DNA of 64,000 nucleotides, taken from positions 496,001 to 560,000 of the forward strand of contig NZ_CP051626.1 of assembly GCF_012844365.1 (NCBI RefSeq). Reading direction: 5' to 3'. The notes beneath the pieces were generated by a model. The model was given only the letters and a program-made list of their open reading frames with translations. It ran no database searches and had not been told where the DNA came from. The position numbers and the translations under genes were made by a program. The stretch comes from Brevibacterium sp. 'Marine'. Its GTDB lineage: Bacteria; Actinomycetota; Actinomycetes; Actinomycetales; Brevibacteriaceae. Below, in pieces: positions 1 to 64,000 of the stretch (positions are counted from its first letter, which is position 1; every line of letters starts with the position of its first letter).

Positions 1-359
1 GTCAGCTCTCGGAAGTACTGCTGAGCGAATTCGGCGAATCGGGGGCAGGCCGAGTGGGCGTTGTGCGAACTCCATTCGATGGTGACGTCGACTTCGGGCG
101 AATCGACGATCTCGCGATAGACCACTTCGGGATGCGAATGGGTGAATGAGGTCGCCGCCGAGGTGATTCCGACGGCTTTGTCGAGGACGACGTCCATCAG
201 CCATTCGTCTTTCACGATGGCGATGTCGATATCGGCTTTGGCCAGGGCCGCGTCCAGATCGTCGGGTCGAGTCGCATCGATCGGTGTCTGCGAGGAAGTC
301 TGCCATTCCCTGATGAGGCTGTGCGTGTGTCTGCCCAGTCCCGCCCATGCCCATCCGAG
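1..359 (-). pseudogene. LysR-type regulator remnant (5' truncated, internally deleted)
   Basis: On the reverse strand this frame encodes pieces of the effector-binding domain of a LysR-type regulator. It opens with GWAWAGLGRHTHSLIREW, the usual start of that domain, continues to DIAIV, and then jumps to DEWLMDVVLDKAVGITSAAT, which in intact family members lies about 60 residues further on. It ends with HSACPRFAEFAQQYFREL and is still open at the window edge. There is no DNA-binding helix-turn-helix: the roughly 90 residues that should precede this domain would have to lie inside the oppositely oriented dehydrogenase gene at 452, and that frame has a stop at 465-467. A LysR gene divergent from a dehydrogenase is a common pairing, so this is probably the former regulator of that gene. 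The alignment is by eye, and the true 3' end is outside the window. Confidence 0.6.
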
Positions 360-451
360 ACATGAATGTCTGCCCAGAGGTATTTCTCTTCGCCTCCGAT
401 TGTGCTTAGGCTCGCAGCAGACCAGGACACCAACGAGGCGAGGCAGACACC

Positions 452-1045
452 ATGAAGGTACTCATCATCGGAGCCACGGGACACGTCGGAACCGCGGCCG
501 TCCGAGCGCTCGAAGGCAGGCACGAACTCGTTCAGGTCGGTCGCAGCACGGATCCGGCGGTCGATCTCGACGATCCGGCGACGATCGAGGCGCTGCTGAA
601 CGAGGTCGGTGACGTCGATGCCATCGTGTGCACGGCCGGACACGTCCCGTTCAAACCCGTCACCGAACTGACCCGGGAGGACTTCGAGTCGGGGTTCTAC
701 GGCAAGACGCTCGCCCAGCTGGATCTGGTGCGCATCGGCCTGCCCCATGTCAGGGACGGCGGTTCGATCACCCTGACGACCGGGGTCACGGCCCGCGCCG
801 CGATCCCCACCGGATCGGCGGCCGCGATGGCCAGCGGAGCCGTCGAATCATTCGTCATGGCCGCCGCCGGTGAGATGCCGCGCGGCATCCGCATCAACGT
901 CGCCAGCCCGACCGTCCTGGAGTCGGCCACGCACTTCCACGACTTCTTCCCCGGATTCCCGCCGGCCTCCGATGAGGCGGTGGGCAATCTCTACCGCCGC
1001 GCCGTCGAGAGCATCGACAACGGCACCACGTACGTCCTCGACTGA
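452..1045 (+). CDS. Short-chain dehydrogenase, atypical short SDR (about 200 aa)
   Basis: A 197-residue NAD(P)-dependent oxidoreductase of the SDR superfamily. The N-terminal Rossmann glycine motif GATGHVGTAA is at residues 7-16, and VCTAG near residue 59 occupies the place of the NAG motif. The usual YxxxK catalytic pair is replaced by a GSAAAMASGAVESF segment, as in a known group of short SDR proteins about 200 residues long that act on unknown substrates, so a classical proton-relay mechanism cannot be assumed. The ATG is preceded by a purine-rich GAGGCGAGG. Upstream and divergent lies the decayed LysR gene, which suggests this dehydrogenase has lost its regulator. The substrate is unknown. 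Confidence 0.8.
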   Translation: MKVLIIGATGHVGTAAVRALEGRHELVQVGRSTDPAVDLDDPATIEALLNEVGDVDAIVCTAGHVPFKPVTELTREDFESGFYGKTLAQLDLVRIGLPHVRDGGSITLTTGVTARAAIPTGSAAAMASGAVESFVMAAAGEMPRGIRINVASPTVLESATHFHDFFPGFPPASDEAVGNLYRRAVESIDNGTTYVLD

Positions 1046-1105
1046 CGACCTCCTCGCGGAGGATGATCGCACCCTCGCCGAGGCGGACCTCCGTGAGCGC
1101 GTGCG

Positions 1106-1153
1106 TGCCGATTTCGGCGGATGCCGATTTCGTGGGGTGCCGACTTGGCGGGG
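1106..1153. repeat. Three 16-bp tandem repeats next to the IclR stop codon
   Basis: Three adjoining 16-bp units, TGCCGATTTCGGCGGA, TGCCGATTTCGTGGGG and TGCCGACTTGGCGGGG, fill the gap just before the reverse-strand stop codon at 1155. They lie between convergent genes together with one copy of the CGCCGAGGCGG motif (1076-1086). Confidence 0.75.
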
Positions 1154-1154
1154 T

Positions 1155-1931
1155 TCAGTGTTCGCGCCACCCGAGACGGGCAGAGATGTCGGCGGCCGCC
1201 CGAGTGAGCAGATCTCTGGCCGAGGCGACCTTGTCCTCGGTGAAGCGGAAGCTCGGTCCCGAGGCCGAGATCGAGGCGATGACGTCCCCGTGGGCATTGC
1301 GCACGGGAGCGGACACCGCGGTCAGCCCGACCTCGAGCTCATCGATGACGAGCGAGAATCCGGTGGCGGCCACCTCGGCGACCTGGGTGAGCAGCTGCGG
1401 AACCGAGGTCACCGTGTGCGGGGTGTAGCGGGTCAGCTTCGCCCCCAGGGTCTCGCGGATGCCGTCTTCGCTCAGGCCCGAGAGCAGGACCTTGCCGTTG
1501 GAGGTTGCATGCAGCGGAATGCGCTGACCGACCCAATTGTGGCTCTGCACCGACGACGTCGACGAGGCCTGGTCGAGGTAGAGGGCTGCGCCGTCGGAGA
1601 GGACGGCGACATTGATCGTCTCACCGGTCGCCTCGGCGAGCATCTTGGTGATCGGGCGGGCCTCCTGGACGATGTCGAGGCGCGCGGTCGTCGCCCCGGC
1701 CAGCCGGAGGATGGACAGACCCAAGCGGTATCGGCCGCGGTGGTGATCCTGTTCGACGAGTCCGCGGGCCTCGAGGGTGGAGACGATGCGTGACGCCGTC
1801 GATTTGTGCACCCCGAGTTCACCGGCGATCTCGGTGATCCCGGCGAGCCCGGTGCGGGCGATGATCTCGAGGATCGTCACGGCCCGATCCACGGATTGGA
1901 CGCCTCCCGAGCCCGCTTCGCTGTTGCTCAT
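1155..1931 (-). CDS. IclR-family transcriptional regulator
   Basis: A 258-residue regulator with the IclR layout: a winged helix-turn-helix at about residues 10-75 (SVDRAVTILEIIARTGLAG, then the recognition region HKSTASRIVSTLEARGLV) followed by the C-terminal effector-binding domain (PLHATSNGKVLLSG near the middle, LGPSFRF-like SGPSFRF near the end). I chose the ATG at 1931 because it sits just before the HTH; an upstream open stretch would add 42 residues without homology. It is divergent from a second IclR gene (start 2050) with 118 bp between the starts, so the two may cross-regulate. Targets are not evident; the methyl-transfer genes at 2.9-5.2 kb are the nearest metabolic candidates. 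Confidence 0.88.
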   Translation of the reverse strand: MSNSEAGSGGVQSVDRAVTILEIIARTGLAGITEIAGELGVHKSTASRIVSTLEARGLVEQDHHRGRYRLGLSILRLAGATTARLDIVQEARPITKMLAEATGETINVAVLSDGAALYLDQASSTSSVQSHNWVGQRIPLHATSNGKVLLSGLSEDGIRETLGAKLTRYTPHTVTSVPQLLTQVAEVAATGFSLVIDELEVGLTAVSAPVRNAHGDVIASISASGPSFRFTEDKVASARDLLTRAAADISARLGWREH

Positions 1932-2049
1932 TTCGAAACTGTAACTCACGACGCGCAACCCGGCCAGAGTCTCAGGGCGTGGGGTAGGGTGAGTGCGGTC
2001 GGTGGGCCTCGATTTCGCCGACCCCCTTTCCCCGACGGAGCTGAGCACG

Positions 2050-2799
2050 ATGAGCAATGGGACCCAGTCGATCGACCGGGCGGCAGAGATCCTGTCGTTG
2101 GTCGTCAGATCCGACGAACCGATCTCCTACACCGAGGTGGTCGACGAGACCGAATTGGCTCGGTCGACGGTCTCACGCCTGCTCTCCGCACTCGAGCGCA
2201 ACGGTCTCGTCGAACGCGACGGTGAGGGCCTCTATCGCGGCGGATCGCTGTTCGCGACCTATGCCTCCCGCTTCGACCGAGTGGAGAACCTCGTCTCCGC
2301 GGCCGATCCGACCCTGCAGCGCCTCAGCGAGGAGACCGGGGAGACCGTCAATCTCGCCATGCCGGGCCCCAAGGGGGTCGTCCAGGTCGCTCAGGTCGAT
2401 TCGACCTTCGTCCTCGGGGCCACGAACTGGGCCGACGTCGAGGTGCCGCCGCACTGCTCGGCTCTGGGCAAGGTCATGTTCGCCTACGACGTGATCCCGC
2501 TGCCGACCGGTCGGCTCGAACGGCGCACCGAGAAGACCCTGGGCTCACGCAAGGAGCTCACCGACGATCTCGAAACGGTGCGCGAACGCGGATTCGCCAT
2601 CGTCCACGAAGAATTCGAGATCGGCCTCGACGCTCTGGCGGCACCGGTGTTCGGCATCGACGGAGACGTCGTCGCGGCCGTGGGAATCTCCGGGCCGACG
2701 ATGCGCATCGCCGACCATCACGACCGCCTCGGCGCACTGCTCGTCGACGAGGCGGGACTGCTCTCACGCACCCTCAAGCGCAAGGTCACCCACAGGTAG
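2050..2799 (+). CDS. IclR-family transcriptional regulator
   Basis: A 249-residue second IclR protein. HTH: SIDRAAEILSLVVRSDEP and LARSTVSRLLSALERNGLV at residues 7-55. Effector domain: PPHCSALGKVMFAYD, FEIGLDALAAPVFG and VGISGPTMRI. It starts at the ATG after CGGAGCTGAGCACG; an in-frame start 57 bp upstream would add non-homologous residues. It is divergent from the IclR gene ending at 1155 and convergent with the MetF-like gene. IclR proteins usually control catabolic genes nearby, and the divergent promoter at 3776-3919 contains a half-symmetric TGGGAAT/AGTTCCA site that resembles IclR operators, so regulation of that module is plausible but inferred. Confidence 0.88.
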   Translation: MSNGTQSIDRAAEILSLVVRSDEPISYTEVVDETELARSTVSRLLSALERNGLVERDGEGLYRGGSLFATYASRFDRVENLVSAADPTLQRLSEETGETVNLAMPGPKGVVQVAQVDSTFVLGATNWADVEVPPHCSALGKVMFAYDVIPLPTGRLERRTEKTLGSRKELTDDLETVRERGFAIVHEEFEIGLDALAAPVFGIDGDVVAAVGISGPTMRIADHHDRLGALLVDEAGLLSRTLKRKVTHR

Positions 2800-2806
2800 A
2801 CGAGCC

Positions 2807-2898
2807 GAAAATAGGTCGTATTCGGATACTTTTCGGCGCTGAAAGTATCCGATGGTGACCTGGATTCGTGTGGCCGTGTCCGATTGCGACCTATTCTC
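2807..2898. terminator. Nested inverted repeats between convergent genes
   Basis: An inner perfect hairpin GGATACTTT/AAAGTATCC (2824-2832 with 2842-2850) is enclosed by longer arms, 2807-2826 and 2879-2898, that match at about 17 of 20 positions (core AATAGGTCG/CGACCTATT). It lies between the stops of the IclR gene (2799) and the MetF-like gene (2915). There is no T-run, so a bidirectional terminator is likely but not certain; the AT-rich arms could also be a remnant of a small mobile repeat. Confidence 0.5.
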
Positions 2899-2914
2899 TG
2901 ACTGAGGTGGCTGC

Positions 2915-3775
2915 TCACCACGCGGTCGAGACCTCTTCGGCGCCGCCGAGGGCCGCGAGCTGCTTGCGGCGCCAGACCTCGGTGTCTTTGATCTGATTGA
3001 ACGTATAGATGTGCAGACCGGCGACGCCCATGGCCGGGTCGTCGAGGAACGGGCCGATCTTGTCGAGGAACTTCCGCGGGTTGTAGCCGCCGGGCTTGGC
3101 CATTCGCGTGAAGGTCGCAGTGTTCTTCCGCAGGAACCGCGTGGACTCACCCACCCCGATCTTCGTCGCGACGCGAGCGAGCTTCGCCAGCTCCACCTTC
3201 CCGGCGATGCCGAGGACCAGCGGCAGCTCGATGCCGCGCGAGCGCACCCGGGCCACCCATGAGGCGACGAGAGCCGGATCGAAGCACAGATTCGACACCA
3301 AGTGTGTGGCATAGTCGCGTTTGTCCCACATCGCCTGGATGGTCACATCATCGGGGATGATCGGGTGCGATTCCGGATAGGCGCTGACGCCGATATGGCG
3401 GAACGGGGCGGCCATGGACGAGAGATCGACGAGGAGGTCGTGCGCTCCGACGTACCCGCCGGCCGGGGGAGTGGCGTCCCCCGCGGGGACGAAGATCCGG
3501 TCCACAGCCGCCTCGGCGAGGCGATCGACGATCTCCGTGAGCTCGGGTCTGCCGTGGATCATCCGTGCGGCCAAGTGGGGCACGGCGCGGAATCCCAAAG
3601 CCTGGAGCTGCTCGGCCGTGGACAGCGTCGCCTCAAGCGTCAGCCCAGTCGATGCGGTCACGGTGATCTCGCGGCCCGGTGCAACGTACTCTTCGATGCG
3701 TTCGACTATTCCGGCCGTGGGCAGTACTTCGTAGCGGGCGGTGCTCAACAGCGTGCGCAGCGTTGACTGTGACAT
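2915..3775 (-). CDS. MetF-like methylenetetrahydrofolate reductase family protein
   Basis: A 286-residue TIM-barrel flavoprotein of the MTHFR family. Visible family segments include GREITVTASTGLTLEATL, GFRAVPHLAARMIHGRPEL, DRIFVPAGDATPPAGGY and YPESHPII. MTHFR enzymes interconvert 5,10-methylene-THF and 5-methyl-THF with FAD and NAD(P)H. The ATG at 3775 follows a strong GAAGGAGACGAGG ribosome site; upstream codons in the frame read through the promoter. It diverges from a GcvT/DmdA-like gene (start 3920). In known O- and S-demethylation systems (vanillate LigM, DMSP DmdA) the methyl group lands on THF and a MetF-type enzyme oxidises it, so this copy is probably dedicated to catabolic one-carbon flow rather than methionine synthesis. 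That role is inferred from context. Confidence 0.82.
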   Translation of the reverse strand: MSQSTLRTLLSTARYEVLPTAGIVERIEEYVAPGREITVTASTGLTLEATLSTAEQLQALGFRAVPHLAARMIHGRPELTEIVDRLAEAAVDRIFVPAGDATPPAGGYVGAHDLLVDLSSMAAPFRHIGVSAYPESHPIIPDDVTIQAMWDKRDYATHLVSNLCFDPALVASWVARVRSRGIELPLVLGIAGKVELAKLARVATKIGVGESTRFLRKNTATFTRMAKPGGYNPRKFLDKIGPFLDDPAMGVAGLHIYTFNQIKDTEVWRRKQLAALGGAEEVSTAW

Positions 3776-3871
3776 CCTCGTCTCCTTCTCGGAGGTCGAT
3801 TCATGAAACTCGCAAGCGCGAGTTCCTTGCGTCCCGGTGTGTTCGATCTTACACTCATTGTACCCATGATA

Positions 3872-3887
3872 TGGGAATTGAGTTCCA
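3872..3887. promoter_or_regulatory. Candidate IclR-type operator in divergent promoter
   Basis: TGGGAATTGAGTTCCA is a near-palindrome (TGGgAAt / aGTTCCA) inside the 144-bp AT-rich divergent promoter of the MetF-like and GcvT-like genes. It resembles the TGGAAAT-type sites of IclR proteins, and two IclR genes lie within 2 kb. A second palindrome, ACTCGC-aagc-GCGAGT, lies nearer the MetF-like start. The binding protein is inferred. Confidence 0.4.
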
Positions 3888-3919
3888 TAATATAAAACTG
3901 TGCGAGCAGGGGGAACACC

Positions 3920-5224
3920 ATGGACAACAATGTCCCCACAGTGGACCAAAGTGACAGGCAAGTCCCGATCAACCTACGTCAGTCCGGCCCGACCCCGGTC
4001 GAAATGCTCATCGACACCCGTGTCCGCAAGTCCCCGTACTGGGAACTGTCCATGCAGCAGGGTTGCTGGCGGGCGTCGATCTACAACCGGATGTACCACC
4101 CGCGTGGCTACATCACCCGCGACGAGGGCGGGATGATGGCCGAGTATCAGTCCCTCGTCAACGATGTGACCCTGTGGAACGTCGCCGTCGAACGGCAGAT
4201 CCAGGTCAAGGGTCCCGACGCCGAGGCGTTCGTCAACTTCGTCATCACCCGTGACGCAACGAAGATCCCGGTGATGCGTGCCCGCTACGTCATCCTGTGC
4301 AACGAAGCCGGCGGCATCCTCAATGATCCGATCCTGCTGCGGGTCGGCATCGACGAGTTCTGGTTCAGCCTCTCCGACACCGACCTCATGCTCTGGCTGC
4401 AGGGGGTCAACGTCGGCGGCCGGTTCGATGTCACGATCGCCGAGATCGACGTCGCACCCGTGCAGGTCCAAGGTCCGAAATCCGTCGACGTCATCGCCGA
4501 CCTCGTCGGTGAGGAGGGGCGCACGCTGCCGAGCTACGGACTCATGGAAGCCCAGGTCGGCGGCCGCGACGTCATCATCTCCCAGACCGGATTCACCGGG
4601 GAGAAGGGCTACGAGATCTACCTGAAGGATGCGACGAAGTACGCCGAGGATATGTGGAACGCCGTCCTGGACGCCGGCGCGCCGTACAACCTCAAGGTCG
4701 TCGCCCCCAGCCACCACCGCAGGATCGCCGCCGGCATCCTCTCGTGGGGTCAGGACATGGATTTCGAGACACTCCCGTTCCAGGTCAACCTGTCCTACCA
4801 GGTGCCGCGGAAGAAGGAAGCAGACTATATCGGCAAGGCCCGCCTCGAGGAGGTGCGCGATCTCATCGAAGCCGGCACTCCGCCGTATCGCACACAGCTG
4901 GTGGGCCTGCTGATCGGCGGCAAACCGATCACGGACTACGCGCCGGACTTCTGGCTCGTCTCCGCCGCAGCTGATGGAGAGGCCGTCGGGTACGTGACCT
5001 CGCCGTGGTACTCGCCGGAACTCGAAGCGAATATCGCCATGGCGCACGTTCCGGTGTCGGCAACCGAGCTCGGCACGGAGTACTGGGTGCATCTGCCGGA
5101 GCCGTTCGCCGATACTCCCGGAGTCCCGGTTCGCGCCGAGGTGGTCGAGATGCCGTTCCGCCCGAGCGTCAACCCCAACCAGCGTGAGCGTCTGAAGATG
5201 CGCGGCCTCGACGCCGCAGTCTGA
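3920..5224 (+). CDS. GcvT/DmdA-family aminomethyltransferase-like THF-dependent demethylase
   Basis: A 434-residue protein of the GcvT superfamily, which moves methyl or aminomethyl groups onto tetrahydrofolate. It has the GcvT N-terminal fold (VTLWNVAVERQIQVKGPDAE near residues 90-109, VPVMRARY-like PVMRARYVILCNEAGGILND, and SQTGFTGEKGYEIYL near 235-249) and a C-terminal barrel (GGKPITDYAPDFW, VGYVTSPWYSP). The N-terminal segment RASIYNRMYHPRGY recalls the YNHM region of DMSP demethylase DmdA more than true glycine cleavage GcvT, and no gcvH or gcvP is adjacent. The start follows CAGGGGGAACACC. With the divergent MetF-like gene it forms a plausible demethylation pair. The methyl donor (DMSP, a methoxy-aromatic or a methylamine) cannot be told from sequence alone. 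Confidence 0.78.
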   Translation: MDNNVPTVDQSDRQVPINLRQSGPTPVEMLIDTRVRKSPYWELSMQQGCWRASIYNRMYHPRGYITRDEGGMMAEYQSLVNDVTLWNVAVERQIQVKGPDAEAFVNFVITRDATKIPVMRARYVILCNEAGGILNDPILLRVGIDEFWFSLSDTDLMLWLQGVNVGGRFDVTIAEIDVAPVQVQGPKSVDVIADLVGEEGRTLPSYGLMEAQVGGRDVIISQTGFTGEKGYEIYLKDATKYAEDMWNAVLDAGAPYNLKVVAPSHHRRIAAGILSWGQDMDFETLPFQVNLSYQVPRKKEADYIGKARLEEVRDLIEAGTPPYRTQLVGLLIGGKPITDYAPDFWLVSAAADGEAVGYVTSPWYSPELEANIAMAHVPVSATELGTEYWVHLPEPFADTPGVPVRAEVVEMPFRPSVNPNQRERLKMRGLDAAV

Positions 5225-5347
5225 GCCGACTCCCGCTCCCGAGACCGAGCGCGGTCGCCGTTGCTTCGAGCCGGCGGCCGCGTTCGCATGCCCGAGCTCG
5301 TTCGCCGGCATCCCTCACCGATAACGGCATCTCCTCCAGATACTTAC

Positions 5348-5417
5348 GCACCCCTCACCGTCAGCAGCTCACCACCCCGTTGCAAAGGGGTGATTTGCTG
5401 CTGAGGGTGAGGGGTGC
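5348..5417. terminator. 70-nt bidirectional terminator hairpin
   Basis: Arms 5348-5367 and 5398-5417 (GCACCCCTCACCGTCAGCAG and its complement) match at 19 of 20 positions, and an inner CACCCC/GGGGTG stem (5373-5378 with 5387-5392) stacks inside the loop. It sits between the convergent GcvT-like gene (stop 5224) and the permease (stop 5533). The remainder of the 308-bp gap shows nothing else I can name. Confidence 0.8.
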
Positions 5418-5532
5418 GGCGGTTGGTGCGGGGTGCCGGCACCGGTGAGGGGCGCTCTACTGACTGTGCGAAGTGCGACTGGCGGTGACGGATGCGCCTG
5501 GGCCAGCCGGTCGCCCGGCCACGCGCCCGCGG

Positions 5533-6987
5533 TCACTTTCCGCGCAGCGCCTTGACCTTGGCGAGCAGTTCGTTCTCGGCGTTCGGGCCGGCCTTGACTC
5601 CGCGGGGCAGGCGGAACATGAAGACGATTCCGATGACCAGCCACAGGCCGAACATCGCCCATGACTGCCAGGCGAGCTGTGCGGAGACCGGGGTGATCGG
5701 CAGATAGAGGACGAAGAGGACGAGCGTGAGCACGGCCGCGATGACACCGATGGCGAAACCGGAGTTGCCCTTGCCTCCGATGCGCAGCGGTCGGTCCATC
5801 GCCGGTTCGCGCTTGCGCAGGACCAGGAAAGCGACGCTGACGAGGAAGTAGGCGATGACGATCGCAGGCGACCCCGCATCGACGATCCAGCCCAGCGCCG
5901 CCGAGCCGAGGAACGGCGCGAGGGCTGACAGTGCCCCGATGAAGAGGATCGCGTTGACCGGAGTGCGGTAGCGCGGGTGGAGCTTGCCGAACCAGGCCGG
6001 GATCATGCCGGCCACGGCCATCGCCCACATCAGGCGAGACGAGCCCATGAGGAACGCGTTCCACGAGGTGATGATGCCTGCCAGACCGCCGGCGATGACG
6101 ATCTTGCCCCAGACGGCGGAGTTGAACATGGCCGACAGCGCATCCGCGGTGACGAGGTCATGCGTGGCCAGGTCGGAGGCGGGCATCGCCAGAGACGTCA
6201 TCCAGATGACGATGACGTAGAAGGTGATCGCCATGAGCACCGAGATGACGACGAGCTTGCCGATCTTCGCCGGCGGCAGGTTGATCTCCTCCGCCGACTG
6301 CGGGATGACATCGAAGCCGACGAAGAGGAACGGCACGACCGCGACGACGGCGATGAAGCCGGATCCGCCGCCGGTGAACAGCGGCTGGGTGTTGGCGGCC
6401 TCGCCGCCGGTGAAGCCGCCGGCCAGGAGCATGAGGGCGACGATGATGAGGAAGGAGACGACGAAGGTCTGGACGAGGGAGGCGATCTTCACACCGCGGA
6501 TGTTGATCCAGGAGATGATGATCGCGGTGACGGTGCCGACGAGCGCCCAGGTCAGGTACACGTCGAAGTCGGCGATCGTCCACAGTTTGACGAACTCGAG
6601 GTTCGGGAAGAGGTAGAGGGCGGTCTTCGGCACGGCGACGGCTTCGAACATGACGACGCTGATGTAGCCGCCGGTGATCGCCCAAGAACCGAAGAGGGAC
6701 ACCTGCGGTCCCATCGCCCGGATCAGGTAGTTGTGCTCACCGCCGGCGTGCGGCATGGCGGCCACGAGCTCGGAGTACACGGTGCCGACGAAGCACATGA
6801 TGATGCCGCCGACGACGAAGGCGAGGATGGCGCCCAAGGTGCCGGCGCCGGACAGCCACTCGCCGGTGAGCACGACCCAGCCGAAGCCGATCATCGCGCC
6901 GAATCCGATGAAGAGCGCATCGATCGAACCGAGAGCTTTGACGAAGCCGTGGCCTCGATCCGTTGTTGCTGCCTGCGATTGACTCAT
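5533..6987 (-). CDS. APC-superfamily amino acid/amine permease
   Basis: A 484-residue inner-membrane transporter with about 12 predicted helices, typical for the amino acid-polyamine-organocation superfamily. The first helix carries the conserved substrate-binding break GFGAMIGFGW (residues 28-37). Other family segments are SELVAAMPHAGGEHNY, FVGFDVIPQSAEEINLP (helix 6) and WNAFLMGSSRLMWAMA (helix 8). The reverse-strand ATG follows GTCGAGGTACCC. It ends with a cytoplasmic basic tail (KVKALRGK). It is convergent with the demethylase gene across a strong terminator and divergent from the potassium transporter, so no operon partner hints at its substrate. Confidence 0.88.
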   Translation of the reverse strand: MSQSQAATTDRGHGFVKALGSIDALFIGFGAMIGFGWVVLTGEWLSGAGTLGAILAFVVGGIIMCFVGTVYSELVAAMPHAGGEHNYLIRAMGPQVSLFGSWAITGGYISVVMFEAVAVPKTALYLFPNLEFVKLWTIADFDVYLTWALVGTVTAIIISWINIRGVKIASLVQTFVVSFLIIVALMLLAGGFTGGEAANTQPLFTGGGSGFIAVVAVVPFLFVGFDVIPQSAEEINLPPAKIGKLVVISVLMAITFYVIVIWMTSLAMPASDLATHDLVTADALSAMFNSAVWGKIVIAGGLAGIITSWNAFLMGSSRLMWAMAVAGMIPAWFGKLHPRYRTPVNAILFIGALSALAPFLGSAALGWIVDAGSPAIVIAYFLVSVAFLVLRKREPAMDRPLRIGGKGNSGFAIGVIAAVLTLVLFVLYLPITPVSAQLAWQSWAMFGLWLVIGIVFMFRLPRGVKAGPNAENELLAKVKALRGK

Positions 6988-7156
6988 GGGTACCTCGACA
7001 CTTCTGTGTGAACGGACGAACTGATGCTGGGCCGTGCCGCCGGCGTGAGCCGAATCACGGCAGTTCCGATAAGGCAGAGTAGCAGGATTCTGACCGTTAC
7101 CGGTGAGTTGTCTGCGCGGGACGCCGAACCGTTGCGATGGTGCTACATTTCGTCAG

Positions 7157-8491
7157 GTGCACAGCTCACATCGCGCAGCGATCGTCCGCGTCATCGCGGG
7201 CTACACGGCAGCACTGGTCACCGGAACCACTCTGCTCATGACCCCGGCGGCCACCGTCGCCGACGGCGGCATCTCACTGCTCAAGGCCCTCTTCACGGCC
7301 ACCTCGGCGCTGAGCGTCACCGGACTCGTCGTCCTCGACACCGGTCAGGATTTCACGCTCTTCGGTCAGATCGTCATCGTCTGCCTCATCCAGGCCGGGG
7401 GCCTCGGCGTGCTCCTGCTCACCGCACTGCTCGCCCTGCTGCTGGCCGGAAAAGCCGGCCTCAGGCTGCGCCAATCCGTGGCCTCGGAGACGAAGAGCGA
7501 CGCGATCGGCGGCGTCAAACCGCTCGTCCTGCGGATCACGACTCTGACCTTGGCTACGGAGGTCGTGGTCGCCTCGGCGCTGTTCCTCCGGTTCTACTTC
7601 CACTACGACGAACCCGTCACGGCCGCGCTCTGGGATGCGATCTTCCACGCGATCTCGGCGTTCAACAACGCCGGATTCGGGCTTCGTCAGGACAGCCTCA
7701 TCGACTACGTGGCCGACCCCTTCATCTGCGGTCCGATCGGACTGGCGGTCATCCTCGGCGGGCTCGGCTATCCCGTCCTCATCGAACTCTTCCGCCGGTA
7801 TCGGACCCCGCTGAAATGGGGCCTGACCACGCGCATCATGGTCGTGCTCACCCCGGTTCTGCTCATCGGCGGAACCGTCTTCATCGCCGCGATCGAATGG
7901 AACAACTCAGCGACGATGGGCCACCTCGATGCCTGGGGGAAGATCCAGGCCGCGGCCTTCCAGTCGACGATCACGCGCACTGCCGGGTTCAATTCCATCG
8001 ACATCAGCCAGATGCACACGGTGTCGTGGTTCGGTACGGACATCCTCATGTTCATCGGCGGCGGCCCGGCCGGCACCGCGGGCGGGGTCAAGATCACGAC
8101 GATGGCGGTGCTCGCGGCCACGACGTGGACGGAGATCCGCGGCGGCCGCGCCGTGACCCTCTTCGGCCGCCGCATCTCCCGTGACGTGCACCGACAGGCG
8201 ACGACGGTCATCGTTCTGGCGCTCGGCTGGGTGCTCACAGCGACGATGGTCATCCTGCTCGTCGACCCGAGGTTCGGTCTCAGCCGGGTCCTCTTCGAAG
8301 TCATCTCCGGCTTCGGCACCGTCGGACTGTCGACCGGGATCACCGCGGATCTGTCCGGCCCCAGCCAGATCGTGCTCATCCTGACCATGGTGCTCGGCCG
8401 GCTCGGCCCGGTTACCGTCGCCTCCGGGCTGGCGCTGCGCGAGCGCCCCATCCGCTATGAACTGCCGAAGGAACGCCCGCTGATCGGCTGA
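7157..8491 (+). CDS. ktrB: Ktr/Trk-type potassium channel subunit
   Basis: The membrane subunit of a Ktr potassium uptake system. Four selectivity-filter P-loops are visible in order: ALSVTGLVV, SAFNNAGFGL, TRTAGFNS and FGTVGLSTG, each with the conserved glycine that lines the pore. From the GTG at 7157 it has 444 residues, normal for KtrB; an earlier GTG at 7103 would add 18 residues without membrane character. Neither start has a strong ribosome site, so the start is uncertain. The regulatory partner begins 27 bp after the stop, giving a ktrB-ktrA operon. Such systems import K+ (Na+-coupled in several bacteria) for osmotic and pH balance. Confidence 0.88.
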   Translation: MHSSHRAAIVRVIAGYTAALVTGTTLLMTPAATVADGGISLLKALFTATSALSVTGLVVLDTGQDFTLFGQIVIVCLIQAGGLGVLLLTALLALLLAGKAGLRLRQSVASETKSDAIGGVKPLVLRITTLTLATEVVVASALFLRFYFHYDEPVTAALWDAIFHAISAFNNAGFGLRQDSLIDYVADPFICGPIGLAVILGGLGYPVLIELFRRYRTPLKWGLTTRIMVVLTPVLLIGGTVFIAAIEWNNSATMGHLDAWGKIQAAAFQSTITRTAGFNSIDISQMHTVSWFGTDILMFIGGGPAGTAGGVKITTMAVLAATTWTEIRGGRAVTLFGRRISRDVHRQATTVIVLALGWVLTATMVILLVDPRFGLSRVLFEVISGFGTVGLSTGITADLSGPSQIVLILTMVLGRLGPVTVASGLALRERPIRYELPKERPLIG

Positions 8492-8518
8492 GGCCGTCGG
8501 GCCGGAGAGGAAAAGACC

Positions 8519-9256
8519 ATGAACGAGAAGAAGAACTGGATGGCGCGGTCCGCGTCGTTCTTCACCGGCGACCCCTCGCCGCTGGCGAGGGACGGTGCGG
8601 TGGCCGTGATCGGGCTCGGCCGCTTCGGCGGGTCACTGGCACGTGAGCTCGCCGAGCATGGAGTCGAGGTCATCGGCGTCGACCGCGACGAATCGGTCGT
8701 GGCCGAGTTCGCCGACGTCCTCGCCCACGCCTCCCGCGCCGATGCCACCGACGAGGTGGTGCTGCGACAGCTGGGCATCGACGAGGTCTCCCGCGTCGTG
8801 ATCGCCATCGGCAGCGACCTCGAGGCGAGCATCCTCGTGGCGTCGCGGATCCTCAAGCTCGGCAATCGGCACATCTGGGCGAAGGCGATCAGCGAAACCC
8901 ATGCGGAGATCCTCCACCAGCTGGGCATCGGCAACGTCATCAGCCCCGAGAACGATATGGGCCGCCGGCTGGCCCACCTGATCAGGGGGCATATCTCGGA
9001 CTTCTTGCCCATCGACGAGGATTTCGTCCTGGCGCGCACCACCCCGCCGGTGCGCACGACCGACGTGCCTTTGGCTTCGCTGGGATTGCGCTCGACGTAT
9101 GACGTCACGATCGTCGCGTTCAAACGTCGCGGCGGCGGCCATTGGGACATCGCCGACCGGGATGTCACCCTCTACGCCGACGATGAGATCCTCGTGGCCG
9201 GCAGCCCGAAGAAAGTCGAAGCGTTCAGCGAATTGGACAAGGACGCCGACGCTTAG
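8519..9256 (+). CDS. ktrA: KtrA-like RCK regulatory subunit of potassium uptake
   Basis: A 245-residue cytoplasmic protein with one RCK unit: a Rossmann nucleotide-binding TrkA-N domain (AVIGLGRFGGSLARELAE at about residues 28-45; acidic end of strand 2 in GVDRDE) and a C-terminal TrkA-C domain (GLRSTYDVTIVAFKRRGG, DDEILVAGSPKKVEAF). A single RCK unit is typical of KtrA rather than the double-length TrkA. A basic N-terminal extension of about 24 residues precedes the fold. The ribosome site is GAGAGGAAAAGACC. It gates the KtrB subunit encoded just upstream in response to nucleotides. Confidence 0.9.
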   Translation: MNEKKNWMARSASFFTGDPSPLARDGAVAVIGLGRFGGSLARELAEHGVEVIGVDRDESVVAEFADVLAHASRADATDEVVLRQLGIDEVSRVVIAIGSDLEASILVASRILKLGNRHIWAKAISETHAEILHQLGIGNVISPENDMGRRLAHLIRGHISDFLPIDEDFVLARTTPPVRTTDVPLASLGLRSTYDVTIVAFKRRGGGHWDIADRDVTLYADDEILVAGSPKKVEAFSELDKDADA

Positions 9257-9373
9257 GCCGACGTCCTCGGGCAATTGGTATTACCGCGCCGAGGAGGCGC
9301 TTGAGGTTTCAAGGGTCCTTCGACGAGGAGGCCCCGGAGTCGGGCGCGTACGCTCCGGGCGCTGGTGCAGGCT

Positions 9374-9670
9374 TCAGTCGCCGAGGTCGACGACCTCGAA
9401 CTCGAGGAGGTTCGCCTGCTCGGAGACCGGGGCCCTGCCGGTCGATTCGTGCGAGGATGAGCGGCCCTGCTTCCAGTTTTCGAAGTCCTTCTTCGTCGCC
9501 CACTGGGTGTAGACGAAGTACTGGTCCCCGCCGGCGACCGGGCGCAGCAGCTGGAAGCCTTCGAAGCCGGGAGCCCCGTCGACCGAATGCTTGCGTTCGG
9601 CGAAGCGCTTTTCGAGTTCAGCGCGAGCTGGTTCGGGGACGGAGAGCGCGTTGATGGCGACGACTGACAT
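9374..9670 (-). CDS. mhuD: MhuD-like heme-degrading monooxygenase (ABM domain)
   Basis: A 98-residue ferredoxin-like alpha/beta-barrel protein of the antibiotic biosynthesis monooxygenase fold. It matches mycobacterial MhuD along its length: MSVVAINALSVPEPARAELE at the start, GFEGFQLLRPV, and LLEFEVVD at the end. Residues linked to heme binding and degradation are in place: Asn7, Trp66 and a histidine at 74 (75 in MhuD). MhuD opens heme to release iron and an unusual bilin. The ATG follows GAGAAGGAGCAATC. It stands alone, convergent with ktrA, with no heme transporter next to it; a siderophore importer lies 16 kb away. Assignment to MhuD rather than another small ABM protein rests on these residues. 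Confidence 0.75.
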   Translation of the reverse strand: MSVVAINALSVPEPARAELEKRFAERKHSVDGAPGFEGFQLLRPVAGGDQYFVYTQWATKKDFENWKQGRSSSHESTGRAPVSEQANLLEFEVVDLGD

Positions 9671-9999
9671 GATTGCTCCTTCTCATCAGAGGCAGTGGTT
9701 GTCGGTGAGCAGCTGGCTCACCTCGAGCCTACGACTCCGACCCGAATGCTGTCTGAGGAGTCCGCTTGTTCGCCCGCAGAGTCTCAGAACCGGTGCCGTG
9801 CAGGGTTCCAGTATCTGGGTATCTGGGTATCTGGGCGCGCGAACCCCTGCCTGTACCTGTGCTTGTGCCGAGTTTCGGACGATCCGTGCGGGGGCAGCGC
9901 CTGAAAACCGTCACGCATCGTCCGGAACTCGCGGTGCGAACGGTGCTCCTGCTGACCTGAGTCGTGTTCAGGTGTCCGGCTGGTGGGTAGGGTGGCCCA
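9671..9999. other. 329-bp gap with an 8-bp tandem repeat
   Basis: No convincing gene. The region holds the promoter and ribosome site of the MhuD-like gene at its left end. At 9811-9834 lie three perfect copies of GTATCTGG. No strong hairpin lies between this point and the methyltransferase stop at 10000. Confidence 0.6.
9811..9834. repeat. GTATCTGG x3 tandem repeat
   Basis: Three perfect contiguous copies of the octamer GTATCTGG in a non-coding gap, preceded by a partial unit. A repeat of this kind is prone to slippage, but no gene start depends on it. Confidence 0.85.
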
Positions 10000-11346
10000 C
10001 TATTCGCCGTCGTCGACCTCGAGCTGGGTGAAGTCCAGGCCGGGGGAGTGGGCTGCGGCTGCGCGGCGGATGCGTTCGGCGGTGAGCTCGCTGATCGTCG
10101 GGAACTCGGCGTCGCCGGTCCGGCCCGTTCCGTCACCGACCACCACGGCCTTCGCCGTCTTCGACCGCAGCGGCTCCGGGGTCTGCACGAGCACGAATGA
10201 TCGCGCACCTGCGTCGCGCGAATTGGCCTCCATCACGGCCTGCGCCGTGGTCCCGGATCCGGCGAAGAAGTCGAGGACGATGGCATCGGGGTCGAAGAAC
10301 GTCTGCGAGGCCACGAGCGCCTTGACCAGCTCGACCGGCTTCGGATAGCTGAACACCCCCGCCAGACCCAGCGGCTCCAGATCGTTCTGCCCGCCGAGCG
10401 CCTTGATGATCGAGTACATCTTCGAACTCGCCTTCTCCGCCGGCGTCACCCGCACCACCGCGTGTTTGCCCTCGGTTCCCCACGACCTGAGGATGTACTC
10501 GCCCGATGCCAGCTTCGCGTCCACCTCGGCGAGTTTCCTCTCGCCTTTGACGGCGACGATGTCCTCATACATCAGCCGCCGCTCCGACCCGCGCGCATAC
10601 CGGCCGAAACCGGCGCGCAGCACATCGGTCTCCACGAGCATCCGCCTGCCATCGATGACCTCGAGCTTCGCCGGCGACTTCTTCTCCGTGAGGAACGGCC
10701 CGACCCGGCTCGCGTCGCGGGCCCAGACATGCACATAGTCGTGCCCGCGCACGAAGGAGCGCGCATTGCCCCCGCCCTTGGCCCGCTGATGGATGAGGGT
10801 GCCCAGCGAATTGTCCTCACCGAAGATCTCGTGCCCGAGCAGCTGCGCCCACGCGCTCTCCTTGTCGTCGAGATGGAGGAACAGCACCCCATCGTCGCGC
10901 ATGAGCTCGCGCGCGAGCAGCAGCCGCGGAGTCATGAAGGACAGCCAACTGGCGTGATCGTGTCCGTGATCTTTGTAGGTGTGCGCATTGCCCGTGTTGT
11001 ACGGCGGATCGATGTAGACGACCTTGACCCGCCCGCGATGCGTGGCCAGGAGCGCCTGCAGAGCCGGCAGGTTGTCCCCGACGATGAAAAGATTCTCCCG
11101 CGGATCGGGAGCGACACTCGATCCGTCGACCTTGCGCAGGTGCGGACGACGGGCACCCGCGCCGAGGCGGGGCTCGGGTCCCTCGTCACCCGCGCTGGGG
11201 CGGGGCTCGCGTTCCGTATCACCCTCACCGAGGCGGGGCTCGGGTCCCGGTTCACCGGGGCCGGGCTCGGTGTCGGCATCTGCGATGAGGCGGTGGCCGA
11301 GGGCGAAGGCGGCGGCCTTGCCCGGCCACTCCAAGACGGTCGTCAT
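10000..11346 (-). CDS. Mod-type N6-adenine DNA methyltransferase (orphan)
   Basis: A 448-residue DNA methyltransferase of the beta class seen in type III Mod subunits: catalytic motif IV DPPYNT at residues 113-118 comes before the AdoMet motif I DFFAGSGTT at about 359-367. VYIDPPYN and the target-recognition middle region (HQRAKGGGNARSFVRGHDY) also fit. No Res helicase or other restriction gene is adjacent, so it is probably an orphan that only marks DNA. Residues 23-66, between a short N-terminal segment and the core, are low-complexity (EPGPGEPGPEPRLGEGD and repeats of it) and encoded by direct repeats containing the dispersed CGCCGAGGCGG motif at 11160-11170. Recognition sequence unknown. 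The start ATG lies 37 bp from the divergent flavoenzyme start. Confidence 0.85.
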   Translation of the reverse strand: MTTVLEWPGKAAAFALGHRLIADADTEPGPGEPGPEPRLGEGDTEREPRPSAGDEGPEPRLGAGARRPHLRKVDGSSVAPDPRENLFIVGDNLPALQALLATHRGRVKVVYIDPPYNTGNAHTYKDHGHDHASWLSFMTPRLLLARELMRDDGVLFLHLDDKESAWAQLLGHEIFGEDNSLGTLIHQRAKGGGNARSFVRGHDYVHVWARDASRVGPFLTEKKSPAKLEVIDGRRMLVETDVLRAGFGRYARGSERRLMYEDIVAVKGERKLAEVDAKLASGEYILRSWGTEGKHAVVRVTPAEKASSKMYSIIKALGGQNDLEPLGLAGVFSYPKPVELVKALVASQTFFDPDAIVLDFFAGSGTTAQAVMEANSRDAGARSFVLVQTPEPLRSKTAKAVVVGDGTGRTGDAEFPTISELTAERIRRAAAAHSPGLDFTQLEVDDGE

Positions 11347-11383
11347 CCTTCTCCTTCACCCCGAACGGTGCCAAGATTGCTGT

Positions 11384-13036
11384 ATGAGTATTTCACGAGT
11401 GGCCGTCGTCGGTGCCGGCATCCTCGGTGTCGCCGCCGCCCGCGAAGTCACCATGAGGTTCCCCGCCGCCGAGGTCACCGTCTTCGACAAAGCAGATGCC
11501 GTCGCCGCACATCAGAGCGGTCACACCTCCGGAATCGTCGACTCCGGACTCGATCAGGAGCCCGGTTCGGCCGCAGCCGAACTCACCAAGCGGGGCCTCC
11601 AGCTGCTCCTCCCCTATATGGCCGAAGCCGGCGTGCCCTACCGGGAATGCGGTCAGCTGCTCATCGCCCAGAACACCGACGAAGCCGAACGACTCGAAGA
11701 GATCTTCGCCCGCGCCAAGGACAATGAGGTCCCCGGAGCGCGACTGCTCGAACGCCACGAGATCGGAGCCGTCGAACCGGCCGTCAGGGGAGTCCTCGGA
11801 CTCTTCTCACCCCATGCGGCCGTTGCTGACTTCTCGGCGCTCACCGCGGCGCTCGCCTCCGATGTGCGCGGCGCCGGAGGGACATTCCGCTTCGGCACCG
11901 AGGTCACCGGCGTCGATGCCATGAGCAACGAAGTCCGACTGCGTGGGCGCCCGGTCCCGGCAGAAGACTTGCCGGCGGGGGATGCGGCCGCAGCCTCGGA
12001 ATCCGGCGATGGCGCCCGGGGTGAAGGCACTGCCGACGAGCGGGACGAACACGATGGCGCCGCCGGCCCTGACGGTCGCGGCGCGGAGAATGCCGACGCT
12101 CATGACAGCCGCGACGAACAGGTCCGCGACCGGCCGCGCACCTACCGCGGGGAGGAAAGCCGCGAACCCGTCATCGGCATCGGCGACGAGCTGCGCGATC
12201 GCTTCGGTGGGCAGGACTGGTTCAAACAGGCCGAATCGACGATCGGCGAGTGGACGCAGAAGCTCTCGGACTCCTGGTCGCGTCGAGAGGACTCACGCAC
12301 TGGTGGCGCAAGATCGCGCGATGGTGACACACCCAGCAAGTCACGCCGCGACGGCTCGGTTCGGGACGCTGCCGTCGAAGAAGTGCTCGGTGCCTTCGAC
12401 ATCGTCATCGTCTGCGCCGGCCTCCAGGCCGATCGCCTCGCGACCGCCGCGGGGCTCGATGCCGAACCGAGGATCGTGCCCTTCACCAGCGACTTCTACC
12501 GTATCCCTGCTGCTGATACAGACTCCCCCACCGGCACCGAGGTGGTCCGCGGCATCGTCGGATCCGTTCCCGACCCGCAGGCCCCCTTCACCGAAACCTC
12601 GATCGTCCGGGGACTCGACGACGGGCTCATCCTCGGACCGAACACCTTCGTGGCCCTCGGCCGCGAAACCTACGACCGCCACGGATTCGACCTCGCCGAT
12701 ATCAGCTCGACCGCCAGATCCAAGGGATTCTGGAAGTTCGCCGCGCAGACAGCGAAGACAGTGGCCCGCGGAGTCAAACCCCTGGTGAGCAGGACCGCCT
12801 TCGTCGACGGAATCCGCCGCTTCGTCCCCGAGCTCGACCCGACCACGGTGGTCCCCGGGACCCGCGGAGTCCGCGCTCAGGCGATGACCGCCGACGGCGA
12901 ACTCATCGACGAACTCACTGTGACCAAGCGCGGCAGGCTGACCATGGTCAGGTCCGTGCCGAAGTGGGCGGCCACCTCGGCGCTGGCGATCGCCGAGACG
13001 ATCGTCGATCGGGCCTTCGAGAACACGACCCGCTGA
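11384..13036 (+). CDS. L-2-hydroxyglutarate oxidase-like FAD enzyme with a 150-aa disordered insert
   Basis: A 550-residue flavoenzyme of the DAO superfamily. It opens with the FAD-binding Rossmann motif VVGAGILGVAAAREV (8-22) and carries HQSGHTSGIVDSGL (43-56), nearly the LhgO signature, then RECGQLLIA. Intact LhgO proteins are about 400 residues; here residues from about 187 to 335 are a highly charged, low-complexity insert (for example DERDEHDGAAGPDGRGAE) placed in the substrate-domain strand before the conserved VIVCAGLQADRLA (341-353). The C-terminus (GVRAQAM, TVTKRGRLTMVRSVPKWAAT) resumes family similarity. LhgO oxidises L-2-hydroxyglutarate to 2-oxoglutarate, but the changed GLDQ after the signature leaves the substrate open. 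The reading frame stays open through the insert, so it is not a frameshift artefact. Confidence 0.75.
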   Translation: MSISRVAVVGAGILGVAAAREVTMRFPAAEVTVFDKADAVAAHQSGHTSGIVDSGLDQEPGSAAAELTKRGLQLLLPYMAEAGVPYRECGQLLIAQNTDEAERLEEIFARAKDNEVPGARLLERHEIGAVEPAVRGVLGLFSPHAAVADFSALTAALASDVRGAGGTFRFGTEVTGVDAMSNEVRLRGRPVPAEDLPAGDAAAASESGDGARGEGTADERDEHDGAAGPDGRGAENADAHDSRDEQVRDRPRTYRGEESREPVIGIGDELRDRFGGQDWFKQAESTIGEWTQKLSDSWSRREDSRTGGARSRDGDTPSKSRRDGSVRDAAVEEVLGAFDIVIVCAGLQADRLATAAGLDAEPRIVPFTSDFYRIPAADTDSPTGTEVVRGIVGSVPDPQAPFTETSIVRGLDDGLILGPNTFVALGRETYDRHGFDLADISSTARSKGFWKFAAQTAKTVARGVKPLVSRTAFVDGIRRFVPELDPTTVVPGTRGVRAQAMTADGELIDELTVTKRGRLTMVRSVPKWAATSALAIAETIVDRAFENTTR

Positions 13037-13151
13037 GCCTCGTCGACACGGAATCGTCACACCCGATGCCCGGCACCTGACCCGGGCTCACCGGCCTCCG
13101 GGAAGTCCCGCCTCGGCGAGGGGTTCCTGCATCGTCGATCGATGTCGACGA

Positions 13152-14636
13152 TCAGCCGGAATGGCGTTCGAGGAACTCGTAGACCTCGGTGTCGTCGACT
13201 CCGGGCACCGCACCGGGCGGAACCGCGGCGAGGAGGGAGGCGTGCATGCGGGCCGAGGGCAGCGCCTGATCCTCCCATTTCTCGGCCAGATCGTCCGGGG
13301 CCTGCCGGCAGCAGGACGGATCCGGGCATCCGGACTGCGAGCGGATCGGTGACTCCCGACCTTCGAACCAGCGGACATGGGAGAACGGGACGCCGACGCT
13401 GATGGCGAAGTCGCCGCCGGGCAGCACGCGGGCTGTGCACCAGAACGATCCGTGCGGGGTATCGGTGTACTGGTAGTACGGGCTGAAGCGGTCGGCGACG
13501 CGGAAGACGGTGCGCGAGGTGAAGCGCTTGCATGCGAACTGTCCCTCGATCGCACCGAGCGGATCGGTGGGGAACGGCAGTCCGTCGTTCGAATACGCCT
13601 TGTGGATGGTGCCGGAATTGTGGACCTTCATGAAGTGCACGGGCAGCCCGAGGTGCTCGGTGGCGAGGTTCGTGAACCGGTGGGCGGCCATCTCGTAGCC
13701 GACGCCGAACATATCGCGCAGATGCTCGACGGAGAGCACTCGCTTCTTCTTCTCCTCCTCGAGCATCGGGACGGCCGCGGACTCGGGCAGCAGGATCGCG
13801 GCAGCCAGATAGTTGGCCTCGACGCGCTGCTGGAGGAATTCGTGGAAGTCCTTCGGGGAGTCATAGCCGAGGACATGCGGAGCCAGGCTCATGAGCAGGT
13901 GAGAACGCGGATCGAAGGCGGCATCGGCATTGGGCAGATACAGCCGCTTGTTCGCGGTGTCCGAGATCGACCGGGTCGATTCGGGCAGGTCGGAGACGTA
14001 GTGGAGGCTGAAACCGAGCTTCTCGGCGATGAGCGCCGTCTGCCGCTGTGAGACCGTTCCGGACTCGTAGCCGACGAGGTCGAGCAGCTCGGCGGCGGTG
14101 GCCTCGAGGTCGGCGAAGTAGTTGTTCTTCTCCCTCATCCGATCCCGCAGCTCCCGATTGGCCCGACGCGCTTCCTCCGGGGTGGCCGCACGCCGTTCGA
14201 GGGCTTCGCCGAGCTGCCGCTGGAGACCCACGATCGCTTCGAGGGCATCGGCCGGCAGGGACTTGATCCGCACCTGCGGCAGGCCGAGTGCGGAGTACAT
14301 GGGGGAGGCCTGATTGCGTTCGGCCTCCAACTCGAGGGCTTGACGTTCGTCGATCGGAGCCGGATCGATGAGCTCGGAGACATCTGTCTTCAGTGCCTTC
14401 GCAATCGCGGCCAAGAGCGTGACAGAAGTTTCTCGCTTGCCGTTCTCGATCGTCGAGATCTGGGACGCTGCGCGCCCCACTTCCTGCCCCAGCTCGTTGA
14501 GGGTCAAACCACGCTTCTTGCGAAAAAAACGGATTCTTCTGCCGATGCTGAGCGGGTCGGTCTGCTGGTCTTCGCTCTCAACTTCCGCGCCAACGCTGTT
14601 CAAGGCGCCTCCCTCGGTTTCTGTGGGCTGGTTCAC
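13152..14636 (-). CDS. ramB: RamB-type regulator of acetate/glyoxylate metabolism
   Basis: A 494-residue regulator of the RamB/MccR type. Residues 30-90 are a Cro/C1 helix-turn-helix (LSIGRRIRFFRKKRGLTLNE, then ASQISTIENGKRETS). The middle is an IrrE-like region (NKRLYLPNADAAFDPRSHLL, LGYDSPKDFHEF), and the C-terminal domain holds a cysteine cluster (GCPDPSCCRQAPDD) seen in this family. In Corynebacterium and Mycobacterium, RamB binds the aceA and aceB promoters and represses or activates them according to carbon source. Here the gene is divergent from aceA (148 bp between starts) with aceB following, which matches that role closely. The first 28 residues are variable and a later start is possible. 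Confidence 0.92.
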   Translation of the reverse strand: MNQPTETEGGALNSVGAEVESEDQQTDPLSIGRRIRFFRKKRGLTLNELGQEVGRAASQISTIENGKRETSVTLLAAIAKALKTDVSELIDPAPIDERQALELEAERNQASPMYSALGLPQVRIKSLPADALEAIVGLQRQLGEALERRAATPEEARRANRELRDRMREKNNYFADLEATAAELLDLVGYESGTVSQRQTALIAEKLGFSLHYVSDLPESTRSISDTANKRLYLPNADAAFDPRSHLLMSLAPHVLGYDSPKDFHEFLQQRVEANYLAAAILLPESAAVPMLEEEKKKRVLSVEHLRDMFGVGYEMAAHRFTNLATEHLGLPVHFMKVHNSGTIHKAYSNDGLPFPTDPLGAIEGQFACKRFTSRTVFRVADRFSPYYQYTDTPHGSFWCTARVLPGGDFAISVGVPFSHVRWFEGRESPIRSQSGCPDPSCCRQAPDDLAEKWEDQALPSARMHASLLAAVPPGAVPGVDDTEVYEFLERHSG

Positions 14637-14784
14637 AGTCGTGAAAAACAGTATGACAGAACCGTGAAATTTCTGAAACCGGAAATATCGAGATTATTCA
14701 TCCAGAAATTCAATGCGAGAGCCCTTGCGGCCCCCGCAGACTGGATACATCAACAACCCCGAGAGATCGAGAAAGAGAAGGACA
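14637..14784. promoter_or_regulatory. ramB-aceA divergent promoter region
   Basis: A 148-bp AT-rich stretch between divergent ramB and aceA. It contains the perfect palindrome GAAATTTC (14666-14673) and two further GAAAT elements at 14681 and near 14705, arranged at roughly helical spacing. These are candidates for RamB or GlxR-type control, but I see no exact match to a published RamB box. Confidence 0.45.
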
Positions 14785-16095
14785 ATGACTGAGAACACCA
14801 CGCAGAACAGCTTGCACGATGCTGAAGCCATCCGCCGCGACTGGGCCACCAACGCCCGCTGGTCGGGAATCGCTCGCGACTACGAGCCCGAGGATGTCGT
14901 CAAACTGCGCGGTTCGCTGATCGAAGAGCACACGCTGGCCCGTCACGGAGCCGAGCGCCTGTGGAACCAGATCACTGCCGGCGACATCCACTCCGGGGAC
15001 TACGTCAACGCCCTCGGCGCGCTGACCGGCAACCAGGCGGTCGAGCAGGTCAAGGCCGGCCTCAACGCCATCTACCTCTCCGGTTGGCAGGTCGCCGCCG
15101 ACGCGAACGCCGCCGGTCAGACCTACCCCGACCAGTCGATCTACCCGGCCAACTCGGTCCCGCAGGTCGTCCGCCGCATCAACAACGCGCTGATGCGCGC
15201 CGACCAGATCGAGACCTCGGAAGGCAACAAGCAGGTCGATGACTGGTTCGCTCCGATCGTCGCCGACGCGGAAGCAGGCTTCGGCGGCACGATCAACGTC
15301 TACGAACTCATGCGCTCGATGATCGCCGCCGGCGCAGCCGGTGTGCACTTCGAGGATCAGCTCGGATCCGAGAAGAAGTGCGGCCACCTCGGCGGCAAGG
15401 TCCTCGTTCCGACCTCGCAGCACATCCGCACCCTCAACGCCGCCCGCCTCGCGGCCGACGTCGAGAACGTGCCCAGCCTCGTCATCGCCCGCACCGACGC
15501 CGAGGCAGCCACGCTGATGACCTCGGACATCGACGAGCGCGACCAGCAGTTCGTCACCGGTGAGCGCACCGCCGAAGGCTTCTACAAGATCACCAACGGC
15601 ATCGAAGCAGGCATCGCCCGCGGACTGTCCTACGCTCCCTACGCGGACATGCTGTGGATGGAGACCTCGACTCCCGACCTCGACGCTGCGAAGAAGTTCG
15701 CCGAGGCGATCCACGCCGAGTACCCGGACCAGATGCTGTCCTACAACTGCTCGCCGTCGTTCAACTGGCGCAAGCACCTCGACGATGCGACCATCGCGAA
15801 GTTCCAGCGCGAGCTCGGAGCCATGGGCTACAAGTTCCAGTTCATCACCCTGGCCGGCTTCCACGCTCTCAACTACTCGATGTTCGATCTGGCTCACGGC
15901 TACGCCCGCGAACAGATGAAGGCATACGTCGACCTGCAGGAACGCGAGTTCGCAGCCGAAGACCGCGGATACACCGCGACCCGCCACCAGCGCGAGGTCG
16001 GCACCGGATACTTCGACCTGGTTTCGACCGCGGTCAACCCGGAGTCCTCGACCACCGCACTGGCCGGCTCCACCGAAACCGCTCAGTTCCACTGA
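14785..16095 (+). CDS. aceA: Isocitrate lyase
   Basis: A 436-residue isocitrate lyase, first enzyme of the glyoxylate shunt, which splits isocitrate to succinate and glyoxylate. The catalytic signature KKCGHLGG (nucleophile Cys in KKCGH) follows [25 protein letters not shown] and [14 protein letters not shown] are further active-site segments. Length and motifs match actinobacterial AceA. The ATG at 14785 follows AGAGAAGGACA; an upstream in-frame start would add 24 unrelated residues. It is divergent from ramB and followed by aceB after 243 bp, so both shunt enzymes can be induced for growth on acetate or fatty acids, consistent with the acyl-CoA genes at 56-64 kb. Confidence 0.97.
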
Positions 16096-16338
16096 GCCGC
16101 ACCGGGTTCGCACTCCGCTGACCAGCGGGGATGAACCCACCCAGAACCCGGGGCGGATCGGCAGTGTTTTCACGGGGTTTACATTGTCGATCCGCTCCGT
16201 CACACCACAGACGAAACGACAACCCCGCCACGATCCCACGGGAACGCTCACGAACAAGTGTCAGCCGCCTCGGCGAGGATCCCCCACAGAACCAGCCGCA
16301 CATTCCAGGCACACACTACGACGGGTGAGGAGAAGCCC
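16096..16338. other. aceA-aceB intergenic region
   Basis: A 243-bp gap. It carries one CGCCGAGGCGG motif in reverse (16265-16275) and an AT-rich patch around 16165-16190 that could hold an aceB promoter, though I cannot assign a clear -35/-10 pair. The gap is long enough for separate aceB control. Confidence 0.5.
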
Positions 16339-17946
16339 ATGTCTTACATCAAGATCAACGCGCCGCTCGAAGCCGGCTTCGGCACCGTCCTTTCGGAGCC
16401 TGCTCTGACGTTCATCGCCAAGCTCCACGACGAGTTCGCCGGCACCATCTGCGACGTGCTGCGCACGCGCCGGGCCCGCGCGGCCGAGATGAACGGCGGA
16501 ACCCTCCCCCGTTTCAAGCCCGAGACCGCACGCATCCGAGCCGACCGCTCCTGGTCGGTCGCCGGATCCGCCGGTGCCCCCGGCCTCGAAGACCGCCGCG
16601 TGGAACTCACCGGCCCGGTCACCGAGGATGAGGTCGTGGCGGCACTGAACTCGCAGGCGAAGGTGTGGCTGGCCGATCTCGAAGACGCCACGAGCCCCAC
16701 CTGGGCCAACGTCATCGGCGGGCAGGTCAACCTCTTCCGCGCCATCCGCGGACAGCTGCCCGGCGTCAACAACGACAACCAGCCGACCATCGGGCTGCGC
16801 CCCCGCGGTTGGCACCTGCCCGAGAAGCACCTGATCTACGTCGATGACAACGGCCAGGAATTCTCGACCTCCGGAGCGCTGGTCGACTTCGGTCTGTACT
16901 TCTTCCACAACGCCCGCCACCTCATCGACAACGGCTCCGGCCCGTACTTCTACCTGCCGAAGCTCGAGTCCTCGCAGGAGGCACGCCTGTGGAACAAGGT
17001 GTTCGTCCTGGCGCAGAACATGCTCGGCATTCCGCACGGCACCATCCGGGCCACGGCTCACATCGAGACGATCACCGCGGTGTTCCAGATGGAAGAGATC
17101 CTCTTCGAGCTGCGCGAGCACTGCGCCGGCCTCGAGGCCGCCGGCTGGGACTACCTGTTCTCCGTGGTGAAGAACCTGCGCAACACCACCGACTACGTTC
17201 TGCCCGATCGCGAACGTCTGACGATGGACCTGCCGCTGATGAAGGCCTTCACCGACCGCCTCGTGGCCACCTGCCACCGTCGCGGAGCACACGCGATCGG
17301 CACCATGTCCAACCTCATGGCCGATCATCCCGACCAGGAGTTCGTGGCCGCCGAGTTCGAGCGCATGCGTGAGGACAAGGCCCGCGAGGCCTGGCAGGGC
17401 TTCGACGGCACCTGGGTGGCCGATCCGGCACTGGTTCCGGCTGCTCTGGCCGTGTTCGACGCCGCTCTGGGATCAGCTCCGCACCAGCTGGAGAACAAGC
17501 GCCCCGATGTGCAGGTGACCAGCGAGAACATCCTCGACATCACCGGTCTCGAACCCGTCGTGACCGAAGAGGGTGTGCGCGTGAACATCCGCGTGGCCAT
17601 CGGGTACATGAACGAATGGCTCGGCGGCAACGGGCACGTGGCTCTGGAGAACCAGCTCGAAGACGTGTCGACGGCCGAGATCTGCCGCTCGCAGATCTGG
17701 CAGTGGATCCGCCACGAGGTGACTCTGGACAACGGTCAGCAGCTGACTTCGCGTCTGGTGGAGCGCTACCTCGGCGAGGAGCTGGCGCTGATTCCACGCC
17801 GTGCCGATGACCACTTCGATGAGGCCGTGGAGATCTTCCGCGAGACGGCTCTGGGCGAGGAGTTCGCCGAGTTCCTCACCATGCCGGCCTACACCGACCA
17901 CCTGGTCGACCGGGTGTCCAAGACCAGCGAAGCCTTCGTCGCCTAA
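16339..17946 (+). CDS. aceB: Malate synthase A
   Basis: A 535-residue malate synthase of the A isoform, condensing glyoxylate with acetyl-CoA to malate. Family segments: LADLEDATSPTWANVI (acidic Mg-binding region), GLRPRGWHLPEKH, YFYLPKLESSQEARLW, IRATAHIETITAVFQMEEI, and the C-terminal GNGHVALENQLEDVSTAEI with QIWQWIRH. Length agrees with the family. The ATG follows GTGAGGAGAAGCCC. It completes the glyoxylate shunt with aceA upstream. A 58-bp palindromic repeat begins 6 bp after the stop codon and probably terminates the transcript. Confidence 0.97.
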   Translation: MSYIKINAPLEAGFGTVLSEPALTFIAKLHDEFAGTICDVLRTRRARAAEMNGGTLPRFKPETARIRADRSWSVAGSAGAPGLEDRRVELTGPVTEDEVVAALNSQAKVWLADLEDATSPTWANVIGGQVNLFRAIRGQLPGVNNDNQPTIGLRPRGWHLPEKHLIYVDDNGQEFSTSGALVDFGLYFFHNARHLIDNGSGPYFYLPKLESSQEARLWNKVFVLAQNMLGIPHGTIRATAHIETITAVFQMEEILFELREHCAGLEAAGWDYLFSVVKNLRNTTDYVLPDRERLTMDLPLMKAFTDRLVATCHRRGAHAIGTMSNLMADHPDQEFVAAEFERMREDKAREAWQGFDGTWVADPALVPAALAVFDAALGSAPHQLENKRPDVQVTSENILDITGLEPVVTEEGVRVNIRVAIGYMNEWLGGNGHVALENQLEDVSTAEICRSQIWQWIRHEVTLDNGQQLTSRLVERYLGEELALIPRRADDHFDEAVEIFRETALGEEFAEFLTMPAYTDHLVDRVSKTSEAFVA

Positions 17947-17951
17947 CAATT

Positions 17952-18009
17952 ACTACCCGACGGCGGCCCAGCAACCTCGCGCGAGGTTGCTGGGCCGCCG
18001 TCAGGTAGT
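17952..18009. repeat. 58-bp palindromic repeat, copy 1
   Basis: Two 29-bp arms with a single mismatch and no spacer; the centre is CCTCGCGCGAGG and the arms contain GACGGCGGCCCAGCAACC. It lies between the convergent aceB and DUF664 genes and may act as their terminator. Copies 2 (19861) and 3 (52699) share the arms and part of the flanking CAATTACTACC. Confidence 0.95.
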
Positions 18010-18038
18010 TCTGGGGGTTTCGGTGGTTCTGTGGGGGC

Positions 18039-18641
18039 TCAGGACCAGTCCGTACCCTCGGGCGGCCACGGCTCACCGTCGGCCTCGGCGTTGAGCTGGT
18101 AGGCGATCGCCCCGTCGATCGATTCGCGGATGATGTCGGCGTGACCGGCATGGCGGGCGATCTCGGTCGCCAGGTGCCATAGGATCCACCGCACGGTCAT
18201 ATCGAAGTCATCGGGCATCCACGGGTTGTCCGGCATCGGCACTTCGGTGCCGAGGTCGGTCCCAGCCTCTTCGACAGCCGAGCGAGCCTCTTCGATCCCG
18301 TCGATGACCGTGTCGAAGATCGCGACCGCCTCGTCGATGTCGAGGTCGGGGAGGGCCGACCCGTCGAACATCAGCGTCAGCCCCACCTTCTCGTTGACCG
18401 TCCGGTAGTCGTCTTCTCCGACCTCTCGAGTCGGATCCTTGACTTGGATGAGCCAGTTGTTGACCACCTGGGCGCCGTGGACGATGAGCCCGAGGATGCT
18501 CAATCCACTGGCCGTCGGCGTGCTGCGAGCCTGCGCATCGGTCAGGCCCAGCGACGTGAGCTTGAGCTGCCTGCACTGCTGAGTGAGGTATGTGAAGGCG
18601 GCATCGGCTTCGGTCGTGACGGAAGGGGTGAAGAACGGCAT
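18039..18641 (-). CDS. DinB/DUF664 family protein
   Basis: A 200-residue four-helix-bundle protein of the DinB/DUF664 group, common in actinobacteria, where several members are mycothiol-dependent transferases. Helix 1 is FTYLTQQCRQLKLTSLGLTD; metal-ligand histidines expected for the fold are LIVHGAQVVNNWL (about residue 55) and the late RWILWHLATEIARHAGHADIIRE with three His. GDEP-like DGEPWPPEGTDWS closes the protein. The ATG follows ATAAGGAGAGACC. It is divergent from the WYL regulator gene, sharing the 155-bp promoter that holds an operator-like palindrome, so that regulator may control it. Thiol substrate and reaction unknown. Confidence 0.82.
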   Translation of the reverse strand: MPFFTPSVTTEADAAFTYLTQQCRQLKLTSLGLTDAQARSTPTASGLSILGLIVHGAQVVNNWLIQVKDPTREVGEDDYRTVNEKVGLTLMFDGSALPDLDIDEAVAIFDTVIDGIEEARSAVEEAGTDLGTEVPMPDNPWMPDDFDMTVRWILWHLATEIARHAGHADIIRESIDGAIAYQLNAEADGEPWPPEGTDWS

Positions 18642-18720
18642 GGTCTCTCCTTATGAGGTCTCCGCTTGGCATGTCCGCCGCAGTCGATTCGCTGCGCCGG
18701 TGATCCCATCGTGGGCCGCT

Positions 18721-18743
18721 ATGCGGACATATACTGTCCGCAT
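18721..18743. promoter_or_regulatory. Operator palindrome overlapping a TATACT -10
   Basis: ATGCGGACA-tatac-TGTCCGCAT: perfect 9-bp arms around a 5-bp centre. The centre and first arm base form TATACT (18730-18735), a good -10 box, so a protein bound here would block transcription. It lies between the divergent DUF664 (start 18641) and WYL regulator (start 18797) genes; the WYL protein is the obvious candidate binder. Confidence 0.7.
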
Positions 18744-18796
18744 CGGGATTTCAGTCTGATCGGAATCCACTTGAGCGAATTCAACCCGGAGGTGCG

Positions 18797-19879
18797 ATGC
18801 GCTCGGAGGCGAGGCTTCTGGCTCTGCTCGGCATGTTCGCATCTGGGCGTGGGTACGCAGCTGCCGAGCTCGCCGCCCGCTTCGACGTCACCCCACGAAC
18901 CATCCGCCGCGATATCGCCGAACTGCGCGCTCTCGGTTACATCATCTCCTCGGGCACGGGTGCTGCCGGGTGCTACCGCGCCGAATCGCGGACGGTGCTG
19001 CCGCCTCTGCAGCTCGAGGCGGGGGAGGCGCTGGCTACCGCGGTGGGGCTGGCACTCCTGCGCGGGGCCGGCCTGGACACCGAGTATGCGGATTCGGCGA
19101 CGACCAAGCTGCGGGAGAGGCTCCCGCCCGCGATGCGCACGGCCGTCGCGGATATCGCGGCGGCCGTGTCCGTGTCCGAGGGAAACGTCCCCGGAGTCGA
19201 CATCGATGCGGTCATCACGCTCTCCTCGGCGATCAACGCGTCGACGATCGCGACCTTCGACTATCGGAAGATGCGGCGGAATGGGGCCGACGACCTCTCT
19301 GTCACGAGCGCGCCAAATGCACCGACTGCCGAACCGATCCCGTATCGGTCCGGTTCGGACGACAGCCCTGATGACGGCCCTGACGATGCCCGCCGCACGT
19401 CCGTGCGTCGTGTGGAGCCGATCCGCCTCGTCGTCCTCGGCGCGCACTGGTATCTGTTCGCCTTCGACCTCGACCGCGACGATCATCGGGTCTTTCGCCT
19501 CGATCGCATGGACCGGGTCCACGCGACGACCCTGAGCTTCACCCCACGGGACCACCCCGACGCCGAGGCGGCCGTCTCCGCCGCCGTCACCACCACCGCG
19601 TATCCGCACACGGTCGTGCTGCGCACCCCCGCCTCGGCGCAGGAAGCGAAGGAATGGTTCCCCACCCGGAGTGCCACCATCACCGAGGCGGCCGATGGTG
19701 TGCGCATCACCTGCGGATTCTGGGACCTCAGGTGGGTCGCGGCCACCTTGGCGGCCATCCCCGCCGAGATCGCAGTGCTCCATCCGCCGGAACTCATCGA
19801 GTCCCTGCGCGACCACGCCGCACGAGCGCAGGCGGTCGTCGACGCATCCACTCCCCCAGGACTACCTGACGGCGGCTGA
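18797..19879 (+). CDS. HTH/WYL-domain transcriptional regulator
   Basis: A 360-residue regulator. Residues 1-60 are a DeoR-type winged helix (ARLLALLGMFASGRGY, then DVTPRTIRRDIAELRALGY). A middle domain is followed by a WYL ligand-binding domain (VEPIRLVVLGAHWYLFAFD, then DHRVFRLDRMDRV) and a C-terminal WCX region. Between the WYL strands an acidic, serine-rich loop (about residues 178-205) is an insertion. The GGAGGTGCG ribosome site precedes the ATG. The last five residues and the stop codon (LPDGG, TGA at 19877) are encoded by the left arm of palindromic repeat copy 2, so the gene's natural end appears to have been replaced when that repeat arrived. Confidence 0.87.
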   Translation: MRSEARLLALLGMFASGRGYAAAELAARFDVTPRTIRRDIAELRALGYIISSGTGAAGCYRAESRTVLPPLQLEAGEALATAVGLALLRGAGLDTEYADSATTKLRERLPPAMRTAVADIAAAVSVSEGNVPGVDIDAVITLSSAINASTIATFDYRKMRRNGADDLSVTSAPNAPTAEPIPYRSGSDDSPDDGPDDARRTSVRRVEPIRLVVLGAHWYLFAFDLDRDDHRVFRLDRMDRVHATTLSFTPRDHPDAEAAVSAAVTTTAYPHTVVLRTPASAQEAKEWFPTRSATITEAADGVRITCGFWDLRWVAATLAAIPAEIAVLHPPELIESLRDHAARAQAVVDASTPPGLPDGG

Positions 19880-19918
19880 GCAACCTCGCGCGAGGTTGCT
19901 GGGCCCCCGTCAGGTAGT
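19861..19918. repeat. 58-bp palindromic repeat, copy 2
   Basis: Same element as at 17952, with arms ACTACCTGACGGCGG... and its complement and three internal mismatches. It overlaps the 3' end of the WYL regulator gene and supplies its stop codon. On the right it is followed by AATTGGGGG, the mirror of the CAATT found left of copies 1 and 3. Confidence 0.95.
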
Positions 19919-19990
19919 AATTGGGGGAGTGGGGTGGCGGTTACCTGACCGTAGAGTGATCCCGAAATGAACGAATCATGGATGAGTCCA

Positions 19991-20003
19991 TATACTGGGG
20001 GCC
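19991..20003 (+). promoter_or_regulatory. -10 box for a leaderless or near-leaderless uspA transcript
   Basis: TATACT lies exactly seven bases before the ATG at 20004. TANNNT-N7-ATG is the usual geometry of leaderless mRNAs in actinobacteria. A GGGGG run between them could also act as a ribosome site if transcription starts further upstream. Confidence 0.5.
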
Positions 20004-20393
20004 ATGACGATTCTCATTGGCTACCTACCCGCTCCCGAGGGTGAGGCTGCTCTGCGTGCGGGCTTCGCAGAGGCCAAACTGCGGTCGAGCGCTGCCGTCG
20101 TGATCAACTCACAGCGACGAGGTGCCAGTGGAGCTCCGACCGAGATCGGTGAGGATGAGATCAAGCGGATCGTCGACCTCGGCAGGGAATCGGACGTCGA
20201 GGTCGAGGTGCTCCAGCCCGATCACGAAGACGATCTGCCCGGCACGCTCAACGATCTCGCCGAGGAGTACGACGCCCAACTCATCGTCATCGGCCTGCGC
20301 AAACGCTCGGCGATCGGGAAGTTCATCCTCGGCTCGCAGGCCCAGCGCATCCTCCTCGAAGCCGAGGTCCCGGTGCTGACGGCCAAGGCCTGA
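20004..20393 (+). CDS. UspA-family universal stress protein
   Basis: A 129-residue single-domain universal stress protein. It starts with the first beta strand MTILIGYLPAPEGEAAL and ends with the ATP-binding loop GLRKRSAIGKFILGSQAQRI (family pattern G-2x-G-9x-G-S/T in modified form) and EVPVLTAK. Such proteins bind ATP and adjust the cell to stress or growth arrest. It is convergent with the large FAD/Fe-S dehydrogenase across only 49 bp, which include a CGCCGAGGCGG motif at 20418. Confidence 0.88.
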   Translation: MTILIGYLPAPEGEAALRAGFAEAKLRSSAAVVINSQRRGASGAPTEIGEDEIKRIVDLGRESDVEVEVLQPDHEDDLPGTLNDLAEEYDAQLIVIGLRKRSAIGKFILGSQAQRILLEAEVPVLTAKA

Positions 20394-20442
20394 GGCGACT
20401 GCCAGGGCCTGAAACCTCGCCGAGGCGGCCCTGACCTCGGAC

Positions 20443-23400
20443 TCATCGCCGCGGTTCCAGCCCCCACCCCCACGCGAGGAGTTCTGCCAGCGACACCCCC
20501 GCGGCGTCGCTGAGATCCGTGATCTGCGTGCGGCACGAATACCCGTCGGCAAGAACGACCTGCAGCCGCCCGTCCGCGCCGGATCCCGTGGCACGAGCGC
20601 GCGAAGCATCTGAGACAGCCTCCGTCGCACGATGAGTTGAAGCATTGGTATCGGTATCGGTATCGGTATCGGAAACGGTGACGGTATCGGAATCGGCCCG
20701 AGCCTCCACCCCGGTGACCCGTCCGCGTCTGCGCAGCGCCGGCAGCAGAGCCACCTCGGCGACGGCGACCGAAGTCTCGAAATGACCGTCTTCGACGCCG
20801 AAGTTCCCGGCCAGACCGCAGCACCCGCCGAGGAACTCCGTATCCGCTCCGGCCCGGGCCAGCAGTTCCTGATCGGCCGCGTTGCCGAAGATCGCCGACT
20901 GGTGGCAGTGCGGCTGCACAAGCGCCTCGACTCCGGACAGGTCGGGTAGTTCGGCGCCGATGCTCAGCAGATACTGAGCCAGGGTCTGCACCCGGTTCGC
21001 CACTCGGTGCGAGGCCTCATCAGCGACGAGCTTGAGCGAATCGTCCTTGAGCGTTGCCAAGCACGAGGGTTCGACGCCGATGATCGGCACATCTCCCGTG
21101 GCATCGAGAGCGGTGATCGTCTCCGACAGATTCGCCCTCGCGGCATCGAGCTGACCGGTCGAGATGAGCGGCAGTCCGCAGCACACCGTCTGATCGATCA
21201 CCCGCACATGAACCCCGGCCTGCTCGAGCACGGCGACGGCCGCGGCGAGGATGCGCGGAGCGAAATGGTTCGACCAGGAATCGGCGAACAGCACGACCTC
21301 AGCCGTGGGCGGCAGCGAGTCCGCGGCCGGCGACGAATCCGCGCCCGGTGACTCGGCGCTCGCACGCGACTTCGGTGCCGCCTCGGCGGTGGTGGCCCAC
21401 CATTTCCTGAACGGCGTGGCCGCGAACTGCGGAATCGACCGGCGGACGTCGATGCCGGCCATCTTCTTCGCCAGCGTCGTCAGCCCCGGCAGCCCCGAGA
21501 CCCGGTTGACCGCGGGTGCGAGAGGAGTGATGAGACGGGCGAGCTGCGGAAGGAACCCGAGCGAATAGTGCTTCATCGGCCGCAGCTTGCCCTTGTACGA
21601 CTGGTAGAGCACCTCGGCCTTGTACGTGGACATGTCCGTGCCGGTCGGGCACTCGGTCCCGCAGGCCTTGCACGACAGGCACAGGTCGAGAGCCTCGTGC
21701 ACCTCGGGGGAGTCCCAGCGAGGCTCGAGCAGTTCCCCGGACACCATCTCCTGCAGCACTCGCGCACGCCCTCGCGTCGAATGCCGCTCATCCCGTGTGG
21801 CCTGGTACGACGGGCACATGATGCCGCCGCCGGCCGCCGAATCCGCACGGCACTTGCCGACTCCGGTGCACCGGTGCACCGCCGAGGCGAAACCGGCGGA
21901 CTCGCCTTCGTAGGCCATCGCGAGGGTGCCGGGCAGCTCCTGACGCAGCGGCAGCTGGGTGAGGCGGACCGACTCGTCGAGCGCGTCCGGGTCGACGATG
22001 ACACCGGGATTGAGCAGATGCTGAGGATCGAAGAGCCGCTTGACCTGGGAAAACAGGTCGAGCGCCGCTGGGGTGTACATGAGGCGCAGCAGTTCGGAGC
22101 GGGCCCGGCCGTCCCCGTGCTCCCCGGAGACCGACCCGCCGTAGCGCGCGACGAGCTTGGTGGCCGCGACCATGAAATCGCGCATCACCTGCCCGCCGTT
22201 CGGATCCGCGAGCGGGAAGTCCACGCGCATGTGCAGGCAGCCGTCACCGAAGTGCCCGTAGGGAATGGCCCACAGTCCGTGCTCCTCGAGCAGCTCCATG
22301 AGGTCATGCAGATAATCGCCGAGGTGGTCCACCGGAACCGCCGAATCCTCCCATCCCGCGTGGGCATCGCGCCCATCGGGGGTGCGCGAGACCAGGCCGG
22401 CGCCATCGGCGCGGATCGCCCATACCTCGGCCGCTGCTCGGGCGTCGAGGACCGCGGAGTCGAGTGCCTTCGACTCGGAGATGAGGCGCTGAGTCTCGGC
22501 CTCGAGCTTTGCCTCGTTCTCGCCGGTGAGTTCGACGACGAGCCAGCCCGCACCCTCGGGAAGGGGCGGGACCGCCTCGGCGCCCTTGGTGTCGATGACC
22601 CGGTCGAGCATGCGCGAATCGAGTCCCTCGCAGGCGGCGACGGGGAAGTCCTTCAGCAGCGGCGCATCGTGGGCGGCGGCGACCATGTCCGCATAGCCGA
22701 GCACCACCGCCGAGGTGAAGCTCGGATCCTTGACCAGGCGCATCTTCGCCGCGAGGATGACGCCCCAGGTGCCCTCGGTGCCGGCGAATGCACGGCGGAC
22801 GTCGAAGCCGTTCTCCGGAAGGAGGGATTCGAGTCCGTACCCGGAGACCTGGCGGGAGAATGTGCCGAAGTTCGTGCGGATGGTGCCGAGGTTCTGTGCC
22901 ACGAGTTCATGCAGCCGCGGGAACGTGGTGGAGGCGTCCGCGTCATCGAGGGTGACGACGGTGCCGTCGATGAGCATGATCTTCAGCGCGAGAATGTTGT
23001 CGCCCGTGCGTCCGTAGCCCAGCGCCCGGGGCCCGCAGGCATTGTTGCCGATCATCCCGCCGATCGTGCAGCGGGTGTGGGTGGACGGGTCCGGGCCGAA
23101 ACGCAGACCGTGCGGTTTGGCCTGTTTCTGCAGGTGGGCGTGGATGCAGCCGGACTGCACCCAGGCCGCCTGCTCATCCGGATCGAGGTCGAGGACCGCG
23201 TTCATATGGAGAGAGAAGTCGAGGACGATGCCGCGGCCGATGGCGTTGCCGGCGATCGATGTGCCGGCACCGCGGCTGGTGATGGGCACACCGAGGCGGC
23301 GCGCAACAGACAGGACACGAGCCACCTCGCCCTCGTCGTGGGGGAAGACGATGGCGGCAGGGACTAGTCGGAAGAGCGAGGCATCGGAGGAGTACGCGGC

Positions 23401-23541
23401 GCGGTCGGTATCGTCGATGCTGAAATCACGGATGCCCGCGGCGCGGAACTGTTCGGCGAGTGCGGTGGGAAGCGGCGTCTGGGACTCGTCTTCGTCGACG
23501 GTCGCCCGATTCGCTCCAGTGGGATCGGCCATAGTCGTCAT
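20443..23541 (-). CDS. FAD-linked oxidase / Fe-S oxidoreductase fusion (D-lactate dehydrogenase-like)
   Basis: A 1032-residue two-part dehydrogenase. The N-terminal half is a PCMH-type FAD domain (SRGAGTSIAGNAIGRGIVLD; DPSTHTRCTIGGMIGNNACG) with its cap domain and GSVSGEHGDGRARSELL. Then come two ferredoxin-type Fe-S motifs, CTGVGKC...MCPSY and CLSCKACGTECPTG, and a C-terminal CCG domain pair (VCCGLPLIS, HCHQSAIF, GGCCGLAGNFG). This layout is that of membrane-associated D-lactate/2-hydroxyacid dehydrogenases (Dld-III, YdiJ). Two low-complexity stretches are inserted: ASAESPGADSSPAADSLPPT before the CCG part, and a SDTDTDTDTN run near the C-terminus encoded by GGTATC x4. The start is uncertain: an ATG at 23541 fits best, but in-frame ATGs extend to 23616. 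Confidence 0.85.
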   Translation of the reverse strand: MTTMADPTGANRATVDEDESQTPLPTALAEQFRAAGIRDFSIDDTDRAAYSSDASLFRLVPAAIVFPHDEGEVARVLSVARRLGVPITSRGAGTSIAGNAIGRGIVLDFSLHMNAVLDLDPDEQAAWVQSGCIHAHLQKQAKPHGLRFGPDPSTHTRCTIGGMIGNNACGPRALGYGRTGDNILALKIMLIDGTVVTLDDADASTTFPRLHELVAQNLGTIRTNFGTFSRQVSGYGLESLLPENGFDVRRAFAGTEGTWGVILAAKMRLVKDPSFTSAVVLGYADMVAAAHDAPLLKDFPVAACEGLDSRMLDRVIDTKGAEAVPPLPEGAGWLVVELTGENEAKLEAETQRLISESKALDSAVLDARAAAEVWAIRADGAGLVSRTPDGRDAHAGWEDSAVPVDHLGDYLHDLMELLEEHGLWAIPYGHFGDGCLHMRVDFPLADPNGGQVMRDFMVAATKLVARYGGSVSGEHGDGRARSELLRLMYTPAALDLFSQVKRLFDPQHLLNPGVIVDPDALDESVRLTQLPLRQELPGTLAMAYEGESAGFASAVHRCTGVGKCRADSAAGGGIMCPSYQATRDERHSTRGRARVLQEMVSGELLEPRWDSPEVHEALDLCLSCKACGTECPTGTDMSTYKAEVLYQSYKGKLRPMKHYSLGFLPQLARLITPLAPAVNRVSGLPGLTTLAKKMAGIDVRRSIPQFAATPFRKWWATTAEAAPKSRASAESPGADSSPAADSLPPTAEVVLFADSWSNHFAPRILAAAVAVLEQAGVHVRVIDQTVCCGLPLISTGQLDAARANLSETITALDATGDVPIIGVEPSCLATLKDDSLKLVADEASHRVANRVQTLAQYLLSIGAELPDLSGVEALVQPHCHQSAIFGNAADQELLARAGADTEFLGGCCGLAGNFGVEDGHFETSVAVAEVALLPALRRRGRVTGVEARADSDTVTVSDTDTDTDTNASTHRATEAVSDASRARATGSGADGRLQVVLADGYSCRTQITDLSDAAGVSLAELLAWGWGLEPRR
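20647..20670. repeat. GGTATC x4 microsatellite inside the dehydrogenase gene
   Basis: Four perfect GGTATC units read on the reverse strand as alternating Asp-Thr codons. Unit length is a multiple of three, so copy changes would alter the Asp-Thr run without breaking the frame. Confidence 0.9.
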
Positions 23542-23789
23542 GTCCGCATTGTGCCACTTGGGTTGCCGGAACATCGATACCGTCCACGCAGGAAAGGTGT
23601 GAGCGACGGTCATCATCCAGACCCATGGAAAGTTATACGTTCGTTATCATACGTGCTCAGAACGGTGCTACACAGTAGCCTGAGTTCCTATATCCGGGAA
23701 TTCTTGGCGTCTTGACATATTCGTGGTATCTAATGGGACTACACCAATTCGTGGCAACGGGCCACAACATGAATGCAGGGGAAGAAACC

Positions 23790-24044
23790 ATGTCTCGTCG
23801 AGCTCGTGAATTGACAGTTGATCAGACCGCATTAGTCGGCGTCGTCCGAAAGGTCGCGCGGCAGCGTTCGAAAATCAACACCGACTATGTGATGGCGATT
23901 CTGCGCGCCCGCGAAGAAGGTGCGACCTTCGGTGCGATCGCCGAGGCGGCTGGCACCTCTTCGCAGGCCGTCCAGGAGATCGTGCGCAGGCACGGACCGG
24001 TCAAGCGCAGTGAGCCGAAGGCCGGAGTCTCCGACCCCGCCTGA
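23790..24044 (+). CDS. Small HTH-like protein of unknown function
   Basis: An 84-residue basic protein. The sequence ALVGVVRKVARQRSKINTDY is followed by a helix-turn-helix-like segment, ATFGAIAEAAGTSSQAVQEI and VRRHG, resembling a resolvase-type or sigma-type recognition helix. The start is chosen because AGGGGAAG lies five bases before the ATG at 23790; an in-frame ATG 21 bp earlier lacks one. It stands alone and is followed by a hairpin at 24115-24151. Its AIAEAA codons contain a CGCCGAGGCGG motif (23939-23949). Possibly a small DNA-binding regulator; no family recognised. Confidence 0.65.
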   Translation: MSRRARELTVDQTALVGVVRKVARQRSKINTDYVMAILRAREEGATFGAIAEAAGTSSQAVQEIVRRHGPVKRSEPKAGVSDPA

Positions 24045-24114
24045 CCTCAGGAGTCACAGGGGAAGAACGGCACTCGCCGACCACCTCTGTGTCCGCACTT
24101 CCCTCGCAGAAACC

Positions 24115-24151
24115 AGGGCGGTGACCCGTAATCGGTACGGATCACCGCCCT
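24115..24151. terminator. Strong hairpin downstream of the small HTH gene
   Basis: AGGGCGGTGA (24115-24124) pairs perfectly with TCACCGCCCT (24142-24151), with further CCGT/ACGG pairing inside. It lies 70 bp after the stop codon. No U-tract follows, as is common for actinobacterial terminators. Confidence 0.7.
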
Positions 24152-24547
24152 TGTGCGATTCATGGACGTTCTCTGACGGTTGCGTGACCGATTCATCGAG
24201 ACGCCGGAAGCGGGAATTCTCGTTCCGGGGACAATGGGCCTGTTGGGCGAACACATTCTCCCAGTGATTTCTGCTCGAAACACGAAAATCACTTCAGGAT
24301 TCGACGTGTCGTGTGTTTGCGAAATCACCTGCCGCAAGGTGCCGTGACGGCAACCGCAGGTGCGTTTCTGGGAGGCGAGAATAGCCGTGTGATCGGAGTT
24401 CCTGGCGCCTTGGGGTGGATTAGATACAAGAAGTACATAGTCGCCGGTGTATTGCAGTCTTGTTACACAAGGTGCGGAACCGGGTGGTTCCCGGCCTGTC
24501 GGCGGACACTCGGGCGAGGGGTGCGACGGGTTGTCTAGAGTGGCCGT
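24152..24547. other. Gene-free region upstream of the monophosphatase gene
   Basis: About 400 bp without a convincing gene. At 24326-24362 an outer stem CACCTGC/GCAGGTG encloses an inner GGTGCCG-tga-CGGCAACC stem. This could be a terminator, an RNA leader or a small RNA. The promoter of the monophosphatase gene should lie in the AT-richer stretch 24420-24480. Confidence 0.5.
24326..24362. other. Nested hairpin in a non-coding gap
   Basis: Outer perfect 7-bp arms (24326-24332 and 24356-24362) enclose an inner stem formed by GGTGCCG and CGGCAACC. It is followed by CGTTTCTG. Function unknown; terminator or structured RNA are the options. Confidence 0.5.
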
Positions 24548-25513
24548 ATGAACTCCGAGCTCGAATCCCTGCCCGCTGAGATCGTCGACGACTCTCTGAT
24601 CCGCATCGCCTCCGACCTCTCACTCATGGCGTGGGAGCAGATGCTCGCCTGGAGGCCGCTGCTCGGCGCGAGCCTCGACGCCAGTGTCGTCGACACGAAG
24701 ACCTCGCCGAACGACCTCGTCACTCGCGCGGACGCGCAGATCGAGGCGCTCGTGCGCGGCTACCTCAACCGAGTCAGGCCCCGCGACCTCATGGTCGGCG
24801 AAGAGGGGGCGGAAGCCCTCGACCCGGTCGAATTCTTCCCCGCGGATTTCCTGCTGGGGCTCAACGCTTTCGAGCCGGAGACCGGTGCACTCAATGAGAT
24901 CGCGGACGACGGCCGGCGACTGGAATGGCATATCGACCCGATCGACGGCACCGTCAACTATGTCCGCAACATCGAACACCACGCCTTCTCCGTCGGCGTC
25001 TGCGCGGTCGCAGATGAGAACGACGCCGGCCTCGGACTCGGCGACTGGCAGATCGGACTCGTCGCCTCGCCCGGGCTGGACGCCACATGGCTGGCGGCCG
25101 CGGGCCTAGGCGCCTTTCGGATCGACGGGCGTCTGGTCGACCACCGCGAGGCAGGTGCCGCCATTCCGGCGCGACGACTGCGCGGGACGCCGCCCGGGCT
25201 GTCCGGCAGGCTCCTGGCAACGGGGTTCGCGTATGCCCTGAGCAACCGCGGCGCCCAATTGGCCAAGCTCGAGAGCCTCATGACCGGATACGACGACATC
25301 CGTCGCTGCGGCTCGGCCGCACTCGATCTGTGCATGGTCGCCGAAGGCCGAGTCAACGGCTACGCCGAACGCGGCCTGGGCATCTACGACTACGCCGGTG
25401 GGGCGGTCATCGTCGAAGAGGCCGGACTCAAGGTCAGCCGCGGAGGATCCGGCGGCCCGACAGCCGCCGCCGACACCCAGGACGAGGTCGACAGACTCAT
25501 CGCCGCCATCTGA
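24548..25513 (+). CDS. Inositol monophosphatase family protein
   Basis: A 321-residue Mg-dependent phosphatase of the IMPase family. Metal-binding motifs: VGEEGAEA (residues 78-85), DPIDGTVNYVRNIEHHAFSV (about 137-156) and the second-domain aspartate region GLGIYDYAGGAVIVEEAG (about 279-296), where YDYAGG replaces the common WDxAAG. TSPNDLVTRADAQIE is the usual N-terminal helix. An insertion of about 25 residues (PADFLLGLNAFEPETGALNE) follows the first motif. Members hydrolyse inositol-1-phosphate, histidinol-phosphate or 3'-phosphoadenosine phosphates; which applies here is not clear. It is monocistronic, with a hairpin at 25559-25585 after it. Confidence 0.87.
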   Translation: MNSELESLPAEIVDDSLIRIASDLSLMAWEQMLAWRPLLGASLDASVVDTKTSPNDLVTRADAQIEALVRGYLNRVRPRDLMVGEEGAEALDPVEFFPADFLLGLNAFEPETGALNEIADDGRRLEWHIDPIDGTVNYVRNIEHHAFSVGVCAVADENDAGLGLGDWQIGLVASPGLDATWLAAAGLGAFRIDGRLVDHREAGAAIPARRLRGTPPGLSGRLLATGFAYALSNRGAQLAKLESLMTGYDDIRRCGSAALDLCMVAEGRVNGYAERGLGIYDYAGGAVIVEEAGLKVSRGGSGGPTAAADTQDEVDRLIAAI

Positions 25514-25558
25514 CCAGGGCGCAGCGAAGCCCGCCGTACGCCCGCCCGATCCCACTTC

Positions 25559-25585
25559 AAGTGTGATGCAGATAACGTCACACTT
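25559..25585. terminator. Hairpin AAGTGTGA/TCACACTT followed by T-rich tract
   Basis: Perfect 8-bp arms (25559-25566 and 25578-25585) followed by CTTTGACTTTATTTT. It fits an intrinsic terminator for the monophosphatase gene. It overlaps the likely -35 region of the iron transporter promoter, so an operator role is also possible. Confidence 0.6.
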
Positions 25586-25605
25586 CTTTGACTTTATTTT
25601 CGAAG

Positions 25606-25624
25606 CATAGGCTAAGCTTACTTT
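25606..25624. promoter_or_regulatory. Candidate DtxR/IdeR iron box
   Basis: CATAGGCTAAGCTTACTTT matches the actinobacterial iron-box consensus (TTAGGTTAGGCTAACCTAA) at about 11 of the 15 central positions. It lies 52 bp before the iron-siderophore binding protein gene, where DtxR/IdeR with Fe(II) would repress transcription. The match is by eye. Confidence 0.5.
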
Positions 25625-25675
25625 CAGTGTGTGCACACGCTCTTCTCATACGTTCATTCCTGAAAGTGGGACCCC

Positions 25676-26665
25676 ATGGTTTCGACTCGCCTTCAACTGA
25701 GCGCCCTGGCAGGCGTCGTCGCTCTCACCCTGGCAGGCTGCGGCTCTGCCGACTCCGATTCGGCGCAGGCCGATGACTCCGGCTCGACGATCGAGGTCGA
25801 GGACAACAACGGCAAGCAGACCGTCGCCTCCCCGCCGCAGTCCGTCGTCGCCACCGACAATCGCACCTTCCAGACCCTCAGCGACTGGGGCATCGAACTC
25901 AGCGGCGGCGCCGTCTCCCTGATGAGCGATGACCTCGACTACACCCAGGACGACTCGATCCTCGACCTCGGCAACCACCGCGAACCCGACCTCGAGAAGG
26001 TCGTCGAGGCTGGGCCCGATCTCATCGTCAACGGTCAGCGATTCGCCCAGTTCCACGACGATCTGGCCAAGCTCGCTCCCGACGCGACGGTGCTCGAACT
26101 CGATCCCCGCGACGGTGAGGACTTCGACGCCGAACTGCGCCGCCAGACCGAGGTGCTCGGCGAGGTCTTCGGCAAGCAAGACGAGGCGAAGGAGCTCGTC
26201 GACGACTTCGATGCCTCCATCGAACGTGCTCAGACCGCCTACGACGACAGCGACAAGGTGATGGGCCTGATCACGTCCGCCGGCGACATCGGCTACGCCG
26301 CACCATCGGTCGGCCGCACCGTCGGTCCCGTCTTCGACATCCTCGATCTCGACCCGGCCCTCGAGGTCGAAGAGGGCAGCGAAGACCACCAGGGCGACGA
26401 CATCTCCGTCGAAGCCATCGCGAAGTCGAACCCCGACCTCATGATCGTCCTCGACCGCGACGCCTCCTTCGCCCCAGAGGACCGCGACGAAGGTTCGGCC
26501 CCGGCCGCCGAAGTTCTCGAAGACTCCGAAGCGCTGAAGGATGTCCCTGCGATCAAGGACGACAAGATCGTCTACTTCCCCGAGGACACCTACCTCAACG
26601 AAGGCATCCAGACGTACACCGAATTCTTCAACGACTTCGCCGACAAGCTCGAAGACCAGAAGTGA
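25676..26665 (+). CDS. Siderophore-iron ABC transporter substrate-binding lipoprotein
   Basis: A 329-residue lipoprotein. Signal peptide MVSTRLQLSALAGVVALTLA is followed by the lipobox LAGC with the lipid-modified Cys at residue 22. The mature part has a class III (FecB/TroA-like) fold: SVVATDNRTFQTLSDWGIEL, then GNHREPDLEKVVEAGPDLI, and near the end DVPAIKDDKIVYFPEDTYL. It binds a ferric siderophore, and the two-permease, one-ATPase set downstream resembles the Bacillus YclNOPQ (petrobactin) or CeuBCDE systems. The stop overlaps the next start (TGATG), so the four genes form one operon behind a possible IdeR box. Confidence 0.9.
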   Translation: MVSTRLQLSALAGVVALTLAGCGSADSDSAQADDSGSTIEVEDNNGKQTVASPPQSVVATDNRTFQTLSDWGIELSGGAVSLMSDDLDYTQDDSILDLGNHREPDLEKVVEAGPDLIVNGQRFAQFHDDLAKLAPDATVLELDPRDGEDFDAELRRQTEVLGEVFGKQDEAKELVDDFDASIERAQTAYDDSDKVMGLITSAGDIGYAAPSVGRTVGPVFDILDLDPALEVEEGSEDHQGDDISVEAIAKSNPDLMIVLDRDASFAPEDRDEGSAPAAEVLEDSEALKDVPAIKDDKIVYFPEDTYLNEGIQTYTEFFNDFADKLEDQK

Positions 26666-27771
26666 TGACCCTCGCCGAGGCGGCCCGCCGTCGGAACGAA
26701 GCCCGACGCAACCGGACGGCTGAGTCCCCACAGGGAACGGCCGACCCGTCCCCGGCCGGGACGGCGGTTCTGTCCCCCAGCGGGACGGAAGTCTCGCCCC
26801 CACGTGGGGCCGCCTCGGCGAAGGCACCATTGTTCGGATGGCCGCTTCTGCTGGGCATCCTCGGGGTTGCCATCCTCCTCGCGATCTCGCTGCTCACCGG
26901 CGTCTATGATGTCTTCGGCGGCGACGGCGGGGCGGAGATGTTCCAGATCACGCGGATCCCGCGCACGATCGCCCTCGTCCTGGCCGGTGCCGCCATGGCG
27001 ATGTGCGGACTGGTCATGCAGCTGCTGACCCAGAACCGCTTCGTCGAACCGACGACGACCGGCATCACCGAATGGGCGGGGCTGGGCCTCATGCTCACCG
27101 TCATCATCTACCCCGACGCCTCGATCGTGGCGCGGATGGTCGGTGCGATCATCGCCGCGTTCGTCGGCACCCTCGTCTTCTTCGTCTTCCTCCGCCGCGT
27201 CTCTCTGAAATCCTCGCTCATCGTGCCCATCGTCGGCATCATGCTCGGCGCCGTCGTCGGCGCCGTCTCGACATTCATCGCGGTGCAGACGGATATGCTG
27301 CAGTCGCTGGGCATCTGGTTCGCCGGCAGCTTCACCTCGATCCTGCGCGGACAGTACGAGACCCTGTGGATCGTCGCGGCCGTCGTCGTGGCCATCTTCA
27401 TCCTCGCCGATCGCTTCACCGTGGCCGGACTCGGCAAGGAGATCGCCACCAACGTCGGCCTCAACTACAACCAGATCCTGCTGCTGGGCACCGTGTTCGT
27501 GGCGATTGCGACCGGAGTGGTCACCGTCGTCGTCGGCAACCTGCCGTTCCTCGGCCTCATCGTGCCCAACATCGTCTCGCTCATCCGCGGCGACGACCTG
27601 CGCTCGAACCTGCCCTGGGTGTGCCTGCTCGGCATCGCGATCGTCACCGTCTGCGACCTCATCGGCAGGATCATCGTCATGCCCTTCGAAGTGCCCGTCT
27701 CCCTCATCCTCGGCGTCGTCGGCGCAGCCGTGTTCGTCGCCCTGCTGCTGCGTCAGCGGAAGGTCGGGTGA
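26665..27771 (+). CDS. Siderophore-iron ABC transporter permease (FecCD family), first
   Basis: A 368-residue FecCD-family permease with about nine to ten helices. The conserved segments ITRIPRTIALVLAGAAMAMCGLVMQLLTQNRFVEP (split: RIPRTIALVLAGAAMAM; QNRFVEPTTTGI) and the ATPase-coupling loop (VVGNLPFLGLIVPNIVSLI) are present. Unusually, about 55 cytoplasmic residues precede the first helix. They are low-complexity and repetitive (SPQGTADPSPAGTAVLSPSG) and contain two dispersed CGCCGAGGCGG motifs, one of them right after the ATG (codons LAEAA). Family members begin close to the first helix, so this N-terminus looks like a late addition. Confidence 0.88.
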   Translation: MTLAEAARRRNEARRNRTAESPQGTADPSPAGTAVLSPSGTEVSPPRGAASAKAPLFGWPLLLGILGVAILLAISLLTGVYDVFGGDGGAEMFQITRIPRTIALVLAGAAMAMCGLVMQLLTQNRFVEPTTTGITEWAGLGLMLTVIIYPDASIVARMVGAIIAAFVGTLVFFVFLRRVSLKSSLIVPIVGIMLGAVVGAVSTFIAVQTDMLQSLGIWFAGSFTSILRGQYETLWIVAAVVVAIFILADRFTVAGLGKEIATNVGLNYNQILLLGTVFVAIATGVVTVVVGNLPFLGLIVPNIVSLIRGDDLRSNLPWVCLLGIAIVTVCDLIGRIIVMPFEVPVSLILGVVGAAVFVALLLRQRKVG

Positions 27772-29019
27772 GTGCCGATGCGCGCGAAGGACGAATCCCC
27801 GGTCGACACCGGCACCGAGGCGGCCGACCCGACCGCGGCCACCGACGTTCCCGGCACGGATCGTGCCGCCGTCACTGACGTAACGGACCAGGATCGTTCC
27901 ACCGTCACCGAGGCGGTTGACCGAGATCGTTCCGCCGTCACTGACCTGACCGGCACGGATCGTGCCGGTGCGGACGCACGGGTCGTTCGGCCGCCTCGGC
28001 GAGGGTCTTCACCCGCTCAGCGGCCGTCGGGTCCGCTGCCGACGGCGAAGTCCGTGCGGCGGTACTGGACGATGATCACCGTGCTGGCGGTCGCCTCGGC
28101 GGGGATCGCTCTGGGCATCCTGGCTTGGGACAATCCGATGCCGATCACGGACCCCGGGTTCTGGCTGATCGCGGAGCTGCGGCTGACGAACCTCGTCGTC
28201 ATCGCCCTGGTCGCGCTGTGCCAGTCGTTCGGCACGGTCGCCTTCCAGACGGTGACGAACAACCGGATCATCACGCCCTCGATCATGGGATTCGAATCCC
28301 TCTACGTGGCGATCCAGACCTCGGCGATGTACTTCTTCGGGGTCACGGCGATCGTCGAGCTCAAGGGACTCGTGCCCTTCGTCGTCCAACTCATTCTCAT
28401 GGTCGGGCTGTCGCTGGCGCTCTACGGGTGGCTGCTGTCGGGGCGGCATTCCTCGGTGGCGCTCATGCTGCTCATCGGCGTGGTCATCGGCGGCGGACTC
28501 GGATCGGTGGCGACATTCATGCAGCGGACGCTGACGCCGAGCGAGTTCGACATCCTCTCCGCACGCCTGTTCGGGTCGATCTCGAATTCGGATTCGAGCT
28601 ACCTGCCGGTGTCGATCCCACTGTGTGTGCTGGCCTGCCTCGGGCTCTACCTCTGTTCCTCACGCCTGAATGTGATGGCGCTGGGGCGGGACATGACGAG
28701 CAATCTGGGGCTCAACTTCAAGGGCGAGCTGCTCAAGGTCCTCTTCTTCGTCTCCATCCTCATGGCGGTGTCCGTGTCGATGATCGGACCGATGATCTTC
28801 CTCGGCTTCCTCGTCGCGATGCTCGCCTACCAGTTCGCCGACACCTATGACCACAAGCGTCTCTTCCCGATGGCCGCCCTCCTCGGGTTCGTCGTCCTCG
28901 GTGGGGCGTACTTCGTCATGAAGAACATCTTCTACGCCGAGGGGGTCGTGTCGATCATCATCGAGATCGTCGGCGGCGGCGCCTTCCTGCTCGTCATCCT
29001 GCGAAAGGGGCGCCTGTGA
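27772..29019 (+). CDS. Siderophore-iron ABC transporter permease (FecCD family), second
   Basis: A 415-residue second permease. After a hydrophilic leader of about 90 residues, the membrane domain begins at YWTMITVLAVASAGIALGIL. Conserved stretches: ELRLTNLVVIALVALCQSF, TNNRIITPSIMGFESLYV and the coupling loop MIGPMIFLGFLVAMLA. The leader contains three 11-residue tandem repeats (DRAAVTDVTDQ, DRSTVTEAVDR, DRSAVTDLTGT) from 33-bp DNA repeats, followed by a CGCCGAGGCGG motif. The start is uncertain: the first possible codon overlaps or adjoins the preceding stop, but a later start closer to the membrane domain cannot be excluded. Confidence 0.87.
   Translation: MPMRAKDESPVDTGTEAADPTAATDVPGTDRAAVTDVTDQDRSTVTEAVDRDRSAVTDLTGTDRAGADARVVRPPRRGSSPAQRPSGPLPTAKSVRRYWTMITVLAVASAGIALGILAWDNPMPITDPGFWLIAELRLTNLVVIALVALCQSFGTVAFQTVTNNRIITPSIMGFESLYVAIQTSAMYFFGVTAIVELKGLVPFVVQLILMVGLSLALYGWLLSGRHSSVALMLLIGVVIGGGLGSVATFMQRTLTPSEFDILSARLFGSISNSDSSYLPVSIPLCVLACLGLYLCSSRLNVMALGRDMTSNLGLNFKGELLKVLFFVSILMAVSVSMIGPMIFLGFLVAMLAYQFADTYDHKRLFPMAALLGFVVLGGAYFVMKNIFYAEGVVSIIIEIVGGGAFLLVILRKGRL
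27859..27957. repeat. 33-bp tandem repeat x3 in permease leader
   Basis: Three 33-bp units starting GATCGT at 27859, 27892 and 27925, with a partial fourth at 27958. Each encodes DR-[AS]-x-VT-[DE]-x plus three to four variable residues. The unit is a multiple of three and keeps the frame. Confidence 0.85.
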
Positions 29020-29771
29020 TCACGCTCGAATCGGTCCGCAAATCCTACGACGACGAGGTCTCGATCGGGCCAGTCGACCTGCAGATCTCGGCCGGGGGAG
29101 TCACCGCCCTGGTCGGGCCGAACGGTGCGGGGAAGTCGACGTTGCTGACGATGATCGGGCGGCTGCTCGGGATGGATTCCGGTGCGATCTCGGTGGCCGG
29201 TTTCGATGTGTCGTCGACGAAGTCCAAGGACCTGGCGAAGATCGTATCCATACTGCGGCAGGAGAACCACTTCATCACTCGGCTGACGATCCGCCAGCTC
29301 GTCGGCTTCGGTCGCTTCCCGCATTCGAAGGGACGCCTGACGGCTGCCGATGAGGAGATCATCTCGCAGGCGATCGACTTCCTCGAGCTCGGTGAGCTGG
29401 AGAACCGATTCATCGACGAACTCTCCGGCGGGCAACGGCAGCGCGCCTACGTGGCGATGGTGCTGGCACAGGACACCGATTACGTGCTGCTTGATGAGCC
29501 GTTGAACAACCTCGATATGAAGCGATCGGTGCAGATGATGCAGCACCTGCGCCGGGCCGCCGCCGAGATGGGCAGGACCATCGTCATCGTCCTCCACGAC
29601 ATCAACTTCGCCGGTCACTACGCCGACCACATCTGTGCGGTCAAAGACGGTGCGGTGGTCGAGTTCGGCACGCCCGAGGAGATCATGACCGGCGAAGTGC
29701 TGTCCCGGGTGTTCGACACCCCCGTCGACGTCATCGACGGTCCTCGAGGCCCGCTGGCGGTGTATTTCTGA
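29016..29771 (+). CDS. Siderophore-iron ABC transporter ATPase
   Basis: A 251-residue ATP-binding subunit. Walker A GPNGAGKST (34-42), Q-loop in ILRQENHF, signature LSGGQRQR (about 138-145), Walker B DYVLLDEPLNNLD and switch histidine in VLHDINFA are all intact. QENHFITRLTIRQLVGFGRFP is typical of iron-siderophore ATPases. It starts with GTG overlapping the permease stop (GTGA) and is the last gene of the four-gene operon. Confidence 0.93.
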   Translation: MITLESVRKSYDDEVSIGPVDLQISAGGVTALVGPNGAGKSTLLTMIGRLLGMDSGAISVAGFDVSSTKSKDLAKIVSILRQENHFITRLTIRQLVGFGRFPHSKGRLTAADEEIISQAIDFLELGELENRFIDELSGGQRQRAYVAMVLAQDTDYVLLDEPLNNLDMKRSVQMMQHLRRAAAEMGRTIVIVLHDINFAGHYADHICAVKDGAVVEFGTPEEIMTGEVLSRVFDTPVDVIDGPRGPLAVYF

Positions 29772-30194
29772 GGCGTCACGGACGATGCGGCTGACGCTGT
29801 CGGCCTCGCAGAGGAGCCGGTGAGTGGTCCGTGTCACAAATGTTGCCAAGAACCTGTTGCTTAAACATCTAGAATTGATAGTATTCTGATGACCCGTCGG
29901 GCGTACCACCGAAGATCCGCCCGCTCAGAGAGACCTCGAAGCCGTGACATTTCAAGGGGGAGACGTTCAACTTCAGGCTTTTCGGGGCAATTCACTTTGC
30001 GCTCGCGGTTTGTCCAATTCGACGTCCAGGGCGTTTAAAGAAACAGTTACATAGGTTTTAGTTCAGCGAACCTTGCCCTGTCGGCATTTCGCGCCCGTCA
30101 GCGCCGGCCACGTCGAATACGTGGTGCGAACGGACTGCTGCCGGACCGAACGCCGCGGTAGGCGAGTTTCGACTCCAAAGAAGGAATCGGGAGC
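29772..30194. other. 423-bp gap before the permease gene
   Basis: AT-richer than its surroundings. A possible promoter is TTGCTT-N16-TAGTAT at 29857-29884. The long distance to the permease start at 30195 leaves a leader of roughly 300 nt, in which I see no known riboswitch signature. TTTAAAGAAACAG near 30040 is the most AT-rich part and could be an alternative promoter. Confidence 0.45.
29857..29884 (+). promoter_or_regulatory. Possible sigma-A promoter TTGCTT-N16-TAGTAT
   Basis: Hexamers at 29857-29862 and 29879-29884 with 16-bp spacing, in an AT-rich segment upstream of the permease gene. Weak match; no experimental support. Confidence 0.3.
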
Positions 30195-31691
30195 ATGGAC
30201 ACTCACTCACCACTCGACCCCGTTGTGGGCAGCGATGCTTACCACGAGGGCGGAGATTTCAAACGAGATATGGGATTCTGGGGCAACCTTGCCCTCGGAT
30301 TCACCTATCTGTCGCCTGTCGTCGGCGTGTATGCGACTTTCGCCGCCTCAATGGCACTGGCCGGCCCGCCGGCATTCTGGATGCTGATCCTAGCCGGAGC
30401 CGGACAGCTTCTTGTGGCCACCGTCTTCGGCGAAGTGGTCTCCCAGTACCCGATCGCCGGCGGAATCTACCCCTGGAACAAACATCTGTGGGGGAAGAAG
30501 TGGGGGTGGATGAGCGGCTGGATCTACATGATCGCCATCAACGTCACCATCGCCTCGGTGGCCTACGGGGCCGGACCTTTCCTCGGTGCCCTCCTGGGCA
30601 TCGAGATGTCCCCGATCGCAAACGTCCTGCTGGCGCTGTTCATCATTCTCCTCGCCACCATCGCCAACCTGTGCGGGACGAAGTTCCTCGCCAATGTCGC
30701 CTTCGTCGGCTTCGTCGTCGAGATCTTCGCGACCGCGGCGATCGGCGTATGGCTGCTGCTTACCGTACGCAAGCATGACCTTTCGGTTCTGTTCCAGGAC
30801 TTCCGCCCGGCAGATATTCAGGATCAGACGCCCTTCGCGCTCGCTTTCATCGGTGCCGCGATCATGGGCATCTACCTCTACTACGGCTTCGAAGCCAATG
30901 GCGACGTCGCCGAGGAGGTGCGCAACCCCGGTCGAATAATCCCCAAGGCGATGCGGATGACGATCTACGTCGGCGGCCTCGCTTCGATGTTCATCGCGCT
31001 CGGCCTGATTCTGGCCGTGGGCAGCTTCGAGGACATCATCAACGGGACGATCCCGGACCCGATCACCGTCATCTTCCTCGAGGCGTTCGGCCCGGTGGGC
31101 TTCAAACTGGTGATGGCGGTCGTCCTCGTATCGTTCCTGTCCTGCACGATCTCCCTGCAGGCGGCCGCCTCGCGCCTGATGTACTCGATGGGTCGCGACA
31201 ATCAGCTTCCGTTCTCGCATCTGCTGGCGAAATTCAGTCGGACTCGTGCAGTTCCTCCGTATGCTCTCATTGTCGCCGGTGCGATCCCGTCGGCCGTCAT
31301 CCTCATCTCGCTGCTGAGCGAGAACGCGCTCCTGGCGATCATCTCCTTCGCCTCCTTCGGAATCTACCTGGCGTTCGCCTCTGTGGTGTTCGCTTCGATC
31401 AGGGCACGAGTGAAGGGATGGAAGCCCAGCGGAGAATTCACGATGGGCCGATGGGGCTGGCTGATTTCGATCACCGCTCTGACCTATCAGATCTTCGCCA
31501 TGATCATCGTTGTGTGGCCGGTGTCGGATGTTCCCTGGTACGACGCGTGGATCGTGGGTCTCATGTCGTTGGCCGTCGTCGGAATCGGTGCACTGTACCT
31601 GTTCATCTCTCACCCCGAGCGCCGCGGGAGAATCGGGGGAGACGCCACTTCGTTCGCGCATGCGGTACCCGAGACGACGAAGCTCGGCTGA
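30195..31691 (+). CDS. APC-family amino acid/amine permease beside the P450 cluster
   Basis: A 498-residue, roughly 12-helix permease. Segments typical of the amino acid/choline/GABA branch of APC: LGFTYLSPVVGVYATFAASM (helix 1), VVSQYPIAGGIYPWNKHLWG, YYGFEANGDVAEEVRNPGRI (helix 6 region) and LQAAASRLMYSMGRDNQLPF (helix 8). It is divergent in makeup from the permease at 5.5 kb. Downstream and convergent lie the Cache, GntR, flavodoxin, reductase and P450 genes, so it is a reasonable importer for the amine handled there. That link is by position only. A strong terminator follows at 31728-31760. Confidence 0.88.
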   Translation: MDTHSPLDPVVGSDAYHEGGDFKRDMGFWGNLALGFTYLSPVVGVYATFAASMALAGPPAFWMLILAGAGQLLVATVFGEVVSQYPIAGGIYPWNKHLWGKKWGWMSGWIYMIAINVTIASVAYGAGPFLGALLGIEMSPIANVLLALFIILLATIANLCGTKFLANVAFVGFVVEIFATAAIGVWLLLTVRKHDLSVLFQDFRPADIQDQTPFALAFIGAAIMGIYLYYGFEANGDVAEEVRNPGRIIPKAMRMTIYVGGLASMFIALGLILAVGSFEDIINGTIPDPITVIFLEAFGPVGFKLVMAVVLVSFLSCTISLQAAASRLMYSMGRDNQLPFSHLLAKFSRTRAVPPYALIVAGAIPSAVILISLLSENALLAIISFASFGIYLAFASVVFASIRARVKGWKPSGEFTMGRWGWLISITALTYQIFAMIIVVWPVSDVPWYDAWIVGLMSLAVVGIGALYLFISHPERRGRIGGDATSFAHAVPETTKLG

Positions 31692-31727
31692 GCCGACGGG
31701 TTCCTGAGCCGGCGCGGCGAATCATCG

Positions 31728-31760
31728 GAGCGGCCTCTGTCATCACGACAGGGGCCGCTC
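31728..31760. terminator. Bidirectional terminator hairpin
   Basis: GAGCGGCCTCTGTC pairs with GACAGGGGCCGCTC at 13 of 14 positions around ATCAC. It lies between the convergent permease and Cache-protein genes. Confidence 0.85.
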
Positions 31761-31846
31761 TCGGCGTTCTTCACGTTCCGGTCTGATCAGCCACCAGTTC
31801 GTTGGTACGCCAACCCGGCCGTCTGTCAGGCAACGGCGTCGTCGGC

Positions 31847-32563
31847 TCAGCTCTCGTCGTCGCGATAGAGCAGACTGAGATCCACACCCGCCACCTCCAG
31901 CGGAAGCCGCGAAAATCCCGGAGGCATCACGGCGATGCGCACCCCGGTGCTCAGCTCTCCCGAGTTTCCGACGAGGACCTGATTGTGTCGGCTGAGCAGC
32001 GCTGCCCCATGACCGAGTGGTGCAAGCATCCGAATCAGCTGCGATTCGACGTCATTCATGAGGATGTCGATTCCTGCTACCCCGACCCTGCGGTCGCCGA
32101 CGTGGCACGGAACGGTGAGCGTGACGATATAGTCATCAACCCCGAGGTGATCGATATACGGGCCTGCCAGGGTCCTCGTCCCGGCGTTGAAGCCGCCTTC
32201 GAACCACTCGAGGTATTCATAGTCATAGAATCGGTCCGAGCTGCGATCGAGGATGAAATCTCTGCGCGCGATGTCATCGCCGTCGGTGATCCACCATTCG
32301 ATTCGTGCCGTTGACGGCTCGAGAAGATCGAGCTTGAAGATGAGCCCGGCACCGTCGAAACCGGAATGAGCTCCAAGGAAATCAGCGACATCGACGCCCA
32401 GGGCGGCGCGAGCCTTCCGTCCGACCTCGAACGGCGGTTCCCCAGCGAAGTCCGCGGTGAGATGGGCGCTGAGCTTCCTTTCGAGATCCTCGAGTCCGTG
32501 GAACAAGCCATCTGCCCAGGCCGAGATCTCACGTGCTGCGTCACGCACTGTCGCGTTGGTCAT
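31847..32563 (-). CDS. Cache-domain small-molecule sensor protein without membrane segment
   Basis: A 238-residue protein that resembles the ligand-binding Cache (PDC) domain of chemoreceptors and histidine kinases: an N-terminal helix (AREISAWADGLFHGLEDLER), the dCache-like body (WWITDGDDIARRDF; YLEWFEGGFNAGTRTLAGPY; VDDYIVTLTVPCHVGDRRVG; VAGIDILMNDVESQL) and a strand-rich end. Usually such domains are extracytoplasmic and fused to a signalling output. Here there is no signal peptide, no transmembrane helix and no output domain. It follows the GntR gene by 11 bp and is the last gene of the four-gene reverse operon, so it may bind the cluster's substrate in the cytoplasm. Family assignment is by pattern only. 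Confidence 0.65.
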   Translation of the reverse strand: MTNATVRDAAREISAWADGLFHGLEDLERKLSAHLTADFAGEPPFEVGRKARAALGVDVADFLGAHSGFDGAGLIFKLDLLEPSTARIEWWITDGDDIARRDFILDRSSDRFYDYEYLEWFEGGFNAGTRTLAGPYIDHLGVDDYIVTLTVPCHVGDRRVGVAGIDILMNDVESQLIRMLAPLGHGAALLSRHNQVLVGNSGELSTGVRIAVMPPGFSRLPLEVAGVDLSLLYRDDES

Positions 32564-32574
32564 GTTGCTCCTAC

Positions 32575-33339
32575 TTACTCCACAGTCAGTGGGTCAGCAC
32601 CGTTGGATTCAATGGTCAGCTTAACGTCGATGAGACTGTAGACGGTCTTTCTGATATTGGCCTCGACTGCACGCTCGGCGCGTTCGATATCGTGTGCGGC
32701 GACAGCTTCGACGATCTCGGCGTTGTCCGCTAGGACTTCGCTCTTCTGAGCGGCAGCGCCGGCGGGGGACCATTTCAGGGCCAGGATCTCACTCTGCAGG
32801 CGCATGGACGCGCGCAGCAGCCTCGGAGATTGGGAGACGACACCCAGCTGAGTATGGAATCGGGAATCGGCGGCCGAGCATTCTGCCAGAGTCGATGCCT
32901 CGTCGAGCCGCTGGGCGGCATGACGGAGTTCGCTGATGGCTTGCGAGTGGGCTCGTTGGCAGGCCAGGCGGGCAATGCCTGTGGCGATGGCCGTGTGCTC
33001 ATCGCCGTAGTCGCGGTAGGCCACGATCGACAGGCTCGCAAGGTAGGTGCTGATCTGTTCGTCCGAGGGGAAAGGGACCCTGACGATGAAGGTCCCACCG
33101 CCGCGGCCACGACGAGTCTCGACGATGCCCTTGTCTCGCAGCAGGGCAAGACTCTTCCGCAATGTCGCCACGGCGACATTGAATTCCCCAGCCAGTTCGA
33201 TCTCGGCAGGCAGGCGCTCGCCGACGGAGATCGATCCGAGGGAGATCGCCGAGACGATCTGATCTGCCAGGGCGTCGCCATAGCCGAACGGTCCGCTTGA
33301 TCCGTGAGAAGCAAGCACATACCTGAATGCCTGGCTCAA
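32575..33339 (-). CDS. GntR-family regulator (FadR/FCD type)
   Basis: A 254-residue regulator. The winged helix spans about residues 20-85 (GDALADQIVSAISLGSISVG; ERLPAEIELAGEFNVAVATL; RGRGGGTFIVR), followed by an all-helical FCD ligand domain with HTAIATGIARLAC, DSRFHTQLGVVSQSP and DNAEIVEAVAAHDIERAERA, whose Asp and His residues normally bind a metal and a carboxylate ligand. I chose the TTG at 33339 because an AGGAGG site lies ten bases upstream; no ATG exists near the domain start. It sits in the operon with reductase and flavodoxin and probably controls the divergent P450 promoter. Confidence 0.85.
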   Translation of the reverse strand: MSQAFRYVLASHGSSGPFGYGDALADQIVSAISLGSISVGERLPAEIELAGEFNVAVATLRKSLALLRDKGIVETRRGRGGGTFIVRVPFPSDEQISTYLASLSIVAYRDYGDEHTAIATGIARLACQRAHSQAISELRHAAQRLDEASTLAECSAADSRFHTQLGVVSQSPRLLRASMRLQSEILALKWSPAGAAAQKSEVLADNAEIVEAVAAHDIERAERAVEANIRKTVYSLIDVKLTIESNGADPLTVE

Positions 33340-33445
33340 CAGTCCTGCACCTCCTGAGGTTGCTTCGCCTGGCTCGATCCTACCGTCTGGACGTGGTCGT
33401 CCAGACGACTGCGGCGACTGTTTCAGGGGTGCGGCCGCCGTCGCC

Positions 33446-33898
33446 TCAGGCGTCGGCAGCGGCGACGACTGCAGGCAGCCACTCGAGAGCGACATCGCTC
33501 GGCAGATCCCAGGAAGACGCGTCGTGGCGGCCGTACTCGCCGACCCGTTCTGCGCCGAGTTCGGTGAAGCGGCGGTCGATGTGCTCGCTGCCCTGGGAGT
33601 AGGTCTCTTCGTAGAAACTGTCACCGAGGCCGAACATCGCGTAGCGGACTCCGGTCAGGTCTCCCTCGAACGTCGAGAACTTCTCGAAGAAGTCCTGCGC
33701 GGTGTTCGGCAGTTCGCCGTCGCCGTGTGTTGAGCACACGACGATGTAGAAGCTCTCCGGTGTGATGGACTCAGGTTCGAAGTCCTGCAGATCGAAGACT
33801 TCGGCGGACTGTCCATCGGCATTGATCTTGTCCGAGAGGTCCTGAGCGATGAGCTCGGAGTTTCCCGACTCGGTTCCATAGAGGACGACGATGTTCAT
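33446..33898 (-). CDS. Flavodoxin (probable P450 redox partner)
   Basis: A 150-residue FMN-binding flavodoxin domain. The phosphate loop is YGTESGNSE (residues 7-15), the first FMN loop is CSTHGDGELPNTAQDF (about 54-69) and the second is GLGDSFYEETYSQGSEHID (about 90-108). It resembles the FMN domains of diflavin reductases and small partners such as cindoxin. The start overlaps the reductase stop (ATGA), so the two are translationally coupled. With a P450 starting on the other strand of the same divergent promoter, the likely path is NADPH to FAD reductase to FMN flavodoxin to P450, which is rare in actinobacteria, where ferredoxins are usual. Confidence 0.9.
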   Translation of the reverse strand: MNIVVLYGTESGNSELIAQDLSDKINADGQSAEVFDLQDFEPESITPESFYIVVCSTHGDGELPNTAQDFFEKFSTFEGDLTGVRYAMFGLGDSFYEETYSQGSEHIDRRFTELGAERVGEYGRHDASSWDLPSDVALEWLPAVVAAADA

Positions 33899-35238
33899 GA
33901 CTGTCCTTTCACCATTGAGTGCGTAGGTGCGGTCTGTGGGGCGGTACTGCCGTTCGTTCTGAGATCCTCGACTGCTTCGAGCATCTCGGCATGGGTTCTG
34001 AATTTCGTGCGGGTTCGCGCCGGTTCGGCATTGGCGACTTCGGCTGCATCGATCTGCTGCCAATCGGCGAAGCTCACAGCCTGTGCGCGAACTGATTCTG
34101 GCAGAGCTTCGAAGCCGCCGGGGTCGTCTTCGACCGGGCACCTGCCGGACTCGACATCGGCGATGATCTCCTTCGCGACCTGGTGAGCGTCGGCCCGATT
34201 GGCCGGGATCGCTCCTACCGGGCCGCGCTTGAGCCAGCCTGCGCGGTAGAGTCCGCACTCGAGCCGTCCGGGTCCGTCAGACGGGGCGAAGTCGTATTCT
34301 TCTGCATAGTGCCAGTGGCCTGGCGCGTTGACGTCGAAGCCGATGGCCGAGATGACGGTGTCGGCACGAATGGAGCCCGTCACTCCGGCGGGAGCCTCTG
34401 CGAGGTGAACCGACTCGACATGGTCTGTGCCCACGATGCGAGAAGGAGTGGCACCGAAGACGAAGCGGACCTGCGCCCGGGCCTCATCGGGTTCGATGGC
34501 CGTGAGGTCTGCGAAAGCCGCCTCGCGTTTGAGGCCGAGAGTATTGTCTTCGGCCGCAGACGAGGAATTGGCGACCGAGAAGGCGACGCCTGGGATCTTT
34601 CCGAGTTCGCGCACCATCGCCACATCGGCCTTGGCTGAAGCGATCGGAGAACGACTGAGCACCGTGATCTCGCGGGCGGGTCTTTCGAGATAAGTGCCGA
34701 GCGCCTCTGGGCTGACGTCGCTGTCGACATAGTCCGAAGCGGTCTTGATGAGGAAGCGCACTATATCGAGAGCGACATTGCCGGCTCCGACGACGACGAC
34801 TCGTTCGCCGATCGCTGGCATCGGCAGATTCGGACGGGGCACGGTGTTGAGCGCGTTGACGATGTCGCCGGAGACCAGAACTCCATCCAAGTGGGAGCCC
34901 GGGACCGTTAATGCACGATCGCGCCAGCGTCCCGTGGCAAGGACGACGATGTCGAACACGCCTTTGAGTTCAGCGAGACTGATGTCGCTTCCGACTTCGA
35001 CATTTCCGGCGAAGCGGAAGTCATCGGATCCGAAATTGCGATCGAACTGCCGAGTCACGGCTTTCGTGTGCTGATGATCGGCGGCGACTCCATAGCGGAT
35101 CAGTCCGTACGGCGCTGCGAGTCGATCGAAAATCGTGATCTCTGTATCTTTCCAGTGCCGTCTGAGCGCCTGGGCAGTGAAGCATCCTCCGGGCCCGCTC
35201 CCGACGACCGCGATGCGGCGAGGTGTCTGGGCATTCAT
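33895..35238 (-). CDS. FprA/adrenodoxin reductase-type NADPH:flavodoxin reductase
   Basis: A 447-residue two-dinucleotide-domain reductase of the adrenodoxin reductase/FprA family. FAD motif VVGSGPGGCFTAQALRR (11-27), then APYGLIRYGVAADHQHTK, the second Rossmann motif VVVGAGNVALDIVRFLIKTA for NADPH, and LKREAAFADLT. The C-terminal part carries GWLKRGPVGAIPANRADAHQ, another family hallmark. It is the first gene of the reverse operon, divergent from the P450 gene with 402 bp between starts. Its flavodoxin partner is encoded immediately after. It should pass electrons from NADPH to that flavodoxin. Confidence 0.9.
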   Translation of the reverse strand: MNAQTPRRIAVVGSGPGGCFTAQALRRHWKDTEITIFDRLAAPYGLIRYGVAADHQHTKAVTRQFDRNFGSDDFRFAGNVEVGSDISLAELKGVFDIVVLATGRWRDRALTVPGSHLDGVLVSGDIVNALNTVPRPNLPMPAIGERVVVVGAGNVALDIVRFLIKTASDYVDSDVSPEALGTYLERPAREITVLSRSPIASAKADVAMVRELGKIPGVAFSVANSSSAAEDNTLGLKREAAFADLTAIEPDEARAQVRFVFGATPSRIVGTDHVESVHLAEAPAGVTGSIRADTVISAIGFDVNAPGHWHYAEEYDFAPSDGPGRLECGLYRAGWLKRGPVGAIPANRADAHQVAKEIIADVESGRCPVEDDPGGFEALPESVRAQAVSFADWQQIDAAEVANAEPARTRTKFRTHAEMLEAVEDLRTNGSTAPQTAPTHSMVKGQS

Positions 35239-35640
35239 TGTTCGGCCTCCATTGGTCGACGATTTCTCCGTTGAACCGCGGTGCTCGACCGCAAGTCGTC
35301 GTGATCGCTGTATTTGTCAGCGTCGGCGGGGCCGAGGCTCCTGACAGCGATCGGGGACAGAAATCAATAACATCTGTTTTTCAATCATTGCGGATCGATG
35401 AGGATTCGGCAACCCTGGTTCGCTGACTTTGTGCCGCCGGTCGGCTCGCCTGCCGCGCATCAAAGCTGCTGTGTACGCGTGATTGTGGCGATAGGTGAGC
35501 AAAATCTGCCGGAGCGGAAATTGCTGTGGAGGTCTTGCGAGATCGAATCCGCTGTGATTTGATTCATAGAGATAATTCATTCATAACTGAATGTTTAGTG
35601 CAAGCGTAGATCAACGAGGATTCGCGGGAGTGTGAACACG
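35239..35640. promoter_or_regulatory. Divergent promoter region of the reductase and P450 operons
   Basis: A 402-bp AT-rich region. The perfect palindrome CATTCA-TAAC-TGAATG at 35578-35593, 48 bp before the P450 start, is the best operator candidate for the GntR protein. A nearby GATTCATAGAGATAATTCAT repeats the ATTCAT element. No gene of its own. Confidence 0.5.
35578..35593. promoter_or_regulatory. Candidate GntR operator CATTCA-TAAC-TGAATG
   Basis: A 16-bp perfect palindrome in the divergent promoter of the P450 and reductase operons, with additional ATTCAT half-sites upstream. Binding by the cluster's GntR regulator is inferred. Confidence 0.45.
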
Positions 35641-36849
35641 ATGACCACCACGGTCGATACAGCAGAGATTCCGTATCTGGATATCTCAGATCCGGCCTTT
35701 GCTATGGCCTCCGAGCAGGTGCGGAACGCACGAGAGCAGTCATGGATCGCTAAGACCAACTATGGTTTTGCCGTCCTGCGCTATGACGAGGTCGCTGCAC
35801 TGCTCAAAGATCAGAAGCTGTCGCAGGGCAGCGCGCGGTGGCCTGAACACCACGGGGTCCACTCGGGCGCGTTCCACGAGTGGTGGAGCAAGAATCTGCT
35901 CGTCCTTGAAAGTGATGAGCACCACCGAATCCGGCGGCTGCTCAACCCCGCGTTCTCGCCCTCGATGGCGCGCAAGCTCGAGCCGGAGTTCGCCGAGATC
36001 GCCGAGGATCTCATTGCCGACTTCGCGCACAAGGGCGAATGCGATTTCGTGCGCGATTTCGCTGAACCCTTCGCGACACGGGCACTGTGCGCGATGATGG
36101 GTCTTGACCACAAACACTGGCCGTTCATCGCCTCCCGCGCGAACACTGTCGGCTACGCTCTGTCGGTCGAAGTCAAGGAGAAGATCGACGAAGTCGACCA
36201 GGCTGTTCGCGAACTGTATGCCTTTGTCGAAGACCTCATCGAAGAACGTCGCGCCGAGCCCGGTCAGGACGTCGTGTCGCGACTGGTCCAATTCAGCGAA
36301 TCGGGAGACAAGCTGGATGCCGAAGAGCTCAGAAATGCGCTGGTGCTCATGCTCTTCGGCGGTATGGACACCACACGCAATCAGCTCGGCCTGGCAATCC
36401 AGACATTCATCCGGAATCCGGATCAGTGGGAGAACCTGGCGCAGCAGCCTGAGCTGGCCAAGTCTGCGCTCGAGGAAGTGCTGCGCGTCAATCCGACGAC
36501 CAGGTGGGTGACGCGGGAAGTCATCGAGGACTTCGAGTTCCAAGGAGTGCACTTCGAAGCCGGCACCACGGTGCATCTTTTCACTCACAGTTCCGGGACC
36601 GATGAACGCGCTTACCCCGATCCGAACATCGACATCACGGCTGAAGACAGGAAGCCCCATTTCACTTTCGGCGGCGGAATCCATCACTGCCTGGGTCACT
36701 ACATCGCCCGGGCCGATATGAGTCAGGCGCTGCCTCTGCTGGCAGCCAGGATCACCAATCTCGCCTGCCCCGGCGGCGACTCCTGGCTGCCGGACTCCGG
36801 CAACACCGGACCGATCAGTCTGCCGCTGACGTTCGACGTCCGCAGCTGA
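35641..36849 (+). CDS. Cytochrome P450
   Basis: A 402-residue soluble bacterial P450. Heme-binding loop FGGGIHHCLGHYIAR with the axial thiolate at Cys350; I-helix oxygen-activation motif GGMDTT at about 240-245; ExxR motif EEVLR with Glu279 and Arg282; and HHRIRRLLNPAFSP in the C-helix region that contacts the heme propionates. The ATG at 35641 is preceded by GCGGGAG; a GTG nine bases earlier is less well placed. It is the first gene of the forward operon, followed by the glutamine-synthetase-like ligase after 120 bp. Oxidation of an amine or of its gamma-glutamyl conjugate is my inference; P450 and GS-like genes are also neighbours in mycobacterial morpholine/piperidine loci. Confidence 0.92.
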   Translation: MTTTVDTAEIPYLDISDPAFAMASEQVRNAREQSWIAKTNYGFAVLRYDEVAALLKDQKLSQGSARWPEHHGVHSGAFHEWWSKNLLVLESDEHHRIRRLLNPAFSPSMARKLEPEFAEIAEDLIADFAHKGECDFVRDFAEPFATRALCAMMGLDHKHWPFIASRANTVGYALSVEVKEKIDEVDQAVRELYAFVEDLIEERRAEPGQDVVSRLVQFSESGDKLDAEELRNALVLMLFGGMDTTRNQLGLAIQTFIRNPDQWENLAQQPELAKSALEEVLRVNPTTRWVTREVIEDFEFQGVHFEAGTTVHLFTHSSGTDERAYPDPNIDITAEDRKPHFTFGGGIHHCLGHYIARADMSQALPLLAARITNLACPGGDSWLPDSGNTGPISLPLTFDVRS

Positions 36850-36969
36850 ACTCAGACACCCACCCGTCCCTATTCGAGAAGAGTCTCGGCTCATCACGGA
36901 CCGCACACTACTTCGGCATCAGCCGAACTCAGAACCCGGCATCGTCGCCGGTCCACGAGAAGAGGAATT

Positions 36970-38448
36970 ATGACGATCACAACCCCGCCCACCGCTGAGG
37001 ATCCTTGCGTGCAGGAGATCCTGCGCCGGAGAGATTCGGCCGAAACGAACCTCGCCGACGCGTTCAAGTCCTCGATTCAGGACGACCTCCTCGACAACAG
37101 CGCTCTCGAGCGTCACCACTCGGCGAACATGGACAATGACACTGTCGAGAAGATCAAAGAGAAGATTGAGCGTTCGGGCGTCGAATACCTCTACTACATG
37201 GTTCCGACGCTGCGTTCGCGCACCGTTGCGAAGATGGTCCCGGCGAAGCACATCGTGCGCAATCTCGACAAAGGCGTGAACTTCACGAGAAACGCGCTCA
37301 TGGACTTCCAGAACGATGTGTTCGGAAATCCCATCGGCGCGGACATCCGCTCGAAGGAATTCGTCGCCATGCCCGAGCCCGACTCGTTCAACCAGCTCCC
37401 CTGGGACAAGTCGATCGGTCGGATCTTCTGCTCGACCTACGAGCCGGACCACCTCGGCGAGATTGCGGGGCGCCCCAACTTCCATGATTCCCGCGCCCAT
37501 ATGAAGCGCACACACCAGCTGCTCAAAGACCACTTCGGGCTGACGATGAAATCCGGCACCGAACCGGAGATGGTGTGGGTCGGCGAATCGATCAAACCGA
37601 ACACGATTCCGGGATACAACCCCGCCTATCAGGTCGAATACCTCGAAGGCATGCGCCCCATCTACAAGCGCGTTCACGAATACGCCGACGCCCTCGGCTT
37701 CGACATGATCGAAGGCGACTACGAGGACAAGGGGCAGATCGAACTCAACTGGAACTTCGACGAGATCGAGCGTACAGCGGACCGGTTGGTCACCTATCGG
37801 CAGATCTGCTCGCAGGTCGCCCGCGAATTCGATGTCGAAGCCTCATTCATGCCCAAGCCCTTTATCGGTGAGATGGGCGCAGGCTGCCACCACAACATCT
37901 CCCTGTGGGACGAAAGCGGCCGCAACACCTTCGAAGACGACGGAGTCAAAGACCTCCACCTCTCGCAGATCGGACGCTGGGTCGTCGGCGGCATAATCAA
38001 GAACGCTCCTGCCATGATGCTCATCTTCGCGTCCACGGTGAACTCGTACAAACGCTTCTGGGATCCGGGCCAATTCGCTCCGGCAACCGCCGACTGGGGA
38101 TTGGACGATCGCGCTTCGATGATCCGGATCTCCTCGAAAGGACGCGCCGAGGTGCGGGTTCCCGACGCCTCGGTCAACCCCTACCTCTCCCACGCGCTGC
38201 TGGCTGCCGCGGCAGCCGACGGGATCGGCAACCAGGTCGAACCGCCGGAGGCCGGCGCGCAGGGAATCGCCCTGCCGCGCACGCTCGGCGACGCCGTCGA
38301 GGCGTTCCGCGACAACGAGTTCATCCGCACAGCGCTGCCTCCTCAGCTCGCCGACACGTACCTCGAGATGAAAGAGAACGAATGGGCGCAGTACTGCGGC
38401 GCGCTCACGCAGTGGGAATTCGACCAGTACTGGCAGGCTATCCCGTGA
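36970..38448 (+). CDS. Glutamine synthetase-like gamma-glutamyl ligase
   Basis: A 492-residue member of the GS superfamily, class PuuA/AtdA1-like rather than housekeeping GlnA. Catalytic segments: KSGTEPEMVWVG (first Glu pair), DMIEGDYEDKGQIELNW (second metal-binding region), AGCHHNISLWDE (His loop with the ATP/metal site), NSYKRF and a C-terminal EVRVPDASVNPYLSHALLAA. The usual nucleotide-binding and adenylylation details of GlnA are altered, and the N-terminal region is extended. Such enzymes attach glutamate through its gamma-carboxyl to an amine at the cost of ATP. The ribosome site is GAAGAGGAATT. The next gene starts inside its stop (GTGA). Confidence 0.85.
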   Translation: MTITTPPTAEDPCVQEILRRRDSAETNLADAFKSSIQDDLLDNSALERHHSANMDNDTVEKIKEKIERSGVEYLYYMVPTLRSRTVAKMVPAKHIVRNLDKGVNFTRNALMDFQNDVFGNPIGADIRSKEFVAMPEPDSFNQLPWDKSIGRIFCSTYEPDHLGEIAGRPNFHDSRAHMKRTHQLLKDHFGLTMKSGTEPEMVWVGESIKPNTIPGYNPAYQVEYLEGMRPIYKRVHEYADALGFDMIEGDYEDKGQIELNWNFDEIERTADRLVTYRQICSQVAREFDVEASFMPKPFIGEMGAGCHHNISLWDESGRNTFEDDGVKDLHLSQIGRWVVGGIIKNAPAMMLIFASTVNSYKRFWDPGQFAPATADWGLDDRASMIRISSKGRAEVRVPDASVNPYLSHALLAAAAADGIGNQVEPPEAGAQGIALPRTLGDAVEAFRDNEFIRTALPPQLADTYLEMKENEWAQYCGALTQWEFDQYWQAIP

Positions 38449-39200
38449 GCGGCGTGCTGCGCTTAGCGTGCATCGATTCGGCTGCGGCGCCCCTGTTCGA
38501 CAAGTCCGCTGACGGCGGAGTGACCCGCACCGGCTTCGAACCCGACGCCGCCGCGCTGGTCGCCGAGGCACTCGGCCTCAGGCTCGAATGGCATGTGGTG
38601 GCATGGGACGCGATGATTCCGGCGGTTCAGCGCGGCGATGCCGACGGCGTGTGGTGCGGGCAGGGCATCATCCCCTCCCGGGTCGCTCAACTCGACTTCA
38701 CCCGCCCCTACGCCGTGTTCAACGAATCCGTGCTGGTGCGTGTCGGTGATTCCGCACGGGGGCCCGAAGACCTGCGCGGGTACAAGGTCGCTGCGATCGA
38801 CGGCAGCGCGAACATGGCACTGGCCGAGACGTTCGCCGGAGCCGAACTCGTGCCCTTCGGCCCCAGCGACGATGTCTTCAGTGACATGATCCAGGCGGTC
38901 AGGGACCGCACCGTCGACGCCATGGTCGACGACGACGTGGTCACCGTGCCGCTCGGCGACGAGCCGGAGTTCGATCTGGCCTTCACCGCTCAGACCCGGA
39001 ACCCCTGGGGCGTCGGAGTGTCCAAGGAGCGACCGGAGCTGCTCGAACGACTCGACGCCGGGATCCGACAGGTCATCGAGGACGGTTCGCTCGAACGCGT
39101 GTGGACGGAATGGATGCCGCATCTTCCGTTCCCCGTCGAGACCCTCACCGCCGGGCAGCCGACGACGTCGGCGACGACTGCTGAAGGAGCCGAAGTATGA
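38445..39200 (+). CDS. Solute-binding-protein-fold (family 3) protein lacking a signal peptide
   Basis: A 251-residue protein of the periplasmic-binding-protein type 2 fold: GVLRLACIDSAAAPLFDK at the start, PDAAALVAEALGLRLEWHVV, WDAMIPAVQRGDADGVWCGQ, RVAQLDFTRPYAVFNESVLV, and GYKVAAIDGSANM; QTRNPWGVGVSKERPELLER near the end. This is the amino-acid-binding SBP_bac_3 pattern. The start overlaps the ligase stop (GTGA), and the first residues (SGVLRLACID) are already the first beta strand, so there is no room for a signal peptide. It is therefore probably cytoplasmic and coupled to its neighbours, perhaps binding an amino acid conjugate or acting as a carrier or sensor. Function not known. Confidence 0.75.
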   Translation: MSGVLRLACIDSAAAPLFDKSADGGVTRTGFEPDAAALVAEALGLRLEWHVVAWDAMIPAVQRGDADGVWCGQGIIPSRVAQLDFTRPYAVFNESVLVRVGDSARGPEDLRGYKVAAIDGSANMALAETFAGAELVPFGPSDDVFSDMIQAVRDRTVDAMVDDDVVTVPLGDEPEFDLAFTAQTRNPWGVGVSKERPELLERLDAGIRQVIEDGSLERVWTEWMPHLPFPVETLTAGQPTTSATTAEGAEV

Positions 39201-39916
39201 GCGAGCGGCCGTTGATCGGAGTCCCCGCGATGTCGTCGGCGAAGGTGAACGGCCTTCGCTATTCCGGCAGCGTCGTGGCCGACGCGGTGCTTCGCGCCAT
39301 CGCGGCGGCCGGGGGCGAGCCGGTCGTCGTTCCCCCTGTCCTCGCCAGCGGTCTGCTCTCCCGTGTCGACGGGATCGTGCTTCCGGGCGGTTCGGACATC
39401 GATCCGACACGCTACGGACAGCAGCCCGATGAGACGTATGCCGGAACGGACTTCGCCGACCAAGACCAGGCCGATGCGAGAGCCATCGCGGCGGCCGAAG
39501 AACAGGGCATCCCCACCCTGCTCATCTGTCGCGGACTGCAGCTGTGGAATGTCGAACGCGGTGGCAGTCTCCACCAGCATTGGTCGGACTCCGACGTCGA
39601 ACATGTCGATTCCGTCCACTCGGTCGAGGTGGCCGGGGGCTCCCGACTATCCGCAGCTCTCGGCATTTCCGGTGCGGTCGATGTCTCCAGCTATCATCAT
39701 CAGGCCATCGACCGCCTCGGCGATGGGCTGGAAATCACCGCCCGCGCCGCGGACGGCTGCATCGAAGCCGTCGAGGATTCGAATCATGCGATCGTGGCGG
39801 TGCAATGGCACCCCGAGGATCGTGCGGAGACCGACCCCGTCGACAGCGCACTCTTCACCTGGGTGGTCGCTCAGGCGAAAGAGCGCATGCACAGTCGCCT
39901 CGGGGCGTCCGTCTGA
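39197..39916 (+). CDS. Class C26 gamma-glutamyl hydrolase, first (PuuD-like)
   Basis: A 239-residue class I glutamine-amidotransferase-type hydrolase of peptidase family C26. Nucleophile elbow LLICRGLQLWN with Cys111; catalytic His205 and Glu207 in QWHPEDR; VDGIVLPGGSDIDPTRYG is the oxyanion region; SSYHHQAIDRLG is typical of gamma-glutamyl-GABA hydrolases. It removes the gamma-glutamyl group in PuuD and likely here too. It overlaps the preceding gene (ATGA), confirming the operon. Confidence 0.88.
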   Translation: MSERPLIGVPAMSSAKVNGLRYSGSVVADAVLRAIAAAGGEPVVVPPVLASGLLSRVDGIVLPGGSDIDPTRYGQQPDETYAGTDFADQDQADARAIAAAEEQGIPTLLICRGLQLWNVERGGSLHQHWSDSDVEHVDSVHSVEVAGGSRLSAALGISGAVDVSSYHHQAIDRLGDGLEITARAADGCIEAVEDSNHAIVAVQWHPEDRAETDPVDSALFTWVVAQAKERMHSRLGASV

Positions 39917-39997
39917 ACCAAGCACCGCAGCCGGTCGGCTCGGTGCACGCCATCAGCCACACTGTCAGTGAATGAATCCACCAGTCCAAGGAGCGAA

Positions 39998-40798
39998 GTG
40001 AACCCGAACGTCCTCACCCACGATGAGGTGCTGCGGTCCGCACCCGCTGAGACAGCGGATGTCGAGATCGCGGTGGTTGTGCAGCTGAATATGCCCGGCC
40101 AGACCGAGGATTCGGTCGCCCTGCAGCGGGACCTCACCGTCACGGTCGTCGACGATCTGCACCGCCTCGGTGCGCGGGTGTCCATCCACGACGTCGGAGG
40201 CGACTGTGGACCGGACTCGGATGCCGTTGCTCGAGCCGACGGCATCCTCGTGCTCGGCGGAGGCGATGTCGATTCCCAGCTGTACGGGCACACCGGGCCG
40301 GTGCCGAACGAATACGGCAAGGACCGGCGGGCCGATGATCGGGAGATCGCGATCATCCGGACCGCGATCGCCGAAGATTCCACTCTGCTGGCGCTCTGCC
40401 GTGGCTCGCAGCTGCTCAACGTCGCATGCGGGGGATCGCTCATCCCCGACCTCAACCCCTTCGACCTGCACAAAGGCGCTCCGGGCGAGCCGCTGTTCAT
40501 CGATGAGACCGTGGCGCTGATTCCCGGCACCATCGTCCACGACCTCTACGGGCAGGACGAACTCACGGTGCGCAACGGCCACCACCAAGCTGTCGGCCGA
40601 GTGGGGGACGGGCTGCGCGTGGCCGCACGGGCCGCCGACGGCGTCGTCGAAGCCACTGAACGGATCGAGAACTCCTGGATCCTCGGCGTCCAGTGGCATC
40701 CCGAGGAGAACGGCGCCGACCACCATGACCGCCGGGTCCTCTTCGCTGCCTTCCTCGATCAGGTGAGGACGCGGAAGGCGGCTGCGCTGACCGTGTGA
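39998..40798 (+). CDS. Class C26 gamma-glutamyl hydrolase, second
   Basis: A 266-residue paralogue of the preceding enzyme. Nucleophile elbow LLALCRGSQLLN with Cys134, catalytic His234 and Glu236 in QWHPEEN, and ILVLGGGDVDSQLYG, GHHQAVGRVGDGL. I chose the GTG at 39998 because AAGGAG lies four bases upstream; an ATG 30 bp earlier lacks a ribosome site. An 81-bp gap separates it from the first hydrolase. Two active-looking hydrolases in tandem suggest either two conjugates or one acting on the substrate and one on free gamma-glutamyl intermediates. Confidence 0.87.
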   Translation: MNPNVLTHDEVLRSAPAETADVEIAVVVQLNMPGQTEDSVALQRDLTVTVVDDLHRLGARVSIHDVGGDCGPDSDAVARADGILVLGGGDVDSQLYGHTGPVPNEYGKDRRADDREIAIIRTAIAEDSTLLALCRGSQLLNVACGGSLIPDLNPFDLHKGAPGEPLFIDETVALIPGTIVHDLYGQDELTVRNGHHQAVGRVGDGLRVAARAADGVVEATERIENSWILGVQWHPEENGADHHDRRVLFAAFLDQVRTRKAAALTV

Positions 40799-41033
40799 GG
40801 TCAGGATCTGTGGGCAGGCCGCGTTTGCCGAGAAGGCCGCTGAGTTGGCGCGCCCCGGCACTCGGTGAAGGCGCCTCCCATGGCCGCACACGGCCGCAAC
40901 CCGGCGCCATACTGCGCACCGAACCTACCGATCCGGCCGGTCAGAACCAGTACAGACGACCCGAGAGACCCCGCGCGAAACGGCTCCGCAGGAACCTCGC
41001 AGGGACTCCGCATCTGACCCGCGCTCGGCGGGC
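40799..41033. other. Gap between amine cluster and urease promoter
   Basis: 235 bp with no recognisable gene, repeat or strong hairpin. It separates the last hydrolase from the urease promoter. Confidence 0.5.
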
Positions 41034-41061
41034 TTGACTGCCCCCGACCGATGGGTAAAGT
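41034..41061 (+). promoter_or_regulatory. Urease operon promoter TTGACT-N16-TAAAGT
   Basis: -35 TTGACT at 41034-41039 and -10 TAAAGT at 41056-41061 with 16-bp spacing, the clearest sigma-A-like promoter near the operon. It leaves a 5' leader of about 145 nt before ureA. Confidence 0.6.
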
Positions 41062-41214
41062 AGCGAGCATGAGCGCATTCTCGCGGGTGAGAGGCCGAAT
41101 TCCGGCATAGGAGATGTCGGTTGCGAAACGGGTCCGAATCACCCGAAGCGACGCAGGCATTCCACCTCATCCGAGCGAATCGACGCTGACCAGCCGATGT
41201 CACGGGGAGTAGCA
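41062..41214 (+). other. Structured 5' leader of the urease operon
   Basis: About 150 nt of leader that can fold: CGGGT-ccgaatc-ACCCG (41129-41133 with 41141-41145) inside a TGCG/CGCA clamp, plus a small CTC/GAG stem. The ribosome site GGGGAG at 41204-41209 serves ureA. I cannot match a known riboswitch class. Confidence 0.35.
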
Positions 41215-41517
41215 GTGTTTCTCAGTCTGTATGAACAAGAGCGGTTGATGATCTACACCGCCGGAAAGCTTGCGCTCGAGCGCAAAGAGCGGGGTCTCAA
41301 ACTCAACCTGCCCGAGGCGACCGCGATCATCACCTCGTACCTGCTCGAAGGAGCGCGCGACGGCAAATCCGTCGCCGACCTCATGGAATCCGGCCGCCAC
41401 GTGCTGGCCAAAGAAGATGTCATGGAAGGGGTTCCCGAAATGCTCACACAGGTTCAGGTGGAGGCGACGTTCCCCGACGGAACGAAGCTCGTGACGGTGA
41501 CGGGGCCGCTGCAATGA
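41215..41517 (+). CDS. ureA: Urease gamma subunit
   Basis: A 100-residue urease gamma chain. [20 protein letters not shown] at the start, then [38 protein letters not shown] and [20 protein letters not shown] cover the whole family profile. The GTG at 41215 follows GGGGAGTAGCA and gives the normal length; an ATG 18 bp upstream lacks a ribosome site. First gene of ureABC-F-D-G; its stop overlaps ureB (ATGA). The subunit is structural, capping the alpha chain. Confidence 0.95.
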
Positions 41518-42134
41518 TGAGCAACGAGAACGCCCCCGGCGAGCGGAACGAGGACAGCAAACCTCTCGACGACAACCCGTTCGAAAACGTCGAGCTCCAG
41601 CCCGAGGAACGCAGCCTCGAACCCGAACACGCCACCGACGACCCGGGCCGCGAGTACGACGAAGCCGAGACCACCGTCATCGACGAGCCCGGCATCGACG
41701 ACGACCGCGAACGCCACCCGTCTTCGGGTGAGAGCAGCCCGTCGAGCCCCCGCCGTCCCGGCTCCGGCACACGTCAGGCGCCGCGGCAGGAACATGACGC
41801 CCCGGTCACCTCGGCCGATCGCGTCGTCCCCGGCGAGATCTTCCTCAAAGACGAACCGGTCGAGATCAACGCAGGCCTTGCCGTGACGGCGCTGCGGGTG
41901 GCCAACACCTCGGACCGTCCGATCCAGATCGGATCCCACTTCCATTTCGCCGAGGTCAACCCCGGCCTCGAGTTCGACCGTGCCCGCGCCTGGGGCAAAC
42001 GCCTCAACGTGCTGTCCGGCGGCGCCATGCGCTTCGAACCCGGAGCCGATGAGGAAGTCGAACTGATCCCGATCCAGGGTGCGCGCATCGCACTGGGATT
42101 CCGCGGAGAATGCAGAGGAGAGCTGGATGGCTGA
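41514..42134 (+). CDS. ureB: Urease beta subunit with a long acidic N-terminal extension
   Basis: A 206-residue urease beta chain; ordinary UreB is about 100-110. Residues from about 102 onward are the standard domain: [58 protein letters not shown] and the end with [10 protein letters not shown]. The first 100 residues are an unstructured acidic, Pro/Ser-rich stretch ([29 protein letters not shown]) with no recognised domain. The start overlaps the ureA stop and no later start with a ribosome site fits, so the extension is probably translated. It could serve as a flexible tether or metal or protein contact; unknown. Confidence 0.92.
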
Positions 42135-43839
42135 GATTTCGCGTTCGGAATACGTCGCGTCGTTCGGACCGACGGTCGGTGACCGGGTGCGCCTGGCCGA
42201 TACCGACATCGTCATCGAGATCGAGAAGGACTACTGCGCAGGCGGCGACGAGGTCGTCTTCGGCGGCGGCAAGTCCGCCCGCGAATCGATGGCGCAGTCC
42301 TCGCGCACCCGCGCCGAAGGCACCCCCGACCTCATCATCACCGGGGCGATCATCCTCGACCACTGGGGAGTCGTGAAGGCCGATGTCGGCATCCGCGACG
42401 GCAGATTCGTCGCCATCGGCAAGTCCGGCAACCCGGACACGATGAATGGCGTCCACCCGGACCTCGTCGTCGGCCCCAACACCGAGGTGGCCAGCGGCAA
42501 TGGTCTGATCATGACACCCGGCACCATCGACACTCACATCCACTTCGTCGGCCCCGACCAGTTCGAGGTCGGCCTCATGGCCGGCACCACGACGATGGTC
42601 GGCGGCGGCACCGGACCCACCGAGGGTTCGAAGGCCACCCTGGCCACCCCAGGCCCCTGGTGGCTGGCCCGGATGTTCGAGTCGATGGACCCGTGGCCGG
42701 TCAACGTCCTCTTCCTCGGCCGCGGCAACACGATGAACGAAGAGGCCCTGTACGAACAGCTGCGCGGCGGAGCCGCCGGCTTCAAGATCCACGAGGACTG
42801 GGGCGCGACCCCGGCTGTCATCGACAAGGCCCTGTCCGTGGCCGATGACACCGGAGTGCAGGTCGCCATCCACTCGGACACCCTCAACGAGGCCGGATTC
42901 GTCGAGGACATGCTCAAAGCGGTCGCCGGCCGGACCTTCCACTCCTTCCACACCGAGGGTGCCGGCGGCGGTCACGCCCCCGACATCATCAAGATCGCCT
43001 CGGAGCTCAATGTGCTCCCGGCCTCGACGAACCCGACCCGCCCGTTCACGGTCAACACCGTCGACGAGCACCTCGACATGGTCATGGTCGCCCATCACCT
43101 CAACCCGCAGGTGCCCAACGACCTCGCCTTCGCCGAGTCCCGTGTCCGCGCCGGCACCATCGAGGCCGAGGACGTGCTCCAGGACCTCGGCGCCCTGTCG
43201 ATCATGTCCTCGGACGCGCAGGCGATGGGCCGCATCGGCGAGGTCGCCATGCGCACCTGGCAGACCGCGCACCAGATGAAGAAGCTGCGCGGACCTCTGC
43301 CCGGCGACGACCGGGCGGACAACAACCGGGCTCGCCGTTATATCGCGAAGTACACGGTCAACCCGGCCATCGCCCACGGAATCGACTCCTATGTCGGTTC
43401 GATCGAACCGGGCAAACTCGCTGACTTCGTGCTCTGGCAGCCCTCGATGTTCGCCGTCCGTCCGCACACCGTGTTCAAGGGCGGAATGGCCGCCGTCGCC
43501 GCGCTCGGCGACCCGAACGCCTCGATCCCGACCCCGCAGCCGGTGTCCGAACGCCTCGGATTCAACTACCGGACCGCCTCGGCGGCGGCCACGAGCCTCG
43601 CGTTCGTGTCCGAGCAGGCCATCGACGACGATATCGCGGGCAAGCTCGACCGCGTCCAGCGCGACTTCGTGCCGATCACCTCGACGCGCAAGGTCACGAA
43701 GGACGACATGATCGGCAACTCCGCCCGTCCCGACATCGAGGTCAACACGGACACGTATGCGGTGAAGATCGACGGGGAACTCGTCGAACACCGGCCCGCC
43801 GACTTCGTGCCCATGTCCCAGCGCTACTTCCTGTTCTGA
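42127..43839 (+). CDS. ureC: Urease alpha subunit (catalytic)
   Basis: A 570-residue urease alpha chain that hydrolyses urea to ammonia and carbamate at a di-nickel centre. Nickel ligands are intact: His137 and His139 (THIHF), carbamylated Lys220 with His222 (GFKIHEDW), His249 (AIHSD), His275 (FHTEG) and the Asp in SSDAQAMGR. The mobile flap reads VMVAHHLNP: the flap His323 is kept, but the cysteine that precedes it in nearly all ureases is Ala322. Arg339 in ESRVR is present. The ATG at 42127 overlaps the ureB stop. Confidence 0.97.
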
Positions 43840-43847
43840 GGCAGCGC

Positions 43848-44621
43848 TTGAGATCTCGTTCCGCACTGCTCGTCCTCGCCGACGGGCGCCTGCCGACCGG
43901 CGGGTACGCCCATTCGGCGGGGCTCGAACAGGCCATCCGCCAAGGCTGGGTCACCGATATCGCCGGGCTGCGCGACTTCCTGCGCGGCCGCCTGCACACG
44001 ACGGGGCTGATGAACGCGGCCTTCGCCGTGGCCGCGTGGAAGGCCGTGGATGAGTCCATCCTCGCCGAGGCGGCCCCCACCGAATCGTCGGACGCCGAGT
44101 CGACCTCGAGGTCGACCTCAGCGCAGACAGCCGAGTCGACCCCGGTTACGGGGAACCTCGCCGAGGCGGCCCTGCTCGAGCTGAACGCCGAGCTCATCGC
44201 CCGCACCCCGTCCCCGGCGCTGCGCCGGATCGGGGCCTGGCTGGGCACGCTCATGGCCCGGTCGTTGCGCAGCATCCACCCGCACCCTCTGCTCGAGACC
44301 CTGCCCAAAGACCTGCAGCAGCCGCTCGTCTACGGTGCGGTCGGCCGGGTACTGGGCCTGTCCGATGCCGACACAGCCGCGACCATCCTCCACGAGGCGG
44401 TCACGGGACCGGCGACGGCCGCGGTCAAGCTCATGCACATCGACCCGTTCCAAGCCCACGGTGCGATCATCGATCTCGCCGCCGACCTCGACGAAGCAGC
44501 TGAGCGTGCCGCGGACTTCGGCCGCGGCGACCCGGCCGAGATTCCGGCGCTGAGCGCGCCGCTGTCGGACTTCGCCGCCGAACTGCACGAGGGGGACAAT
44601 GTTCGACTCTTCGCTTCCTGA
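43848..44621 (+). CDS. ureF: Urease accessory protein UreF with inserted segment
   Basis: A 257-residue UreF, which with UreD and UreG loads nickel into urease. The hallmark LADGRLPTGGYAHSAGLEQA is at residues 10-29; then RQGWVTDIAGLRDFLRGRLH; RSIHPHPLLETLPKD and HIDPFQAHGAIIDLA are further family blocks. Residues from about 70 to 108 are a Ser/Thr/Ala-rich insert flanked by two copies of the dispersed motif (codons LAEAA at 44063 and 44159), absent from other UreF proteins. The start is a TTG after GAGGCAGCGC, eight bases after the ureC stop. Confidence 0.9.
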   Translation: MRSRSALLVLADGRLPTGGYAHSAGLEQAIRQGWVTDIAGLRDFLRGRLHTTGLMNAAFAVAAWKAVDESILAEAAPTESSDAESTSRSTSAQTAESTPVTGNLAEAALLELNAELIARTPSPALRRIGAWLGTLMARSLRSIHPHPLLETLPKDLQQPLVYGAVGRVLGLSDADTAATILHEAVTGPATAAVKLMHIDPFQAHGAIIDLAADLDEAAERAADFGRGDPAEIPALSAPLSDFAAELHEGDNVRLFAS

Positions 44622-45480
44622 GACCTGGGCGCTCAACCCGACCGGCTCGGCCAGCGGGATGACCTGCCGGGCCTCGGTCGCGACGACCACGGACGGCACG
44701 ACACCGCACGGCCGTACCCGCTCCCGCATCGACGGACTGCGGCGCCAAGCCCCGCTCGTTCCGCGCCCCACCGGCGCCAGCGGTTTCGAACCCTTCGTCG
44801 ACGGCGACCCGGACATCGCCCGGGTGGCACTGACGACCGCGGCTGCCGGCCCGCTCGGTGGAGACCACTATGTCTTCGACGTCCACGTCGGCGCCGGCTC
44901 GACCCTGCTGCTGCGGGAGGTCTCCGCGACCCTGGTCCTGCCGGGTGCCCACGGCGACCCCTCGCTCATGCACTGCCGAGTCACCGTCGAGTCGGGCGGC
45001 ACCCTGATCTGGGTGCCCGAACCCGTCATCGCCGCTCAGGGCTGCCACCACACGCACCGCGTCGACATCGACCTCGCCGAGGATGCCCGCCTGTTCTTCC
45101 GCGAAGAGCTGCTGCTCGGCCGTCACGGAGAGGAGCCGGGAAACATGAGTTCCCGACTCAATGTTCGCCGAGGCGGCCGTGCCTTGAGCATCCAACGCTT
45201 CGATCTCGGCCCTGCCGGGAAAGGCTTCGACACCCCGTCCGTGGTCGGAGGAGCATTGGGCGTCGGATCGGTCGTCATCGTCGAACCCGACGGGGGACTG
45301 CCGAGTGCGACCACCATCGCCGATCCGAAATCGGCGCTGCTGCCCATCGACGAGACCTGTGTGCAGGTCAACTCGCTCGGTGATGACGGGCTGGCCCTGC
45401 GCAAACGCCTCGACGCGGCACTCGCCGCACTCGGGGAACCCTGGGGTCGGGAGACCGGCTGGTCCGCGGTGCCCCGATGA
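44599..45480 (+). CDS. ureD: Urease accessory protein UreD (UreH)
   Basis: A 293-residue UreD, the scaffold that binds apo-urease during nickel insertion. Typical segments: VALTTAAAGPLGGDHYVFDV, HVGAGSTLLLREVSATLVLP, WVPEPVIAAQGCHHTHRVDI and FREELLLGRHGEEPG. The start lies inside the end of ureF (23 bp overlap). Codons at 45176-45186 (VRRGGRA) include the CGCCGAGGCGG motif. A 169-bp gap separates it from ureG. Confidence 0.9.
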   Translation: MFDSSLPETWALNPTGSASGMTCRASVATTTDGTTPHGRTRSRIDGLRRQAPLVPRPTGASGFEPFVDGDPDIARVALTTAAAGPLGGDHYVFDVHVGAGSTLLLREVSATLVLPGAHGDPSLMHCRVTVESGGTLIWVPEPVIAAQGCHHTHRVDIDLAEDARLFFREELLLGRHGEEPGNMSSRLNVRRGGRALSIQRFDLGPAGKGFDTPSVVGGALGVGSVVIVEPDGGLPSATTIADPKSALLPIDETCVQVNSLGDDGLALRKRLDAALAALGEPWGRETGWSAVPR

Positions 45481-45649
45481 AGGATGCCGAGGTGACGGCC
45501 GACCGGTCGATCCGCGGCGCACCCGGCGGAGGATGACGAGGTGACGGCCGACCGGCCGCTCACCTGGACGGACACGGATCGGCGGGGGCCGCCTCGGCGA
45601 GATTCTGAAGAACCAACACAACAACGCACACGACAAACTGGAGGAGAAC

Positions 45650-46387
45650 ATGAGCCACGGAAAGCGCGCACTGCGCCTGGGAATCGCCGGACCCGTCGGG
45701 ACCGGCAAATCCTCGTCGATCGCGAACATCTGCACGGCCCTGGCCGATGAGTTCCGCATCGGCGTCATCACCAACGACATCTACACCGACGAGGACGCCC
45801 GCTTCCTCAAGGCCGCCGGCGTCCTGCCCGAAGAGCGCATCCGCGCCGTCGAAACCGGCGCCTGCCCGCACACCGCGATCCGCGACGATGTGAGCATGAA
45901 CCTGCTCGCCGTCGAAGCCCTGGAAGAGGACTTCGACCCGCTCGACATCGTCCTCGTCGAATCCGGCGGCGACAACCTCACCGCGACCTTCTCCCCGGCA
46001 CTCGTCGACGCGCAGCTCTTCGTCCTCGACGTCGCCGGCGGCGGCGACGTGGCCCGCAAGGGCGGACCGGGAATCGGCCGCGCCGACTTGCTCGTGATCA
46101 ACAAGATCGACCTCGGCGAGCATGTCGACGTCGACGTCGAGCAGATGCTCAACGATGCACGTGAGGCGCGCGAAGGCCAGCCCGTGCTCGGTGTGTCCCG
46201 GAAGATCCCCGAGACCGTCGAGGCCCTGGCCGGCTGGGTCCGCGAAGTCCACGCCCGCTTCGTCAAGGGCGACCACACGCCCGTCGATCCGGGCCCGATG
46301 GCCCCGCATTTCCACGCCGACGAGACGGGCGAAGGCGGCGGATACATGCACACCCACGACGAGGGCGAAGCCGCGCACAGCCACTGA
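45650..46387 (+). CDS. ureG: Urease accessory GTPase UreG with a His-rich tail
   Basis: A 245-residue SIMIBI GTPase that supplies energy for nickel transfer. P-loop [12 protein letters not shown] (11-22), switch region [16 protein letters not shown] metal motif in [28 protein letters not shown] and NKIDL base motif. The C-terminal 26 residues contain six histidines ([19 protein letters not shown], then AAHSH), a likely nickel store. UreE is not encoded in the operon, and this tail may replace it. Ribosome site GGAGGAG. Confidence 0.95.
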
Positions 46388-46458
46388 TGACACCATCACC
46401 GAGGTGACACCAACACTGAGGTGGCACGAGCACCGCGGTGACACCATCACCGAGGTGA
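46388..46458. repeat. 20-bp direct repeat pair downstream of ureG
   Basis: TGACACCATCACCGAGGTGA occurs at 46388-46407, just after the ureG stop, and again at 46439-46458, with a diverged copy in between. Non-coding. Confidence 0.85.
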
Positions 46459-46628
46459 GGGGTCGGGACCCGGCTCCCACCTCGGTGGGGGTGTGGTTGG
46501 GAAGGGCAGGGCCGCCTCGGTGAGAGGGCGCCCGGTGCGGAGGGCAGCCTCGGCGACGGGACGGATCGGGATCGATCCACAGGGATTCGACGAAGGAGAG
46601 TACGGCCGCCTCGGCGGCTGGTGAACGG
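46388..46628. other. ureG-nikA-like intergenic region with repeats
   Basis: 241 bp. It contains two identical 20-bp copies of TGACACCATCACCGAGGTGA (46388-46407 and 46439-46458) with a degenerate one between. A good AAGGAG (46593-46598) is 31 bases from the next ATG, and between them lies a reverse CGCCGAGGCGG motif (46606-46616). Confidence 0.7.
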
Positions 46629-48221
46629 ATGAAAATGCGGACGGCGACGGCGTGGACGGCCGGTGCGGGAGCACTTGCGCTCCTGCTCAGCGGCTGCGAG
46701 GCCCCCAGCGGGGGAGACTCGGAGCTGGTCATCGGCACGGAGAACCTCGGCGGGTACAACCCGGTCAACGGCTACTCCGTCGACGGCAACTCGCCCTTCT
46801 ACGACGGGCTGATGCGACTCCAGGAGGACTCCGGATCGGGCGCGATGCCGGACATGGCACCGGCCTTGGCCGCGGCAGACCCGGAGCCGAACGACGACTC
46901 CACCGAGTGGACGGTGCAGCTGCGCGACGATGTCACCTTCTCCGACGGATCGGACTTCGACGCGAAGGACGTCGCCGCCACCTATGAGGCCATCGTCGAC
47001 CCGGAAGTGGCCTCCGAATCCGTCGACGCCTTCCGCATGATCACGACGGTGAAGACCCCCGACGACCACACGGTCGTCTTCGAACTCGACGAACCGACAC
47101 CCACCTTCACCTCACGCCTGACCGTCGGCATCCTGCCGTCCGAAGCCATCGAAGAAGGCACCCCGGCCGCGGACTGGAAGGTCAACTCCGAACCCGTGGG
47201 CACCGGCGCCTACACCTTGGAGTCGCTGACAGCGGACACGGCCGTGCTCAAGGCCCGCGACGACTACTGGCGGACGACTCCCGAGCTGAAGTCCGTGACC
47301 CTGCAGGCCTATGCCGACACCTCCGCGCTGGCCGCCGCGGTCAAGGACGGCAAGGTCTCCGGCGCCGCCGTGCCCCCGCGCTCGGTCGACCAGATCAAGG
47401 GCGAAGGGCAGGAGGTCTATACCGCCCGCACCGCCGATTGGCGCGGACTCAGCCTGCCCAGTGACAACCCTTTCACGAAGGACGCGACGGTCCGCAAGGC
47501 CCTCAATCTCGCGATCGACCGGGAGAAGCTCGTCGATGAGGTGCTCGCCGGCCACGGCACACCCGCCTCGACGCCGGTCGGCGAATTCTACGGCGACGCC
47601 TACGACCCCGACGCCGAGTTCGACGTCGACCTCGATGAGGCGAAGAAGCTGCTCGACGAGGCCGGGTGGAAAGCCGGATCCGGTGGAGTGCGGGTCAAGG
47701 ACGGGAAGAGAGCCGTCATCCCAGTCACCTATCCGGCCGGCGACACGGTACGCGGTGACATCGCCGCCGAGATCTCCGCACAGCTGGAGCAGCTCGGCGT
47801 GAAGCTCGAGATCAAGGGCCAGGAATGGGGCGAGATCGAAAAGGACCTCGCCGGACAGGCCATCGTCTACGCCGGCGGTGAGCAGCCCTATAACACCGAC
47901 CACCAGATCAGAGCCGCGCTGCACACGCAGACGACGACCTCCGGGGTCTTCGACAACCCCGCAAACATCGCCGTCCCCGGCGGGGACGAGCTGCTCGACC
48001 ACGCCGCCGTCGAAACGGACGAGGCGAAGGCCGATGCCGACTACCGTGAAGTGCAGTCGGCGTACATGGACGCGCCGAGCTACCTCATCGTCGCCTTCCT
48101 CGAACACACCTACGTCGCCGACACCCAGGGCTGGGATGTTCCCGACACGACGTTCGAACCGCACGTCCACGGCTCCGACTGGGGACCGTGGTGGAACCTG
48201 GCCGACTGGAAGAAGAACTGA
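46629..48221 (+). CDS. ABC importer substrate-binding lipoprotein (nickel/peptide class)
   Basis: A 530-residue family 5 extracellular binding protein. Signal peptide with lipobox LLSGC (Cys23). Family marks: WTVQLRDDVTFSDGSDFDAK, GTGAYTLESL, NPFTKDATVRKALNLAIDRE, LDEAKKLLDEAGWK and a C-terminal WGPWWNLADW. Family 5 proteins bind oligopeptides, nickel chelates or dipeptides; the position after urease and ahead of two permeases and two ATPases suggests nickel (NikA-like), but the binding residues cannot be judged by eye. Its ribosome site AAGGAG lies unusually far (31 bases) upstream. Confidence 0.85.
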   Translation: MKMRTATAWTAGAGALALLLSGCEAPSGGDSELVIGTENLGGYNPVNGYSVDGNSPFYDGLMRLQEDSGSGAMPDMAPALAAADPEPNDDSTEWTVQLRDDVTFSDGSDFDAKDVAATYEAIVDPEVASESVDAFRMITTVKTPDDHTVVFELDEPTPTFTSRLTVGILPSEAIEEGTPAADWKVNSEPVGTGAYTLESLTADTAVLKARDDYWRTTPELKSVTLQAYADTSALAAAVKDGKVSGAAVPPRSVDQIKGEGQEVYTARTADWRGLSLPSDNPFTKDATVRKALNLAIDREKLVDEVLAGHGTPASTPVGEFYGDAYDPDAEFDVDLDEAKKLLDEAGWKAGSGGVRVKDGKRAVIPVTYPAGDTVRGDIAAEISAQLEQLGVKLEIKGQEWGEIEKDLAGQAIVYAGGEQPYNTDHQIRAALHTQTTTSGVFDNPANIAVPGGDELLDHAAVETDEAKADADYREVQSAYMDAPSYLIVAFLEHTYVADTQGWDVPDTTFEPHVHGSDWGPWWNLADWKKN

Positions 48222-49216
48222 CATCGCACCCGACCGGATCCGGGGCATTCCGGTTCCGACACATCGTGGCCCGAGGCGGCATCGTCCTCGGCGGGATGAT
48301 CCTTGCCGGTTTGGCCGGCGGGGCCGGGGTGTTCGCCCTGTCCGCGGCCTCCCCGTCCAACCCCTTGGCTCATACCGTCGCGGGGTGGGAATTCGCGTCC
48401 GCCGAGGCGCGGGAGAACCTCGCGGCCGCCTATGACACAGGCGGTTGGCTGGGTGCCTGGTGGCAGTGGCTGCTGACGTCCGTGACCACGGGCGACCTCG
48501 GGTATTCGCGGCTGCTGCACACCTCTGTCGCCGAGGTGGTCCTCGGCCGCGGACTCCACACCGTGGCCGCGACCCTGACCGCCATGGTGATCACCGCGGT
48601 CATCGTGGGCATCGCCTCCATACTGTTGGCGAGATTCCCCGGGCTCGCCCACAATTCGGCGACCTCGGGACTCATCGGCGCCTGGTTGGCCGTTCCCTCC
48701 TTCGTCATCGCGCTCATCATCGTCGTCCTCTTCGGTCGGCAGCTGCCGAACCCGGCCACGAGTGCTCCCATCACTCTCATCCCCTCCGTGGCGGTGACGA
48801 TCGCCCTGGCGTGGTCGGCGATGCTCATCGCCGCAGCGCGGTCCGCGGCCGCCGAGGTGTGGTCGACGCCGTGGGCGCGCGCCCTCGTCGGTCGCGGTTT
48901 CTCCCCTGCGGCACGGGTGCGCACGGTGCTGCCGTCGATCGTGGCGGCCGTGCGGGCACCGGCGGTCATCTACGTGCCGGTGGTCATCCTCGGCGAGGCC
49001 GCCGTCGAGGCGGTCCTGTCCTATCCGGGGCTCGGCAACGCCCTCGTCGAGGCGGCCGCCGGAGCCGATCTGCCGCTGCTGGCCACGGTCACGGCGATCG
49101 CCGCGGCTGTGACGACTGGGCTGGTGCTCGGGGTGCGGTCGTTCGGAGCCGGCGGCGACGACCGGTTCCTGGCCGCCGGCGCCAGTGTCGGCGTGCTCGG
49201 GAAGGGGTGCGCATGA
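48188..49216 (+). CDS. ABC importer permease, NikB/DppB-like
   Basis: A permease of the binding-protein-dependent type with about six helices. It has the NikB/DppB traits: GDLGYSRLLHTSVAEVVLGR in the first loop, and the coupling EAA-like loop ARALVGRGFSPAARVRTVLP. ILGEAAVEAVLSYPGLGNAL is typical. From the first GTG it is 342 residues; the start overlaps the binding protein gene by 34 bp and may lie later (GAAGAAGAA precedes an in-frame CTG at 48219). Confidence 0.82.
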   Translation: MVEPGRLEEELTSHPTGSGAFRFRHIVARGGIVLGGMILAGLAGGAGVFALSAASPSNPLAHTVAGWEFASAEARENLAAAYDTGGWLGAWWQWLLTSVTTGDLGYSRLLHTSVAEVVLGRGLHTVAATLTAMVITAVIVGIASILLARFPGLAHNSATSGLIGAWLAVPSFVIALIIVVLFGRQLPNPATSAPITLIPSVAVTIALAWSAMLIAAARSAAAEVWSTPWARALVGRGFSPAARVRTVLPSIVAAVRAPAVIYVPVVILGEAAVEAVLSYPGLGNALVEAAAGADLPLLATVTAIAAAVTTGLVLGVRSFGAGGDDRFLAAGASVGVLGKGCA

Positions 49217-49995
49217 GCCGGCGGGTGTGGGGTGCCGTCTTCCTCGGGGTCGTGCTCGTCCTGCTCATCTGCGGACGGTTCCTGCCCGGCGAGGGCACGG
49301 ACTTCTCGCGTGCACTCCTGCCGCCCGGCGCCGGCGGCCTGCTCGGGACCGACCATTTCGGTCGCAGCGTGGCCGTGACCGTCTGGGACGCCGCCGGCGG
49401 ATCGGCCCTGGCCGCGCTCATCACCGCGGCCGTGACCACCGCGATCGGTGCGGGAATCGGTGTGGTCTCGACCCTGTCGACCGGCCTGTCGAAGGTGTCG
49501 ACGGGTCTGCTCATCGCGACCTTGGTCGTGCCCTCGATGCTGTTCACCTTCATCGTCGTCGGCATCCTCGGTGGCGGTCGGACGGCGATCATGGTGACCG
49601 TGGCGCTCACGCACTGGCCGTTGGCGGCTCAGCTCATCGGGCCGAAGGTGCGGGAGGAATGGGACTCCGGGTGGGTGCGTTTCGACCGCCGCCTCGGTGC
49701 CGGTCGAGCGCAGATCCTCAAGTGGCATGTGCTGCCGGCAGCCGGGGGACGGGTGGCGGCGGCGATGGCTGTGATCTTCCCGTCAGCGGTCGTGCACGAG
49801 GCGACGACGGCGTTCCTCGGGATCGGCGTCGATCCGGCCGCGGTGTCGCTCGGGCCGCTCATCGCCTGGGGGCAGTCGGACATGACGGTCGGTGCGTGGT
49901 GGACTCTGGTCGTCCCGACATGTGCGCTCATGGTGCTGCTTCTGCCGCCGACGATCCTGGCCCGCCGGCTGGGAGAGAGGCCCAGATCGCTGTGA
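49213..49995 (+). CDS. ABC importer permease, NikC/DppC-like
   Basis: A 260-residue second permease. LLGTDHFGRSVAVTVWDAAG is the DppC/NikC hallmark after the first helix, followed by five more helices and the coupling loop FDRRLGAGRAQILKWHVLPA. TTAFLGIGVDPAAVSLGPLI near the end is conserved. The ATG overlaps the NikB-like stop (ATGA). Confidence 0.88.
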   Translation: MSRRVWGAVFLGVVLVLLICGRFLPGEGTDFSRALLPPGAGGLLGTDHFGRSVAVTVWDAAGGSALAALITAAVTTAIGAGIGVVSTLSTGLSKVSTGLLIATLVVPSMLFTFIVVGILGGGRTAIMVTVALTHWPLAAQLIGPKVREEWDSGWVRFDRRLGAGRAQILKWHVLPAAGGRVAAAMAVIFPSAVVHEATTAFLGIGVDPAAVSLGPLIAWGQSDMTVGAWWTLVVPTCALMVLLLPPTILARRLGERPRSL

Positions 49996-51098
49996 CCGCT
50001 CTTCATCTTCGTGACATCACGCTGAGTCTGCCCGGAACCGGCGAGGTGCTGTCGGCGCTCGACCTCGAGATGCGCCTCGGAGGGATCACCTGGCTCGTCG
50101 GGGAATCGGGGGCCGGGAAGTCCACGCTGTGCAATCTGCTCGCCGGACTCAGCCCCGTCGATGCGAAGGTCAGCGGGGTGCTGGATCTCAGTGAGATCGT
50201 CAGCGATCGAGGTCGGCGCGGCGTCCGTGGTGGACGTGGTGGGCGCGGCGTCCGTGGCGAGCGGGCCGCCGGTGAGAGGCGCGACATCGCCGAGGCGGCT
50301 GTCCCCGGAGACGGTCGCCTCGACCTCGGTGCCGGGCGGGGCCGTCGGGCGCTGGCGAGGATGCGTCGTGCCGGAGTGATCGCCTGGGCGCCGCAGAATG
50401 CCATGGACACGTTCCCGCCGACCATGCGTCTGGTCGACTGGTTCGCACGGGCGGGGATCGAGAGTCCCGACCTGGCGGCGTACGGCTTGGAGAAGTCGAT
50501 CCTCCGCAGGCGGCCGCATCAGGTCTCGGGAGGTCAGATCTCCCGCATCTCCTTGGCCGCAGCCGTGGCGAAGTCACCTCGGCTGCTCGTCTGCGATGAG
50601 CCGACCGCGGGGCTCGACCCCGAGCAGGCCGATGCCGTCGTCGGGGTGCTCAATGAGCAGACTTCGACAGGCGGCCGCGCGGTGCTCGCAGTGACGCATG
50701 ACCTGTCGGGACTGCAGCGCAATGCCCGTTCCGACGACCGAGTGGCCGTGGCCTTCAACGGACATATCGTCGAGAACTGCTCGGTCGGGGCCTTCTTCGC
50801 CGGCCGTGCCGCGAATGCCTATGTGCAGGCGTTGGCAGCGGCCGCACCGGCCGCCGGTGCGCACCCGCTGCCGCCGGCCGACGGGATTCGGCCGGCGCCG
50901 TGGGTGTACCGGGACGGGGACGAACTGCGCCGCCTCGGCGAAGGTGAGGTCAGGGGCGGCGGCCGGACCTTGCCGGGTGGACCGACCTTGCTGGTTGACC
51001 GGAACCTGCCGGGTGACCTGACTCCGCCGGGTGACCGGACCCTGCCGGGGGCCGGGACGGGACGGAATCGACTCGACGGCAGGGGAGGGCCGGAATGA
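49992..51098 (+). CDS. ABC importer ATPase, NikD/DppD-like, with low-complexity insert
   Basis: A 368-residue ATPase. Walker A GESGAGKST (about 38-46), Q-loop in IAWAPQNAMDTF, signature QVSGGQISRI, Walker B LLVCDEPTAGLD and H-loop AVTHDLSGL are intact. Between Walker A and the Q-loop sits an Arg/Gly-rich insert (DRGRRGVRGGRGGRGVRGER) ending in a CGCCGAGGCGG motif (50287), and the C-terminal 60 residues carry repeats such as GGPTLLVDRNLPGD. The start is GTG overlapping the previous stop (GTGA). Confidence 0.85.
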   Translation: MTALHLRDITLSLPGTGEVLSALDLEMRLGGITWLVGESGAGKSTLCNLLAGLSPVDAKVSGVLDLSEIVSDRGRRGVRGGRGGRGVRGERAAGERRDIAEAAVPGDGRLDLGAGRGRRALARMRRAGVIAWAPQNAMDTFPPTMRLVDWFARAGIESPDLAAYGLEKSILRRRPHQVSGGQISRISLAAAVAKSPRLLVCDEPTAGLDPEQADAVVGVLNEQTSTGGRAVLAVTHDLSGLQRNARSDDRVAVAFNGHIVENCSVGAFFAGRAANAYVQALAAAAPAAGAHPLPPADGIRPAPWVYRDGDELRRLGEGEVRGGGRTLPGGPTLLVDRNLPGDLTPPGDRTLPGAGTGRNRLDGRGGPE

Positions 51099-51820
51099 GG
51101 CTGACAGGCGTGGTCATCGACTACGGCTCAACCCGCGTGGGCCCGGTCGATGCGGACGTCCCCGCGGGGACGGTGACGGTGCTCCGAGGTCCGTCGGGCA
51201 GCGGCAAGACCAGTCTGTGCTTGGCGCTGACGGGCTTCCTCACACCGAGCAGCGGGCAGGTCGAAGGCGACCTCGGGGTGCTCGTTCCGCAGAACCCACG
51301 CGAATGGCTCAACCCACGACTCACCGTCGCCGAGGTTATCGAACACACCTGGGCCGTGCGTGGTGCCGGGGGCGCGAGCGATGGTGGTACAGGAAGTGCC
51401 GGTGGTGGTGCGGGCCGTGCTGGCAGCGGTGCGAGCGGCGTCGGAAGCGGTGCGGGCGGCGTCGGAAGCCGTGCGACCGGTGCCGAGCGGGGTCGTGATG
51501 CTCCCGGGACTGCCGGGGATGACCGTTGCCTGGACGCTCTGCTCGACCGTGCACTGCTCGGCCCGGAACTGGCTCACCACCGGTGCGGTGAGCTCTCCGG
51601 CGGGCAGGCGGCACGCGTCTGCATCGCCCGTGCGCTGGCCAGCGGCATCGACACCATCGTCTGCGATGAACCGACCGCCGCGCTCGACTCGTCGAATGCC
51701 GCACGCATCGCCTGGCTCATCAATGACCTCGCCGAGGCAGGGAAGACGATCGTCTGGGCGACCCACGACCGAGACCTCGTCGCCGCCACCGACACGGGTT
51801 ACTCCTACATCACGCTCTGA
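51095..51820 (+). CDS. ABC importer ATPase, NikE/DppF-like, with Gly/Ala-rich insert
   Basis: A 241-residue ATPase. Walker A GPSGSGKTS (32-40), Q-loop VLVPQNPREWLNPRLTVAEV, signature CGELSGGQAARVCIARALAS, Walker B TIVCDEPTAALD and H-loop WATHDRDL. Between Q-loop and signature, residues about 91-130 are Gly/Ala/Ser repeats (GGTGSAGGGAGRAGSG) from reiterated DNA. The start overlaps the previous stop (ATGA). Last gene of the transporter operon. Confidence 0.85.
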   Translation: MRLTGVVIDYGSTRVGPVDADVPAGTVTVLRGPSGSGKTSLCLALTGFLTPSSGQVEGDLGVLVPQNPREWLNPRLTVAEVIEHTWAVRGAGGASDGGTGSAGGGAGRAGSGASGVGSGAGGVGSRATGAERGRDAPGTAGDDRCLDALLDRALLGPELAHHRCGELSGGQAARVCIARALASGIDTIVCDEPTAALDSSNAARIAWLINDLAEAGKTIVWATHDRDLVAATDTGYSYITL

Positions 51821-52139
51821 ACCGCAGCGCGGGCGCAACCACAATTCGTCCGTCACCCCGGGCGCGAACAGAGGTACGGGACAACATGTGAGCCGCACCT
51901 GCACCGATTGTGATGGTAGTGCGCTCCAATTGTGGTTCGTCAGACACTAGCCGCAGGTTCGTCATCGAGTTCTGATCAGGGCATCGAGTTGAATCCCGAT
52001 GACTGGCGCAAAAGTCGATGAGTCGAGGGACGAAACTCGATGACAGTGTCGCTGCCGCCTCATCAGCGGGCGAATCTGCGCCCACAGCCGTTCGGATCGT
52101 CACCCGGACGGGCGGAAAGTCACACGGCCGGGCGGAACG
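51821..52139. other. Gene-free region with two repeat sets
   Basis: 319 bp between convergent genes. At 51961-52044 perfect 11-bp arms GTCATCGAGTT/AACTCGATGAC enclose further CATCGAGTT and GTCGATGAG copies. From 52110 on, GGGCGGAAAGTCAC-type units recur. Confidence 0.7.
51961..52044. repeat. CATCGAGTT inverted and direct repeats
   Basis: GTCATCGAGTT (51961-51971) is inverted at 52034-52044, with an additional direct CATCGAGTT at 51982-51990 and a partial inverted copy between. Position between convergent genes suggests a terminator or a repeat remnant. Confidence 0.7.
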
Positions 52140-52184
52140 TCACCCGGCGGAGGAACTGGTTCCGATTGCTGGGCGGAAAGTCAC
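52110..52184. repeat. GGGCGGAA[A/C]GTCAC repeats at a gene's 3' end
   Basis: Units at 52110-52123, 52130-52143 and 52171-52184. The third encodes VTFRP within the C-terminus of the reverse-strand membrane protein gene; the second overlaps its stop codon region, and the first lies beyond it. This looks like local duplication of a gene end. Confidence 0.7.
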
Positions 52185-52637
52185 CCAACGGCGCACCGCA
52201 AGCACGAGTGCGGCAACCAGCCCCACGATGAGCAGCCCGTCCGCGGCGATGTAGAGCAGATGCAGCGACGACCCACCCTCGTCGACGCCGGCGAGAACCG
52301 CATCCGTGCGTTGATTGAGCAATGGCCGAATGACGACGACCTTGATGATGAGCACCGCGATGAGTCCGCAGGCCACACTGCGGTAGACGCGATCGACACC
52401 CGACTTGAGCAGCGCCCACAGCAGGATCACGGCGATGACCAACTCGACCCAGTTCATCACCCCGAACACCAGCCTGCCGATGCCCAACCCCAGCGGGATC
52501 GTGATGCCCGGGGCCGTGAACTTCAGCGGCGCCTCGATGAGCGAGATGCCGATGATGAGCCCGAGCCAGACAGCAGGCAGAATGATCCGAGCGCTCGCCG
52601 CCAGCCGCGAGTCATCGGTGCCGAAGAAGTGAGTCAT
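52140..52637 (-). CDS. Small four-helix membrane protein of unknown function
   Basis: A 165-residue protein with four predicted transmembrane helices: ASARIILPAVWLGLIIGISL, GRLVFGVMNWVELVIAVILL, SVACGLIAVLIIKVVVIRPL and HLLYIAADGLLIVGLVAALV. The loop IEAPLKFTAPGITIPLGLGI is conserved in uncharacterised bacterial membrane proteins as far as I recall, but I cannot name the family with confidence. The C-terminal tail (VTFRPAIGTSSSAG) comes from a repeated DNA segment. Divergent from the amidohydrolase gene. Confidence 0.7.
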   Translation of the reverse strand: MTHFFGTDDSRLAASARIILPAVWLGLIIGISLIEAPLKFTAPGITIPLGLGIGRLVFGVMNWVELVIAVILLWALLKSGVDRVYRSVACGLIAVLIIKVVVIRPLLNQRTDAVLAGVDEGGSSLHLLYIAADGLLIVGLVAALVLAVRRWVTFRPAIGTSSSAG

Positions 52638-52698
52638 GACCTCGATTCTACTCCTCGTAGAAAAGCCCGACTGCGCCCTTCACCTTCGCCCACCAATT

Positions 52699-52756
52699 AC
52701 TACCTGACGGCGGCGCAGCAACCTCGCGCGAGGTATCTGGGCCGCCGTCAGGTAGC
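52699..52756. repeat. 58-bp palindromic repeat, copy 3
   Basis: Same element as at 17952 and 19861, with several mismatches in the right arm (AGGTATCTGGG instead of AGGTTGCTGGG). It lies between divergent genes, 63 bp from each start, where a terminator role is not expected. Confidence 0.95.
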
Positions 52757-52818
52757 AAGGAGGGGGTGGTGGTCGGCCCACTCAGCGACTTCGCCGCACC
52801 CGCTCTAGACTGGTGTCC

Positions 52819-54747
52819 ATGCGTCTGTTCTCCAACGCCGTGGTGCGCACTTTCGCACCCCAAGCCGCCTCGAGTACCCCCGCCTCGAACACTTCTGCGT
52901 CGATCGCCTCCGACCCGAGCACATCGAACACAGACAAGGCCCCCGCCCCGACTCCCGCCCTGACCTTCGACCTCACACAGCCGGCCCCCGATGCGATCCT
53001 CGTCGACGGGGAGACCATCGTCGCCGTCGGCACCCGGGCCGAACTGCTCGACATCGCCGCCGCGCAGTCGTCGACGACGGCGGCGCTCGCCTCGGCGGGT
53101 GGGGTCGGTGCGACCACGGTCATCCCCGGCCTCGAGATCGACGAGGTCGACTGCGGCGGGCAGGTCATCCTGCCCGGATTCGTCGACGGCCACATCCACT
53201 CGATCATGTACGCCGATTCGCTGACCGACCTCGACCTGTCCCAGACGAAATCGCTCGCCGAGGCGGTCGCGGCCATCCGCGAACGCGCCGATTCGCTCCC
53301 GGTGGGCGCCTGGGTGGTCGGCTCCGGCTGGGACCTCAACAAATGGGAGGACCCGTCCTATCCGGACCGGGACCTCCTCGACGCCGAGGTTCCCGACCAT
53401 CCCGTGGCGATGTGGTCACTCGACCTGCACACCCTGTGGGTCAACGCCCACGCCCTCGAGATCGCGGGAATCGACTCCACGACCGATGACCCCTCGGGCG
53501 GCAGCTTCGTCCGCGACGACGACGGCCAGCTCACCGGTCTGGTGCGCGAAGACGCCACCGACCTCGTCGCCCGCTTCATCCCCGAACCCAGCCGCGAGGA
53601 CCAGGTCGAACGGCTGGCCACCACGCAGGAACTCTTCCTGTCGCAGGGCCTGACCGGGATCCATGACTTCGACGGCATCTCAGCGACACTGGGGTGGAAC
53701 GACCTGCACGAAGCCGGTCGACAGGACATGCGGGTCACGCTGTTCCTCCGCTCACCCGAGGTGCCGTGGGCGATCGAGACCGGCTGGCACACCGGCGACG
53801 GAGACGACTGGCTGCAGTGCGGCGGGCTGAAGCTGTTCTCCGACGGAGCGCTCGGCTCGCACACCTCGCATATGTCCTCACCGTTTCCCGAAGCCGACGG
53901 CGAGACCGAGAACTTCGGCATCGCGCAGATGACCGAGGACGAACTCTTCGACCAGGCGCACATCGCCACCGAGGCGGGCATCTCCGTAGCCATCCACGCC
54001 ATCGGCGACCAGGCGAACCACCATGTGCTCGCCGTCTATGAGCGACTGCGAGGCACCACGCGGGCCGCGGAGGAGAAGTTCGGCAGGCCCATGCGCCACC
54101 GCGTCGAACACGCCCAGTTCATCCAACCGTCCGACGTCGCCCGATTCGCCGAGCTCGGGGTGCTCGCGTCCATGCAGCCACGCCACTGCATCTCCGATCT
54201 GCATCTGCTCCACCTCATCGACGAGTCCGCGCAGCTGGCCGCCTATGCCTGGCCGGACCTGCTCAAGGCGGGCGCGCACGTCGTCTTCGGCTCGGACGGA
54301 CCCGTCGAACCCGCCAACCCCTTCGCCGCGATCTATGCGGCGATGACCAGGGCGGACATCTCAGGTGAGTCATCCACGACTTTCCAGCCGCACCGCCGAA
54401 TGAGCGCCGTCGAGGCCATCCGTCTGCACACTCAGGGACCGGCCTTCGCCACCGGCCTCGAGGACCGGCGCGGATATCTGGCGCCGGGGATGGACGCCGA
54501 CTTCATCCTCGTCGACACCGACCCGTGCGTGGCCGAAGGGCTCAATCCCGAGTTCGCCGCGCGCGCCATTGCCGGTGTGACCGTCGAGGCGGCCCCGCAG
54601 TCGAGCGACCCGGCCGTCTCACGCACGTCGGCCGACGGGCTCCTCGGCTACGCTTCCGAGGAAGCCCTGTTCACCCACGCCGAGGCGATCCGCGACACCC
54701 GAGTCGCGCTCACCGTCGTCGGCGGCGAAATCAGATACCGCGCCTGA
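52819..54747 (+). CDS. YtcJ-like metal-dependent amidohydrolase
   Basis: A 642-residue amidohydrolase of the YtcJ/AepA group. Metal ligands and marks: FVDGHIHSIMYADSLTDLDL (HxH), SGWDLNKWEDPSYPDRDLLD (family hallmark GWDxxxW), GLKLFSDGALGSHTSHMSSP (Lys bridging region), AIHAIGDQANHHVLAVYE, RVEHAQFIQPSDVARF and FGSDGPVEPANPFAAI. An Ala/Ser/Thr-rich stretch (residues about 15-45) is inserted after the first strand. Enzymes of this group cleave amides or related bonds; the substrate is unknown. Confidence 0.85.
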   Translation: MRLFSNAVVRTFAPQAASSTPASNTSASIASDPSTSNTDKAPAPTPALTFDLTQPAPDAILVDGETIVAVGTRAELLDIAAAQSSTTAALASAGGVGATTVIPGLEIDEVDCGGQVILPGFVDGHIHSIMYADSLTDLDLSQTKSLAEAVAAIRERADSLPVGAWVVGSGWDLNKWEDPSYPDRDLLDAEVPDHPVAMWSLDLHTLWVNAHALEIAGIDSTTDDPSGGSFVRDDDGQLTGLVREDATDLVARFIPEPSREDQVERLATTQELFLSQGLTGIHDFDGISATLGWNDLHEAGRQDMRVTLFLRSPEVPWAIETGWHTGDGDDWLQCGGLKLFSDGALGSHTSHMSSPFPEADGETENFGIAQMTEDELFDQAHIATEAGISVAIHAIGDQANHHVLAVYERLRGTTRAAEEKFGRPMRHRVEHAQFIQPSDVARFAELGVLASMQPRHCISDLHLLHLIDESAQLAAYAWPDLLKAGAHVVFGSDGPVEPANPFAAIYAAMTRADISGESSTTFQPHRRMSAVEAIRLHTQGPAFATGLEDRRGYLAPGMDADFILVDTDPCVAEGLNPEFAARAIAGVTVEAAPQSSDPAVSRTSADGLLGYASEEALFTHAEAIRDTRVALTVVGGEIRYRA

Positions 54748-54845
54748 CCTCGCCGAGGCGGCCGGCCACCTCGGCGATGGATGCGACCCGCACCGGCCGT
54801 TCCCTCAACAGCCGTTCCCCGACCAACCGACAAGGACGTCCCCGC

Positions 54846-56159
54846 ATGCCCCGCTCGTTCCCGGCCCAAGCCCGCAAGGTCGATGAGGCGACCCCGGACA
54901 CCCGCAGCCGCGAGGTCGACTTCCTCCGCGCCGCAGCGATCACCGTCGTCGTGCTCGGCCACTGGACGATCATCGCCGTCAGCGCCACCGGCGGCATCGA
55001 ACCGCACGGACTGCTCGACCAGGCCACGTGGACGCACCCTCTGACCTGGGTGTTCCAGGTGATGCCGATCTTCTTCCTCGTCGGCGGCTACTCCAACGCC
55101 CTGTCGTGGCGTTCGGCCAGGCGGCGGCAGACCGGCTACGCCGAATGGCTGCGGGCACGCCTGCGGCGACTCGGTCTGCCCCTCATCCCACTGCTGCTCG
55201 TCTGGCTGGTCACCTGCGTCATTGCTCTGGCCGCCGGGGCCGAACCCGCCGCAGTGCAATTGGCGTCCCAGATGGCACTCGTACCGACGTGGTTCCTCGC
55301 CGCGTACCTGCTCGTCGTCATCGTCGCCCCACCATGTCTGATCCTGTGGGAGAGATGGGGCTGGTGGTCGATCATCGCAGGCATCGGCTTGGCCGGCATC
55401 ATCGACCTCATCAGCATCGTCACCGAGAGCAGGCTCGCCGGTTATCCGAACTACCTTCTCGTCTGGGCGAGCTTCCACCAGTTCGGCTACGCCTGGCTCG
55501 ACGGCCGACTCTCCAGCATCAGACGCTGCCTGCTGCTCTTCGTCATCGGCGCTCTCGGGCTCGGGCTCCTCGTCGGCTTCGGCCCCTACCCGGTGTCGAT
55601 GATCACCGCAGGCACCGACACGATCTCGAATTCCGCCCCGACCCGAGTGACGATGGCCTTCCTCGGCATGGCTCAGGCCGGAATCGTGCTCATGCTTCAG
55701 CGCCCACTGGCCGCACTCCTGCGCAGCCCCGGACTGTGGTTCCTCACGGTGCTCGTCAACCAGCGCATCATGACCTGGTTCCTCTGGCACCTGACCGCAC
55801 TGACTGCCCTGGCCAACGTCCTCATCGGCCTCGACGCCGATGCCCTGCTGCCGACTCCGCTGACCGGAATCTGGTGGCTCACCCGTCCGCTCTGGGCACT
55901 CGTTCTGCTGGCGATCACCGGGGTGCTCGTGGCGATCTTCGGCCGGTTCGAAACACCGTCCCCCGACGACCGCCCCGCACCGCCCGTGTGGATGCCGATC
56001 GCCGCCTCGGCGGCGATCTGCGCGGGCCTGGCCATCCTGGCCGACACCGGGATGGTCGACGGCCACGGCGTCACTTGGATCTGGCCGCTGCTGCCGCTCA
56101 TCGGCATGGTCGCCTTCGGCGTCGTCCGCCTGCCCGGCCGACGATCCGCCAAGACCTGA
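54846..56159 (+). CDS. Acyltransferase family 3 membrane protein
   Basis: A 437-residue integral membrane acyltransferase (OafA/YrhL-like, acyltransf_3). The N-terminal signature REVDFLRAAAITVVVLGHW contains the catalytic His expected in this family; FFLVGGYSNALSW is the second conserved block, and about ten helices follow, including FLWHLTALTALANVLIGL with the late conserved His. It likely moves an acyl group onto a cell-surface sugar or lipid. The ATG at 54846 follows AAGGACGTCCCCGC; an in-frame ATG 66 bp earlier lacks a ribosome site. Short gap after the amidohydrolase gene, with a CGCCGAGGCGG motif three bases after its stop. Confidence 0.85.
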   Translation: MPRSFPAQARKVDEATPDTRSREVDFLRAAAITVVVLGHWTIIAVSATGGIEPHGLLDQATWTHPLTWVFQVMPIFFLVGGYSNALSWRSARRRQTGYAEWLRARLRRLGLPLIPLLLVWLVTCVIALAAGAEPAAVQLASQMALVPTWFLAAYLLVVIVAPPCLILWERWGWWSIIAGIGLAGIIDLISIVTESRLAGYPNYLLVWASFHQFGYAWLDGRLSSIRRCLLLFVIGALGLGLLVGFGPYPVSMITAGTDTISNSAPTRVTMAFLGMAQAGIVLMLQRPLAALLRSPGLWFLTVLVNQRIMTWFLWHLTALTALANVLIGLDADALLPTPLTGIWWLTRPLWALVLLAITGVLVAIFGRFETPSPDDRPAPPVWMPIAASAAICAGLAILADTGMVDGHGVTWIWPLLPLIGMVAFGVVRLPGRRSAKT

Positions 56160-56220
56160 TCCTCGCCGAGGCGGCCGGACCGTTACGGTGAAACGTTGCC
56201 GCGTCGGACGCGGAGATGCG

Positions 56221-56270
56221 GAATGACAACTGCCCGACGTCCCCGCGGGGACGTCGGGCAGTTGTCATTC
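56221..56270. terminator. Perfect 50-nt palindrome (bidirectional terminator)
   Basis: Arms of 25 bp with no spacer or mismatch, GAATGACAACTGCCCGACGT then CCCCG, mirrored. It lies between the convergent acyltransferase and SDR genes. Flanked by two copies of the CGCCGAGGCGG motif (56164 and 56318), in opposite orientation. Confidence 0.9.
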
Positions 56271-56341
56271 GGTGATCGGGTGATCCACCTCGGCAAAGGT
56301 GCGACGAGAACGCCGGGCCGCCTCGGCGAGGGCGAACACGA

Positions 56342-57151
56342 TCAGATATTGCGACCGCCGGAGATCTCGGTGACGGTGCCGGTGAGGTAGCTCGAGAGGC
56401 CGGAGGCGAGGAACAGCACCACGGAGGAGACCTCTTCGGGTTCGCCGGGGCGGCCGAGCGGGATCTCGGCGAGCTTCGAATCGATCGCGTGCTGGGGCAT
56501 GGCTGCGGTCATAGCGGTGTTGATGAATCCGGGCTGGATCGCGTTGATGCGGATGTTCTTGAACGCGACCTCCTTGGCCACGGCCTTGGTCATGCCGACG
56601 ATGCCGGCCTTCGCCGCCGAGTAGTTCGACTGTCCGGGGTTGCCGACCTTCCCGCTGATCGAGGACACGTTGATGATCGAGCCGCCGCGGTCCTGCTCGC
56701 GCATGAGCGCGGTGGCGACCTTGAGCCCGTTCCACGTGCCGCGCAGGTGGACGGAGATGACGTCGTCGAACTGCTGCTCGGTCATCTTCCGGATCGTCGC
56801 ATCGCGGGTGATTCCGGCGTTGTTGACCCAGATGTCGATACCGCCGAATGCGGTCGTGGCCGCCTTCGCGAGCTTCTCGACGGCCTCGAGGTCGGAGACG
56901 TTGCACACGGCGCCGGTGGCGACGCCGTCTCCGCCGAGTTCGATCACGGCCGCCTGCAGGCTCTCCTCATTCATATCGGCGAGAACGACCTTCGCTCCGG
57001 AGTCGACGAGGCTGCGCGCCATCGCCAGGCCGAGCCCCTGGGCTCCGCCGGTGACGACGGCGACCTTGCCGGCAAGCAGGCCGGGGATGGCGGTGACTCC
57101 GCCGGTGTCGGTGACGGTGATGCCGGAATTCGCGGGCGTGGATTCAGTCAT
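56342..57151 (-). CDS. SDR-family 3-hydroxyacyl dehydrogenase (FabG-like)
   Basis: A 269-residue classical short-chain dehydrogenase. Glycine motif [13 protein letters not shown] (about 33-45), NNAG in [13 protein letters not shown], catalytic Ser in NVSSISG, and YSAAKAG for the YxxxK pair; it ends with [13 protein letters not shown]. Family members reduce or oxidise 3-hydroxyacyl groups with NAD(P). The ATG at 57151 follows GAAAGGCATCACC. Located with an acyl-CoA dehydrogenase and a CoA-transferase on the same strand, so it probably acts in the same acyl-CoA pathway. Confidence 0.9.
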
Positions 57152-57248
57152 GGTGATGCCTTTCGTATGGGTGTGGTGCCGCGACACGAGGCTGACCTCG
57201 CCGAGGCGGCCCGTGCCATTGGTCGTTCAGGTGCAGTGAGGGCCCAGC

Positions 57249-58412
57249 TCAGAGGTTGAACTGCGGTTTGTGTGCGCCACCCAGCAGCTGCTTGGCGACG
57301 ACGACGCGCTGGACCTCGGAGGTGCCTTCGTAGATGCGGAAGAGGCGGGCGTGACGGTAGAAGCGTTCGACCGCGGATTCGCGCATATAGCCCATTCCGC
57401 CCTGGATCTGCACGCCTTTGTCGGCGACGCGGGCGAGTGCTTCGGAGGCGAAGAGCTTCGCCGAGGAGGGGCCCAGCTTGCGATCGGTCTCGGCGTCCCA
57501 GCGCTCAGCGGCCGTGAGGACGAGCGACTTGGCGGCGGCGACATCGGTGTAGATGTCGGCGAGCATCGCCTGGACGAGCTGGAACCGGGCGATCGGCTCG
57601 CCGCCCTGCTTCGCCTCGGCGGCGAAGCGCACGGATTCGTCGAGGATGCGGATCGACTGTCCGACGCAGATCGCGGCGATGTGCAGGCGTCCCTTGTTGA
57701 GCGAGGCCATGGCCGCGTAGAAGCCCTTCTCCTCCTCACCGCCGACGAGGTTGGCGGCAGGCACGCGCACGTCGTCGAAGAAGATCTCCGAGGTCCAGGC
57801 GCCGGCCTGACCCATCTTGTGATCGTGCGGTCCGACGGTCACGCCTTCGGACTTCGTGGGCACGAGGAAGACCGAGATGCCCTTTGAGCCCGTGGCGTTC
57901 GGGTCGGTGCGGGCGAAGACCATGAGGACGTCGGAGGCCTCGGCGTTGGTGATGAACCGCTTGGAGCCGTTGATGATGTAGTCGTCGCCGACGCGTTCGG
58001 CCTTGGTGCGCAGGCCCGAGGGGTCGGAGCCGGCCTCGGATTCGGTGAGGGCGAAGGAGGCGACGACCTCTCCGGAGGCCAGGCGGGGCAGCCATTCGGA
58101 CTTCTGCTCATCGGTGCCGTAGTTGACGAGCACCTGTCCGGCGATGCCGTTGTTCGTGCCGAACAGGGACCGGAACGACGGGGTCGTGTAGCCGAGTTCC
58201 ATAGCGAGCAGCGCGTCCTGTTCGGCATTGAGGCCGAGGCCGCCGTATTCCTCGGGCAGGGCCCAGCCGAAGAGTCCCATTTCGGCGGATTCCTTGATGA
58301 TGGCTTCTGGGAAAGCGTCCTCGTCCTCGACCTGGGTCTCGAGGGGGACGACCTTCTCGCGGACGAATTCTCGGACGGCAGACAGGATGTCGTCGAGTTC
58401 CGTGTTGTCCAT
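57249..58412 (-). CDS. Acyl-CoA dehydrogenase
   Basis: A 387-residue FAD-dependent acyl-CoA dehydrogenase. FALTESEAGSDPSGLRTKAE and IINGSKRFITNAE are the FAD/substrate segments; the catalytic base region is FRIYEGTSEVQRVVVAKQLL, with Glu in YEGT. MGYMRESAVERFYRHARLF is also typical. The ATG at 58412 follows GAAGGAGATCCAACA. It introduces the double bond in an acyl-CoA; chain length not evident. CoA-transferase gene starts the same operon upstream, 31 bp away. Confidence 0.93.
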   Translation of the reverse strand: MDNTELDDILSAVREFVREKVVPLETQVEDEDAFPEAIIKESAEMGLFGWALPEEYGGLGLNAEQDALLAMELGYTTPSFRSLFGTNNGIAGQVLVNYGTDEQKSEWLPRLASGEVVASFALTESEAGSDPSGLRTKAERVGDDYIINGSKRFITNAEASDVLMVFARTDPNATGSKGISVFLVPTKSEGVTVGPHDHKMGQAGAWTSEIFFDDVRVPAANLVGGEEEKGFYAAMASLNKGRLHIAAICVGQSIRILDESVRFAAEAKQGGEPIARFQLVQAMLADIYTDVAAAKSLVLTAAERWDAETDRKLGPSSAKLFASEALARVADKGVQIQGGMGYMRESAVERFYRHARLFRIYEGTSEVQRVVVAKQLLGGAHKPQFNL

Positions 58413-58443
58413 TGTTGGATCTCCTTCGTCTGTGGTGAACGGT

Positions 58444-59679
58444 TCAGAGGCTGTCGAGCCAGGCACGGACCCGATCGGAGTCGGCTCCGAGCTCCGGGGG
58501 AGCGAGGTCGTAGGAGACCTGCGACTTCGACAGGGTGATCGGGTTGCGGACCGTCGGGATGATGCGCTCGCCGCTGCCGGTGTCCACGACCGGTGACAGG
58601 CCGAGGCTCGCGGCGTGTTCGACGCCTTCGGCGATCGTGTTGATCGGGGCACAGGGCAGGCCGGCGGCCGAGAGCTTGTCGAACCATTCCTGGGCGGTGT
58701 GGGCCTGCAGGGCCTCGAGCAGTTCGGGTTCGAGGGCATCGCGGTTCGCGTTGCGGTTCTTCGCGGCGGCGAATCGCTCGTCGTCGCACCAATCGGGTCG
58801 TCCGACCACCTCGGCGAGGATCCGGAACTGGCCGTCATTGGCGGCGGCGACGATGATCTCACCGGACTGCGTGGCCATCGGCTGATACGGGTAGAGGCTC
58901 GGGTGGGCGTTGCCCATTCGGGTCGGATTCACGCCTGCGGCGGCGTAGGCACCGGTCTGGTTGGCCAGGCCGGACATCGCCGAGGACATGAGGTTGGTTT
59001 CGACGAGCTGGCCCTCGCCGGTGAGCGTGCGGTGCTGGATCGCGGCGAGGATGCCGATCGTCGTGTGCAGCCCGGTCATGACGTCGAAGACGGCGACTCC
59101 GGCGCGGTAGGGCGAGCCGTCGGGGCTGCCGGTGACCGACATGATCCCGGACAGCGCCTGCACGAGGAGGTCGTATCCGGGCAGTGGATTCTCACGCCCG
59201 AAGCCGGTCACCGAGGCATAGATGACCGTCGGGTTGATCGCGGAGACGCTGTCGTAGTCGAGGCCGTACTTCGCCAGGCCACCCGGTTTGAAGTTCTCGA
59301 CGACGATATCGGCCTGCGCTGCGAGTTTCTGCGCGGTGGCGAGGTCATCGGCGTCGGTGAAGTCGAGGACGAGGTCGTATTTGTTGCGGTTGATCGACAG
59401 ATAGTAGGTGGCGTCGGCCTCGCGCACCGGTGGAGCCCAATGTCGGGTGTCGTCGCCCTTGGGGCCTTCGACCTTGATGACGGTGGCCCCGAGGTCGGCG
59501 AGCATCATCGTCGAGTACGGTCCGGCCAGCACGCGGGAGAAGTCGACAACGATCTGCCCCGACAGCGGACCTGTGCCCGCGCGCGGGAGGAACTCCTCGA
59601 GGCGGTCATGGGCAGGCGACCGGTGGTGGTCGTGCCCAGGGCCGCTGTCGTGGTGCTCAGAAGTGGTCGACTGCTTCAT
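58444..59679 (-). CDS. Class III CoA-transferase (CaiB/BaiF family)
   Basis: A 411-residue CoA-transferase of family III. Core marks: VVDFSRVLAGPYSTMMLADL, GATVIKVEGPKGDDTRHW, NRNKYDLVLD, ADIVVENFKPGGLAKYGLDY and GYDLLVQALSGIMSVTG. The place of the usual catalytic Asp (after GQxVDVSLLD) reads VETNLMSSAMSGL by eye, with Ser at that position, as in a subgroup with the following AHPSLYPYQP. A His-rich leader (HHDSGPGHDHHRSPAH) precedes the domain. The start follows GAGAGGGAGACATTCGACG. First gene of the reverse operon that includes the acyl-CoA dehydrogenase and likely the SDR. Confidence 0.88.
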   Translation of the reverse strand: MKQSTTSEHHDSGPGHDHHRSPAHDRLEEFLPRAGTGPLSGQIVVDFSRVLAGPYSTMMLADLGATVIKVEGPKGDDTRHWAPPVREADATYYLSINRNKYDLVLDFTDADDLATAQKLAAQADIVVENFKPGGLAKYGLDYDSVSAINPTVIYASVTGFGRENPLPGYDLLVQALSGIMSVTGSPDGSPYRAGVAVFDVMTGLHTTIGILAAIQHRTLTGEGQLVETNLMSSAMSGLANQTGAYAAAGVNPTRMGNAHPSLYPYQPMATQSGEIIVAAANDGQFRILAEVVGRPDWCDDERFAAAKNRNANRDALEPELLEALQAHTAQEWFDKLSAAGLPCAPINTIAEGVEHAASLGLSPVVDTGSGERIIPTVRNPITLSKSQVSYDLAPPELGADSDRVRAWLDSL

Positions 59680-59926
59680 CGTCGAATGTCTCCCTCTCGT
59701 CGGGCCGGCGGCGCCGCCGCGTGCTGCCGGGTTCGGAACGCCCGGCTCGCGCATCCTGTCTTGAGCACGCAGGGTGCGCGTATGGTCCATCCCACCATAT
59801 ATCGAATCAGTCAATAATGTACATGCATTCATGACTGTTGAGGTATCGGATTGCTGCTGGGTGCATGGCCGACGGGCGCTGCCGCCGTTCAGTTCGACTT
59901 CGGACGCCGGCGACTGCCGGACGTGC
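59680..59926. promoter_or_regulatory. Promoter region of the CoA-transferase operon
   Basis: 247 bp. The AT-rich part holds CAGTCA (59808-59813) and TGACTG (59832-59837) as inverted arms around ATGTACAT, a probable operator. The regulator may be the TetR protein at 62.2 kb or another; no link is shown. The rest shows nothing clear. Confidence 0.4.
59808..59837. promoter_or_regulatory. Inverted repeat CAGTCA...TGACTG with inner ATGTACAT
   Basis: A 30-bp two-fold symmetric site of low GC upstream of the CoA-transferase start. Operator candidate only. Confidence 0.4.
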
Positions 59927-61225
59927 TCACAGCTGGGCGTTCCATTCGTCGAGGCGGCGGCGGAGATCCTCGGCGGTCATGTCCGTGAGGCCGATTCCGT
60001 GGTAGTTCGGCAGCCAGGTCTCGACACGGTCGTGGGCGAGTGCCGCGGCTTGGACGTCCCAGGCGCGGATGTCGTGAATGCGGCGGCCCAATCGCTCTTC
60101 GTATGCGGCGAGGAAGACGGCGGCGGCCTCGGGGGAGCCGAGCAGCACGAGATCCTGACGGCACCAGGCGAGGTCGACTCCCCGTGGTCCGCGGCTCGCG
60201 CCCGACCAGTCGACGACTCCCGTGAGGCATCCCTGCGACCAGAGGGCATTGCCTGCCCAGAAGTCCCTGTGCGTGAGGACCTCCTCGTCGCGGTCGAGGT
60301 TCGCCCACTCACGTTGTGCGCGAACGGCGAGATCCGAGGTTCCAGGAGGTGGGGACTGTGGAGTCACCGGCAGGCCGGTGCCGTCGAGTTCGTGGATGCG
60401 CACCAATGCCGCGGCCATCTCGCGAGCGATGGTGGTCAGCGGCGTGGCCGGATCCGGAGACGTCCCCGGCACGCGGGTCGTGACGATGACCGGGTCGTTG
60501 GTGTCGGCGCTGTGGGCGATGAGGTGGGGGACGAGATCGCCGAGCGGGGCCAGCCGATCGAGCACCGCGGACTCCCGGATCGCTGCGTCGTGGCCGGTGG
60601 GAAACTCGCGGACGACGAGCTCCGCGTCTCCGTCTCGGACTGCCACGGTCAGTGCGTGCTGACCGCCGGCCAGGGTCTCTGTGAAGCTCAGCTCGCGACC
60701 GAGCAGTGCCGAGGCCGAGGCGAGGGCGCGGCCGTGACGTCTGCTGTCGGCGGTGCTGAGCTGCCGTTTCAGGCCCTCGGCATACCGCCTGGCCATCATC
60801 TCCTGTCCGGCCACCGTCACCGGGGCGCCCAGGCGAAGCAGCGGATGCGCGGGAACGGAGTCGGCGCTGATGGTCACGGCCAGTCGACCGTCGGTGCCGA
60901 TGGAGACGAGGAAGGTCTCCTCTCCGTCCTCGAGGTGACCCGGCAGGGTGCGATAGGTGAATCCGGCGCGATCTGCCTCATCGATCACCCGGGTCACGAC
61001 GCACGAACCCACGGGCACGAGCAGATCGCGACCGCGCAGCCGCCTCGGCGCGGCCGGCCATCGGAGATTGAGTCCCAGATCGACGATCTGGCCCTCGACC
61101 ACCCGGCGAGACGGGCGGACGACGACGCCTGCGAGGTCCTGCAGCGCCCACGAGAAGACCGCGTCGCGGGCGAGTGGGAATTGTGCGGCCGGGCCGACGT
61201 CGAGGTGGAACTCGAGATGATTCAT
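59927..61225 (-). CDS. DUF1990 - aminoglycoside-phosphotransferase-like kinase fusion
   Basis: A 432-residue protein of two parts. Residues 1-155 resemble DUF1990, an actinobacterial START-like fold: FTYRTLPGHLEDGEETFLVS and RLGAPVTVAGQEMMARRYAE match its closing pattern. Residues about 165-432 are a phosphotransferase of the APH family: a catalytic loop LTHRDFWAGNALW (His-x-Asp...Asn) and the metal Asp in VVDWSGASRGPRGVDLAW. I do not know a characterised example of this fusion. Kinases of this family phosphorylate small metabolites, antibiotics or sugars. The start at 61225 is chosen because DUF1990 begins there; earlier ATGs add unrelated residues. One CGCCGAGGCGG motif lies at 61040-61050. 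Confidence 0.72.
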   Translation of the reverse strand: MNHLEFHLDVGPAAQFPLARDAVFSWALQDLAGVVVRPSRRVVEGQIVDLGLNLRWPAAPRRLRGRDLLVPVGSCVVTRVIDEADRAGFTYRTLPGHLEDGEETFLVSIGTDGRLAVTISADSVPAHPLLRLGAPVTVAGQEMMARRYAEGLKRQLSTADSRRHGRALASASALLGRELSFTETLAGGQHALTVAVRDGDAELVVREFPTGHDAAIRESAVLDRLAPLGDLVPHLIAHSADTNDPVIVTTRVPGTSPDPATPLTTIAREMAAALVRIHELDGTGLPVTPQSPPPGTSDLAVRAQREWANLDRDEEVLTHRDFWAGNALWSQGCLTGVVDWSGASRGPRGVDLAWCRQDLVLLGSPEAAAVFLAAYEERLGRRIHDIRAWDVQAAALAHDRVETWLPNYHGIGLTDMTAEDLRRRLDEWNAQL

Positions 61226-61390
61226 GACTCCATTCTCGTCCAGTGCGCTCGCTTGGCGCGGCAGTCCTTGTCTTCCTCCGACGGCTATGCCTACGATGAG
61301 AACCGATCGCTGAACGAACGCTCGCTTCACGGCGATTCGCCAGGTCAGCGCCGAATCACCATGTCACTGCACGAACACTGGAGTTCATCA

Positions 61391-62209
61391 ATGTCAGACA
61401 GCACCTCAGCAGCACAGCCGACAGCCGCCTCTGCGGAACCGAAGTCAGGACGTCGTTTCGACGGTCAGGTCGCCGTCATCACCGGTGCCAGCCGCGGTAT
61501 CGGGCTCGGAATCGCGCATCGTCTGCAGGCCGAAGGCGCCACCGTCATCCTCACCGCGCGCAAGCCCGAAGCACTGGGCGAGGCAGTCGCGGAGTTCCCC
61601 GAGGGTACGGCGATCGGCATCGCCGGCAAGGCCGACGACCCGGCACACAGGGCAGAGGTGTTCGACACGATCGCTGAGAAGTTCGGTCGCCTCGATGTGC
61701 TCGTGGCCAACGCCGGAATCAACCCGGTCTACGGTCCGCTCGTCGACATGGAGCTCGACGCCGCACGAAAGATCTTCGACGTCAATGTGCTCGGCACGCT
61801 GGCCTGGGTGCAGGACGCGGTCCATCATAATGGCCTGAACTTTCGTGAGAACCGGGGACGGGTGGTGGCGATCTCATCGGTGGCCGGGCAGGTGCCGAGC
61901 GAGGGCATCGGCTTCTACGGAATCTCGAAGGCGGCGGTCTCGCACCTGACAAAGACCCTCGCCGTCGAGCTCGGTCCCGACGTCCGTGTCAACGCCGTCG
62001 CCCCGGCAGTGGTCAAGACGAAGTTCGCCACCGCGCTGTACGAGGGCAGGGAGGAGGAGGTCGCGTCCGCGTACCCGGTCAAACGCCTCGGGACTCCCGA
62101 GGACATCGCCGGTGCCGTCGCCTATCTCGCGTCGGACGACGCCGATTGGATCACCGCCCAGGTGCTCACCGCCGATGGAGGAGTCGTCACCGCCGGCGGC
62201 AGCGCCTGA
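61391..62209 (+). CDS. SDR-family oxidoreductase
   Basis: A 272-residue classical SDR. Glycine motif ITGASRGIGLGIAHRL (29-44), LVANAGINPVYGPL, catalytic Ser in AISSVAGQ, YGISKAA for YxxxK, and a C-terminal DWITAQVLTADGGVVTAGG. A cytosolic NAD(P)-dependent reductase or dehydrogenase of an unknown hydroxy or keto compound. The ATG at 61391 follows TGGAGTTCATCA. It converges with the TetR gene 10 bp downstream and, by position, may belong to the fatty-acyl pathway. Confidence 0.9.
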   Translation: MSDSTSAAQPTAASAEPKSGRRFDGQVAVITGASRGIGLGIAHRLQAEGATVILTARKPEALGEAVAEFPEGTAIGIAGKADDPAHRAEVFDTIAEKFGRLDVLVANAGINPVYGPLVDMELDAARKIFDVNVLGTLAWVQDAVHHNGLNFRENRGRVVAISSVAGQVPSEGIGFYGISKAAVSHLTKTLAVELGPDVRVNAVAPAVVKTKFATALYEGREEEVASAYPVKRLGTPEDIAGAVAYLASDDADWITAQVLTADGGVVTAGGSA

Positions 62210-62219
62210 GGGGCACGCG

Positions 62220-62834
62220 CTACCTCACCGGGAGGCCGGCGGCATGGGCGCAGATCTCGCCATAGCGCCTGGCTACGCCAGCAGGATCAAGCTCACCGCC
62301 GGCCCGGTACCACTGCGAGACGCCCGTGCAGATCGTCGTGATCGCACGTGAGGCGTCCCGCGGGAACTCCGTGGTGAAGCTGCCGTCGGCAACGCACTCC
62401 TCGACCACCTCGTCGAGGAGTTTCTGCTGTCGGTCACGAGCAGCGATATGAGCATCCCGGTGCTGATCTTTCAGCGCTCGGATCTCGCTGAATGCGATGA
62501 AGGCGAGTTCGGACTGGTGTGCGTGGAAGAGCAGCAGGCATTCGATGAGTCTGTCGAATCGTGCGGTCGGCTCCTGCCCGCCGTCGGCGAGAGCGGCGAC
62601 GCTGCGCTGCCATAGGTCCTCCATCGCCAGCCGGTCGATCTCGGCGAGGATCGCATGCTTCGACGCGAAGTGGTGATAGAGACCGGGCACTGACAGGCCG
62701 GCCGCACCGGCGAGCTGACGGATGCTCGTGCCGTGGAATCCGCCTTTGACGAAGCTGTCGAGCGCGGACTGAAGGATCGGCGAAAGCAACGGCGCATCGT
62801 AGTCGCGCCAGTCGGTCGAAGGTGCGTTGCTCAC
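62220..62834 (-). CDS. TetR-family regulator of the acyl-CoA synthetase gene
   Basis: A 204-residue TetR repressor. The N-terminal HTH runs from ILQSALDSFVKGGFHGTSIR to LSVPGLYHHFASKHAIL (about residues 20-60). The rest is the helical ligand domain of the type found in regulators of fatty acid and cholesterol-ring catabolism. I chose the GTG at 62834, preceded by AGGGACGACTC; another GTG lies 27 bp upstream. It is divergent from the acyl-CoA synthetase gene, whose promoter carries an 18-bp palindrome (63015-63032) that fits TetR binding. Confidence 0.87.
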   Translation of the reverse strand: MSNAPSTDWRDYDAPLLSPILQSALDSFVKGGFHGTSIRQLAGAAGLSVPGLYHHFASKHAILAEIDRLAMEDLWQRSVAALADGGQEPTARFDRLIECLLLFHAHQSELAFIAFSEIRALKDQHRDAHIAARDRQQKLLDEVVEECVADGSFTTEFPRDASRAITTICTGVSQWYRAGGELDPAGVARRYGEICAHAAGLPVR

Positions 62835-63062
62835 GAGTCGTCCCTGCCTGCTCAGTGTCACTGTCGTCTCATCCCTAATCTACGGCCATTCTCGTCCGGC
62901 GGGTCCCTTTGGTCGCCGAGATATCCCTTCGCCTGTTGATTCTCCTAAGCCGCCGAGGCATCTCCTTCGTCTGCCCTTGCGCCCGACCATCGTGTGACCT
63001 ACGATACAGAACTAACCGAGCGAGCGCTCGGTCGGGCCGCGGGGAACCGGCTCGGTCCAGAC
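62835..63062. promoter_or_regulatory. TetR-synthetase divergent promoter region
   Basis: Contains a promoter TTGCGC (62977-62982)-N17-TACGAT (63000-63005) for the synthetase gene and the palindrome ACCGAGCG-ag-CGCTCGGT (63015-63032) just downstream of its -10, the normal place for a repressor site. Confidence 0.65.
63015..63032. promoter_or_regulatory. TetR-type operator ACCGAGCG-AG-CGCTCGGT
   Basis: Perfect 8-bp arms with a 2-bp spacer. ACCGxxCG...CGxxCGGT sites are typical of TetR regulators of acyl-CoA and phenylacetyl-CoA catabolism. Released presumably by an acyl-CoA ligand. Confidence 0.7.
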
Positions 63063-63083
63063 ATGATGAAGGGCGACAGTCAG

Positions 63084-64000
63084 ATGGCAGCCGACAACAC
63101 CTCCACCGCTACGCAGCACGTGTGGACGCGGCTTTACCCCGCCGGAGTAGGCGAGGCGACGGAGATCCACGACAAGTCCACTGCCCATGCGTGGAATGCC
63201 CGCGTCGAGGCCCACCCTGACCAGACCGCCGTGACCTATCGCGGCCGCACATTCACTACCACCGACATCGACCGTGAGGCCGAAGCGCTCGCCGCCGGGT
63301 TCCTCGCCCGCGGCCTGCAGAAATCGAGCATCGTCGGCGTCTACCTCCAGAACGTCCCGCAGTTCGCCGTCGCACTGCTGGCGGCGTGGAAGGTCGGCAT
63401 CGTCCCTCTCGTCCTCAATCCCATGTACCGCGGTCGCGAACTGCGCGAGCTCATAGACGATTCGTCCGCCTCGGCGATCATCTGCGACGAAGCAGATCTC
63501 GGCCAGGCTCGCGAGACCCTCACCGGCAGCTCGCTGACTTGGGTGCTCACGACCGATGACGACGAATACGACTGCGACCCTGCTGACTTCACCGGCGATG
63601 CCAAGGCGGCAGCCTCCCGTGAGTCAGAGGCCACCCTCGCCGAGGCGACCCCCGCCGAGTCCGGGATCGCCGTCGACGCGTGGGGTCCCTTCCTCGACTC
63701 CCACCGCAGCGACGTTCCCAGTCACCGCACCGAACTGCTGCCCGGACTCGATGACTCCGCCCTGCTCACCTACACATCCGGCACCACCGGACCGGCCAAG
63801 GGCGCCGTCGGCACCCACCGCAATGTGCTTGCCGTGGCCCGGTCGTACGGAGCGTGGATGAACCTCGGCGAAGGCGACGTCATGCTCGCCATCGCCCCGC
63901 TCTTCCACATCACCGGAGCCGTCGCCTGCGCGGCGACCTCGCTGATCTTTCCGATCACGCTCGACTTCATCGGCCGCGTCAACGCGGACAAGATCGTCAC
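63084..64000 (+). CDS. Acyl-CoA synthetase (AMP-forming), 5' part
   Basis: The first 305 codons of an AMP-dependent acyl-CoA synthetase, cut by the window end. ANL-superfamily signature YTSGTTGPAKGAVGTH at about residues 229-244 (motif A3, ATP binding), preceded by VGVYLQNVPQFAVALLAAWK and PLVLNPMYRGRELRELIDDS; APLFHITGAV is motif A4-like. Between them a low-complexity AAASRESEATLAEATPAESG loop (about 186-205) carries a one-base variant of the dispersed motif. Start: the ATG at 63084 is in frame with ATGs at 63063 and 63066, and the choice is not secure. Controlled probably by the divergent TetR gene. Confidence 0.88.
   Translation, partial: MAADNTSTATQHVWTRLYPAGVGEATEIHDKSTAHAWNARVEAHPDQTAVTYRGRTFTTTDIDREAEALAAGFLARGLQKSSIVGVYLQNVPQFAVALLAAWKVGIVPLVLNPMYRGRELRELIDDSSASAIICDEADLGQARETLTGSSLTWVLTTDDDEYDCDPADFTGDAKAAASRESEATLAEATPAESGIAVDAWGPFLDSHRSDVPSHRTELLPGLDDSALLTYTSGTTGPAKGAVGTHRNVLAVARSYGAWMNLGEGDVMLAIAPLFHITGAVACAATSLIFPITLDFIGRVNADKIV

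Follow-up and report, generated by a model that had tools for sequence, protein, structure and literature searches.

A putative cyclic-amine catabolic cluster joining a cytochrome P450, a glutamine synthetase-fold ligase and a flavodoxin redox chain in Brevibacterium

The ten-gene set and its conservation

The window, a 64,000-nucleotide stretch of Brevibacterium sp. 'Marine' DNA, contains ten genes that a first-pass annotation had read as one inducible amine catabolic system. All ten are intact, with the folds and positions proposed, as judged from open reading frames, Pfam and NCBIfam. An APC-type amine/amino-acid permease (30195-31691, + strand; Pfam AA_permease_2, 5e-43) is followed on the - strand by a soluble sensor protein of the dCache_1 type (31847-32563), which has only weak Pfam matches and no membrane segment, a GntR/FCD regulator (32575 to about 33342; FCD 5e-14, GntR 6.8e-13), a flavodoxin (33446-33898; Flavodoxin_1, 1.7e-29) and an FAD reductase of the FprA/adrenodoxin-reductase type (33895-35238; Pyr_redox_2). 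Beyond a divergent promoter region (35239-35631, no strand assigned), five genes lie on the + strand: a cytochrome P450 (35632-36849; Pfam), a gamma-glutamyl ligase of the glutamine synthetase (GS) fold (36970-38448; Gln-synt_C, 1.2e-68), a cytosolic protein with a type-3 solute-binding fold (38445-39200; SBP_bac_3), and two C26 gamma-glutamyl hydrolases, a (39197-39916; Peptidase_C26, 1.2e-48) and b (39968-40798; Peptidase_C26, 8.9e-39). Overlaps of 4 bases join ligase to binding protein, binding protein to hydrolase a, and flavodoxin to reductase. The start of the GntR gene is uncertain because its frame is open up to 33624, where it overlaps the flavodoxin gene. In our reading of the open reading frame list a urease subunit gene comes next after hydrolase b, and the set therefore ends near 40.8 kb. 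The GC content is 0.597-0.615 over 30-38 kb, as against 0.624-0.705 in the rest of the window.

Conservation was assessed in 80 loci chosen by P450 similarity alone, the best 80 of 419 relatives. Within this best 80 of 419, the GS-like gene is present in 78 loci, the solute-binding-fold gene in 76, a C26 hydrolase in 71, GntR and Cache in 70 each, and a permease relative with at least 40% identity in 61; the co-conserved set spans Actinomycetota and four Halomonadaceae. GntR and Cache were not found near the P450 in 4 of the 57 long loci among these 80. In an even draw of 396 actinobacterial genomes, the window's own included, just 4 have the binding-fold gene, so its presence beside the P450 in 76 of 80 loci is not chance. 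On this base rate and the co-conservation, a chance neighbourhood of unrelated genes was rejected, and the refutation that had been set for the cluster reading, that its genes are never conserved together across Brevibacterium and its relatives, fails.

Among the matches listed for the genus Brevibacterium, the ligase is found at an identity of at least 54% in 8 of 57 genomes, and the remaining matches listed are at or below 42%. All ten genes occur in the same layout in six of the eight (the window's own, G027, G056, G005, G021 and G008); in G008 both C26 parts share one frame. Nine genes are visible in G053, where the stretch begins inside the Cache gene and the P450 and ligase frames are broken, and the eighth genome, G020, is without flavodoxin and FprA-type reductase. 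The combination, which the first-pass annotation did not know as a described pathway, is thus real, but it is a recurring variant and not unique to this genome. In one genome (G167, locus L173) a binding-protein relative occurs alone, the other cluster genes not being found within about 9 kb, and a scan of viral contigs with the ligase as query gave no relative. Extra conserved neighbours were mostly antisense frames and, among the ten representatives scanned, mainly housekeeping genes. An aldehyde dehydrogenase is the clearest added neighbour (29 of the best 80 of 419 loci in the neighbour scan), lying downstream of the ligase and before hydrolase a in L111, L112 and L114 and between the two C26 genes in L113 and L125; the window cluster is without one. 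The orthologue sets behind the residue counts given below contain near-copies, for example L047 and L083.

Ligase, hydrolases and binding protein

In glutamine synthetases a flap glutamate accepts the proton from ammonium. In the window's ligase this residue is replaced by Phe369, and among 88 relatives Phe holds the position in 84, Trp in 2 and Tyr in 2. Five NCBIfam GS models match the protein, which reaches the cut-off of none (type III: 285.1 bits, cut-off 469.6; GlnA: 207.5, cut-off 429.15), the model for gamma-glutamylputrescine synthetase (PuuA-type) is likewise not met (192.2 bits, cut-off 650), and the best PDB match is glutamate-methylamine ligase. That it is an ordinary nitrogen-assimilation glutamine synthetase to which unrelated genes are merely adjacent would agree with its placement in the GS superfamily by Pfam and NCBIfam. 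This explanation is scarcely credible against the missed cut-offs, the replaced flap residue, the four other GS-type genes in the genome and the co-conservation of the set, and was rejected. The earlier claim of a ligase in place of a normal ammonia-using enzyme is upheld by sequence only, by which the protein appears to be no ordinary glutamine synthetase; its activity is untested.

A gamma-glutamyl ligase, a C26 hydrolase and an APC permease recall the Puu pathway, with the difference that a P450 takes the place of the PuuB oxidase. The Puu-like logic of ligase plus hydrolase, proposed at first sight, agrees with the Pfam assignment of the ligase, the permease and the C26 folds. In hydrolase a, Cys111, His205 and Glu207 are each conserved in 70 of 70 sequences; in hydrolase b, Cys144 and His244 are conserved in 68 of 68 and Glu246 in 66. 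C26 fold and triads are present, but the PuuD-type NCBIfam model gives the two proteins only 93.6 and 78.9 of 266 bits. Both hydrolases share one frame in L046/L048 and in L047/L083.

The binding protein has Arg79 and Asp163 in 83 of 83 sequences, and its model (pLDDT 92.8) matches Arg- and Gln-binding proteins; it is predicted from these conserved residues to retain the alpha-amino-acid clamp. Its start lies between 7 nt before and 59 nt after the ligase stop codon in all 77 loci measured, and no ABC transporter partner is present among the ten genes. A periplasmic role in an ABC importer was rejected on these two grounds.

Electron supply, pip/mor loci and the xpl genes

The window's P450 is 50-55% identical to its mycobacterial matches and 47-53% identical to five plasmid-borne relatives. 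We take Cys353 to be the heme ligand, and we presume the usual roles for Asp246-Thr247. Members of the CYP151/PipA-MorA family share at least about 40% identity with PipA or MorA, and the hallmark of pip/mor clusters is a P450 adjoining a GS-like gene, accompanied by a regulator of the GntR type. The window meets this hallmark, and four mycobacterial loci (L213-L216) carry P450, GS, binding-fold and C26 genes with GntR and Cache; the suggested link to the mycobacterial piperidine/morpholine loci therefore stands. The relationship of the window's P450 to PipA and MorA themselves runs only through its counterpart at L212 (see below), without direct alignment.

The window differs from the pip/mor loci in its electron carriers. 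MorA works with a ferredoxin and a reductase, according to PMC9477822, whereas the window has a flavodoxin and an FprA-type reductase. Among the best 80 of 419 loci, flavodoxin with FprA-type reductase is found in 30 and ferredoxin in 46, never both; the latter count was made by tblastn, and frames of at least 80 residues alone gave 28. No known redox partner was seen in L078 and L123. In the window's gene set, flavodoxin and FprA-type reductase stand in for ferredoxin, an unusual electron supply. A reductase of the FNR type was not found in 10 ferredoxin-only loci within the best 80 of 419, nor in any of the four mycobacterial loci, three of which have a ferredoxin, so the electron path in the ferredoxin-only and mycobacterial loci is incomplete. 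The P450 tree leaves out L042, whose P450 is broken; 11 of its 91 rows carry no redox label, and Gordonia KTR9 was given the flavodoxin label on account of neighbouring genes.

One genome, G458, carries two such clusters (L211 and L212), each with permease, GntR, Cache, flavodoxin, FprA reductase, P450, GS, binding-fold protein and C26 hydrolases a and b, and with flavodoxins as the carriers. Between its two clusters we measured identities of 71.8% for the P450s, 48.2% for the reductases and 69.6% for the carriers, and its PipA is 90.6% identical to that of G. chungangensis. PMC9477822 gives 72%, 48% and 69% for the two P450 loci of Gulosibacter molinativorax and up to 91% for PipA within Gulosibacter; from the agreement of these four values we infer that G458 is very probably G. 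molinativorax. That report puts the Gulosibacter P450s at about 53 and 52% identity to mycobacterial PipA and MorA. In medium with molinate, an azepane herbicide, it gives log2FC values above 6 for bioI and for its reductase, lists the GS gene neighbouring bioI among the overexpressed transcripts, and it describes the pipA locus (L212) as not significantly induced (Log2FC < 2). Of the two Gulosibacter clusters, L212 is the closer to the window (P450 77%, GS 76%), so by analogy the window cluster is probably induced by something other than azepane itself. PMC9477822 names the partner a ferredoxin reductase, does not use the word 'flavodoxin', and takes the GS as a matter of ammonium assimilation. 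It was the sole directly useful report on P450s with gamma-glutamylation or cyclic-amine clusters in the literature searched, in which most subscription journals were not covered.

A second relationship is to plasmid pGKT2 of Gordonia KTR9, where an FCD regulator (36% identity to the window's), a Cache protein (28%) and a P450 (52.5%) are accompanied by a frame that joins a GS (48%) to an FprA/XplB-type reductase (42%). After this frame comes a fusion of flavodoxin and P450, the flavodoxin part being 39% identical to the window's; presumably these are the pGKT2 genes named xplA and xplB. There are differences: the match to the fused GS is confined to residues 41-425 of 492, the P450 domain fused to the flavodoxin is only distantly related to the window's P450 (25%), and flavodoxin is fused to P450 in XplA but encoded by a separate gene in the window, flavodoxin and reductase being homologous. 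No binding-fold or C26 gene was found in the 25-kb KTR9 stretch. Judged from these comparisons, the xplA/xplB-type genes of KTR9, which serve to degrade the explosive RDX, appear to sit inside the remnant of such a cluster, which gives XplA/XplB a natural family background.

In the reductase tree the window's enzyme groups with XplB, apart from two other FprA-type reductases of its own genome (100/100). XplB is the deepest branch, not nested among the cluster reductases, and long branches meet in the flavodoxin tree, so the trees do not fix the direction of descent. The P450 beside the KTR9 xpl genes falls among ferredoxin-type clusters, and its own parent cluster was therefore probably of that type. 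On the origin of XplA, with GS or gene transfer, and on P450-flavodoxin-reductase fusions, nothing about origin or cluster was found in the sources searched, which left out most subscription journals. XplA/XplB have been used in RDX clean-up plants, to go by a title in the reference list of PMC10820124.

Sensor, regulation and proposed pathway

To our knowledge the dCache fold is otherwise an extracytoplasmic sensor. The window's Cache protein scores 29.2 bits with dCache_1 (below the 45-bit cut-off) and 27.5 with MCP-like_PDC_1 (above the 27-bit cut-off). Among PDB entries its model (pLDDT 95.7) is matched best by McpU with putrescine, 222 residues being aligned at rmsd 3.1 with a VIA-align Z of 20.0; other structures come within 1 of this Z, in effect a tie. 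The maximum 19-residue hydropathy is 0.90; 6 of 71 Cache stretches, extended at either end by as many as 30 residues of flanking frame, exceed 1.6, the highest being 2.01 in L119. Solubility, as predicted from hydropathy, is clear for the window and not proven for all relatives.

The amine motif of dCache_1AM receptors comprises a cation-pi Trp, two aromatics, a small or Ser/Thr residue and a terminal Asp, with no carboxylate-binding Arg (PMC10104139). Aligned to PctA, the window's protein resembles these receptors in an aromatic pair (W120/F121), a terminal Asp (D166) and loss of the Arg, at L118; 76 of 78 Cache proteins have no Arg at that position. W90 and T148 are invariant, and were matched to PctD W155/S217 by spacing only. 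In seven Cache proteins outside the clusters, position 113, invariant within them, varies in five, and Arg is present at position 118 in one. dCache_1AM proteins are membrane receptors, whereas the window's protein is soluble and adjoins a DNA-binding regulator, with which it is fused in one frame in two relatives (L065 and L088). Nothing on a Cache protein paired with GntR was found in the literature searched, most subscription journals not being covered. FCD domains normally bind their own ligand, so the Cache protein may not be the amine receptor.

Two blocks of the divergent promoter region are conserved across 9 loci. One of them includes a dyad (ATTCA-N8-TGAAT, near 35575-35592) that is perfect in 5 of the 9 and is, on weak evidence, a candidate GntR operator. 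No dyad with 6-base arms is common to the P450/FprA promoter and the region upstream of the permease.

Gene content, conservation, intact active sites, the altered flap, the soluble sensor of the window, the GntR-Cache fusion and the redox swap are computed observations. From them we somewhat favor an inducible cluster for the catabolism of small cyclic secondary amines of the pyrrolidine, piperidine or azepane type, a variant of pip/mor, in which the substrate, the order of the steps from oxidation to aldehyde removal, and the roles of binding protein and Cache are inferred without biochemistry. The permease would import the amine; the soluble Cache protein, as partner of GntR/FCD, would sense the amine or a product and derepress the divergent promoter. 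Electrons would pass from NAD(P)H through the FprA-type reductase and flavodoxin to the P450 for hydroxylation at the carbon alpha to the ring nitrogen. The hemiaminal would open to an omega-aminoaldehyde prone to re-cyclise, whose amine the ligase would cap with glutamate at the expense of ATP, as PuuA does with putrescine. The cytosolic binding protein may grip the gamma-glutamyl intermediate by its alpha-amino-acid end, while an aldehyde dehydrogenase, encoded in-cluster in some relatives and elsewhere in this genome, would form the acid. Cleavage by the C26 enzymes would then free glutamate together with an omega-amino acid, for example GABA, which could enter the GabT route; a GABA transaminase scoring over the family cut-off is encoded in the genome. 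Also in favor of this reading, GntR-Cache pairs outside P450 clusters adjoin PotA-type transporters in 4 of 7 places, once along with a GABA transaminase.

The ligase might instead act first, as AtdA1 does on aniline and IpuC on isopropylamine. Glutamate would then be attached to a primary amine, the resulting gamma-glutamyl amide would be the substrate of the P450, and C26 would take the glutamate off again. We consider this possible but unlikely. The ligase-plus-hydrolase logic and the glutamate-methylamine ligase match fit it, and the binding protein could use its clamp to deliver a gamma-glutamyl amide to the P450. However, GS-type ligases are expected to accept cyclic secondary amines poorly, oxidation of the amide at its alpha carbon would by inference yield glutamine and leave little for C26, and the P450 kin with reported substrates oxidise cyclic secondary amines (PMC9477822). 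It is more likely, on inferred chemistry, that the ligase follows the P450 and traps the ring-opened aminoaldehyde. The original reading of an amine P450 with a ligase is supported, with cyclic secondary amines fitting better than the anilines or isopropylamine that it had included.

Another possibility is that the P450 N-dealkylates a polyamine derivative or a linear amine, secondary or tertiary, and that the ligase captures the freed primary amine; this seems more doubtful still. In its favor, GntR-Cache relatives adjoin PotA/YdcS-type transporters, and a putrescine receptor is the nearest structure to the Cache model, if only in a tie; but these GntR-Cache neighbourhoods are without the P450 and bear on the sensor, not the oxidase, and characterised P450 relatives act on rings (PMC9477822).

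Cyclic amines are widespread in industrial chemistry and as building blocks of drugs. For ring oxidation followed by glutamate capping the recurring set offers a testable route and a reason for the GS-like gene beside cyclic-amine P450s. We know of little work on their use by actinobacteria past the first P450 step. A broader reading is offered only tentatively: that the cytosolic dCache, which also occurs next to transporters of the polyamine type and GABA genes, is the amine receptor of GntR/FCD, that the binding protein carries or meters gamma-glutamyl intermediates among ligase, P450 chain and hydrolases, and that the XplA/XplB redox module arose in such a cluster by capturing its flavodoxin/FprA-type chain. 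The intracellular Cache-GntR sensor and the cytosolic binding protein are offered as purifiable proteins. A related set of P450, GS, aldehyde dehydrogenase and C26 genes is present in Paracoccus TOH, which, by the title of a paper alone (Cai 2013), reportedly degrades piperazine.

Gene content and conservation of the cluster

The ten genes at 30195-40798 form a real, conserved cluster, a variant of the mycobacterial cyclic-amine P450 (pip/mor) type whose electron supply, putative sensor and binding protein are unusual; its chemistry is inferred. Domain and family matches confirmed that all ten open reading frames carry the folds named in the first-pass annotation. The plus strand encodes an APC permease, a P450, a GS-fold ligase, a type-3 solute-binding fold ("binding protein") and two C26 hydrolases; the minus strand encodes a Cache protein, a GntR/FCD regulator, a flavodoxin and an FprA-type reductase. 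Four-base overlaps occur at the ligase/binding protein and binding protein/first C26 junctions. From translations, an iron-siderophore-like ABC importer was read upstream (25.7-29.8 kb) and a urease operon directly downstream (41197-45480). GC content is 0.597-0.615 at 30000-38000 versus 0.624-0.705 in the remaining window, which agrees with the patchy occurrence of the cluster in the genus.

The annotation held that these genes belong together, and both the genus genomes and the best 80 of 419 P450 relatives support this. Among the matches listed, the ligase occurs at 54% identity or more in 8 of 57 genus genomes, and six of these eight, the window included, carry all ten genes in the same layout. 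Among these six, G008 has both C26 parts in one frame; G020 lacks the flavodoxin/reductase pair. In G053, a near relative, the cluster (L042) is a decaying copy, with the P450 interrupted by about 2.8 kb and the GS split into two frames; this stretch does not extend to the permease. A wider collection scan took only the P450 as its anchor and gave 419 relatives; of the best 80 loci, 78 contained the GS, 76 the binding protein, 71 any C26, 70 GntR, 70 Cache and 61 the permease (at least 40%). For the 57 of these loci longer than 20 kb the counts were 56, 56, 52, 53, 53 and 47. The loci come from Leucobacter, Gulosibacter, Arthrobacter and Nocardioides through to Streptomyces and Mycobacterium, plus four Halomonadaceae. 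Judged by the binding protein, the set as a whole is rare: of 396 actinobacterial genomes drawn evenly, 4 encode this protein, the window's own genome among them. A relative of the binding protein also occurs at L173 (genome G167), where no further member of the set was detected within about 9 kb.

Ligase, binding protein and putative Cache sensor

A normal ammonia-using glutamine synthetase would have refuted the annotation's reading, but the sequence does not bear this out. The ligase falls below the cut-offs of all five NCBIfam GS models matched, including type III GS, GlnA and gamma-glutamylputrescine synthetase, and it has Phe369 where a true GS carries its flap glutamate (PGYEAP in 8oow), much as glutamate-methylamine ligase has Trp there. 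Among 88 relatives the position is Phe in 84 and Trp or Tyr in 4, and the ExE, His and Arg positions, which we take to serve in the active site, are kept. Because the cut-offs are missed, the flap glutamate is lost and the active site is kept, the enzyme looks made for coupling glutamate with something besides ammonia, an activity inferred from sequence.

Relative to the stop codon of the GS gene, the binding protein's conserved start lies between 7 nt upstream and 59 nt downstream in all 77 loci measured (81 tried), leaving no space for a usual signal peptide. Its model (pLDDT 92.8) matches Arg/Gln-binding proteins, and Arg79 and Asp163, present in 83 of 83 relatives, align with the residues of the solute-binding family that presumably grip the alpha-carboxylate and alpha-amino groups. 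Since a gamma-glutamyl amide leaves exactly the alpha-amino-acid end free, we infer that the protein may be a carrier of such amides.

The Cache model is a complete dCache fold (pLDDT 95.7). Foldseek placed McpU with putrescine first among PDB entries; VIA-align scored this pair at Z 20.0 (rmsd 3.1 over 222 aligned residues), within 1 Z unit of its scores for histamine, proline, ethanolamine and other receptors. In an alignment to PctA, Leu118 takes the place of the carboxylate-binding Arg126, and two aromatics and an Asp are retained; the amine motif used for comparison is that of PMC10104139. Over 78 Cache proteins Trp90, Tyr113, Asp138, Thr148 and Asp166 are invariant, and only two have Arg at position 118. 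GntR and Cache share a single frame at L065 and L088. Cache was found in 8 of the 396 genomes, its own included, and GntR adjoins it in 8 of 8 places outside the window. All seven places without a P450 cluster keep Trp90, Asp114, Trp120, Tyr136, Asp138, Thr148 and Asp166, and two keep Tyr113. Four of the seven (L166, L167, L168, L171) lie beside PotA-type ABC transporters whose ATPases exceed the PotA cut-off (362.6-368.2 vs 355.6 bits); at one of these four a GABA transaminase also passes its cut-off. An ALDH and a permease accompany the pair at L169, the scanned portion of L170 contained no clear amine genes, and at L172 the neighbours were matched solely against cluster genes. We read the Cache protein as an amine sensor inside the cell, a function that is inferred.

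Electron supply and the xpl-type genes

Among the best 80 of 419 loci, flavodoxin with FprA-type reductase occurs in 30, ferredoxin (by tblastn) in 46 and an FNR-type reductase in 36; the flavodoxin pair and ferredoxin were together in none of the 80. Of the remaining four, L058 and L075 are short contigs, and at L078 and L123 no partner was found. On a P450 tree of 91 rows, 80 with a redox label, the flavodoxin label requires 3 changes, compared with 26.6 on average for shuffled labels, and a single clade of 37 rows contains 34 of the 36 flavodoxin-labelled rows. On a plasmid of Paracoccus TOH, a strain that the title of Cai 2013 reports to degrade piperazine, a P450 of this family shares a single frame of 974 residues with a flavodoxin-containing reductase (L037:6883-9804). 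The window's own genome also has a 1070-residue frame fusing P450, FprA-type reductase and flavodoxin (L142:6200-9307; G000:C1:1514199-1517306), with matches in 16 of 57 genus genomes at E 1e-150, in G032 split over two frames. From a limited literature search, no P450 with its domains arranged in this order is known to us.

Plasmid pGKT2 of Gordonia KTR9 carries, in order, an FCD regulator, Cache, P450 (52.5%), an 862-residue GS::reductase frame and a flavodoxin-P450 protein of 552 residues by coordinates. We take the last protein and the reductase to be the products of xplA/xplB. By this gene order, the xpl-type genes lie in a remnant of a window-type cluster. PMC10820124 likewise gives XplA as 552 residues. 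In a reductase tree the XplB-type domain joins the reductases of these clusters and is separated, at 100/100, from two further reductases encoded by the window's genome; common descent of the redox module is supported. The direction of that descent is unsupported, because the XplB-type domain is not nested within the cluster reductases and the adjoining KTR9 P450 falls among ferredoxin-type clusters.

Proposed substrate class and chemistry

According to PMC9477822, Gulosibacter molinativorax has two P450 loci, with P450s about 53 and 52% identical to PipA and MorA of mycobacteria, whose substrates are piperidine/pyrrolidine and morpholine. Molinate strongly induces BioI and its reductase (log2FC above 6), the neighbouring GS is among the overexpressed transcripts, and the pipA locus was not significantly induced (PMC9477822). 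G458 has two such loci (L211 and the pipA-like L212); since four identities measured in it agree with those given in the paper, we take it to be that strain. Both loci hold the whole gene set, including flavodoxin and FprA-type reductase, and the pipA locus resembles the window cluster (P450 77%, GS 76%). Together with the PipA/MorA kinship and Paracoccus TOH, these loci point to cyclic secondary amines as substrates, the chemistry being inferred.

Ring opening would yield an omega-aminoaldehyde prone to re-closure, which the ligase may cap with glutamate, as in the capping step of the Puu pathway; such capping would account for the presence of ligase plus hydrolase. ALDH genes are situated among the cluster genes in five loci (L111-L114, L125), and the window's genome encodes a GABA transaminase. 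That genome also has a second cluster combining P450, GS and C26 genes (L143; G000:C1:4082000-4101000), in which a permease, an FNR-type reductase, an ALDH and a diflavin reductase also lie, and a Puu-like set of GntR, permease, GS, C26 and ALDH (L144; G000:C1:90000-105000).
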